NCBI GenBank assembly: GCA_003136595.1 | Contig: PLEY01000187.1 | Span: 27,758-68,939 of the forward strand | Origin: Burkholderiales bacterium | GTDB taxonomy: Bacteria; Pseudomonadota; Gammaproteobacteria; Burkholderiales; Burkholderiaceae_D | Length of the DNA: 41,182 nt | Reading direction: 5' to 3' | In this document: piece after piece, positions 1 through 41,182 of the stretch | How the letters are laid out: each line of letters begins with the position of its first letter | Position numbering within the stretch: position 1 is the first letter of the stretch | Notes under the pieces: generated by a model | What the model was told of the DNA's origin: nothing | The model's input: only the letters and a program-made list of their open reading frames with translations | Databases searched by the model: none | Made by a program: the position numbers and the translations under genes

Positions 1-4
1 AGGA

Positions 5-32
5 TTGACATTGGATGGCGGGACTCTATATT
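5..32 (+). promoter_or_regulatory. Sigma-70-type promoter upstream of the membrane regulator
   Basis: A perfect TTGACA (5-10) is followed after 16 bases by TATATT (27-32). Transcription would start near base 39-40 and give the regulator gene a leader of roughly 160 bases. I see no gene in bases 1-193. The short ORFs there look random. Confidence 0.5.
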
Positions 33-199
33 GTGGGCACCGAAATAGACAGCTCGATGCGCAGGTCGCCGTTCCATTTCCGTGCGATCGCATGTTGGCT
101 TTGGTGGGTTGTACGACGCCCTGCAGAACGCGCGGTTTATTCCGCTATAGGCTCTGTGAGCGGCATCTACTGGGCGCTTCAGCATAGCTGGAGGTGAAG

Positions 200-1546
200 A
201 TGTTATTGGAGATGGCAGTTGCTGAAGACCCATCTATCGAGAGCCAGATCGAACGAATTCTGCACAGCGAAGAGTTGCGCGGATCTGAGGTCTTGCGGCG
301 GCTGCTGCGTTTCCTCGCGGACAAGTCCGCATCCGGTGAAGCGGATGATTTGAAGGAATATATTGTTGCGATTGATGGCCTCGGAAAGCCGGCCACCTAC
401 GACCCTCGCTACAACTCCGCCGTACGCATCCAGGTTGGCAGACTGAGACAGAAGCTGGCTGACTATTACCGGGCAGAAGGGCTGGATGACCCCATCGTCA
501 TCGATCTGCCGAAGGGCCGATTCAAGCTCAAGTTTACTTATCGATCGGTCCCGGGGACCGCGTCCGCGCCTGTAGAGACTTCTCCATACGCTGCTTCCCA
601 AGCTCCGGCTGAAACGGTCCCAGACCGGCAGAAGAGGAGCTTACGCGAGACAATCACGGACCTGCGTATAGCTATTCCCGTAATCGCCGCCGTTGCCATC
701 GCGCTCGCCCTGGGGGTTACAGCGTGGACGAAGTCGTCCAGCGCCAACTCCATAAGTTCAGCCTATCCGGCTGGGTGGGATTCGGACATGGAGGATCTGT
801 GGCGACCATTCATCGAGACCAAGCGCCCGCTGATTCTGGCGATCGAAGATCCCCTGTTTGCGGAGTTGAACGGGACAACAGAGACCTACTTTCGCGACCG
901 GACGCTGAACAATTGGAATGACATTGCGTCCTCGCCAACGGTCGCGGCGTTGCGCAACGTGTTGAAGAGCTCAGCTATCCAGCCAAGCCGGCACTTCACC
1001 TCGTTTGGCGAGGTAGACGCCTCATTCATGATCGCCAAGTTGCTCGGACCGCGGGAGCAGAGTCTTTCCGTGGTGAGAACAAGCGACTTTCCCCTGCGAT
1101 TGCTCTCCGACAATAATGTGCTGTTTGTCGGCGTTGAGAATCTGTTCTTCAACGACGAGACCCAGGCGATGCCTATCGAGGTTGAGCTTCAGCCGGTCCG
1201 CGAGGGCATCCGCAATCTGCATCCTGCTGCCGGAGAGCCACCGCTCTTCGTTGACCAGTACTCCACTGCGCCGAGCGAAGAAGGAACTGCCTATGCTCTG
1301 GTAACGCATCTTCCCGGCCCACTGAGAGACAGTGATGTGGAGAGCTTTACCAGCAGCCGGTCTGCCGGGTATGTGGGCGCGGTCAAAGCCTTTACAGATC
1401 CGGTCTTTGTACACAGCCTTGTAGGCCACCTGAAGCAGCTGGACGGCGGCCGAATGCCTCGCTACTACCAGGTTTTGCTAAGGGTGCGGTTCGAAAAGGA
1501 GATGCCAACCGAGATCACCTACGTGCTGGCGCGAGAGCTGCACTAG
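200..1546 (+). CDS. ToxR-like membrane-anchored winged-helix regulator (acidobacterial type)
   Basis: This is a predicted one-component regulator with a cytoplasmic DNA-binding domain, one membrane segment and an extracytoplasmic C-terminal domain. Residues about 30-112 resemble the N-terminal region shared by many Acidobacteria proteins, with DLKEYIVAIDGLGK, YDPRYNSAVRIQVGRLRQKL and LPKGRFKLKF. A hydrophobic span (about 155-176) follows a charged stretch, and some 270 polar residues follow that, in which I recognise no domain. I chose ATG at 200 over the track's GTG at 194 because GGAGG (190-194) lies five bases before it. The gene is followed by lldP on the same strand, 217 bases on, so it could control lactate uptake; that is inference. 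The ligand of the outer domain is unknown. I rely on remembered family motifs, not a search. Confidence 0.75.
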   Translation: MLLEMAVAEDPSIESQIERILHSEELRGSEVLRRLLRFLADKSASGEADDLKEYIVAIDGLGKPATYDPRYNSAVRIQVGRLRQKLADYYRAEGLDDPIVIDLPKGRFKLKFTYRSVPGTASAPVETSPYAASQAPAETVPDRQKRSLRETITDLRIAIPVIAAVAIALALGVTAWTKSSSANSISSAYPAGWDSDMEDLWRPFIETKRPLILAIEDPLFAELNGTTETYFRDRTLNNWNDIASSPTVAALRNVLKSSAIQPSRHFTSFGEVDASFMIAKLLGPREQSLSVVRTSDFPLRLLSDNNVLFVGVENLFFNDETQAMPIEVELQPVREGIRNLHPAAGEPPLFVDQYSTAPSEEGTAYALVTHLPGPLRDSDVESFTSSRSAGYVGAVKAFTDPVFVHSLVGHLKQLDGGRMPRYYQVLLRVRFEKEMPTEITYVLARELH

Positions 1547-1763
1547 ACAGCAACTTGTTTCTGAAGCAGCGTGGCATAATCTGTTGAGCCTCGCACCAGA
1601 CCCGTATCCGTTGTATCCATGCAAAGCATACATGTGACTAACCGGTTCCCGCTGCAATGGCAGCAGGCGATCCTTTATGCTCTATCGGTCTTGAAATCTC
1701 CCCCTCGGGAGGTCCTGGACAAGCTAAATCTTTGCAACGGCCGAGAGGTGCTGTTCTGTGCGT
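1547..1763. other. Intergenic leader between regulator and lldP
   Basis: About 217 bases without a gene. A short inverted repeat (CTCCC-CCTC-GGGAG, near 1700) and a GAGAGG Shine-Dalgarno-like run (near 1743) are visible. TTGTTT at 1555 with CATAAT at 1591-1596-like spacing is a poor promoter match. No strong promoter or terminator could be assigned. Confidence 0.3.
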
Positions 1764-3431
1764 ATGCAGTGGTTCCATAACTACTCGGCGGTCGGCAACA
1801 GCCTGGGGCTAACTGCCCTGGTGGTATCCATACCCATTGTCTTTCTGTTCTGGGCTCTTTCCGTAAAACGGATGAAAGGCCATTTGGCTGGACTGCTGAC
1901 GCTGATCCTGACCATCGGCGTGACTACCATTACCTACCGGATGCCCGTACAGGTTGCAGTATCAGCAGCGGTTTTGGGCATGCTGAATGGGTTGGTCCAG
2001 ATCGGATGGATCATTCTGGCCGCGGTATTCCTTTACAACCTCACGGTGGAATCGGGGCAGTTAGAGGTCATCAAGAGCTCCATCTCGTCCATCTCAACGG
2101 ACCGTAGAATCCAGGCGCTGCTGATCGCGTTTTGCTTCTCAGCCTTTATGGAGGGCACCGCAGGTCTGGGTGCACCCGTCGCGGTTTGTGCGGCGATGCT
2201 CATCGGCATCGGCTTCCCTCCTTTCGCGGCTGCGGTCCTCTGCCTGGTCGGTAACACTCAGCCGGTTCCGTTTGGACCGTTAGGCGTGCCGACGCTGATG
2301 ATGGCCAGCGTGACCAGAATTGACGATCGCCTGCTGGCGCGAGCCGTCGGAAATGACATGGCCGTCCTGGCCCTGCTCATCCCGATCTTTATGCTGGTCG
2401 TTCTGGCAGGCTGGAAGAGTGCCATGGAAGTGTTGCCCGCCGCGCTGGTGGCCGGAGGAAGTTACGCAGTCACCTGCTTTCTTGTCACCAGGTTTCTGGG
2501 TCCCGAGCTGCCCGCAATCGTATCGTCCTTTGTCTCGATTGCAAGCCTGGTGATATTTCTGCGCTTCTGGAAGCCGGCCTCGCTGTGGCGATTCCCTGGC
2601 GACCCGGACGTCGCAAGCGAGACCAGAACTCAGTACTCAGCTCGTCAAGTGGTGTTGGCCTGGACACCATTCCTGATCCTGATGGTCGTGATATGCACGT
2701 GGAGCATACCGGCTTTCAAAGCGTGGCTCCTCAACATAACCCATTGGGTCGTGAACATTCCCAGTTGGCCGCTGTTGGACGGCATCGTCTATAGGACTTC
2801 GCCCATTGTTGCCAAGCCGACTCTGTACGCCGCATCGTACCGCTGGGAGATCTGCACGGCTGCGGGCACCGCAATCTTTTTGGCGTCCCTGCTTTCGATG
2901 ATGGTGCTAAGAATCAGCCCAGTGCGAGGAGCGAGGGTGTTCTACAAGACCCTGCATCAGATGAGGTTTGCTCTCTTCACACTGGCATGCGTCGTGGGCA
3001 TCGCCTACGTCGCAAACTACTCCGGCATGTCTTATACGCTGGCACTGGCACTGGCCTATTACACGGGCAAGTTGTTTCCGGTATTTTCTCCGGTAATCGG
3101 CTGGCTCGGAGTCTTCCTCACCGGCTCGGTGACCTCTTCGGCGGTGTTGTTTGGCAAGCTGCAGCAGGTAACCGCGCTACAGATCGGCGCCAATCCGGTC
3201 CTGACAACCTCGGCGAATCTTGCCGGCGGCGTGACCGGGAAGCTGATCTCTCCACAATCGCTGGCGATTGCCTGCGCAGCCACGGGGATGGAGGATCGAG
3301 AGACCGACATCTTCCGGAAGACCTGGAGGTATTCAGTGATGCTGCTCGCCTTCATGATCGTGGTGATCGTGCTGCAGGCGTATGTCATTCCCGGCGTTGT
3401 CCCGCAGGCGGCGCATGGACTGGCTCCATAA
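1764..3431 (+). CDS. lldP: L-lactate permease (LctP/LldP family)
   Basis: A polytopic inner-membrane permease expected to import L-lactate, and in some members glycolate or D-lactate, with protons. The protein of about 555 residues has the family length and more than ten hydrophobic spans. Family landmarks are the N-terminal MQW...GN...LGL pattern, FMEGTAGLGAPVAVCAAML near residue 130, GNTQPVPFGPLGVPT, and the late VFLTGSVTSSAVLFGKLQ block. I start at ATG 1764 rather than the track's GTG at 1758 because family members begin MQW. It follows the membrane regulator on the same strand and meets glpF tail to tail with 8 bases between stops. No lactate dehydrogenase genes adjoin it in this part of the window. 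The nearest hydroxy-acid oxidases lie past 34 kb, in DNA of different composition. Confidence 0.9.
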   Translation: MQWFHNYSAVGNSLGLTALVVSIPIVFLFWALSVKRMKGHLAGLLTLILTIGVTTITYRMPVQVAVSAAVLGMLNGLVQIGWIILAAVFLYNLTVESGQLEVIKSSISSISTDRRIQALLIAFCFSAFMEGTAGLGAPVAVCAAMLIGIGFPPFAAAVLCLVGNTQPVPFGPLGVPTLMMASVTRIDDRLLARAVGNDMAVLALLIPIFMLVVLAGWKSAMEVLPAALVAGGSYAVTCFLVTRFLGPELPAIVSSFVSIASLVIFLRFWKPASLWRFPGDPDVASETRTQYSARQVVLAWTPFLILMVVICTWSIPAFKAWLLNITHWVVNIPSWPLLDGIVYRTSPIVAKPTLYAASYRWEICTAAGTAIFLASLLSMMVLRISPVRGARVFYKTLHQMRFALFTLACVVGIAYVANYSGMSYTLALALAYYTGKLFPVFSPVIGWLGVFLTGSVTSSAVLFGKLQQVTALQIGANPVLTTSANLAGGVTGKLISPQSLAIACAATGMEDRETDIFRKTWRYSVMLLAFMIVVIVLQAYVIPGVVPQAAHGLAP

Positions 3432-3439
3432 ACTCGCCG

Positions 3440-4288
3440 CTAGTGATCCGTTACCGCGACCCTCCTTTCGTCCCGCAACAGCGGCGCCCGCTCACGCGCG
3501 GGTAGAAACGGCCAGATAAATACCTGGTAGGCACCGCCACCGACGAGACCTCCAAGCAGCGGAGCTACGATGGGAATCCACCAATAGCTGTTCGGCGAAG
3601 GCAGCGCCGACGATCCCCAGCCTGTGAAGTAGCAGAAGAGCCTGGGACCAAAATCGCGCGCTGGGTTAAGAGCCCACGCCTCCAGATAGCCCATGGACGC
3701 GCCGATCAATGCGACCAGCAGACCGATAATGAGAGCGCCGGCGTTCGCGCCCGGCGCCATCTCGTTGAACTTCTCCGTTATGGCAAAGATGCCGAAGATG
3801 AGGAACGCGGTGAGGATGATCTCGTCCAGGAAGGCGTGCATTGGCGTAATCGCCAGACCGGGATGCGTGAAGAAGACGCCGGAAGCGCCGCCCGTCGCGC
3901 GAACAAAATGGTTGGCGAGATTGAAGCTGTCTATGACCGGAGCGAAGAGGAAGTACACCAGCGCCGCGCCCAGAAATGCACCCACCACCTGTGCGAACCA
4001 GTAGGGCAGCACCTTCCGCCAGGAGAATTTGCGATATACCGCCAGCGCAAGGGTGACGGCTGGATTGGCGTGGCATCCGCTGACCGAGGCCGTCGTATAG
4101 ATAGCCAGCGTCACCGCGAGGCCCCATGCGATGCAGACGCCCCAGTAAGCCTGTTGATAGGGACTGGGGTTGTAGAGCGTATACATGGCTGCGACGGAGT
4201 CACCAAAGGCGATGATGATGAACATCGCTATGGCCTCCGATATCATTTGCCCGACTAATTCTCGTCTCACAGATCGATCTCCCATCAT
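3440..4288 (-). CDS. glpF: Glycerol uptake facilitator / aquaglyceroporin (MIP family)
   Basis: An inner-membrane channel for passive glycerol entry. Two NPA half-helix motifs are visible (HANPAVTLA and LNPARDFGPR). The GlpF-type aspartate after the second NPA (NPARD) favours a glycerol channel over a strict water channel. Six membrane spans fit the 282-residue length. The ORF track begins at 4420, inside glpD; I prefer ATG 4288 (MMGDRSV), 65 bases after the glpD stop, though the Shine-Dalgarno is weak and ATG 4285 is equally possible. The C-terminus carries a basic tail (RERAPLLRDERR). It is the last gene of the minus-strand glpK-glpD-glpF operon. Confidence 0.87.
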   Translation of the reverse strand: MMGDRSVRRELVGQMISEAIAMFIIIAFGDSVAAMYTLYNPSPYQQAYWGVCIAWGLAVTLAIYTTASVSGCHANPAVTLALAVYRKFSWRKVLPYWFAQVVGAFLGAALVYFLFAPVIDSFNLANHFVRATGGASGVFFTHPGLAITPMHAFLDEIILTAFLIFGIFAITEKFNEMAPGANAGALIIGLLVALIGASMGYLEAWALNPARDFGPRLFCYFTGWGSSALPSPNSYWWIPIVAPLLGGLVGGGAYQVFIWPFLPARERAPLLRDERRVAVTDH

Positions 4289-4353
4289 CCCAAGGTCAAA
4301 CTTTCGAACTACTGCATCCAGCGACTGCGTAAGACGCAGGCTTCCGGATGACT

Positions 4354-5925
4354 CTACTCCTCTGCGTAGATGTATCTCCTTGCTACTGTCAGGAAACGCT
4401 CCAGATCCTGCTTCATCCACTCTTCACTACGTTTCAATTCGCCGGCCAATAGTCGCACTACGGAAGGCGTGGCTTCGATGGTGGCACGAGCATTGAGAAA
4501 CAGTGCGTGCGTCCGGCGAGCCAGCACATCCTCCACGGTGCGGGCCATCTCGTAGCGCGCTGCCCACACCACCTCACGACGCCTGTACGGAAGCAACGGA
4601 TGCAGCAGTTCGTTCAACTCAGGATGCCCTGCTGAGAGCTGATGCATCAGAGCCGCATCTGTTCCGTAGACCAGTTCCCATTCCGAGGTTGACTCAGGAT
4701 GCGGCTCCATCCAACCATGCAGCTTCAGCTCCACCGTACGCGACGGGCTCGTGGCCAGCGAAGCGACCTCTGCGGCGCGGTCGATGGTGTCCTGTCCCAT
4801 GCGTCTGTAGGTCGTCCACTTCCCTCCTGTAATCGTCACCAGACCCGAGGCCGAGACCAGCACGCGATGGTCGCGGGAGAGTTGCGATGTCTTCCCTGCA
4901 CCGCTGCGAACCAGAGGGCGCTGGCCTGACCAGACGCTCTGAATCTCGCCGGCTGCTGGCCTGCGTCCGAAGTAGCGGGCGATGTGGTCCAGCAGAAAGC
5001 TCTTCTCCTTAGGCAGCGCCCGCGGTTCCTCGGAGGCGTGATCGACCGGCTCGTCTGTGGTTCCGATGAGGGTCGAGCCATGCCACGGAATCGCGAACAG
5101 AACGCGGCCATCCGACGTCTTCGGAATCATCAAGGCCGTCTTGCCCTGAAGAAACGCGCCGGGCAGAACAAAGTGCGTGCCCTGGCTCACTGCGAGTACC
5201 GCCTTATGCTCAGCACTGTCCATGGACAGAACGCTCTCTGTATTAGCTCCGCTCGCATTGACCACTACCTTTGCCAACAGGTCGAAGAACGAGTCATCTT
5301 CCGTGTCTCTCGCCGAGATACCGATGGTCTTGCCGTTGCGCTGCAGAAGACCTGTGGCTTCCACGTAGTTGATGGCTGTTCCGCCGAGATCCTGGAACGT
5401 GCGCAACAGCGATATCGCGTAACGCGCGTCGTCAAACTGGCCGTCGTGATACAGAACGCCGCCGCGCAGGCCTTCGCGCGAGATCGCTGGCAGCAACTGC
5501 AGCGTTCGCTCGCGCGAGAGAAACTTTGAGCGGCCGAAGGAGTGCCTGCCGGAGAGCCGCTCATACACCTTAAGGCCCGCTCCGTAGTAGGCGAGCGAAA
5601 GTTTGCTGTACGCCGGGACCACGAAGGAGAGATCGTGCACCAGGTGGGGCGCGTTCCGCAGCATGTGACCGCGCTCGCGGAGAGCGTCCAGCACCAGCGT
5701 GAAGTTCATCTGCTCCAGGTACCGCACTCCGCCATGCACCAGCTTGGTGCTGCGGCTGGATGTGCCCTTGGCAAAATCAACGCGCTCCACGAGCAGGGTG
5801 CGGTAGCCTCGCGCAGCCGATTCTACCGCTGCGCCGAGGCCGCTGGCGCCTCCGCCGATCACCAGCACATCCCATGGACTTCCCTGCTCACCTAACTGGC
5901 GGAGAATGTCTGCTCTCTCCGTCAT
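4354..5925 (-). CDS. glpD: FAD-dependent glycerol-3-phosphate dehydrogenase
   Basis: Oxidises sn-glycerol 3-phosphate to dihydroxyacetone phosphate and passes electrons to the quinone pool from the cytoplasmic face of the membrane. The N-terminal Rossmann motif is [18 protein letters not shown], followed by [18 protein letters not shown], a GlpD/GlpA hallmark. [12 protein letters not shown] near residue 390 is the second FAD-contact motif. The 523 residues match aerobic GlpD. The true start is ATG 5925, which overlaps the glpK stop as ATGA, so the two are probably translationally coupled. The track's longer ORF (to 6036) runs into glpK. Confidence 0.93.
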
Positions 5926-7409
5926 GCGTGTAGTTCCCAGTCGCGAGCGCGGTCCACGGCGCGATGCCAGATGGAGCGCACCCGGCGGCGCTCGGCGGCG
6001 TCCATCGCCGGCTCGAAGACACGGTCGATCTGCCACTGTTTGCCGATCGACTCGGCGTCCTTCCAGTAGCCGACCGCGATTCCGGCGAGGTACGCAGCGC
6101 CCATCGCGGTGGACTCAGCGTTCTTCGGACGCACGACGCTGATGCCGAGGACGTCCGCCTGAATCTGCATGAGCAGATTGTTGGCGGATGCGCCGCCATC
6201 GACACGAAGTTGCGAGAGCGCCAGACCGGAGTCCAACTGCATCGCCTCCAGAACGTCTGCCACCTGCAGCGCAATTCCCTCCAGCGCCGCGCGGGCGATG
6301 TGGGCCCGCGTGGTTCCACGGGTCATGCCGACGATGGAGCCGCGGGCGTACTGGTCCCAGTGCGGCGCGCCGAGCCCGGCAAACGCCGGCACCAGAACAA
6401 TGCCGTTCGACGTCGGCACCGACGCAGCGAGCGCTTCGATCTCCGCCGAGGAGCGGATCATCTGCAGCTCGTCGCGCAGCCACTGCACGACGGCGCCGGC
6501 CATCAACATGCTGCCTTCCAGCGCGTACTCCACGCGTTTTCCGATCTGCCACGCGATGGTGGTGAGCAGCTGGTTCTTCGACGTGACCGGCTTCTTGCCA
6601 GTGTTCAGCAGCATAAAGGCGCCGGTGCCGAAGGTGCACTTCGCCATGCCGGGCGAGCTGCACATCTGGCCGAAGAGCGCTGCCTGCTGGTCGCCGGCGA
6701 TTCCAGCGATGGGGATACCGTCGAGGATGCCCTTCGTCACCGCGCAGCGTCCGCTGGAGGCTACGACCTGCGGCAGCACCGAGGCGGGAATGTCGAACAG
6801 CTTCAGCAGCTCCTCGTCCCACTCCAGCGTGTGGATGTTGAAGAGCATGGTGCGGGAGGCGTTGGTCACGTCCGTGATGTGCGTTTCGCCCTGCGTAAGC
6901 TTCCAGATCAGCCAGGTGTCTACTGTGCCGAAGGCGAGCTTGCCGGCGTTGGCGCGCTGGCGAGCGCCTTCGATGTTGTTGAGCAGCCAGTTCAGCTTGC
7001 TCGCGGAGAAGTACGCGTCGGGCAGAAGGCCGGTCTTTGCCTGGATCATCGGCGCATCGCCGCGTGCACGAATCGCATCGCAGAATTCGGCGGTGCGCCG
7101 GTCCTGCCAGACGATGGCGTTGTAGACGGGCTCACCGGTCTCGCGGTCCCACAGGATGGTGGTTTCGCGCTGGTTGGTGATGCCGATGGCGGCCAGGTCT
7201 CGGGCGCTGAGCCTGGCATCGCGCAGCGCCACGCGCGCGCAATCGAGCTGGGTGTTCCAGATCTCGATCGGGTCGTGCTCGACCCAGCCCGGTTGCGGAT
7301 AGATCTGCCGTATCGGCTGTTGGGCGAGCGCGCAAAGCGCGCCGCTTTCGTCAAAGACGATGGCTCGGGAACTGGTGGTTCCCTGGTCGAGTGCGAGTAT
7401 GAAGGACAA
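5922..7409 (-). CDS. glpK: Glycerol kinase
   Basis: Phosphorylates glycerol to sn-glycerol 3-phosphate with ATP, trapping what GlpF lets in and feeding GlpD. It is a full-length FGGY-family kinase (495 residues). It has the N-terminal phosphate loop [29 protein letters not shown] with the glycerol-binding region after it, [13 protein letters not shown], and the C-terminal [13 protein letters not shown]. The start codon is TTG at 7409, not ATG. GGGGAG five bases upstream of it supports this start. It is the first gene of glpK-glpD-glpF. Its 5' side marks the end of the lower-G+C part of the window, and no clear promoter remains upstream on the minus strand. That could mean the native promoter was left behind in a transfer or a misjoin. 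Confidence 0.95.
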
Positions 7410-7482
7410 GGTGTCTCCCCGAGTCGTGGGACTGCCGTGGTTCTGGGTCGCGCACTCCTGCGGCAGCAGCAGGGCATGGCGT

Positions 7483-7488
7483 TATAAT
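7483..7488 (+). promoter_or_regulatory. Candidate -10 element for alaS
   Basis: A perfect TATAAT sits 56 bases before the alaS start. No convincing -35 hexamer is found 16-18 bases upstream, where the sequence is GCGGCA-like. The candidate rests on the -10 alone. It lies just past the composition switch between glpK and alaS. Confidence 0.35.
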
Positions 7489-7543
7489 CCAAAGTCTCCC
7501 ATTCATGCAACCGTCCTGCCCAACCGATGCATCAGTCCACTCG

Positions 7544-10183
7544 ATGAAAGCCGCCGACATCCGCGAGAAGTTCCTGCGCTTTTTCGAATCCAAGGGTCAC
7601 ACCGTCGTGCGCTCCTCGTCCCTCGTGCCGGCCAACGATCCGACGCTACTGTTCACCAACTCCGGGATGGTGCAGTTCAAGGACGTGTTCCTCGGAACCG
7701 AGCAGCGCGGCTATGTCCGCGCCGTCTCCGTACAGCGCTGCCTGCGCGCCGGCGGCAAGCACAACGACCTGGAAAATGTCGGCTACACCGCGCGCCACCA
7801 TACGTTTTTCGAGATGCTTGGCAACTGGTCCTTTGGCGACTATTTCAAACATGATGCCCTCGTCTGGGCCTGGGAACTGCTCACGCAAGTGTACCGCCTT
7901 GACCCGGCCAAGCTCTGGGCCACCGTCTACCAGACCGACGACGAATCCTACCGGATCTGGACCGAGGTCATCGGCCTGCCGGCCGAACGCGTGGTGCGCA
8001 TCGGGGACAACAAGGGGGAGCCCTTCGCCTCGGACAATTTCTGGCAGATGGCCGACACCGGGCCGTGCGGGCCGTGCTCTGAGATCTTCTACGACCACGG
8101 CCCCGAGGTATGGGGCGGTCCCCCCGGCAGTCCCGATGCGGATGGCGACCGCTATATAGAGATCTGGAACAACGTTTTCATGCAATTCGACCGGCAGATC
8201 GATCCCGCCACGGGAGAGGCGGTGTTCCACCCCCTGCCCAAGCCTTGCGTCGATACCGGCATGGGCCTCGAGCGGCTCGCCGCGGTCCTGCAAAAGGTGC
8301 ACAGCAACTACGAGATCGACCTGTTTCAGCGCCTGCTGGCCGCGGCGGCCCGGGTCACCCACACCACCGATCTGGCCGACGACTCCCTGAAGGTGATCGC
8401 CGATCACATCCGGGCGTGCTCCTTCCTCGTCGTCGACGGTGTGATTCCGGCCAATGAGGGGCGCGGCTACGTGCTGCGCCGGATCGTGCGGCGCGCCCTG
8501 CGCCACGGCCACAAGCTCGGCCAGAACCAGCCGTTCTTCTACAAGCTCGTCGACGACCTGGTGCAGGAGATGGGCGCCGCCTACCCTGAACTGGCACAGG
8601 ACGCGGTACGCGTCGCCCAGGTGCTGCGTCAGGAGGAGGAGCGCTTCGCGGTGACGCTCGAGCATGGCATGAAGGTGCTCGAGGCGGCGCTCGCAGCGAT
8701 GCCAGCGGGCGCGTCGAGTGTACTGGACGGTGAAACCGCGTTCACGCTCTACGACACCTATGGCTTTCCCGTCGATCTGACCGCGGACATCGCGCGCGAG
8801 CGCGGGCTCGTGGTCGACATGGCCGGATTCGACGCGGCCATGGGCCGCCAGCGGCGCCAGGCCCAGGCTGCCGGCAAGTTCAAGGCGCAGGCCAGCCTCG
8901 ACTACTCCGGCGCGAGGACGCGGTTTGTCGGCTATGAGCAGCTGCGCGCCGAGGGCCGCGTGGTCGCGCTCTACGTCGGTGGTGCGAGTGTGCCGCAGCT
9001 CCTCGAAGGTGAGGAGGGCACCGTTGTGCTCGACACCACGCCGTTCTATGCGGAGTCCGGCGGACAGGTCGGCGATTCGGGCCGGCTGGTCGGACCGCTC
9101 GGCTCGTTTGCCGTCTCCGACACGCAGAAGGTACAGGCGGACGTGTTCGGTCATCAGGGCACGCAGGTCGCAGGCGAACTGCGCCTGGGCATGGTTGTCG
9201 ATGCCCAGGTCGACAGCGCGCGGCGCGCGCGCTCGATGCGCAATCATTCGGCCACGCACCTGATGCATAAGGCCCTGCGGGAGGTGCTGGGCAGCCATGT
9301 CCAGCAGCGCGGCTCGCTCGTCGACCCGGACAAGACCCGCTTCGACTTCGCCCACGACCAGCCGCTTTCGGCCGCCCAGATCCGGCGCGTGGAGGATCTG
9401 GTGAACGCTGAAATCCTCGCCAACGTCGCGACCCGGGCACAGGTCATGTCCTATGACGAGGCGGTTGCCGGCGGGGCCGTGGCTTTGTTCGGCGAGAAGT
9501 ACGGCGATCGGGTGCGGGTGCTGGACATCGGCAGCTCGCGCGAGCTGTGCGGGGGCACCCATGTGTCGCGCACCGGCGACATCGGCCTGTTCAAGGTGAT
9601 CGCCGAGGGCGGGGTCGCATCGGGCGTGCGGCGCATCGAAGCCGTGACCGGGGAGGGGGCTCTCGCCCTGGTGCAGGATCTCGATGCATTGGTGCAACAG
9701 GCCGCCTCGGCCTTGAAGACGCAACCCGGCGAACTGGGGTCGCGTATCGGGCAGGTCCTCGACCATGTGAAGTCACTCGAACGGGAACTGTCCCGAGCGC
9801 AGTCACGCCTTGCGGCAGCCCAGGGCAATGAGCTGCTCGAGCAGGCGGTCGATGTCAAGGGCATCAAGGTCCTGGCCGCGACGCTCGACGGCGCGGATGT
9901 GAAGACGCTGCGCGAGACGATGGATCGTTTGAAGGACAAGCTGAAGACGGCAGCCATCGTGCTGGGTGCCGTCAACGACGGCAAGGTGTCGCTGATCGCG
10001 GGTGTCACGGCCGACTCGGTGGGCCGGATCAAGGCGGGTGATCTCGTGAACTTCGTCGCCCAGCAGGTGGGCGGCAAGGGCGGGGGCAAGCCGGACATGG
10101 CTCAGGCCGGTGGCAGCGAGCCGGCCAAGCTCGGCGCTGCCCTGGCGAGTGTGCCGCAGTGGGCTCTGGCCCGGCTTGCATGA
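7544..10183 (+). CDS. alaS: Alanyl-tRNA synthetase
   Basis: Charges tRNA-Ala with alanine in the cytoplasm and edits mischarged serine and glycine. Class II catalytic motifs are seen early ([33 protein letters not shown]). The editing domain has the zinc ligands [12 protein letters not shown] and [13 protein letters not shown], and a C-terminal DHHA1-type region follows ([20 protein letters not shown]). The length of 879 residues is normal. I start at ATG 7544 ([10 protein letters not shown]), which is where family members begin. The track's ATG at 7505 adds 13 unlike residues. No Shine-Dalgarno is visible, so the gene may have a weak or leader-poor start. The usual neighbours recA/recX are absent, and a glp operon lies upstream instead. 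Confidence 0.97.
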
Positions 10184-10210
10184 CGGGCCGTCCTGCGTGC
10201 GCGGGGGCGC

Positions 10211-10750
10211 GTGGCTGAGTTCGAGATCCGCCGCGTCGAGCCTGGCGATGCGGCCGGGCTCGCCCGCGTGCACGCATGCCCCAAGGTCATGGCGAACACG
10301 CTGCAGGTGCCGTATCCGAGTGCGGCCAGCTGGACTGAGCGCCTTGCCCGCTTCGGGCCAGAGGATGTGCTCCTGGTCGCCGTCGTCGGGGGCGAGCCGA
10401 TCGGCGCCGCCGGGCTGCACCTGAATCCGGGGCGGCGGCGCGCCCACGCTGCCGGCCTTCATGTCGGTGTTGCCGATGACCACCAGGGCCGGGGCATCGG
10501 CAGCGCGCTCGTTGCCGAACTCGTGCGGATGGCCGACGGCTGGCTGAACCTGCTGCGCATCGAGCTTACGGTGTTCGAGGACAACCTGCCGGCGCTGGCA
10601 CTTTACCGGCGGCACGGCTTTGTGATCGAGGGGACGCACCGTGGCTTTGCGTTTCGCGACGGACTGTATGTGGACGCCCTGGCCATGGCCCGGCTGCATC
10701 CGCGCATGAAGAAGGAACTGCGCCCCACCTCTCTGGATTCCGGATCATGA
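10211..10750 (+). CDS. GNAT-family N-acetyltransferase (YhhY-like)
   Basis: A predicted acetyl-CoA-dependent acetyltransferase of 179 residues, cytoplasmic. The acetyl-CoA loop HQGRGIGSALVAELV sits near residue 96, with the C-terminal ELTVFEDNLPALALYRRHGF block typical of GNAT enzymes. The N-terminal pattern (KVMANTLQVPYPS) resembles E. coli YhhY, which acetylates amino acids; substrate assignment by that resemblance is inference. It starts with GTG, 27 bases after alaS, so it is likely cotranscribed with it. Its end overlaps the next gene as ATGA. Confidence 0.85.
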   Translation: MAEFEIRRVEPGDAAGLARVHACPKVMANTLQVPYPSAASWTERLARFGPEDVLLVAVVGGEPIGAAGLHLNPGRRRAHAAGLHVGVADDHQGRGIGSALVAELVRMADGWLNLLRIELTVFEDNLPALALYRRHGFVIEGTHRGFAFRDGLYVDALAMARLHPRMKKELRPTSLDSGS

Positions 10751-10974
10751 ACTGCAGCGGCCTTCACGTCTCGCGCGGCTGGCTGGTCTTGGCACTCGTC
10801 CTGCCGGCCTGCGCCGGCTGCGGGACCGTCATCGCGGCGGCCGATACCGTGGGAACAGTGGCCGTGGGGGCGGCGGGACTTGCGGCTGATGCGGCCATCG
10901 GCACGGCGCGGGTGGCCGGCAAGGTGATCGGCCGGGCGACCGATGCCGTGCTCGACGACACTCCCAGCCACTAG
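10747..10974 (+). CDS. Small alanine/glycine-rich lipoprotein
   Basis: A 75-residue protein with an N-terminal signal segment (WLVLALVLPACAGCG) holding two possible lipidation cysteines, about residues 21 and 24. The mature part is a run of small residues with repeated AADTVGTVAVGAAGLAADA-like spacing, likely helical and amphipathic. Short lipoproteins of this look are common in proteobacteria, and their function is unknown to me. The start overlaps the acetyltransferase stop (ATGA), which argues that it is really translated. Confidence 0.6.
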   Translation: MNCSGLHVSRGWLVLALVLPACAGCGTVIAAADTVGTVAVGAAGLAADAAIGTARVAGKVIGRATDAVLDDTPSH

Positions 10975-10985
10975 GCGCCCGGTCC

Positions 10986-11540
10986 ATGTCCAGCGGCGAC
11001 GACTACCGCTTCTGCCCGCGCTGCGCGACCCCCTTGGTGGAGCGGGAGCATGCCGGGCGCAAGCGCAGCCTGTGCGCGGCCTGCGGCTGGGTGCATTGGG
11101 ACAATCCGCTGCCGGTGCTGGCCGCGCTGGTCGAGTACGAGGGCCGGATCCTTCTGGCGCGTAACGCCGCCTGGGTGGAGGGTATGTTCGCGCTCATCAC
11201 CGGTTTCATGGAGCGTGGCGAGACACCCGAGGCGGGTGTGGCGCGCGAACTCAAGGAAGAGACCAGCCTGGACGTCGTGCGCGCCGATCTCATCGGCGTC
11301 TACGAATTCACCCGCAAGAACGAATTGATCATCGCCTATCACGTGGAGGCGACCGGGACGGTACAATTGAGTGAGGAGTTGGTCGACTACCGGCTGGTTG
11401 AGCCTGAGCGCTTGAAGCCCTGGAGGACGGGCACCGGTCTGGCCATGGCAGATTGGATGCGCGCGCGCAATCTGCCGGTGGATTTCATCGATCTACCGGC
11501 CCGTATCGCCCGGCCCGCAGCCGGGGGCGGGCAAGCCTAG
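10986..11540 (+). CDS. Zinc-ribbon Nudix hydrolase
   Basis: A Nudix pyrophosphohydrolase of 184 residues. The Nudix box is GFMERGETPEAGVARELKEE with SL replacing the usual G-U end. Four cysteines in two pairs (FCPRC, LCAAC) form an N-terminal zinc ribbon. This fusion is seen in NudC-like and in many uncharacterised Nudix proteins. The protein lacks the large N-terminal domain of E. coli NudC, so an NADH or ADP-ribose type substrate is only a guess. It starts 11 bases after the lipoprotein stop, in the same plus-strand run. Confidence 0.85.
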   Translation: MSSGDDYRFCPRCATPLVEREHAGRKRSLCAACGWVHWDNPLPVLAALVEYEGRILLARNAAWVEGMFALITGFMERGETPEAGVARELKEETSLDVVRADLIGVYEFTRKNELIIAYHVEATGTVQLSEELVDYRLVEPERLKPWRTGTGLAMADWMRARNLPVDFIDLPARIARPAAGGGQA

Positions 11541-11562
11541 CGCAAGCACAAGGGACAAAGAC

Positions 11563-11799
11563 ATGCCGGTGATTGAGTTTGACAAGGAAGTCGATGCCAC
11601 CGGGCTCAATTGCCCGCTGCCCATTCTGCGCGCCAAGAAGGCCCTGTCCGACATGGAAAAAGGCCAGGTGCTCAAGGTGATCTCGACCGATCCGGGATCG
11701 GTGCGGGACTTCCAGGCTTTCGCCCGACAGACGGGCAATGAGCTGCTGAAGCAGGTGGAGGCCGAGGGCGGCTGGGTGCACGTGCTGCGGCGCCGCTAG
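11563..11799 (+). CDS. TusA-like sulfur carrier protein
   Basis: A 78-residue TusA-family protein (SirA-like fold). The hallmark Cys-Pro motif is present as GLNCPLPILRAKKAL near residue 17; that cysteine carries the persulfide in TusA. The family relays sulfur to tRNA thiolation (via TusBCD/E and MnmA) or to dissimilatory sulfur oxidation. mnmA lies 16 kb away here, and no dsr or hdr genes are in the window, so either role is possible. The last gene of the plus-strand run; it faces valS tail to tail. Confidence 0.9.
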   Translation: MPVIEFDKEVDATGLNCPLPILRAKKALSDMEKGQVLKVISTDPGSVRDFQAFARQTGNELLKQVEAEGGWVHVLRRR

Positions 11800-11823
11800 C
11801 CGCCCGCGGCCACCTCGTTCCGG

Positions 11824-14664
11824 CTAACCGCAGCCGAGCTTGGTGGCCTGCTCGCGCAGCTGGAGCTCGCTTGCGCGGAACTGGGCGAGCCGGGCCCGCT
11901 CCTGCGCGACCACCGGGGCAGGCGCCCGGTCGACGAACGCCGGATTCGCGAGCTTGGCTTCGGCCCGTTGGATCTCGCCGGCGACGCGCGCCAGTTCACG
12001 TCCGACACGCTCGCACTCGGCCCGGATGTCAATCGCGACGTCGAGCATGAGACTGAAATCCTGGACGATCTGCACCGGGGCGTGGCTGCCTGCCGGGAGG
12101 GTCGGCAGCGCCGTCACGTCGGAAAGCCGCGCCAGGGCCTTCAGGTAAGGTGCATATCCCGCCACCCGATCGCGTGCTGCGGCAGTGGCCGCAGCGACCA
12201 CGAGCGGCACGCGCTCGGCCGGGGAGAGATGCATCGCACCGCGCAGGTTCCGGGCCGCATCGATCAGGATCTTCAGCTCGGCGATCGTCTCCTCCGCGCT
12301 CGGGTCGAGCCGGCCAGGATCGGCCTCTGGATACGGCTGGATCATGATCGAGTCGCCGCCCGCGGCCAGTGGCTTGCCGGCAAGCGGCGCGACCTTCTGC
12401 CAGAGTTCCTCGGTGATGAAGGGGATGATCGGGTGGGCGAGCCGCAGCACGGTCTCGAGGACGCTTAACAGCGTGCGGCGCGTGGCGCGCTGCTGTGCGG
12501 CGCGGCCGCCCTGGAGCTGCACCTTGGCGAGTTCCAGATACCAGTCGCAGTACTCATCCCAGACGAACTGGTAGATGGCCGTGGCGACATTGTCGAAGCG
12601 ATAGTCCGAAAAGCCCGTCGCGACCGCGGCTTCGGCGCGCGCGAGGCGGCTCTCGATCCAGCGATCGGCGGCAGAGAACTCGAGCAGCTCGCCCGGCACG
12701 GCCGCGCCCGTGCCACAGTCGTGGCCCTCGCAGTTCATGAGGACAAAGCGCGTCGCATTCCAGAGCTTGTTGCAGAAATTCCGATAGCCCTCGCAGCGGC
12801 CCAGATCGAAATTCAGCGTACGCGCAAAGGTCGCAAGCGATGCATAGGTGAAGCGCAGTGCATCGGCACCGAACGAAGGGATGCCCTCCGGAAAGTGGGT
12901 GCGGATGTACTTGGCCACCTTGTTGCGGTGACTCTCGAGCATGAGACCGCGTGTCGACTTCTCGAGGAGCGCGTCGAGCGTCGTGCCATCGATCAGGTCG
13001 AGCGGATCGAGCGTGTTGCCGCGGGACTTGGACATCTTCTGCCCTTCGGCGTCGCGTACCAGGGCATTGATGTAGACGTCCCGGAACGGTACCTGATCGG
13101 TGAAGTGCAGGGTCATCATGATCATCCGGGCGACCCAGAAGAAGATGATGTCAAAACCCGTCACCAGTGCCGATGAGGGGAGGAACAGCTTCAGCTCAGG
13201 CGTCTCAGCGGGCCAGCCCAGGGTGCTAAAGGGCACGAGCGCGGAACTAAACCACGTGTCAAGCACGTCCGGATCGCGGGCCAGCGGCCCGGCGTCCCCG
13301 GCCTGGGCAGCGAGCGCCTGGGCATCCGCCGCGCTGCGCGCAACGTAGAGGTTGCCCGAGGGACTGTACCAGGCGGGAATCTGGTGACCCCACCACAACT
13401 GGCGCGAGATGCACCAGTCCTGGATGTTCTCGAGCCAGTGGTTGTAGGTGCTGGTCCAGTGCTCCGGATAGAACCGGATCTGACCCTGGGCCACCGCATC
13501 GAGCCCGCGCGCGGCGAGTGCCTCCATCTTCACGAACCACTGGTCGGTGAGCATCGGCTCGATGATCTCGTCGGTCCGCTCCGAGCGCGGTACCTTCAGC
13601 CGGTGCGGTTTGACCGACACAAGCAGGCCCTGGGCGTCCAGATCGGCGACGACCTTCTTGCGGGCCTCGAAGCGATCCAGACCCTGGTAGGCGGCGGGAG
13701 CCTGATCGTTGATGCGGGCCTCGAGTGTCAGAATGCTGATCGGCTCAAGCCCATGGCGCTGACCTACCGCCCAGTCGTTCAGGTCGTGGGCGGGGGTGAT
13801 CTTGAGGCAGCCGGTGCCAAACTCAGGATCGACGTACTCGTCGCCGATGACGGGGATGGTGCGCTCCGAGAGCGGCAGCTTCAGGGACCGGCCGATGAGC
13901 GCCTGGTAGCGGCTGTCCTCGGGATGGACGGCGACCGCGGCGTCGCCCAGCATCGTTTCCGGCCGCGTCGTGGCCACCACCAGTGAGCCGGTGCCGTCGG
14001 CGAACGGATAACGGATCTCCCACAGCCAGCCCTCTTCCTCTTCGCTTTGTACCTCGAGATCTGAGACGGCCGTGCCAAGCTTCGGATCCCAGTTCACAAG
14101 GCGCTTGCCGCGGTAGATGAGGCCCTGCTCGTAGAGCCGCACGAACACCTCCACCACCGCCCGCGAGAGGTTGGCGTCCATGGTGAAGTAGCCGCCGTGC
14201 AGCCCCTCGGTGTCGGCGAACTCCCAGTTGCAGGAACTGCCCAGCCGTCGCAGCTGGCCTGTGATGGTCGACCCCGACTCGTGCTTCCACTCCCAGACGC
14301 GCTTGACGAAGGCCTCGCGACCCATGGTGCGCCGATCAAGGCCGGCATCACGCAGCTGGCGCTCGACCACGATCTGCGTGGCGATCCCGGCATGGTCCGT
14401 ACCGACCACCCAGTTGACGTTCTCGCCTTTCATGCGGTGGTAGCGTATCAGCGCGTCCATCAGGGTCTGCTGAAACGCGTGGCCCATGTGCAAAGTGCCC
14501 GTGACGTTGGGGGGCGGCAGCTGGATACAGTAGGCCGGCCGGTCCGAGGCGGTCGTGGAGCGGAAGTAGCCGCGCGCCTCCCAGAGGGGATACCAGCGCG
14601 CCTCGATCGCGTGCGGCTCGAAACTCTTCGGCAGTTCGGACAGGGGATTCGGGATTGCAGCCAT
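11824..14664 (-). CDS. valS: Valyl-tRNA synthetase
   Basis: Class I synthetase that charges tRNA-Val and edits threonine. The HIGH signature is LHMGHAF, the KMSKS loop is QKMSKSRGN, and the CP1 editing domain carries [17 protein letters not shown]. The last 65 residues form the ValS C-terminal coiled coil, rich in E, R and A. I start at ATG 14664 ([17 protein letters not shown]) because the 21 residues the track adds are not synthetase-like. The length of about 946 residues is normal. In E. coli valS follows pepA-holC directly; here tag and a LuxR-type gene lie between them. Confidence 0.97.
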
Positions 14665-15263
14665 GCGGCGGACATCGTTTCGGTGGGACGGGTTGTTCCA
14701 TTCTAAAGGAGAACCCCGCCCTGCCAAAGGCGCCGGTGTCTCTCGGGGTGCCTGCCGAGGCGCCTGAGCGCAGCGGCTGCGCCCGGAGCGGCGGCTTTGC
14801 GCAATGCGGCTGTAGAGCGATCCGCATGCGGAGGCGAATTAAGATCGTGCAGCACCAAAGACGGCGCTCGATCCCGAAAATGGCACCAAGGTGTCATGGC
14901 AGGCATCCTTGTGGCCTGTGAGAATACACAAGGTCCGGACGCCCGATAACGGAGCGAACGCCGTGGCTGCCGCCCGCGGACTCTCTCCGGCTCGGGGCTG
15001 GATGGCCCAGTGCGGCCACTGACCCGCGGCGATGAAGCAGAGGCACGAAGGCGCGCGGGCGCTTCGGTCCGCGCAAGATCGAACGGGTCTGATGCAGGGT
15101 CGAGGGGAGGACGCCGAAGGCCGCTGCTGGCAGGGTCTGCGGCATGGCGGCAGGCCAGCGGGCCCGTATCGATCGAAGGCCCGTTGATCGAGAAATTGAG
15201 TATCCGGGTATCCGGATATCCGGGTAAGTACTTGAGCATCTGAGTTGGCTTGATTCGAAAGGG
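14665..15263. other. Gene-poor intergenic region between valS and the LuxR-type gene
   Basis: About 600 bases from which valS and the LuxR-like gene are transcribed outward. The ORFs listed here are in-frame shadows without family motifs. The only clear structure is the TATCCGGG repeat near 15200. No promoter with both hexamers could be picked with confidence. The length is unusual next to the tightly packed genes around it, so a decayed gene or a small RNA could be present unseen. Confidence 0.4.
15201..15226. repeat. Three tandem 8-base units TATCCGGG/A
   Basis: TATCCGGG, TATCCGGA and TATCCGGG follow each other without gaps. The junction forms the palindrome TATCCGGATA. The array ends about 40 bases before the LuxR-type start, a place suited to an operator. 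Confidence 0.6.
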
Positions 15264-16853
15264 GTGCGCGTCCAGGCAACAAGCCAAAGTCCCGATAGCC
15301 CAGCTGTCGGCGCTCTGCCTCCCCGGGCAGGTTACGGGGTCTGTCGCGCGAATCGGATGAGTGGAACGAACAGGGCGGACGCTGCACGGGGCGCGACGCG
15401 CGACTCTGGCCGGACCCATGAGATCGAGGCCGGAGGACGCCTTGCCTTGCGCGAGCGCTGGGTGGGCGCCGCCGAAGCGGCGCTGGATTTGCGGACCGCG
15501 CGTCATTTCATGGAGTGGCTGCACAAGTTCGTGCAGCCGGTACTGCAGTTCCAGATGGTCGCGTGTGGGACGGGACTGTTTGCCCCGCGCACGGTGCAGA
15601 TGGACCGCCTCCTTGTGCGCGGATTCCCGCGCCAGACCATCGAGGCGTGGCGCAATCCGCACGGCGTGATCGTCCTGCCGCGTGCGGTGAGGCGCCGGGA
15701 CGGGCTTGTGTATCCGGTCGAATTCAGAGTCCCGAGGCAGGGATCGACCCGGGGCGGCCCACCGGGTCCTGAGGGGGCCGCAGGGCCGACGGGCCGTCTG
15801 GCGGCGCTCGACCGGGTCGAGATCGGCTGCGGGATCGGCAGCTATTTCCTGTTCGGCAGCTTCGGGCAGGCGCCCGGTCCCGAGCAGCACTATCTGGCGG
15901 CCATCCTGGCACCGATCCTTCACGCCGTCCTGACGCAGACCCTGAATGCCGATGTGCGCCTGCGTCCTCCGGCGCCTCTCGGCGTGCACCTGACCCGCCG
16001 CGAACTGGAACTGCTCCACGAACTGGTCGCCGGGCACACCTCGCAGCAGATCGCCGCGGCGAGCCAGCGCAGCCGGCACACGGTCAAGAACCAGATCCGT
16101 GCCATCCTCATCAAGCTCGAGGCGCGCAACCGGCCCGAGGCGATCGCGACCGCCCTGGGGCTTGGACTCATCCGGCTGCAGCGGCGTCCTGCGCCGACCC
16201 ATATCGTGGCCGCGCAGCCCCGCGCACGCTATATCGTGTCAGGGAGCGCGACTCGGATGACGAAAGCAGACGGGAGCATGGTCGTTGACCACTCCGACCG
16301 CCTGCAGGTAGGCATAGACAATCGTCGAGCCGACGAAACGAAAGCCGGCTCTCTTCAGATCCTTCGAGATCCGGTCGGACAACGGGGTCGTGGCCGGAGC
16401 GCCCGTCGCGGCGGCCCAGTCCCCGAGAACCGGTTGGTCGGCCACGTAGGACCAGAGGAAGCGGTCAAGACCACCGACCGCCTCGCACAGGACGAGATAG
16501 GCGCGGGCATTGGCGATGGCTGCGGCGATCTTCAGGCGGTTGCGGATGATCCCGGGATCGGCAAGCAGGCGTGCGACCTTGCGTTGGTCGTAGCGTGCAA
16601 TCCGCTCGGCGTCCCAGTTGTCGAACACCTCGCGGTAGTGGGCACGCTTGTTCAGTACCGTCTCCCAGCTCAATCCCGCCTGGGCACCCTCGAGGTTCAG
16701 CATTTCGAAGAGTTGCCGTTCCTCATGGCACGGCTGGCCCCATTCGCTGTCGTGGTAGGCCACATAGAGGGGATTGGCAAGGTTGACCCACCGGCAGCGC
16801 CCGACCCCGGCGGCGATGGACCCTCCGCCCTGCCCGCGTGTCAGCATGCCTAG
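15264..16853 (+). CDS. LuxR-type (EpsA-like) regulator with a read-through C-terminus
   Basis: Residues about 70-230 resemble the N-terminal half of the EpsA-like exopolysaccharide regulators (HFMEWLHKFVQPVLQFQM, YFLFGSFGQAPGPEQHYLA). Residues about 240-305 are a LuxR helix-turn-helix (LTRRELELLHELVAGHTSQQ, HTVKNQIRAILIKLEARNRP). Homology should end near base 16200, but no stop codon occurs there. The frame stays open to 16853, antisense to the whole of tag. Those last 210 or so residues look like a shadow. Either the stop was lost or a small frameshift exists near 16200. The start is uncertain (GTG 15264 or ATG 15357, neither with a good Shine-Dalgarno). EpsA proteins usually accompany EpsH/XrtB exosortase loci; none is seen here. 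Confidence 0.65.
   Translation: MRVQATSQSPDSPAVGALPPRAGYGVCRANRMSGTNRADAARGATRDSGRTHEIEAGGRLALRERWVGAAEAALDLRTARHFMEWLHKFVQPVLQFQMVACGTGLFAPRTVQMDRLLVRGFPRQTIEAWRNPHGVIVLPRAVRRRDGLVYPVEFRVPRQGSTRGGPPGPEGAAGPTGRLAALDRVEIGCGIGSYFLFGSFGQAPGPEQHYLAAILAPILHAVLTQTLNADVRLRPPAPLGVHLTRRELELLHELVAGHTSQQIAAASQRSRHTVKNQIRAILIKLEARNRPEAIATALGLGLIRLQRRPAPTHIVAAQPRARYIVSGSATRMTKADGSMVVDHSDRLQVGIDNRRADETKAGSLQILRDPVGQRGRGRSARRGGPVPENRLVGHVGPEEAVKTTDRLAQDEIGAGIGDGCGDLQAVADDPGIGKQACDLALVVACNPLGVPVVEHLAVVGTLVQYRLPAQSRLGTLEVQHFEELPFLMARLAPFAVVVGHIEGIGKVDPPAAPDPGGDGPSALPACQHA
16239..16847 (-). CDS. tag: DNA-3-methyladenine glycosylase I
   Basis: Excises 3-methyladenine from alkylated DNA to begin base-excision repair. 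The signature RCRWVNLANPLYVAYHDSEW near residue 17 holds the first two zinc ligands (Cys and His). The other two are in VNDHAPVCFRH at the C-terminus. The helix-hairpin-helix region is also present (GLSWETVLNKRAHYREVF). At 202 residues it is close to E. coli Tag (187), with a slightly longer N-terminus. The ATG overlaps no gene, but the preceding gene ends three bases upstream, so it is probably cotranscribed with pepA-holC. The whole gene is overlapped on the other strand by the run-on LuxR frame. Conserved zinc ligands argue that this strand is the real one. Confidence 0.93.
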   Translation of the reverse strand: MLTRGQGGGSIAAGVGRCRWVNLANPLYVAYHDSEWGQPCHEERQLFEMLNLEGAQAGLSWETVLNKRAHYREVFDNWDAERIARYDQRKVARLLADPGIIRNRLKIAAAIANARAYLVLCEAVGGLDRFLWSYVADQPVLGDWAAATGAPATTPLSDRISKDLKRAGFRFVGSTIVYAYLQAVGVVNDHAPVCFRHPSRAP

Positions 16854-17281
16854 AGTTTCTGTGCGCGGATCCGGGAGATCTCCTGTGCGACCGCCCTCTG
16901 CACGACATCGCGCAGGGCCTCGCGTACCGAGACCTTCAGGTCTGCATGCAGTCCGGCGAGCGATTTTTCGAGACCCTGGGCAACCGTTTCTCGTAGCCGC
17001 TGATCGATGGTGCTTTCGATGCGGCCCTGCAGGTTCTTCAGGACCCGCTCGTAGACCTCGTTCTCGACAGCGGCCCAGGGCGAACCCGGCAGCGCTCGTT
17101 CGACGGCCGAACCCCCGGGGCCCGGTGCCGTGCGCATGCCGCTTGTCATCCCCATGGGCGCAAGCGCCGGAGTCGGGAGCGGGGGCGCGGGAGCCGTCAC
17201 GCCAGTGGGCAATTGCCCGGGCACCAGAATGTCCGTGAGGACGGGCAATTCGTCGGCCGCATTGTTGGTCGTAGGGCTCAA
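16850..17281 (-). CDS. DUF2486-like protein downstream of holC
   Basis: A 143-residue protein of unknown function. The N-terminus has the ELPVLTDILVPG pattern I associate with betaproteobacterial DUF2486 proteins encoded next to holC. A proline-rich linker follows, then a long charged helix (about residues 80-143) that may form a coiled coil. I moved the start from the track's 17344 to TTG 17281. It overlaps the holC stop as TTGA and has CCGGAG seven bases upstream. No enzymatic motif is visible. Confidence 0.7.
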   Translation of the reverse strand: MSPTTNNAADELPVLTDILVPGQLPTGVTAPAPPLPTPALAPMGMTSGMRTAPGPGGSAVERALPGSPWAAVENEVYERVLKNLQGRIESTIDQRLRETVAQGLEKSLAGLHADLKVSVREALRDVVQRAVAQEISRIRAQKL

Positions 17282-17706
17282 GCGCGTGCTCCGGTGATGT
17301 CGAAAGATGTCAGGGCGTAGCCCCGTTCCTTGTAGAACTTCCAACGCTGCCGGGCCGCCTGCCTGTCCTCGTCAGCGCTCGTGACCACTTCGATGAGTCG
17401 CTCGAAACGGCTGAAGAACTCGCAGCAGTCCGTATCGAGATTCACCAGGACCTCGTGGTGGAGAGGCACCTCGTTTTCACGCGTGAGGAGAATCGGCGTC
17501 TCCGCAGCCAGGGGATCGCTCGCGAAGCAGTGCGGCAGGAAGTCCTGCGTCGAAAAGCTCCACAATTGCCGGTCGAGTTCGGTGAGCAGTCCCTGATCGC
17601 GCCCGAAAATGACGAGCCTGCTTCCGGCTGCGTGCGCCTTGCGGGCGAGGCGGCAGGTGTAGGCGACCTTGTCGGACGCGTTGAAGTGGAAATCGATCCG
17701 GGTCAT
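17278..17706 (-). CDS. holC: DNA polymerase III chi subunit
   Basis: Chi links the clamp-loader complex to single-strand DNA-binding protein at the replication fork. The 142-residue protein begins MTRIDFHFN and holds the HolC pattern (ACRLARKAHAAGSRLVIFG-like region, then LDRQLWSFSTQDFLPH). I use ATG 17706; the track's 385-residue frame extends antisense-like into pepA without family sense. Position between pepA and the DUF2486-like gene is the usual proteobacterial arrangement. Confidence 0.9.
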   Translation of the reverse strand: MTRIDFHFNASDKVAYTCRLARKAHAAGSRLVIFGRDQGLLTELDRQLWSFSTQDFLPHCFASDPLAAETPILLTRENEVPLHHEVLVNLDTDCCEFFSRFERLIEVVTSADEDRQAARQRWKFYKERGYALTSFDITGARA

Positions 17707-17819
17707 GGACGAAGTCCTGGACGCAGTCCCGCACCTGGCGCTGACTCGGAGTGCTGCATCGAGGTGTCCGATCCGGCGTCGATCGCCACGGGGCTTGTCC
17801 TTGAGATTCCAGATTCCCG

Positions 17820-19301
17820 CTAGTGTGCCCGATTCTTCAGGAATTCCGTGAGAAGCGGTACCGGGCGACCCGAACCTCCCTTGGCGGTGCCGCTCTTCCA
17901 GGCGGTCCCTGCGATGTCCAGATGCGCCCAGGTATAGGCCTTGGTGAAGCGCCACAGGAAGCACGCAGCCGAGATCGCCCCACCGGCCCTGCCACCGATG
18001 TTCGCCATGTCCGCAAAGTTGGACTTCAGCAGGTCCTGATACTCCTCCTCGACCGGCAGGCGCCAGGCGGGATCCGCCGCGCGCCGGCCCGCCCCGAGCA
18101 GTTCCTCGGCAAGCGCATCGTCCGGAGAGAACAGGCCCGAGTTGACATGTCCGAGCGCCACCACGCAGGCGCCCGTCAGCGTCGCGATGTCGATGACGGC
18201 GGCCGGTTTGAAGCGTGCCGCGTAGGTGAGCGCATCGCACAGGATGAGGCGACCCTCGGCATCGGTGTTGAGGATCTCGATGGTCTGGCCCGACATGCTG
18301 GTCACGATGTCGCCCGGTTTGATGGCGACGCCCGAGGGCATGTTCTCGCAGGTGGGGATGATCCCGACAACATTGATCTTCAGCCCGAGTTCTGCAATCG
18401 CCCGCAGCGTGCCGAGGACCGAGGCCGCACCGCACATGTCGTATTTCATCTCGTCCATCGCCTCGCCGGGCTTCAGCGAGATGCCGCCGGAGTCGAACGT
18501 GATGCCCTTGCCGACCAGCGCGATCGGGGCGTCCTTGGCGGCCGCACCCTCATAGTGGAGCACGATGAGCTTCGGGGGTTGTTCCGAACCCTGTGCGACG
18601 GCGAGGAACGATCCCATCTTGAGCGCCTGCATCTGTTTGCGCTCGAGCACCTCGACCTTCATCTTCCAGTCGCGACCGAGCTTCTTTGCGGTGGTGGCAA
18701 GATAGGTCGGCGTGCAGATGTTGCCGGGCAGGTTGCCAAGCGTCTTGGTCAGTTCGACCCCGTTGGCGAGCGCCGAGCCCTCGGCGAGCCCCGCCTGGGT
18801 CTCCTTAGTCGAGGCCTTGTCAACCGGGAAGACGATGCGCTCGAGCCGGATCGGGTCTTCCTTCTTGCTCTTGAGTTCATCGAAGCGGTAGGCGAACTCA
18901 CGCGCAAGGAGCACGGCGGTGCGCACGTTCTCGGCGAGACTGCGATTCGGGACCGCCGCTTCGGCGAGCGTGAAGGTCAGCTCCACCGCGCCGCTTGCGC
19001 CGACGCCACGCAGCGCCGCACGCACGGCTTCAGCATAGGCCTTGTCGTTGAATTCAGCCTGTTTGCCAAGACCCACGAGGAGCACGCGCTCGGCCTGAAC
19101 ACCGGCTAAGCCTGTCAGCAGCGTTGCGCTACCGCGCACGCCGCGCTGGTCGCCACGCTTGATCGCCTTGGTGAGACTGCCCTGCGACGCCGCGTCGATG
19201 GTGCTGCCAGCGGGGGTCAGCTTCGCATCACTGTAGACACCAACCACAATGCAGGAGGTCTTGAGTTTTTCCGGGGATCCTGCTTTTGTGCTAAATTCCA
19301 T
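17820..19301 (-). CDS. pepA: Leucyl aminopeptidase (M17)
   Basis: A cytosolic, hexameric, two-metal aminopeptidase that removes N-terminal residues in peptide turnover; in E. coli PepA is also a DNA-binding factor. The M17 signature [14 protein letters not shown] is present, with metal ligands in [17 protein letters not shown] and the [10 protein letters not shown] block. The length (493) is normal, and ATG 19301 begins with [11 protein letters not shown]. It is divergent from lptF across 117 bases, as in E. coli. Confidence 0.96.
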
Positions 19302-19418
19302 TGAGTTTCCAAAGAAGACGATGTGTCCGCGGATTATCTTTGATGCGCGACCCGTAAGTCAAAGCTTGCAGCCCGTCTTCGCATTTCCGGGACAGACCCC
19401 CAACCGAAGCGCGGGCCT

Positions 19419-20534
19419 ATGATCTTCAAACGCTCGCTGGTGCGTGAACTGGCCAACGCAGCCAGCGCCATATTCATCACGCTGCTCACAATCGTGCTGA
19501 CTTTTGCGCTGGTGCGCCTGTTGGGCCAGGCGGCATCGGGACAGGTCGCCAACGAGTCCGTGCTTGCGCTCATCACGTTTGCGGCGCTGAACAATCTGCC
19601 AGTCCTGCTGCAGTTGACCGTTTTCATCTCGATACTGCTGGCCTTCACGCGCAGCTACCGCGATTCCGAGATGGTGGTCTGGCTTTCCGCAGGACTCGGA
19701 CTCACGCGCTGGCTTGGACCGGTGTTCCGCTTCACCGCACCCGTCGCCGCGATGGTCGCCGTCCTGTCGCTCCTCGTGACGCCCTGGGCGAACCGGCAGT
19801 CGAGCGAATTCCGCGCACGCTTTGAACAGCGCACCGACGTCGCCCGCGTCGCACCCGGCCAGTTTCGCGAGTCGGCCGATGGCGACAAGGTCTATTTCAT
19901 CGAGGGCTACACCGGTGACCGGGGCACCGTGGGTAACATCTTCGTGAGCTCCCTGCAGCACGGCCGGCTCGGCGTCATGGTTTCCCAGACCGGCAACATC
20001 GAACATGCGCCGAACGGCGACGAGTTCCTCGTGATGCGCAATGGCCGCCGCTATGAAGGCACGCCGGGTCAGAGCGACTACAAGGTCATGTCCTTCGATC
20101 GCTATGGCGTACGCATCGAATCCCAGCCGGTGGATTTCAATACCGACGACTCCATGAAAATCCGCTCGACGCTTGAGCTGATCGCCCTGCAGTCGCCACG
20201 CGCCCTGGGTGAACTGGTCTGGCGCATCGGCCTGCCGCTTTCGGTATTCTGTCTCGCGCTCCTCGCGATACCGCTGTCGTTCGTCAATCCGCGGGCTGGA
20301 CGTTCGGCCAATCTCATGATCGCGCTGCTGGTCTACTTCACCTACACCAACGGCCTGACGCTGGTCCAGAACTACACGACTCAGGGGCGCCTCGGATTTC
20401 CGGTGGCCTGGTGGCTGGTGCATGTGATCGTGCTGTGCATCGCCCTGTTCATGCTCGACTGGCGTAACCGGCTGCATCGGCCCTGGCGCGCGTGGCTTGC
20501 CCTGACCATGGCGCGCTGGCGGCAAGCGCAATGA
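19419..20534 (+). CDS. lptF: LPS export permease LptF
   Basis: Inner-membrane subunit of the LptB2FG transporter that extracts lipopolysaccharide from the inner membrane. The 371-residue protein has three N-terminal and three C-terminal membrane helices around a periplasmic beta-jellyroll (residues about 125-265), as in the family. The start is IFKRSLVRELANAASAIFIT, and NNLPVLLQLTVFISILL and RSYRDSEMVVWLSAGLG are typical. It ends in an ATGA overlap with lptG. Confidence 0.94.
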   Translation: MIFKRSLVRELANAASAIFITLLTIVLTFALVRLLGQAASGQVANESVLALITFAALNNLPVLLQLTVFISILLAFTRSYRDSEMVVWLSAGLGLTRWLGPVFRFTAPVAAMVAVLSLLVTPWANRQSSEFRARFEQRTDVARVAPGQFRESADGDKVYFIEGYTGDRGTVGNIFVSSLQHGRLGVMVSQTGNIEHAPNGDEFLVMRNGRRYEGTPGQSDYKVMSFDRYGVRIESQPVDFNTDDSMKIRSTLELIALQSPRALGELVWRIGLPLSVFCLALLAIPLSFVNPRAGRSANLMIALLVYFTYTNGLTLVQNYTTQGRLGFPVAWWLVHVIVLCIALFMLDWRNRLHRPWRAWLALTMARWRQAQ

Positions 20535-21658
20535 AGGTGCTGATCGTCCAGCGCTACCTGGCGCGCGAGATCCTGGTGGCCGTCATCTTCGTCCTGATCG
20601 CCTTCCTGGGACTGTTTGCCTTCTTCGACCTGGTGGCTGAACTGAGCGATGTCGGCAAGAACGGCTATCGCATCGAGCAGGCCGCCGTGATCGTGCTCCT
20701 TGGCCTGCCCGGGCGCGCCTACGAGCTCGTGCCGATCGCATCCCTGATCGGGACCATCTACGCATTGGCCCAGCTCGCCTCCCATTCCGAATTCACCATT
20801 CTGCGCGTGGCGGGCCTGTCCACCAGTCATGCTGCGCGCATGGTTCTCGCGCCGGGTCTCGCGCTCGTGCTCCTGACTTACATCCTGGGTGAACTGGTCA
20901 CCCCGCGGGCCGAGACCGAGACCCAGCGCTTTCGCGCCACGATCGCGCGGGGCACGCTCGCGCAGGGCTTTCGCAGCGGTCTGTGGGTCAAGGATTCCGG
21001 GACGGCAGTCGATGGTTCGAAACTGGTGCGTTTCGTGAACATCGGCGAGGTTCGCCCGGACAACAGCCTGTCGCGCGTCAAGATCTACGAATTCGACACG
21101 GCGCTGCGTCTGCAGTCGATCAGCTTCGCGGCGCTCGGCGAGTATCTGCCTCCGGCCGCGTGGCGATTGAAGGACGTGGTCGAGACGCACTTTCTGCGGG
21201 ACGGACCGAGCGACACGCCCGACCGGATCGAGGTGGTGAGGGACCCTGAGCGCGTCTGGCGTTCCGAGCTCAATCCGGCCATCCTGGGCGTGCTGCTGGT
21301 GGCGCCCGAACACATGGCCGCACTCGATCTGGACCACTACATCCGGCATCTCGAGGACAACAAGCAGACTGCGAATCGCTACCAGATCGCCTTCTGGAAG
21401 AAGATCATCTATCCGTTTGCCGTGCTCGTGATGATGGCTCTTGCCCTGCCTTTCGCCTACCTGCACATCCGGGCGGGTGGCGTGAGCCTCAAGATCTTCT
21501 CCGGGATCATGATCGGCATCGGCTTTTACCTCCTGAACAGTCTGTTCTCGCACCTCGGGTTGCTCAACACCTGGCCGCCGATCCTGTCGGCCGCGCTGCC
21601 GAGTGCGGTCGCGCTGGCCGCGGCGCTGGTCGCGCTGCGGCTCGTCGAGCGCACTTAG
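20531..21658 (+). CDS. lptG: LPS export permease LptG
   Basis: Partner of LptF in the LptB2FG extractor. The 375-residue protein has the same fold: helices at the start (LIVQRYLAREILVAVIFVLI), the GLPGRAYELVPIASLIGTIY loop, a periplasmic domain, and three C-terminal helices. I use ATG 20531, which overlaps the lptF stop; the track's ATG at 20492 adds 13 residues from inside lptF. The gene is followed by cbiX-like 13 bases downstream. Confidence 0.94.
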   Translation: MKVLIVQRYLAREILVAVIFVLIAFLGLFAFFDLVAELSDVGKNGYRIEQAAVIVLLGLPGRAYELVPIASLIGTIYALAQLASHSEFTILRVAGLSTSHAARMVLAPGLALVLLTYILGELVTPRAETETQRFRATIARGTLAQGFRSGLWVKDSGTAVDGSKLVRFVNIGEVRPDNSLSRVKIYEFDTALRLQSISFAALGEYLPPAAWRLKDVVETHFLRDGPSDTPDRIEVVRDPERVWRSELNPAILGVLLVAPEHMAALDLDHYIRHLEDNKQTANRYQIAFWKKIIYPFAVLVMMALALPFAYLHIRAGGVSLKIFSGIMIGIGFYLLNSLFSHLGLLNTWPPILSAALPSAVALAAALVALRLVERT

Positions 21659-21671
21659 GCACGGCCCGCTC

Positions 21672-22061
21672 GTGAGCCAGGCCCTCGTGCTTTTTGCCCA
21701 TGGCGCGCGCGATCCGCGCTGGGCTGAGCCGTTTGTGCAGCTGCGTGCGCGGCTTCTCGAGCGACGGCCCGGTCTTCCCATCGAACTCGCATTTCTCGAG
21801 CGGATGCAACCCGATCTCGCCACCGCCTGTGCGACGCTCGCAGCCGCTGGCTGCACCGACATCCTGATCGTGCCGGTATTTCTCGGGCAGGGAGGCCACG
21901 TGCGCATTGACCTGCCCGCCCAGATCGAGGCGGTGCGCGCGGCCCACCCGGGAGTCCGCATCCAGGCGTGTGGCGCCGCGGGTGAGGATGCGTCCGTCAT
22001 CGATGCGCTCGCTGGCTTTTGCATCGCGCAGCTCGCGCCTGTCAAGACGGATCTTCCCTAG
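21672..22061 (+). CDS. CbiX-family sirohydrochlorin chelatase-like protein
   Basis: A small single-domain chelatase-like protein of 129 residues. It has the catalytic-histidine motif LVLFAHGARDPRW at the N-terminus and VPVFLGQGGHVRIDLP with the second histidine. The short CbiX form inserts cobalt or nickel/iron into sirohydrochlorin or related tetrapyrroles. The exact metal cannot be read from the sequence. The start is GTG 21672, 13 bases after lptG; the track's ATG at 21603 lies inside lptG. The association with LPS transport is probably only shared transcription. Confidence 0.8.
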   Translation: MSQALVLFAHGARDPRWAEPFVQLRARLLERRPGLPIELAFLERMQPDLATACATLAAAGCTDILIVPVFLGQGGHVRIDLPAQIEAVRAAHPGVRIQACGAAGEDASVIDALAGFCIAQLAPVKTDLP

Positions 22062-22157
22062 TCCGGGCGGTCCTCGCGTGCCCCTTTTTCGTGCTCGTCT
22101 CTTTGGCATGTCTTGGACAACAAATTTCTAGACGGAGCCTAAATGATCCGCTAATAT

Positions 22158-22257
22158 CGGCACACTTTTGGCGCGCTGATCGATAAGGGTTGCACCCGCA
22201 TAGTGCGCGCCGTGGCAGGACACGGAGGAGGAGGGGCGGCAATTGCCGCCGCTTTTT
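22158..22257 (+). ncRNA. Candidate structured small RNA
   Basis: Past the cbiX-like stop lies a self-paired stretch. An outer stem GGCGCGC/GCGCGCC (22170-22176 with 22205-22211) encloses the hairpin GGGT-TGC-ACCC. Next comes CCGTG-GCAGGA-CACGG, a hairpin that shows GGA in its loop, then GGAGGAGG, then a terminator. The outer stem and this hairpin share two bases and may alternate. A TAATAT (22152-22157) with TAGACG 17 bases upstream could start it. It could also be a long 3' UTR of the lpt operon. GGA in a hairpin loop is the CsrA/RsmA site style. Confidence 0.3.
22235..22257 (+). terminator. Intrinsic terminator T1
   Basis: GGCGGC-AATT-GCCGCC, then GC and five T residues. Oriented for plus-strand transcripts. 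Confidence 0.8.
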
Positions 22258-22258
22258 G

Positions 22259-22293
22259 GGCGCGCAGCGTAAAATCTGCGCGCCTTTTTCTTT
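22259..22293 (+). terminator. Intrinsic terminator T2, tandem to T1
   Basis: A nine-base-pair stem GGCGCGCAG/CTGCGCGCC with loop CGTAAAAT, followed by TTTTTCTTT. It is the stronger of the two and lies two bases after T1. It has no T run on the minus strand, so it does not serve cytochrome c'. Confidence 0.85.
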
Positions 22294-22445
22294 GTGGGTT
22301 CCGGGCGGATACGCTGCACACCGTGGCCCAACGTCTCGCCTAAAACGACCCGATCCTAAGCAGGCCGCAGGGTTGCCCGGTTTCAGGATGATGAGCGAGT
22401 CGCGTCAGGCATCCGCGCCGGCAACCCGTCTCCCGACCTTTGGAG
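22294..22445. repeat. Intergenic spacer with a long inverted repeat
   Basis: GGGTTGCC at 22370 pairs with GGCAACCC at 22420-22427, with C/G flanks, across about 42 bases. It lies past the 3' end of cytochrome c' (minus strand), and no T run follows on either strand. A role in mRNA 3'-end stability is possible. I see no gene here. Confidence 0.35.
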
Positions 22446-22901
22446 CTACTCGTGCTTGGTGCGGAACGCGTCGTGACACTCCTTGCAGGTCTTGGCCACA
22501 TCGCCAAAGGCGGCTTTCACGGCGCTCGCGTCGCCGTCCTTGGCGACGGCAGCAAGCTTGTCGGTCTGGGTCTGCAGGCGTTCGGCGAGTTCCTTGAACG
22601 CGTCGGCCTTCTTCCAGATCTCGGGCTTCGCATGGGAGTCGGAGGTGGTTGAGCCGACCGGGAAGGCACCCCAGGGCAACTTTGCAAGGCGCGCCACCAG
22701 ATTGGCGTTGGCGCTCACCTCCTCGGTCTTGAAAGGGATCTCGCCTTTCAGTGCCCGGCTGATGAGGCCGAAGTGGTGGGACATCACGGTGAAGACGCCC
22801 TGGCGATATTCCACGGCATCGCCGGACTTGGTGAACTGCGCGTAGGCGGGCACGACCAGCATCAGGCAGGCGAGAGGGGCGATGTACGACAGTCTCTTCA
22901 T
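22446..22901 (-). CDS. Cytochrome c' (class II c-type cytochrome)
   Basis: A periplasmic four-helix haem protein of 151 residues. The heme-binding CxxCH motif is at the C-terminus (TCKECHDAFRTK), the class II hallmark. The N-terminus is a clear Sec signal (LSYIAPLACLMLVVPAYA, cleavage before Q). Family members bind NO and help tolerance to nitrosative stress, and they are common in purple bacteria and denitrifiers. It has its own apparent Shine-Dalgarno (AAGGATGA about eight bases before the ATG). Confidence 0.92.
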   Translation of the reverse strand: MKRLSYIAPLACLMLVVPAYAQFTKSGDAVEYRQGVFTVMSHHFGLISRALKGEIPFKTEEVSANANLVARLAKLPWGAFPVGSTTSDSHAKPEIWKKADAFKELAERLQTQTDKLAAVAKDGDASAVKAAFGDVAKTCKECHDAFRTKHE

Positions 22902-22975
22902 GTAGGGCTCATCCTTTACTTGGCGATAAATTCGGAAACTCGGGGACGCGGCCGTAGCGCCTGCCGGTCGGTCCG

Positions 22976-24472
<1,497 letters not shown>

Positions 24473-24473
24473 C

Positions 24474-24479
24474 TATACT
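24474..24479 (+). promoter_or_regulatory. Candidate -10 element upstream of the GST gene
   Basis: TATACT, 145 bases before the GST start. The only -35-like sequence nearby is GTGACG at 15-base spacing. It would give a leader that contains the 12-base repeats below. Confidence 0.3.
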
Positions 24480-24514
24480 CTGGGCCGCCCGCGGTCGCCG
24501 CGCGCACCCACGTA

Positions 24515-24562
24515 GGTTCCCGTTGGGGCTCCCGTTGAGGCTTCCGTTAAGGCTCCCGTCGG
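24515..24562. repeat. Four tandem 12-base repeats, consensus GGCTCCCGTTGR
   Basis: The units are GGTTCCCGTTGG, GGCTCCCGTTGA, GGCTTCCGTTAA and GGCTCCCGTCGG. A fifth, poor copy follows. They lie in the probable leader of the GST gene, about 57 bases before its ATG. If translated in the GST frame they would give the repeating LPLR seen in the track, but no start codon supports that. Confidence 0.7.
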
Positions 24563-24618
24563 GGCCCCGTTCTCCTCCAACCTCCTCTCCCACTGCAGAT
24601 CCTGCAGCGCCCACCTTG

Positions 24619-25227
24619 ATGAAACTGATCGGATCCCTTAGCAGCCCATTCGTGCGCAAGGTGCGCGTCGTCATGGCAGAGAAAAAGATCGACTACCAGC
24701 TCATTCTCGAGGATGTCTGGTCGGAGTCAACGAAGATCTCCGACTCCAATCCCCTGGGCAAGGTGCCGACCCTCATCATGGAGGACACGGCAGCGGTATT
24801 CGATTCGCGCGTCATCGTCGAATATCTCGACACCCTGACACCCGTGGGCAAGCTGATCCCCGCCTCCGGCCGCGAGCGCGCCGAGGTGAAGTGCTGGGAG
24901 GCGCTTGCCGACGGGTTGCTCGATGCCGCAATCCTGGTCAGGCTCGAGCATGGACAGCGCGAGGAGGCCAGCCGGAGCGCAAGCTGGATCGCCCGCCAGA
25001 ACGGCAAGGTCGATGCGGCCCTAGGCGCCATGGCGCAGGGGTTGGGCGAGAACACCTGGTGTACCGGTACGCACTACACGCTTGCCGACATCGCCGTCGG
25101 GTGTGCGCTCGGATGGCTCGAGTTCCGCTTCCCCGCGAATGCCTGGCGCCGCGATCATCCGAACCTCGCGCGCCTCGCGGACCGGCTGGGGGAGCGGGCG
25201 TCGTTCAGGGAAACCGTGCCACGCTAG
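24619..25227 (+). CDS. Glutathione S-transferase family protein
   Basis: A cytosolic GST of 202 residues. The thioredoxin-like N-terminal domain runs from MKLIGSLSSPFVRKVRVVMA, with cis-proline motif GKVPTLIMED and DSRVIVEYLD (glutathione contact). The C-terminal all-helical domain has YTLADIAVGCALGWLEFRF with the N-capping TLADI pattern. It resembles the proteobacterial YibF/SspA-like GSTs; the substrate is unknown. I use ATG 24619 rather than the track's 24523, since the extra 32 residues are the proline-rich leader repeat. Confidence 0.87.
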   Translation: MKLIGSLSSPFVRKVRVVMAEKKIDYQLILEDVWSESTKISDSNPLGKVPTLIMEDTAAVFDSRVIVEYLDTLTPVGKLIPASGRERAEVKCWEALADGLLDAAILVRLEHGQREEASRSASWIARQNGKVDAALGAMAQGLGENTWCTGTHYTLADIAVGCALGWLEFRFPANAWRRDHPNLARLADRLGERASFRETVPR

Positions 25228-25264
25228 ACAGGCCGGCCCGTCCTCGGGCGAACAGCAAAGGGGC

Positions 25265-26893
25265 CTAGTGCGCCGCGAGGAAGCTGTCGGCGCGCGCCAT
25301 TGGCCAGTAGCGCTCGAACACCGTCTGCTCGAAGCGCCCCTCGAGAAGACTGCCCGGCTTGACGAATGCGGCGAGCGTGGAGAGCAGCCGCACCTCGTGC
25401 TGGCTGACGCGGCGCACGATATGGTCCGGACTGATTTCCCTCGGATGCGTAAGACCCGCGGCTGCGACCAGTTCGGCCAGAGCGGACATGGTCTGGCGGT
25501 GGAACTGGTAGACCCTCTCGGCCTTGTCCGGCACCACCAGGGCCCGCTGGCGCAGCGCGTTCTGGGTGGCCACCCCCGTTGGGCAGCGATCCGTATGACA
25601 GGACTGTGACTGGATGCAGCCGAGCGCGAACATGAAGCCTCGGGCCGCGTTGCACCAGTCGGCTCCCATCGCCATGGTGCGGGCGATGTCGAACGCCGAG
25701 ATGATCTTCCCCGAGGCCCCGAGATAGACCTGATCGCGCAGATTCAGGCCAACGAGCGTGTTGTGGACCAGTTGCAAGCCCTCGGCGAGCGGCGTGCCGA
25801 CGTGATCGGTGAATTCGACGGGCGCGGCGCCGGTGCCTCCTTCCTTGCCGTCAACGACGATGAAGTCGGGCGTGATGCCTGTCTCGAGCATGGCCTTGGC
25901 AAGTGCGAAGAACTCCCACGGGTGACCGATGCACAATTTGAATCCGACCGGCTTGCCCCCCGACAGGCGCCGCAGGCGCTCGATGAACTGCATCATCTCG
26001 ATCGGCGTGGAAAACGCGCTGTGCGCCGACGGCGAGATGCAGTCCTGGCCGACGGCCACGCCGCGCGCCTCGGCGATCTCGGGCGAGACCTTGACGCCCG
26101 GCAGGACTCCGCCATGGCCGGGCTTGGCGCCCTGGGAGAGCTTGATCTCGATCAGCTTGACCTGCGCGAGTGCGGCATTGTGCGCGAAGTGCTCTTCAGA
26201 GAAGGAGCCATCTGCATGGCGACATCCAAAATAGCCCGAGCCGATCTCCCAGATGAGGTCGCCGCCGTTCTCGCGGTGGTAGCGACTGATGCTGCCCTCG
26301 CCGGTGTCGTGGGCGAAGCCCCCGCGCCGGGCACCCTCGTTAAGCGCCATGATCGCGTTGGCCGAGAGCGCGCCGAAACTCATCGCGGAGATGTTGAAAA
26401 CCGAGGCCAGGTAGGGCTGAATCACGCCCGGCTTGGGCGCGCCGCCCGGGGTCGCACCAATCAGATTGCGAAAGTCCGAACTGCCCACCCGGGTCGGCGA
26501 CATCGAGTGGTTCATCCATTCGAATCCGGACTGGTAGACGTCGTTCTGGGTGCCGAACGGGCGCTTGTCGAGCTGCTGCTTGGCGCGCTGGTAGACGATC
26601 GAGCGCTGATTGCGCGAGAACGGCATCGCCTCGGTGTCGCTCTCGATGAAATACTGGCGGATCTCCGGCCGGATATACTCGAAGAAGAAGCGGAAATGCG
26701 CGAGGACCGGGTAATTGCGGCGGATCGCGTGCTTTTCCTGCACGAGGTCCCAGAGGCCCACGCCGGTCAGTGCCGCTAAGACCAGACTGATCGGCAGCAT
26801 CCACCAGATGAGCGGTGTGGCACAGGCTGCCGCGACACAACCGAGCGCGCAGATCGCAAGGGCCAGGAAGCGGGACGGAATGTATGCGCTCAT
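25265..26893 (-). CDS. Membrane-anchored GltB-like FMN/iron-sulfur protein
   Basis: About 542 residues. Two hydrophobic spans at the N-terminus (LALAICALGCVAAACA and LIWWMLPISLVLAALTGVGL) anchor a glutamate synthase-like alpha/beta barrel. FMN and cluster motifs include AMSFGALSANAIMALNEGAR, GKEGGTGAAP and CHTDRCPTGVATQ (3Fe-4S ligands). Members of this stand-alone class lack the glutaminase domain and the GltD partner. Their reaction is not established, and true glutamate synthesis is unlikely without an ammonia source domain. I start at ATG 26893; the track's 26902 is a TTG. It converges with the GST gene. Confidence 0.85.
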   Translation of the reverse strand: MSAYIPSRFLALAICALGCVAAACATPLIWWMLPISLVLAALTGVGLWDLVQEKHAIRRNYPVLAHFRFFFEYIRPEIRQYFIESDTEAMPFSRNQRSIVYQRAKQQLDKRPFGTQNDVYQSGFEWMNHSMSPTRVGSSDFRNLIGATPGGAPKPGVIQPYLASVFNISAMSFGALSANAIMALNEGARRGGFAHDTGEGSISRYHRENGGDLIWEIGSGYFGCRHADGSFSEEHFAHNAALAQVKLIEIKLSQGAKPGHGGVLPGVKVSPEIAEARGVAVGQDCISPSAHSAFSTPIEMMQFIERLRRLSGGKPVGFKLCIGHPWEFFALAKAMLETGITPDFIVVDGKEGGTGAAPVEFTDHVGTPLAEGLQLVHNTLVGLNLRDQVYLGASGKIISAFDIARTMAMGADWCNAARGFMFALGCIQSQSCHTDRCPTGVATQNALRQRALVVPDKAERVYQFHRQTMSALAELVAAAGLTHPREISPDHIVRRVSQHEVRLLSTLAAFVKPGSLLEGRFEQTVFERYWPMARADSFLAAH

Positions 26894-27010
26894 GGTGCCC
26901 AATCCGGGTTTGAGTGCCCGCGGTGCGGACGATGCGCGAAGCCTATCACCGCACTGGCGAGGCGCAAAGGAGTCCGGGTGGCGCCATTTCGGCCTTCTGG
27001 ATCGAGCGGC

Positions 27011-28144
27011 CTAGGAGGCAAGCGCTCCCCGGGGCGCGAATTGCTGCAGGGCGCTGGTCGCCGCGATGAGTCCGCCCCCAAGGCAGAGATCACCCTCATA
27101 GATGACCGCGGATTGTCCCGGGGTCGCAGCCCATTGCGCGCGCTCGAAGTCGAGCCTGAAGCCCTCACCCTCGAGGCCGATCCGGCAGGCGGAATCGGCC
27201 TGCCGGTACCGGGTCTTGGCCGTGTAGCGGCCAGGCGGGGGCGGCGAGCCTGCGATCCAGCTGGCGCTGTCGGCTTCGATGCTGGCCGACAGGAGTGCCG
27301 GGTGCCCGTGGCCCTGCGCCACATAGAGGGTGTTGTTGGCCATGTCCTTGTGCGCGACGAACCAGGGGGGACTCGTGCCATCGGCCTGCTGACGCCCGCG
27401 CTGACCACCGATACCGATACCCTTGCGTTGTCCGAGGGTATAGAACGCCAGTCCGATGTGCTCGCCAAGGAGTTCACCGTCGACGCTGCGCAAGGGGCCC
27501 GGCCGGGTCGGCAGGTAGCGCCCCAGAAACTCCCGGAAAGGACGCTCGCCGATGAAGCAGATCCCGGTGGAGTCCTTTTTCTGCGCGTTGTGCAAGCCGA
27601 TGCGCGCGGCCAGCTCGCGCACGGCCGTCTTGTGCAGTCCGCCCAGTGGAAACAGTGTGCGCGAGAGCTGTGACTGGGTCAGGCGATGCAGGAAATAGCT
27701 CTGATCCTTGGTGCCGTCGATGGCCCTGAGCAGCTCGCGGCGCCCATCGACCTCGCGCACGCGCGCGTAATGGCCGGTGGCGATCAGCGAGGCGCCGAGC
27801 GCCAGGGCGTGATCGAGAAAGGCCTTGAACTTGATCTCGGCGTTGCACAGCACGTCCGGGTTGGGCGTGCGCCCCGCGCTGTATTCGCGCAGGAAATCCG
27901 CGAACACCCGCTCGCGGTATTCCGCCGCGAAATTCACCGCTTCGATCTCGATACCGATGACATCGGCCACCGAGCTTGCGTCGATCAGATCGGAACGGCT
28001 CGAGCAGTACTCGTCGTCGTCGTCATCCTCCCAGTTTTTCATGAACAGGCCGATCACCTCGTAGCCGGCCTCCTTCAGGAGGTAGGCGGCCACGGAGGAA
28101 TCGACCCCGCCCGACATGCCGACCACCACGCGTGTCCGGGCCAT
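27011..28144 (-). CDS. mnmA: tRNA-specific 2-thiouridylase
   Basis: Thiolates U34 of tRNA-Lys, Glu and Gln using persulfide sulfur. The P-loop [13 protein letters not shown] at the N-terminus binds ATP. The two catalytic cysteines are in [12 protein letters not shown] and [12 protein letters not shown]. The 377-residue length is normal. I place the start at ATG 28144 ([13 protein letters not shown]); the track's 530-residue frame absorbs part of the upstream Nudix gene out of frame. It follows the NudJ-like gene with two bases between, as in many gammaproteobacteria. Confidence 0.95.
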
Positions 28145-28146
28145 GG

Positions 28147-28647
28147 TCAGATCCCGCCCAGGGAGGCGGCCCCGAGGGCACTCGGATCCGTGCTGAGCAG
28201 CTCCAGTGAACTGGGGACGCGCCGCGCCCGGTGGTCCTCGATGCAAGTCATGACGAGCGGGCTGCGGTGCTGCGCGCGCAGCGCCACGATCTCGGCGGGG
28301 GTCAGCCAGAGCGCCCTGACGATACCTTCGTCGAGCGCGCGCCCGGGGAGCGTGGGCCCAACGCGACCGACAAAGGCGAAGCGCAGATAGGTGACGTCGG
28401 TGCCGCTCGTGCTCGAGCGCGAGCGGGCGAGGTAGACGCCCTGCAGTCCCTCGGGGACGAAGTCGCGCGCCGTCTCCTCGAGGGTTTCGCGGATCGCGGC
28501 GGCGACCAGGGACTCGCCAGGGTCCAGATGCCCGGCCGGCTGATTGTAGCGAATGCCTTCGCGGGTCTGCTCCTCGACCATGAGGTAGCGTCCGTGCTCG
28601 CACACGATTGCAGCGACGGTGACGCTCGGTTGGAAGGTGCGCGACAT
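28147..28647 (-). CDS. nudJ: NudJ-like Nudix phosphohydrolase
   Basis: A Nudix hydrolase of 166 residues with the box [20 protein letters not shown] (last GU replaced). E. coli NudJ hydrolyses thiamine pyrophosphates and nucleotide diphosphates and sits directly before mnmA, as here. The N-terminal [17 protein letters not shown] and YNQPAGHLD resemble NudJ. The gene is divergent from pntAA. Confidence 0.85.
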
Positions 28648-28773
28648 CCCCTTATTTTACCGCTCCGCGCGAAGCCCTGCCCGCGCCGGTTCGGCTTCCG
28701 CAGGCGTCGATCGTCTGTAGGGGCTGTGATAACATCGAATGATTTTTTGCAAGACGCGCTATTGATGCGCCCT

Positions 28774-28802
28774 GCCCGGGCTGCGCTGCCTCGCAGCGGG
28801 GC
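28774..28802 (+). promoter_or_regulatory. Hairpin in the pntAA leader
   Basis: GCCCGGGCTGCG pairs with CGCAGCGGGGC with one bulge, over a six-base loop. It lies just before the AGGAGA Shine-Dalgarno of pntAA and may affect initiation. No T run follows, so it is not a terminator. Confidence 0.3.
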
Positions 28803-28822
28803 GTGAAATTCAGGAGAAGTGG

Positions 28823-29968
28823 ATGAAAATCGGCGTCCCGAAAGAGAGCCGTCCCGGGGAAACTCGCGTCGCGGCCACGCCCGAGACCGTCAAGAAACTG
28901 GTGGCTGCCAAACACGAGGTGTTCGTCGAGAGCGGCGCCGGAGTATCGAGCAGCGTCGTCGACGCGGCCTACGAGGCGGTCGGTGCACGCATCGTGTCCC
29001 AGGCCGAGGCCCTGGGCACTGAACTGGTGCTGAAGGTGCGGGCGCCGGACGCGGGCGAGCTTGCCCTCATGAAGCCGGGTACAGCCTTGATCGGCATCCT
29101 CGATCGCTTCGACGTGGCCGGCCTCGAGCGGCTCGCCCAGGCCAAGCTCATCGCCTTTGCCCTCGAGGCGGCGCCACGCACCACCCGGGCGCAGTCCATG
29201 GACGTCCTGTCGTCGCAGGCCAACATCGCCGGGTACAAGGCGGTGATTCTCGCGGCGAACGTGTATCAGCGCTTCATGCCGATGCTGATGACCGCGGCCG
29301 GAACCGTGAAGGCGGCCCGTGTGGTCATCATGGGTGCCGGTGTCGCCGGTCTGCAGGCGATCGCAACGGCCAAGCGCCTGGGTGCGGTGATCGAAGCCTC
29401 CGACGTCCGGCCGGCCGTCAAGGAACAGATCGAATCACTGGGCGCGAAATTCATCGACGTGCCATTCGAGACCGACGAGGAACGCGAGATCGCCAAGGGG
29501 GTGGGCGGCTACGCGCGACCCATGCCCGAGACCTGGATGAAGCGCCAGAGCCTGGCGGTGGCCGAGCGCGTCAAGCAGGCCGACATCGTCATCACGACGG
29601 CCCTCATTCCCGGGCGTCGCGCGCCGGTCCTCATCACGGAGGAGATGGTGAAGTCCATGAAACCGGGCTCGGTGATCGTCGACCTCGCCGTCGAGCAGGG
29701 GGGCAATTGCCCCCTCTCCGAACTGGGCAAGACCGTGACCAAGTATGGCGTGCACATCGTAGGCGAGGCCAATCTCGCCGCGGCCGTGGCAGCCGATGCC
29801 TCGTCTCTGTATGCGCGCAACGTCCTCGATTTCCTGAAGCTCATCGTCGACAAGGATGCGAAGCTGGTCGTGCCGATGGACGATGACATCGTCGCGGCCT
29901 GCCTCATGTGCCGGGACGGCAGCCTGAAGGGTAGCGAGGCGCCCAAGCCTGCGCCCGGCGGCGCCTAG
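28823..29968 (+). CDS. pntAA: Proton-translocating transhydrogenase, alpha subunit part 1
   Basis: The soluble NAD(H)-binding domain I of the proton-pumping transhydrogenase that makes NADPH from NADH. It is 381 residues, starts MKIGVPKESRPGE and has the Rossmann motif GAGVAGLQAIATAKRLGA and the mobile-loop region TRAQSMDVLSSQANIAGYKA. The separate alpha1/alpha2/beta layout is common in purple bacteria. The Shine-Dalgarno AGGAGA is well placed. Confidence 0.95.
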   Translation: MKIGVPKESRPGETRVAATPETVKKLVAAKHEVFVESGAGVSSSVVDAAYEAVGARIVSQAEALGTELVLKVRAPDAGELALMKPGTALIGILDRFDVAGLERLAQAKLIAFALEAAPRTTRAQSMDVLSSQANIAGYKAVILAANVYQRFMPMLMTAAGTVKAARVVIMGAGVAGLQAIATAKRLGAVIEASDVRPAVKEQIESLGAKFIDVPFETDEEREIAKGVGGYARPMPETWMKRQSLAVAERVKQADIVITTALIPGRRAPVLITEEMVKSMKPGSVIVDLAVEQGGNCPLSELGKTVTKYGVHIVGEANLAAAVAADASSLYARNVLDFLKLIVDKDAKLVVPMDDDIVAACLMCRDGSLKGSEAPKPAPGGA

Positions 29969-30092
29969 GTGATGCGCAGGTGGCGCTAGAGTCGCGCCCG
30001 GCGCGCGCCCTTTTCATTTTTCAGACGCCGTACCAGCTGGCCGGTGCACGCCTGGATCCAACCGTTTTGATGCACCGTACAAGGAGCAGAGC

Positions 30093-30392
30093 ATGATTGA
30101 CCCGACCATCCAGAATCTGACCATTTTCGTTCTGGCGATTTTCGTGGGCTACCACGTCGTCTGGACCGTGACCCCCGCGCTGCATACGCCCCTGATGTCG
30201 GTGACCAATGCGATCTCGGGAATCATCATCGTGGGCGCGATCCTGCAGACCGTCGATCTCGACGGGCCGATCAGCCTGACCAGCATCCTCGGAGCGCTTG
30301 CCGTGATGCTGGCCTCGATCAATATCTTCGGGGGCTTTCTCGTCACCCAGCGAATGCTGGAGATGTTCAAGAAGAAAGAAAAGAAAGCGTGA
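30093..30392 (+). CDS. pntAB: Proton-translocating transhydrogenase, alpha subunit part 2
   Basis: A 99-residue membrane piece of domain II with three helices ([41 protein letters not shown]). [18 protein letters not shown] is a family hallmark. It starts 124 bases after pntAA with AAGGAG before the ATG. The gap holds a G+C-rich palindrome (GGCGCGCGCC) followed by CTTTTCATTTTT, which may act as a partial terminator. pntB follows 10 bases downstream. Confidence 0.93.
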
Positions 30393-30402
30393 GGATTGAT
30401 CC

Positions 30403-31782
30403 ATGACGCCACTGCTCGCCAATCTCACGCAGATCACCTATCTCGTCTCTGCGGTCCTGTTCATCCTCGCCCTAAAGGGCCTGTCCTCGCCCGTGACCTC
30501 GCGGCGCGGGAACCTCTTTGGCATGGTCGGCATGCTGATCGCCGTGGTCACGACGCTGTTCGTGGCCGAGCATCCCGTCCCATGGCTGATCGGCGCAGCG
30601 ATGCTGGCGGGCGCCGTGATCGGCTCGTTCGCCGCGCGCCGCGTGCAGATGACGCGCATGCCCGAACTGGTGGCGCTCATGCACTCCCTGGTCGGCCTGT
30701 CGGCGGTGCTGATTGCAGTCGCCTCGCTGTTTCATGCCGGCGAAGGACATACCGGCGCGCAGAAGGTGGAACTGTTCATCGGCGCCTTCATCGGGGCGAT
30801 CACCTTCACCGCATCGGTCATCGCCTATGGGAAGCTGTCCGGCAAGGTCTCGGGCAAGCCGGTCCTGTTCGGCGGCCAGCACCTCTTGAATCTCGTGCTC
30901 GCCTTGTCGATGGTGGGTTTTGGGCTGACCTACTTTCTGACCGACAGTCCGGCCGCGTTTCTGACCATGCTGGCCATCGCGCTCGTGCTCGGAGTCACAC
31001 TCATCATCCCGATCGGCGGTGCCGACATGCCGGTGGTGATCTCGATGCTGAACAGTTATTCCGGATGGGCTGCGGCGGGGATCGGCTTCACGCTGAACAA
31101 CTCGGTCCTCATCATCGCGGGTTCCTGCGTCGGCTCATCGGGCGCCATCCTGTCCTACATCATGTGCACGGCGATGAACCGCTCGATCGTCTCGGTGCTG
31201 CTGGGCGGCTTTGGCGCCGACGCGGCAGCGACAGCGGGAGAGGATTCGGGGCCGAAGAACTACAAGACCGGCAGCCCGGATGACGCCGCCTTTCTCATGA
31301 CCAATGCCGATACCGTCATCATCGTGCCGGGCTACGGCCTGGCCGTGGCACGCGCCCAGCACGCCTTGAAGGAGCTGTCGGCGAAACTGACCGAGCACGG
31401 CGTGACGGTGAAATACGCGATCCATCCGGTGGCAGGGCGGATGCCCGGGCATATGAATGTCCTCCTGGCCGAGGCCGAGGTGCCCTACGACCAGGTGTTC
31501 GAGATGGAGGACATCAACAGCGAATTCGCCCAGGCCGACGTGGCCCTGATCCTCGGGGCCAATGACGTGGTCAACCCGGCCGCGAAGAACGATCCGAAGT
31601 CGCCCATCGCGGGCATGCCGATCCTCGAGGCCTACAAGGCCAAGACCGTGATCGTCAACAAGCGCTCCATGGCCGCAGGCTACGCCGGGCTCGACAACGA
31701 GCTGTTCTACATGGACAAGACGATGATGGTCTTTGGCGATGCCAAGAAGGTCATCGAGGACATGGTCAAGGCGGTCGAGTAG
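30403..31782 (+). CDS. pntB: Proton-translocating transhydrogenase, beta subunit
   Basis: The main membrane domain II plus the NADP(H)-binding domain III. The 459 residues have nine or so helices, then a C-terminal Rossmann fold (VPGYGLAVARAQHALKELS) and EVPYDQVFEMEDINSEFAQA, VNKRSMAAGYAG near the end. Together with pntAA and pntAB the complex is complete. The stop is followed by the hairpin GGGGCC-TGT-GGCCCC without a T run, so ending may need Rho. Confidence 0.95.
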   Translation: MTPLLANLTQITYLVSAVLFILALKGLSSPVTSRRGNLFGMVGMLIAVVTTLFVAEHPVPWLIGAAMLAGAVIGSFAARRVQMTRMPELVALMHSLVGLSAVLIAVASLFHAGEGHTGAQKVELFIGAFIGAITFTASVIAYGKLSGKVSGKPVLFGGQHLLNLVLALSMVGFGLTYFLTDSPAAFLTMLAIALVLGVTLIIPIGGADMPVVISMLNSYSGWAAAGIGFTLNNSVLIIAGSCVGSSGAILSYIMCTAMNRSIVSVLLGGFGADAAATAGEDSGPKNYKTGSPDDAAFLMTNADTVIIVPGYGLAVARAQHALKELSAKLTEHGVTVKYAIHPVAGRMPGHMNVLLAEAEVPYDQVFEMEDINSEFAQADVALILGANDVVNPAAKNDPKSPIAGMPILEAYKAKTVIVNKRSMAAGYAGLDNELFYMDKTMMVFGDAKKVIEDMVKAVE

Positions 31783-31936
31783 CGGGGGCCTGTGGCCCCA
31801 CCGGCAAGGGTGCGGGGGCGACACGCTACGGCTTTCTTGATCGTGGCGGGCGCGACGTCATCGGGGGGGAGCCCTGTCACGAGTGTGGCGCAGGCCCGTC
31901 CCGCCGGTTTTGCCCACCGACGCCAATGAAACGTGC

Positions 31937-33586
31937 CTAGGCACGACCGTCGCGCAGCATCTCGCGCGCAGCGTTGCGTCCCGGAATCCCGGTCACACCG
32001 CCACCAGGGTGCGCCCCGGCCCCGCACAGATACAGGCCCTTAAGCGGCGTGCGATAGTCCGCATAACCCAGGATCGGACGCGCCGAGAACAGCTGGTCGA
32101 GAGCGAGAACGCCGTGGAAGATGTCGCCATGGGTCAGGCCGAACTTGCGTTCCAGATCGAGCGGCGTGTGGATCTGGCGCGCCACGATGAGTGAGGCGAA
32201 GTTGGGCGCAAAGCGGGTCACGGTGGCAATCGCTGCGTCGGCGGCCGCCTCGCGCGCGCCATCCCAGCCGCCAGGATGGCGGGTGGCATCAAGATCCGGG
32301 TCGAAGTGCTGGCAGAACAGGCTCGCCACATGCTGACCAGGCGGTGCCAGGCTCGGGTCTACGGTGCTTGGAATCAGGATCTCGACGACCGGCTCGCGGC
32401 TCCATCCGAACTCGCGCGCATCCGCCCAGGCGCGCTCCATGTAGGCCAGCGAGGGGGCGAGGATGATCCCCGAGGCGTGGTGGGGTGCGGCGCTTGTGCC
32501 GGGCAGGGCGCTGAAATCAGGCAGGCCCGAGAGCGCGACATTCATGCGCAGTGTCCCCGAGCCACTGCGGTACTGTCCGATGCGCGCACGAAACGCTGCC
32601 GGCAGATGCTCGGCGCCCACGAGCTTCTCAAAGAGCACAGTCGGGGTGACATTGGCCGCGACGCGTCCGGCAAAGAATTCGCTGCCGTCCTCGAGGCGGA
32701 CCCCGACGGCCCGGCCGTCTTCGACGAGCACGTGGGCCACGGGAGCGTCGACCGAGAGCAGGACCCCGCGCCGGCGCGCCTCGGTTGCCATCGCCTCGGT
32801 GATGGCGCCCATGCCGCCGAGTGCGTGGCCCCAGATACCTGGCTTGCCGTTGACGCCTCCGAACACATGGTGCAGCAGCACGTACGCCGAGCCCGCCGCA
32901 TAGGGACTGGCGTAGTTTCCGACGATCGAATCGAAGCCGAGCGTGGCCTTCAGTGCCGCCGATTCGAACCATCCGTCGAGCAGGTCGCCGGCGCTGCGTG
33001 CGAAGAGCGCGAGCAGGTCGCGCTTGTCCTCGAGATTCACGTGGGCGAGCTGGCGGCCAAGGCGCAAGCCGGCGATCCAGTCGCGCAGCGAGGCGAGACC
33101 CCGCGCGCCCACGTTCGGCGGCGTCCGGGCGAGCAGTGTGCGCAACAGCGTGACGGCGCGCTCGAGCATCGCGTAATACTGCGGAAGGCGCTCTGCGTCA
33201 CGGCGGGAGAACTTCGCGACCTCCCTTTGCGTCTCCTCGAGCGAGCCCCCGAGCTTGAGAAAGCGACCGTCGGGCAGCGGTACGAAATTCGAGAAGGGGC
33301 GCTCGACAATCCGCAGTCCATGCTCGGCGAGATGCAGGTCACGGATCACGTCAGGATCCAGCAGGCTCACGGTGTAGCTTGCGGTGGAATTGCGAAAGCC
33401 GGGCGCGAATTCCTCCGTCACGGCGGCGCCACCCAGCACGCTGCGGCGCTCCAGCACCCGGACCGACCAGCCGCGTGCGGCCAGATCGCAGGCGCATACC
33501 AGCCCGTTATGGCCGCCGCCGATGACGATCGCGTCGGTGCGCGTTGGGGCGGCGCCTGGGTCGGGCAACAATTGGTGCGGGCTCAC
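31937..33586 (-). CDS. PYROXD2-like FAD-dependent oxidoreductase (phytoene-desaturase superfamily)
   Basis: A flavin-dependent amine-oxidase-type protein of about 549 residues. The FAD motif AIVIGGGHNGLVCACDLAA and ERRSVLGGAAVTEE are at the start. The C-terminus YLCGAGAHPGGGVTGIPGRN is nearly the pattern of human PYROXD2 and its bacterial relatives. The superfamily includes carotenoid desaturases, but this subgroup has no clear biochemical role. I start at GTG 33586 (VSPHQLL); the track's 33709 adds a basic, proline-rich stretch. Neither has a Shine-Dalgarno. Confidence 0.8.
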   Translation of the reverse strand: MSPHQLLPDPGAAPTRTDAIVIGGGHNGLVCACDLAARGWSVRVLERRSVLGGAAVTEEFAPGFRNSTASYTVSLLDPDVIRDLHLAEHGLRIVERPFSNFVPLPDGRFLKLGGSLEETQREVAKFSRRDAERLPQYYAMLERAVTLLRTLLARTPPNVGARGLASLRDWIAGLRLGRQLAHVNLEDKRDLLALFARSAGDLLDGWFESAALKATLGFDSIVGNYASPYAAGSAYVLLHHVFGGVNGKPGIWGHALGGMGAITEAMATEARRRGVLLSVDAPVAHVLVEDGRAVGVRLEDGSEFFAGRVAANVTPTVLFEKLVGAEHLPAAFRARIGQYRSGSGTLRMNVALSGLPDFSALPGTSAAPHHASGIILAPSLAYMERAWADAREFGWSREPVVEILIPSTVDPSLAPPGQHVASLFCQHFDPDLDATRHPGGWDGAREAAADAAIATVTRFAPNFASLIVARQIHTPLDLERKFGLTHGDIFHGVLALDQLFSARPILGYADYRTPLKGLYLCGAGAHPGGGVTGIPGRNAAREMLRDGRA

Positions 33587-33736
33587 TGGGGCGGGAACGG
33601 AAAAGGGAGGGGTGACAGCGGGTGGCGGACGGCGCGGGCCCGGATGGACACGGCAGGCGCGGCCGCAACGCCTGATGGTACACGAGCCCCGGTGATGGGT
33701 CCAAAGCATCCCGCCTGCGTGTCCGAGCGTTGGGAC

Positions 33737-34465
33737 TTAGCGCGCGAGGAGCCCGATCAGAAGTGGCGTCATGGCCGCCGTCAGAAGGCCGTTCAGACCC
33801 ATCGCGAGTCCGGCGAAAGCGCCCATCTCCTCGCTGACCTGGAAAGCGCGCGCGGTGCCGATGCCGTGGGCGGCACAGCCGAGCGCGAAGCCGCGGATCC
33901 AGTGGGCATCGATGCGCAGCAAGCCGACCAGCAGAGGACGCGCCATCATCGCACCGGATATGCCGGTCAGGATGACAAGGACTGCCGTGAGCGAGGGCAG
34001 CCCGCCGATCTTCTCGGAGATCCCCATGGCGATCGGCGTGGTCACCGACTTGGGCGCGAGCGAGAGGATCGTCAAGCGCGAGGCGCCTAGCAGATAGGCA
34101 CAGGCGACGCCTGAGCCGATCGCGGTCACCGCCCCCGCCGCAAGACCTGCGAGGAGCGGCAGGGCGAGCCGTCGCAAGCGCTCCCATTGGAGGTAGAGCG
34201 GCACGCCCAGGGCGACGGTCGCGGGTCCCAGCAGGAAGTGCACGAATTGCGCACCCGAGAAATAGGTCGAGTAGGGCGTATGGGTGAGCCAGAGAATCGC
34301 CACCAGGAGCGCCACGGCCATCGCTACCGGATTGGCGAGGGGGCTAAAACCGCTGCGCGCGTAGACGAGGTAGGCAAGCTGGTAGGCGAGCAGAGTGATG
34401 GTGAGGCCGAGGAGCGGCGTGGCCGCAAGATAGACCCAGATCTGGTTGAGCTGGGGTGTGATCAT
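33737..34465 (-). CDS. lrgB: LrgB/CidB-family membrane protein
   Basis: A 242-residue polytopic protein with the LrgB hallmarks LAPKSVTTPIAMGISEKIGG and HGIGTARAFQVSEEMGAFAGL. LrgB and LrgA form a small-molecule permease in several species: pyruvate in Bacillus subtilis PftAB, glycolate and glycerate in plant PLGG1. The start is ATG 34465; the track's 34591 adds a charged shadow. Its ATG overlaps the lrgA stop (ATGA). It is the last gene of the glycolate-oxidase block, so a glycolate or lactate transporter is the simplest proposal; that is inference. Confidence 0.9.
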   Translation of the reverse strand: MITPQLNQIWVYLAATPLLGLTITLLAYQLAYLVYARSGFSPLANPVAMAVALLVAILWLTHTPYSTYFSGAQFVHFLLGPATVALGVPLYLQWERLRRLALPLLAGLAAGAVTAIGSGVACAYLLGASRLTILSLAPKSVTTPIAMGISEKIGGLPSLTAVLVILTGISGAMMARPLLVGLLRIDAHWIRGFALGCAAHGIGTARAFQVSEEMGAFAGLAMGLNGLLTAAMTPLLIGLLAR

Positions 34466-34836
34466 TCTTCCCTCGCCCGCCGGGCTGCGCTGCGGCTCTC
34501 GATCCAAGCGTTGACCTTCTTGACCGTCAGGGCCGTCACCACCAGCGTGAGCGCCGTGCTGGTCAGGATCGCGACGACGATCGGCAGCCACTCGTCGCGG
34601 ACCCGGTCTGCGTAGAGCATGATACCCACCCCGGCCGGGACGAACAGTAAGGAGAGATGGCGCAACAGTTCCTGGGCGGTGCCCTTGAGCTCTTCAACTT
34701 CGCCCGGTCGGCTAAGGAGATAGGCGACCAAGAGCACCATCCCGAAAACCGGTCCGGGGATCGGGATGCCAAGGCCAAAGGAGATCGATTCGCCCAGCAG
34801 CTGGAAGACGAGCAGCGTGGTCAGGGCACGGATCAT
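34462..34836 (-). CDS. lrgA: LrgA/CidA-family membrane protein
   Basis: A 124-residue protein with four membrane segments, partner of LrgB. Landmarks are GLGIPIPGPVFGMVLLVAYL and RHLSLLFVPAGVGIMLYADR, both classic LrgA blocks. The ATG at 34836 overlaps the glcF stop as ATGA. The C-terminal RSAARRAREE tail is cytoplasmic by the positive-inside rule. The track places it in a long shared frame (34462-35889), most of which is a glcF shadow. Confidence 0.9.
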   Translation of the reverse strand: MIRALTTLLVFQLLGESISFGLGIPIPGPVFGMVLLVAYLLSRPGEVEELKGTAQELLRHLSLLFVPAGVGIMLYADRVRDEWLPIVVAILTSTALTLVVTALTVKKVNAWIESRSAARRAREE

Positions 34837-36119
34837 GCGCGGTCTTGGAGGCTCGCGGCCCGGTCTGGCGGTGCGGCCGGGGCACTGGCAAGGTGTGCAT
34901 CCACGAGTTCGATCCAGTGCCCGATGGGCGTGGTGGTGCCGCTTTGCAGGTGCGTGAGGCATCCGATGTTGGCCGAGACGAAGCGTTCGGCGCCGGTGGC
35001 CTCGAGAGCCCGCAGCTTGTTGTCGCGCAGCTGCCGCGAAAGCTTCGGCTGCAGGACCGAATAGGTGCCTGCCGATCCGCAGCATAGATGGCTGTCCGCG
35101 CAGAGCCTGACCTCGATCCCGAGCGACTTCAAGAGATCCTCGACCACGCCTTGGATTTTCTGGCCGTGCTGCAGCGTGCAGGGGGGATGAAAGGCGACGC
35201 GCCCAGCCTGACTGCGGGCCTTGGACCCGAGCCCGGCGAGAGCCGGACCCTCGGCGGCGAGCACCTCGCAGAGATCGCGTGCGGCGCTCGCGACGCGCTG
35301 GGCGGCCTCTGCGTACCCGGGATCGTCGCGCAGCAGATTGCCATAGTCCTTGACCTGTACCGCGCAGCCCGAGGCATTGACGATCAGCGCTTCGGCGCCC
35401 GCGTCCAAAAGCGGGATCCAGGCGTCGATGTTGCGACGCATCTCGACCTTCGAGCCGGCCTCGTCCTCCAGGTGATGGCGCAACGCCCCGCAGCAGCCGC
35501 TCGACGGCGCCTCCAGCACCTCGATGCCGAGCGCGTCCAGGACCCGGGCGCTCGCCGCGTTGATGTTCGGTGCGAGCGCCGGCTGCACGCAGCCCGTAAG
35601 CAGGATCATCTTGCGCGCGTGCGTGCGCCGCGGTCGCACGCCACTGGCCTGGCGGGGGGGGATCTTGTCTTTCAGGGCTGCCGGCAGAAGAGGCCTGAAC
35701 AGGCGGCCTGCGGCGAGCGCGGGCCCGAACCAGGCCCGCCGCGTGAGGCCCTCGCGCAGGAGGTGGCGCAGGACCCGCTCGCGCCAGGGCCGCTGTGCGC
35801 CCACCTGGTGCTCGACGACCTGTCGGCCGATCTCGAGCAGCCGTCCATAGCGAACGCCGGACGGGCAAGTCGTCTCGCAGTTGCGACACGTCAGGCAGCG
35901 GTCGAGGTGCTGCTGCGTGCGGGTGGTGGCGCGGGTGCCCTCGAGGACCTGCTTTATCAGATAGATGCGTCCGCGCGGTCCGTCGAGCTCATCGCCCAGC
36001 AGCTGGTAGGTCGGGCAGGTCGCGGTGCAGAATCCGCAGTGCACACAGGCGCGCAGGATCGAATCGGCCTCGGCCCCCTCGGCGCTGTTGCGGATGAAAT
36101 CAGCCAGATGGGTTTCCAT
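34833..36119 (-). CDS. glcF: Glycolate oxidase iron-sulfur subunit
   Basis: Carries electrons from the GlcD/GlcE flavin subunits toward the membrane quinone pool. The 428-residue protein has two 4Fe-4S motifs (CVHCGFCTATCPTY and CLTCRNCETTCPSG) and two CCG domains (SSGCCGALRHHLE and LCCGSAGTYSVLQ). Starts METHLADF at ATG 36119, 61 bases after glcE. It overlaps lrgA. Confidence 0.95.
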   Translation of the reverse strand: METHLADFIRNSAEGAEADSILRACVHCGFCTATCPTYQLLGDELDGPRGRIYLIKQVLEGTRATTRTQQHLDRCLTCRNCETTCPSGVRYGRLLEIGRQVVEHQVGAQRPWRERVLRHLLREGLTRRAWFGPALAAGRLFRPLLPAALKDKIPPRQASGVRPRRTHARKMILLTGCVQPALAPNINAASARVLDALGIEVLEAPSSGCCGALRHHLEDEAGSKVEMRRNIDAWIPLLDAGAEALIVNASGCAVQVKDYGNLLRDDPGYAEAAQRVASAARDLCEVLAAEGPALAGLGSKARSQAGRVAFHPPCTLQHGQKIQGVVEDLLKSLGIEVRLCADSHLCCGSAGTYSVLQPKLSRQLRDNKLRALEATGAERFVSANIGCLTHLQSGTTTPIGHWIELVDAHLASAPAAPPDRAASLQDRA

Positions 36120-36180
36120 GGGGGCTCAGGGTGCGCTCGGTGAGGAAAGGATGCTGCCTGGCATCGGCACCCGCAGGGAC

Positions 36181-37260
36181 TCAAGCCGCATCGACACGCC
36201 CCTGGTTGAAAATGCCCTGCGGATCGAAGGCCGCCTTCAGGCGGCCTTCGATGGCGGCGACGCTCGCGCTGCGGCGCGTGAAGACTCCGGATCTGGCCTT
36301 GTCTTCAGGGCTGGCCCGAAACAGGGTCGCATGCCCGCCCAGTTGCGCGCTGGCGGCGCGGATCACAGTGCCAGGCAGATCGCTCGTCAGCCAGCGCAGG
36401 GTGCCGCCCCATTCGAAGCACTGCGTCCCGGCGAGCTCGAGGGGAGGCCTGCCTGCAGGCAGGGTGATTCTCCAGAGCGGGCCGGGCGCGGCGAAGGCGG
36501 CAGCGCGCTGGTCGCGCACATCAGCCCAGAGGGCATCGGCCTGCGTCGGCGCGAGCACCTCGCCGCCCAGACTCGCGGCCGCTGCCCGCACCGGCGCCAG
36601 TGAGCCCGACAGGCGCACTGCGAGCGTACCCGCGCTCCATGCCGTGGCGCTGATCGGTAGCGGCCGCCCGGCCCACCCCGTGACACGCTCCAGAGCGGCA
36701 GCCTCTTCAAGCGCAAAGCAGTGTGTGGCCGAGGTCTGTGGCCGGGGTAGAACCTTCAGTGAGACCTCGAGGATCACCCCGAGGGTTCCCAGCGAGCCCG
36801 CCAGGGTCCGTGCGACATCAAAGCCCGCCACGTTCTTCATGACCTGTCCGCCAAAGCGCAGGACCTGTCCCCGGCCGTCGAGCAGCTGCGCCCCCAGGAC
36901 GAAATCGCGCAGGCCACCGCGCGCCTGGCGCGCCGGACCTGACAGGCCGCAGGCCACCACGCCGCCGAGCGTCGTGCCCCCGCTGAACTGGGGTGGCTCG
37001 AACGGCAGGAACTGGCCGGAGCTGGCGAGTCTCGCCTCGAGATCGGCCAGCAGCGTGCCGGCCCGGGCCGTCACCACCAGTTCGCTTGGGCTATAGGCCA
37101 GGATACCCGCGAGGCTGCGCGTATCCAGTATCTCGCCGCGTAACTCGCGGCCATAGAAGTCCTTGGTACCGCCGCCGCGGATGCGCAGCGCGCGTCGTGC
37201 CGCTGCGGCCTCACGGACCTGCTCGACCAGGAGGTCGACTCCTGCAAGGTTGCCCGTCAT
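36181..37260 (-). CDS. glcE: Glycolate oxidase FAD-binding subunit GlcE
   Basis: Second FAD-type subunit of glycolate oxidase, 359 residues. The FAD_binding_4 motifs are LRIRGGGTKDFYGRE, SGGTTLGGVVACGLSGPARQ and VLRFGGQVMKNVAGFDVARTL-like. The last is typical of GlcE. It starts at ATG 37260, five bases after the glcD stop; the track's 37509 lies in glcD. The C-terminus DPQGIFNQGR is the usual ending. Confidence 0.94.
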   Translation of the reverse strand: MTGNLAGVDLLVEQVREAAAARRALRIRGGGTKDFYGRELRGEILDTRSLAGILAYSPSELVVTARAGTLLADLEARLASSGQFLPFEPPQFSGGTTLGGVVACGLSGPARQARGGLRDFVLGAQLLDGRGQVLRFGGQVMKNVAGFDVARTLAGSLGTLGVILEVSLKVLPRPQTSATHCFALEEAAALERVTGWAGRPLPISATAWSAGTLAVRLSGSLAPVRAAAASLGGEVLAPTQADALWADVRDQRAAAFAAPGPLWRITLPAGRPPLELAGTQCFEWGGTLRWLTSDLPGTVIRAASAQLGGHATLFRASPEDKARSGVFTRRSASVAAIEGRLKAAFDPQGIFNQGRVDAA

Positions 37261-37265
37261 CACCT

Positions 37266-38783
37266 TCAGAAGCGTTCCAGATCGGAGAAGGGCACGCGAC
37301 CGTGATGCACCTTCATGGCGCCGTATTCGGCGCAGCGATGCGGGGTCGGGATCAGCTTGTCGGGGTTCAAGAGGCCCGCGCGATCGAAACAGCGCTTCAG
37401 GCTGGCAAAGGCATCCAGCTCGGGCCGGCCGAACTGGACGCACATCTGGTTGATCTTCTCGATGCCCACGCCGTGCTCGCCGGTGATGGTGCCGCCCATC
37501 GCGATGCACAGCTCGAGGATCTCGGCGCCAAACGCGTCGGCCCGCTCGAGCTCGCCCGGCTGGTTGGCGTCAAAGAGGATGAGCGGGTGCAGATTGCCAT
37601 CGCCGGCATGAAACACGTTCATGCAGCGCAGTGCGTAGCGCTCTTCCATCAGGGCGATGGCGCGCAGCACCTCGCCGACCCGGCTGCGCGGGATCGTGCC
37701 GTCCATGCAATAGTAGTCCGGCGAGACGCGCCCGGCTGCCGGGAAGGCGTTCTTGCGTCCGGCCCAGAAGCGCAGACGCTCAGCCTCGTTCTCCGAGACC
37801 TGGCAGCGCGTCGCTCCGGCTGCCTTGAGCACGGCCTCGATGTGCGCGATCTCGTCTTCGACCTCTTCGGGCGTGCCATCGGACTCGGCGAGCAGGATCG
37901 CCTCGGCGTCCACATCGTAGCCCGCCTTGACGAAGGGTTCCACCGCACGGGTGGCGGCTTTGTCCATCATTTCGAGGCCTGCCGGGATGATGCCGGCTGC
38001 GATGATGCTGGCGACCGCGTTGCTCGCGGCCTCGACGTCATCGAACGAGGCCATGACGACGCGCGCGAGCACCGGTTTCGGGATCAGCTTGACCGTCACC
38101 TCGGTGACGACCAGCAGCATGCCCTCCGAGCCGATCACGAGCGAGAGCAGGTCAAGGCCCGGCGTATCGGGCGCCGCCGACCCCAGCTCGACGATCTCGC
38201 CCTCGCTGGTCACACCGCGTACCGCGAGGACGTTGTGGACGGTCAGTCCGTACTTCAGGCAGTGCACGCCGCCCGAGTTCTCGGCGACGTTGCCCCCGAT
38301 GGTGCAGGCGATCTGCGAGGATGGATCGGGTGCGTAGTACAGACCATGCTCCCGGGCGACATCTGAGATCGCCAGATTGCGCACCCCGGGTTGAACACGC
38401 GCCGTGCACGCCCTCGCATCGAGCTCGACGATCCGGTTCAGGCGCGCGAGGCTTAGCACCACGCCGCGCGCGTGCGGCATGGCACCGCCCGACAGACCGG
38501 TGCCCGCGCCGCGCGCCACCACCGGCAGCCTGTGCTCGTGGCAGATCCTAAGCGTAGCCACGACCTCGTCCTCGGTCTCAGGCAGGACGACGGCCAGAGG
38601 CAGCTCCCGGTACATGGTCAGGCCATCGCACTCGTAGGGCCGGGTGTCCTCCTCTGCAACGAGCACCGCGTGGGTGGGGAGACTCGCCTGCAGAGCGGCA
38701 AGGGCGCGCTCGAGGCTCAGGCGCTCAAGGTTCGGGGGGGTGTCCGCTGCGCGCTCGTGCGGAATCTCGTGTGGGGCGTTCAT
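37266..38783 (-). CDS. glcD: Glycolate oxidase catalytic subunit GlcD
   Basis: FAD-linked subunit that oxidises glycolate to glyoxylate, and in some species D-lactate, 505 residues. Motifs: VVARGAGTGLSGGAMPH, IACTIGGNVAENSGGVHCLK, and the catalytic HAGDGNLHPLILFD and TGEHGVGIEKINQM. I use ATG 38783 (MNAPHE); the track's 38792 is a TTG three codons upstream. First gene of glcD-glcE-glcF-lrgA-lrgB. Confidence 0.95.
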   Translation of the reverse strand: MNAPHEIPHERAADTPPNLERLSLERALAALQASLPTHAVLVAEEDTRPYECDGLTMYRELPLAVVLPETEDEVVATLRICHEHRLPVVARGAGTGLSGGAMPHARGVVLSLARLNRIVELDARACTARVQPGVRNLAISDVAREHGLYYAPDPSSQIACTIGGNVAENSGGVHCLKYGLTVHNVLAVRGVTSEGEIVELGSAAPDTPGLDLLSLVIGSEGMLLVVTEVTVKLIPKPVLARVVMASFDDVEAASNAVASIIAAGIIPAGLEMMDKAATRAVEPFVKAGYDVDAEAILLAESDGTPEEVEDEIAHIEAVLKAAGATRCQVSENEAERLRFWAGRKNAFPAAGRVSPDYYCMDGTIPRSRVGEVLRAIALMEERYALRCMNVFHAGDGNLHPLILFDANQPGELERADAFGAEILELCIAMGGTITGEHGVGIEKINQMCVQFGRPELDAFASLKRCFDRAGLLNPDKLIPTPHRCAEYGAMKVHHGRVPFSDLERF

Positions 38784-38921
38784 GGGAGGCAAGGTAGCAC
38801 GCGCTGCGCAAGCCGCAAAGCGCCAACCCTGAAAAACTCCTGGGACGAGAAGTTAAAGGCGCCGGGCAGCTCCGTGCCTATCGGGGTGATCTCGGGGTCG
38901 CTCGCGTGCGGCGCCCGCAGG

Positions 38922-40337
38922 CTAGTCGAGCGCCACGATCTTGCCCGGATTCAGCAGGTTCTTCGGATCGAAGGCCCGCTTTAGCGAGCGCATCAGGTCG
39001 AGCGCATCCTCACCATGCTCCTCCCTCAGGAAGTCCATCTTGTGCAGGCCCACGCCGTGCTCGCCGGTGCAGGTTCCGTCCATCTGGATGGCGCGCGAGA
39101 CCATGCGCTGGTTGATGGCCTCGGCTTCCTCGTGATCCTCGGGCCGCTCGGGATCGACGAGCAGCATCACATGGTAGTTGCCGTCGCCGACGTGTCCGAC
39201 GATCATCGAGGGCAGGCGCGAGGCATCAAGTTCCTCGGTGGTCGTGCGGATGCTCTCGGCCAGGCGGGAAATCGGCACGCACACGTCGGTGGTGATGGCG
39301 CGTGTGCCGGCTTTCATCTGCAGTCCGGCGAAATAGGCATTGTGGCGCGCCGTCCAGAGCTTCGTGCGGTCCTCGGGATTGGTGGCCCACTGGAAGTCCA
39401 TGCCCCCGAATTCCTGGGTGATGGCCTGGACCCCTTCGGCCTGCTCGCGTACGCCGGCCGGAGAGCCGTGGAATTCGAAGAGCAGCAAGGGGGTCTCGTG
39501 CAGGCCGAGCTTGCTGTGCGCGTTCAGGGCCTTCACGCATGCGGCGTCGAGAAACTCGACACGGGCGACCGGGATGCCCATCTGGATCGTGGCAATCACG
39601 CTCTCGACAGCCGCCTCGACGCTCGGAAAGTTGCAAACGGCCGCCGAGATCGCCTCCGGCTGCGGATAGAGCCGCACCGTGACCTCGGTGATGATGCCAA
39701 GCGTCCCCTCGCTGCCTACGAAGAGGCGCGTCAGATCGTAGCCCGCCGACGACTTGCGCGCCCGCCGCGCAGTCCTGACGACCTTGCCGGCGGCGGTGAC
39801 CACCGTGAGCGCGATCACGTTCTCACGCATCGTCCCATAGCGTACGGCGTTGGTGCCCGAGGCGCGGGTCGCGCTCATGCCGCCAAGGGAAGCGTCGGCA
39901 CCGGGGTCGATCGGAAAGAAGAGGCCCGTGTCCTTGATGGCCTGATTGAGTTGCTTGCGGGTGACGCCCGCCTCGACGGTTGCGGTCAGATCCTCCGGAT
40001 TGATCGCAAGGATGGCGCTCATCTGCGACACGTCCAGACTGATCCCTCCGGTCACGGCGAGCAGATGACCCTCGAGGGAGGAGCCCGATCCGTAGGCAAT
40101 GAGGGGTACCTCATAGGTGTCGCAGAGTTGCATGGTGGCGACCACGTCATCGGTGCTGCGGGCGAAGACGACCGCATCGGGGAGCATCGGCTGGTAGGCC
40201 GATTCGTCACGCCCGTGATGCTCGCGCACGGCAAGCTTGGTGGAGAAACGCTCGCCGAAGCGCTCTGCGAGGGCGGCGAGGAAGGCTTCCGGAAGCGGCC
40301 GCCTGAGGGCGACGGTGTCTGGTGCGGGATGGTTCAC
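38922..40337 (-). CDS. FAD-linked oxidase, D-lactate dehydrogenase (cytochrome) type
   Basis: A 471-residue relative of GlcD, close to mitochondrial LDHD. The FAD site is [21 protein letters not shown], with [20 protein letters not shown], and the C-terminal [14 protein letters not shown] and [16 protein letters not shown] carry the active-site histidines. I chose GTG 40337 because GGGGAG lies eight bases upstream; ATG 40376 lacks one. It is separate from glcD by 138 bases and may share its transcript. Its promoter region is shared with the broken bchE on the other strand. Confidence 0.9.
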
Positions 40338-40460
40338 GGAGTGGTCTCCCCGGACCCGGGTTGGCGCCGGATCCATCTGTTTTGGCTCTCTAGGCGCTCA
40401 GTGTAAAACGATTCGCCCCTCGACTGCGCGGGCCCTCAGGAAGCGGCAGCCCCGCGCCCC

Positions 40461-40495
40461 GGCCCGAGGGTCCGGAATGCGGGGACCCTCGGGCC
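40461..40495. repeat. 13-base-pair perfect inverted repeat between the divergent promoters
   Basis: GGCCCGAGGGTCC pairs with GGACCCTCGGGCC around GGAATGCGG. No T run follows on either strand. It abuts the FNR-like box. Confidence 0.75.
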
Positions 40496-40509
40496 TTGAT
40501 CTGGGTCAA
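40496..40509. promoter_or_regulatory. FNR/Anr-type binding site upstream of the broken bchE
   Basis: TTGATCTGGGTCAA matches TTGAT-N4-ATCAA with one mismatch. It ends 57 bases before the bchE start codon. In Rhodobacter bchE is under oxygen control through FnrL, so the site fits the gene. It could also act on the divergent D-lactate dehydrogenase. Confidence 0.6.
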
Positions 40510-40566
40510 AACTGGCACAGCTCGCGCCAGATAGCCTTCCCTTCACCAGCCCAGCGGAGAAGCGGT

Positions 40567-40645
40567 ATGCGTATCTTGCTCGTGCACCCCAACCATCATT
40601 CGGGTGGGGCCGAAATCGCGGGAAACTGGCCGCCGGCATGGGTGG
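40567..40645 (+). pseudogene. bchE: bchE, 5' remnant of 26 codons
   Basis: The frame reads [20 protein letters not shown] and then WPPAWV. This is the characteristic N-terminus of BchE, the B12-binding radical-SAM enzyme that forms the isocyclic ring of bacteriochlorophyll without oxygen. GGAGA lies six bases before the ATG, so initiation is intact. The expected AYL continuation is replaced by V-stop, and IS21-like sequence follows at once. Intact BchE is over 500 residues; the remnant cannot function. Identification rests on a strong motif memory over 26 residues. Confidence 0.75.
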
Positions 40646-40652
40646 TGTGAAT

Positions 40653-40721
40653 TTGCGGGCACATAGAGCCATTCGAGTTGCGGCCAGATGAGGCCACCTG
40701 ATTTGCGGCCAGATGAGGCCA
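40653..40721 (+). repeat. Three 19-base IS21 terminal repeats at 25-base spacing
   Basis: TTGCGGGCACATAGAGCCA at 40653, then two identical copies of TTGCGGCCAGATGAGGCCA at 40678 and 40703. The starts are exactly 25 bases apart. Multiple terminal repeats are the IstA binding sites in this family. Confidence 0.85.
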
Positions 40722-40813
40722 GTGGAATGAGGTTGTAGCGGTCTTGGACTTTCTGATCGCGTTACCTTTCGGGATTTCCCCGGGGGAGCGCGATGGCATA
40801 CAGGAGGTTCGAG

Positions 40814-40920
40814 ATGTTCGAAATAAGGCAGGTCATTCAGCGCCTGAGGCTTGGCGAATCCACCCGGCAGATCAGTCGATCCCGGCACCTGGGGCGAGCG
40901 ACGGTGGCATCGATTCACGC
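40814..40920 (+). pseudogene. istA: istA, 5' remnant
   Basis: ATG at 40814 with AGGAGG upstream opens MFEIRQVIQRLRLGESTRQI, the N-terminal helix-turn-helix of IS21 transposases, and continues for about 35 codons to ASIHAVA. After that the frame stays open to the window end but has no IstA sense. No catalytic DDE region is present. Confidence 0.7.
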
Positions 40921-41168
40921 GGTGGCGCCACGCTTGGACCTGCGCCGGGAGCGGCACCTTTCTCGCCTCTGGAGGGCAGCCGGTGCGGCTTGGCATCGCT
41001 GGCAGTCCCCTGTGCCGCGATCTCGTCGCCCAGGGTCCAGCCTGCGACTACTACGCGGCAGCCTTCGAGGTTCTCTTCAGGACGCTGGTCCATCCCAACG
41101 CACGGCTCAGAGAGACGCTATGCGAGGCCAGTGGGGCGCGTGGCTGCGTCTTCGAGATCAGCTGGTAG
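40921..41168 (+). pseudogene. bchJ: bchJ-like V4R-domain gene, 3' remnant
   Basis: In the frame of the track's 40851-41168 ORF, the last 80 residues read HAWTCAGSGTF, then RLGIAGSPLCRDLVAQG, ACDYYAAAFEVLFRTLVHPN, and SGARGCVFEISW before a TAG. The CDYY...FE...C...G..C.FEI pattern is the C-terminal half of the V4R domain. Together with bchE just upstream, BchJ, a divinyl-reduction or Mg-porphyrin handling protein of bacteriochlorophyll synthesis, is the best match. The N-terminal two thirds are missing, and the TTG at 40851 lies in IS sequence. A different V4R protein cannot be excluded. Confidence 0.62.
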
Positions 41169-41182
41169 GGCCCTGGCCCTGG

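What the first reader, a model, noticed from the sequence alone, without database searches (positions are those of the whole stretch)
33737..38783. glcDEF translationally linked to lrgAB: a likely glycolate transport-oxidation operon
glcF, lrgA and lrgB overlap by ATGA, so their products are probably made together. The plant protein PLGG1, an LrgA-LrgB fusion, moves glycolate and glycerate across the chloroplast envelope. The linkage suggests that bacterial LrgAB can serve as a glycolate carrier rather than a murein-hydrolase regulator. In a RuBisCO-bearing autotroph it would handle 2-phosphoglycolate waste.
Basis: partly seen in the sequence, partly recalled or inferred. Interest (0 to 1): 0.7.

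Follow-up and report, generated by a model that had tools for sequence, protein, structure and literature searches.

The report
Glycolate oxidase operon with LrgAB carrier
A bacterial gene cluster that makes the glycolate-oxidising enzyme is directly followed by two genes for a membrane carrier related to the plant chloroplast glycolate transporter; the same arrangement recurs in several related bacterial families, so this carrier probably moves glycolate or similar small acids in or out of the cell, which can be tested in laboratory strains.

Summary
On the minus strand lie a D-lactate-dehydrogenase-type FAD oxidase, then glcD-glcE-glcF-lrgA-lrgB, with 4-base ATGA overlaps at glcF/lrgA and lrgA/lrgB. 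The linkage is not unique. In 250 genomes of the same order it occurs in 5, against about 0.03 expected by chance. Of the 80 nearest lrgB loci elsewhere, 20 carry it (Cupriavidus, Ralstonia, Hydrogenophaga, Noviherbaspirillum, MAGs). A shared flank (gpx-pilU-pilT-yggS-proC) points to one old arrangement with many losses; outside the order, 0 of 60 loci had it. Best reading: LrgAB is a carrier for GlcDEF's substrate, glycolate and perhaps D-lactate or other short 2-hydroxy acids. Substrate and direction are inferred. But the photorespiratory role is weak: linked genomes have RuBisCO no more often than the order does (11/24 against 93/250), lrgB is depleted in RuBisCO-bearing genomes, cytosolic glycolate needs no carrier to reach GlcDEF, and two LldP-type permeases are also encoded. 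LrgB/CidB is already classed as a glycolate/glycerate transporter family because of PLGG1. I found no paper describing this bacterial operon.

The parts
38922..40376 (-). FAD-linked oxidase of the D-lactate dehydrogenase (LDHD) type, upstream gene of the cluster
   Evidence: PF01565+PF02913; best PDB relative mouse LDHD 8jdc, E 2e-149; same position in Cupriavidus/Ralstonia loci
37266..38783 (-). glcD, glycolate dehydrogenase FAD subunit
   Evidence: NF008408 763 bits, below cut-off 897 but full length; best PDB relative 'Glycolate oxidase' 9qgz; ATG at 38783
36181..37260 (-). glcE, second flavin-type subunit
   Evidence: NF008439 468 bits against cut-off 284; 5 bp after the glcD stop
34833..36119 (-). 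glcF, iron-sulfur subunit
   Evidence: NF008434 655 bits against cut-off 333
34462..34836 (-). lrgA, 124-aa membrane protein, partner of LrgB; ATGA overlap with glcF
   Evidence: PF03788 102 bits against cut-off 28; overlap read from sequence
33737..34465 (-). lrgB, 242-aa membrane carrier subunit; ATGA overlap with lrgA
   Evidence: PF04172 259 bits against cut-off 25; AlphaFold model pLDDT 90.8 with two pairs of short helices (87-92/94-99 and 130-136/143-152) around helix 101-125

Best explanation
The five genes glcDEF-lrgAB form one translationally coupled unit, probably together with the LDHD-type oxidase upstream. LrgA and LrgB form a two-subunit membrane carrier in which LrgB holds the transport core. 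It lets glycolate, and probably D-lactate or other short 2-hydroxy monocarboxylates, cross the inner membrane, so that GlcDEF can oxidise them at the cytoplasmic face and pass electrons to quinone. In most carriers of the operon, about half of which lack RuBisCO, this would serve uptake of external glycolate as carbon and electron source. In this phototroph and in the Hydrogenophaga-type autotrophs the same carrier could also release or recapture photorespiratory glycolate. Shown here: gene identities, overlaps, conserved linkage, and a predicted fold consistent with the CPA/AT reentrant-helix-reentrant type. Inferred: substrate, direction, coupling ion, and the LrgA-LrgB complex.
For: ATGA overlaps. 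glcF-lrgA also overlaps by 4 bases in two comamonad loci, and lrgA-lrgB by 4 in nearly all linked loci. Linkage in 5 of 68 genomes with both genes, against 0.034 expected, and in 20 of the 80 nearest lrgB loci. Shared flank gpx-pilU-pilT-yggS-proC in Burkholderiaceae and Oxalobacteraceae and gpx in comamonads, not seen as a block beside unlinked lrgAB. In the window the flank is gone but the core is intact. In 40 unlinked glc loci of the order no transporter recurs downstream of glcF, and LldP/GlcA is never beside the listed glcF genes in 250 genomes. lrgB is single copy in this genome. Most conserved LrgB residues fall in the two reentrant regions. Published: PLGG1 is a plastid glycolate/glycerate carrier with LrgA and LrgB domains (PMC6993116, PMC4368765); LrgB is placed in CPA/AT transporters and listed as LrgB/CidB/GGT (PMC8396727); B. 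subtilis PftAB and S. mutans/S. aureus LrgAB move pyruvate or lactate; C. necator needs glcD-kch-glcE-glcF to grow on glycolate and excretes glycolate when it is deleted, with no carrier named in the passages read (PMC7486775).
Against: No substrate data exist for these proteins. Genome-level co-occurrence of lrgB and glcF equals independence (68 observed, 68.6 expected). The linkage could be inherited position rather than selected, and most relatives have lost it. Two LldP-type permeases are also encoded. An LDHD-type oxidase sits in the cluster, and a GlcF homologue of Phaeobacter serves D-lactate use (PMC11378808). No residue signature separates glc-linked from unlinked LrgB. The fold search found no significant solved match.
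Confidence: 0.6

Rival explanations
1. LrgAB here is mainly a D-lactate and/or pyruvate carrier. GlcDEF and the LDHD-type oxidase oxidise D-lactate, and LrgAB imports lactate or exports the pyruvate formed, like PftAB and the F. nucleatum lct cluster.
For: LDHD-type oxidase in the cluster; characterised bacterial LrgABs move pyruvate/lactate (PMC5626966, PMC12632267); LrgAB lies in a cluster with a D-lactate dehydrogenase in F. nucleatum (PMC12630350); a GlcF homologue is needed for D-lactate use in Phaeobacter (PMC11378808); GlcD is below its curated cut-offs.
Against: The oxidase is not seen upstream in the linked Oxalobacteraceae loci of other genera, so glcEF-lrgAB is the constant core; C. 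necator glcDEF is required for growth on glycolate (PMC7486775).
Confidence: 0.22
2. LrgAB is a photorespiratory device: it manages glycolate derived from RuBisCO's 2-phosphoglycolate.
For: Genome has form I RuBisCO with alpha-carboxysome genes, a second cbb cluster, a phosphoglycolate phosphatase above cut-off and puf/bchZ genes; all 9 comamonad-type linked genomes have RuBisCO.
Against: RuBisCO in 11/24 linked genomes against 93/250 in the order, Fisher p 0.51; lrgB depleted in RuBisCO-bearing genomes of the order (27/104 against 66/146, p 0.002) and in a large survey (PMC7895386); no carrier is needed for cytosolic glycolate.
Confidence: 0.1
3. The adjacency is inherited position: lrgAB came to lie after glcF once, and the two units share a transcript without shared function.
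For: One shared genomic flank; a single clade is not rejected (AU p 0.43); lost in most lineages; no genome-level co-occurrence.
Against: Kept with 4-base overlaps in separate lineages and kept in the window although the flank is gone.
Confidence: 0.15
4. LrgAB is a holin/antiholin-type murein hydrolase regulator.
For: Family name and S. aureus history; CidA/LrgA act as holins in a lysis cassette (PMC8805020, abstract).
Against: Window LrgB is below all three autolysis-model cut-offs (194 against 250; 156 against 267; 123 against 264); metabolic context; carrier fold class.
Confidence: 0.04

Closest known systems
PLGG1 / plastidic glycolate-glycerate translocator (LrgA-LrgB fusion of plants)
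   Same: Same two domains (LrgA PF03788, LrgB PF04172); proposed substrate glycolate; linked to glycolate metabolism
   Different: Fused, plastid envelope, moves glycolate and glycerate; here two separate overlapping genes beside the oxidase. No PLGG1 sequence was available for direct comparison
PftAB (YsbAB) of B. subtilis and LrgAB of S. mutans/S. aureus
   Same: Two-gene LrgAB carrier of short monocarboxylates
   Different: Pyruvate/lactate, LytSR-type regulation, no reported glcDEF linkage
E. coli glc operon with GlcA (LldP family; from general knowledge)
   Same: Glycolate dehydrogenase operon with its own carrier
   Different: The carrier is GlcA of the unrelated lactate permease family; in 250 genomes of this order no LldP gene lies beside a listed glcF
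C. necator glcD-kch-glcE-glcF operon (PMC7486775)
   Same: Same dehydrogenase genes and order; Cupriavidus loci examined here continue into lrgAB
   Different: The window lacks a gene between glcD and glcE; no carrier named in the passages read; C. necator H16 itself was not among my loci
F. nucleatum lct cluster (Ldh-Etf-Bcd with LrgAB, PMC12630350)
   Same: LrgAB in a cluster with a D-2-hydroxyacid dehydrogenase
   Different: D-lactate and butyrate metabolism, ETF-linked

Membership tests
LrgB/CidB family (PF04172; listed as LrgB/CidB/GGT in PMC8396727) | Pfam LrgB domain over the gathering score | tested here: met
   259 bits against 25, 212 of 214 positions
LrgB/CidB family (PF04172; listed as LrgB/CidB/GGT in PMC8396727) | Partner LrgA (PF03788) encoded alongside | tested here: met
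   102 bits against 28, ATGA overlap
LrgB/CidB family (PF04172; listed as LrgB/CidB/GGT in PMC8396727) | Reentrant-helix-reentrant fold of the CPA/AT class | tested here: inconclusive
   Confident model (pLDDT 90.8) with two pairs of short helices around one long helix fits; no significant solved match, weak non-significant hits include ASBT/NTCP/KefC/NapA
LrgB/CidB family (PF04172; listed as LrgB/CidB/GGT in PMC8396727) | Transport of glycolate/glycerate | not testable with these tools
   Needs uptake or liposome assay
CidB/LrgB autolysis modulator (TIGR00659, NF007983, NF003291) | Score over the curated equivalog cut-off | tested here: not met
   194/250, 156/267 and 123/264 bits
Glycolate dehydrogenase GlcDEF | GlcE and GlcF equivalogs over cut-off | tested here: met
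   468 against 284; 655 against 333
Glycolate dehydrogenase GlcDEF | GlcD equivalog over cut-off | tested here: not met
   763 against 897 (NF008408) and 528.5 against 567.9 (TIGR00387), full length; so described as GlcDEF-type, substrate open
Glycolate dehydrogenase GlcDEF | Oxidation of glycolate | not testable with these tools
   Needs enzyme assay
Photorespiratory salvage module | RuBisCO and phosphoglycolate phosphatase in the genome | tested here: met
Photorespiratory salvage module | Linkage associated with RuBisCO across genomes | tested here: not met
   11/24 against 93/250, p 0.51

The most novel reading that the evidence does not exclude
glcDEF-lrgAB encodes a dedicated glycolate carrier and its oxidase in Burkholderiales. 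This LrgAB would be a glycolate route in and out of Cupriavidus and relatives, and glycolate transport would be an established bacterial function of LrgAB, independent of plants and of RuBisCO.
Probability: 0.45. Interest if true: 0.62.

Novelty: new member of a known kind. Interest (0 to 1): 0.42.

Why it matters
LrgAB is still annotated mostly as an autolysis modulator. A conserved operon with glycolate dehydrogenase would assign a metabolic substrate to a branch of the family and give the plant carrier PLGG1 a bacterial functional counterpart. It would also offer a candidate for the glycolate carrier of Cupriavidus, a model CO2-fixing production host that is known to excrete glycolate. It is directly testable by gene deletion.

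Tried and rejected
Specificity signature: comparing 24 glc-linked with 78 unlinked LrgBs gave only lineage-specific differences. Fold search of the LrgB model against PDB: no hit with E below 3. Sequence search of LrgA and LrgB against PDB: none. Single-origin test: AU p 0.43, so neither one clade nor several is shown by the LrgB tree; the GlcF tree follows taxonomy with linked and unlinked intermixed, which together with the shared flank favours an old linkage and many losses. Linkage outside the order: 0 of 60 loci; one non-order locus (L222) has an FAD oxidase and what reads as a P450 before lrgAB. Literature for a bacterial LrgAB-glycolate link: none beyond PLGG1 comparisons and the family name. 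A direct comparison with PLGG1 was not possible because no plant sequence is held.

Full report
What is there. On the minus strand of the window run glcD (37266-38783), glcE (36181-37260), glcF (34833-36119), lrgA (34462-34836) and lrgB (33737-34465). The last three overlap by ATGA at each junction; glcD-glcE and glcE-glcF are separated by 5 and 61 bases. Family scans confirm the proteins, with one caveat: GlcD is full length but below both curated GlcD cut-offs. Its closest solved relative is mammalian D-lactate dehydrogenase LDHD. GlcD's closest is a 'glycolate oxidase'.

Genome context. It has one lrgB. It has a form I RuBisCO gene followed by genes that read as cbbS, csoS2, csoSCA and carboxysome shell genes on contig C55, and a second cbbL-cbbS-cbbX-fbp-prk cluster on C138/C54 (my reading of translations). 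A phosphoglycolate phosphatase is above its curated cut-off. A photosynthetic reaction-centre gene lies beside what reads as bchZ. No glyoxylate carboligase reached its cut-off. Two LldP-type lactate/glycolate permeases are also encoded, one of them in this window at 1758-3431, so LrgAB is not the only candidate carrier.

Is the linkage more than chance? In 250 genomes of the order, lrgB is in 104, glcF in 165 and both in 68, what independence predicts. Yet in 5 genomes (four genera, three families) lrgAB lies right behind glcF, where 0.034 adjacent pairs are expected if two neighbouring slots among about 4000 genes are allowed. A scan of GTDB genomes with the glc-linked LrgBs returned 80 loci, 20 of them with glcF upstream: Cupriavidus, Ralstonia, Hydrogenophaga, Noviherbaspirillum and uncultured relatives. 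In L138 and L141 other sequence separates glcF from lrgA. The 4-base glcF/lrgA overlap is also seen in two comamonad loci; elsewhere the gap is mostly 4-300 bases, with a few longer. The lrgA/lrgB overlap is nearly universal. Outside the order, 0 of 60 lrgAB loci are next to glcDEF.

History. Linked loci in Burkholderiaceae and Oxalobacteraceae share the downstream genes gpx-pilU-pilT-yggS-proC-ubiA, and comamonad loci share gpx. None of the unlinked lrgAB loci has this block. Some relatives have glcF followed directly by yggS-proC, as expected if lrgAB and its neighbours were deleted. The LrgB tree needs five changes of the linked label but does not reject one clade. The GlcF tree follows taxonomy with linked and unlinked forms mixed. 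I conclude that the arrangement is old in this part of the order and was lost often. In the window the flank has gone and the core has stayed. This is mild evidence that the core is kept by selection; inherited position remains a rival.

Is there another carrier for the slot? LldP genes never lie beside a listed glcF in the 250 genomes. In 40 unlinked glc loci the genes behind glcF are varied housekeeping genes and no transporter recurs. lrgAB is therefore the only recurrent carrier tied to glcDEF in this sample.

What LrgAB is. The LrgB model (pLDDT 90.8) has two pairs of short helices (87-92/94-99 and 130-136/143-152) around a single long helix 101-125. These regions and their borders hold many of the nearly invariant residues. 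That agrees with the reentrant-helix-reentrant fold assigned to LrgB within the CPA/AT carriers, where the family is listed as LrgB/CidB holin-like glycolate/glycerate transporter (PMC8396727). The fold search gave no significant match, so this is consistency, not proof. The window LrgB is below all three curated autolysis-modulator cut-offs.

Substrate. For glycolate: the constant partner is glcEF; the plant homologue PLGG1 moves glycolate and glycerate; and C. necator needs the homologous operon for growth on glycolate and excretes glycolate when it is deleted, with no carrier named in the passages I read (PMC7486775). Against certainty: characterised bacterial LrgABs move pyruvate or lactate, an LDHD-type oxidase sits in this cluster, and a GlcF homologue can serve D-lactate use (PMC11378808). 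A carrier of 2-hydroxy monocarboxylates with glycolate as main substrate is my best estimate.

The RuBisCO part of the interpretation. Linked genomes carry true RuBisCO (excluding low-scoring RuBisCO-like matches) in 11 of 24 cases, the order sample in 93 of 250 (p 0.51). All nine comamonad-type linked genomes have it, but only one of ten Cupriavidus/Ralstonia-type genomes does, and the linked Noviherbaspirillum and the two linked same-family genomes do not. lrgB itself is rarer in RuBisCO-bearing genomes of the order (27/104 against 66/146, p 0.002), matching a published survey in which PF04172 is depleted in Calvin-cycle genomes (PMC7895386). Phosphoglycolate-derived glycolate is made in the cytosol where GlcDEF works, so no carrier is needed to oxidise it. 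The operon therefore looks first like a glycolate-use unit; a role in venting or recapturing photorespiratory glycolate in this phototroph is possible but not shown.

Novelty. The family, its link to glycolate through PLGG1 and its carrier fold are known. I found no paper describing the glcDEF-lrgAB operon of Burkholderiales in the open-access library searched. I rate it a new member of a known kind, of moderate interest because it makes the substrate question testable in a standard laboratory organism.

Noticed in passing
window 1758-3431 (+): LldP-type lactate/glycolate permease (PF02652, 544 bits) in the same window, beside genes that read as glpF, glpD and glpK (3440-7409); a second copy on contig C22 (L179).
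   Followed up: partly
L176 (G000:C55) 8316-19716; L177; L178; L304: The genome seems to hold an alpha-carboxysome RuBisCO operon, a second cbb cluster (cbbX, fbp, prk), carotenoid genes and bchZ-puf: a phototrophic Burkholderiales member with carboxysomes.
   Followed up: partly
window 31937-33709 (-): CrtO/phytoene-desaturase-like FAD oxidoreductase starting close behind lrgB on the same strand; it is not in the conserved neighbourhood of other linked loci, function unknown.
   Followed up: no
L138 5377-8541: In Noviherbaspirillum sp. Root189 a 1054-aa protein that I read as a PAS/GGDEF-type sensor is inserted between glcF and lrgA.
   Followed up: no
L124, L125, L130, L131, L136, L142, L144, L158, L162, L168, L038: Many unlinked, mostly Rhodocyclaceae/Azonexaceae-type lrgAB loci have a relative of that sensor protein upstream on the same strand, suggesting a different, signal-regulated context for LrgAB there.
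   Followed up: no
G000: No glyoxylate carboligase above cut-off in this genome, so the fate of glyoxylate from GlcDEF is not the usual glycerate pathway, or the gene lies in an assembly gap.
   Followed up: no
G158 (L040, L291, L292): Cupriavidus sp. 2SB has three glcF genes; only one is linked to lrgAB.
   Followed up: no
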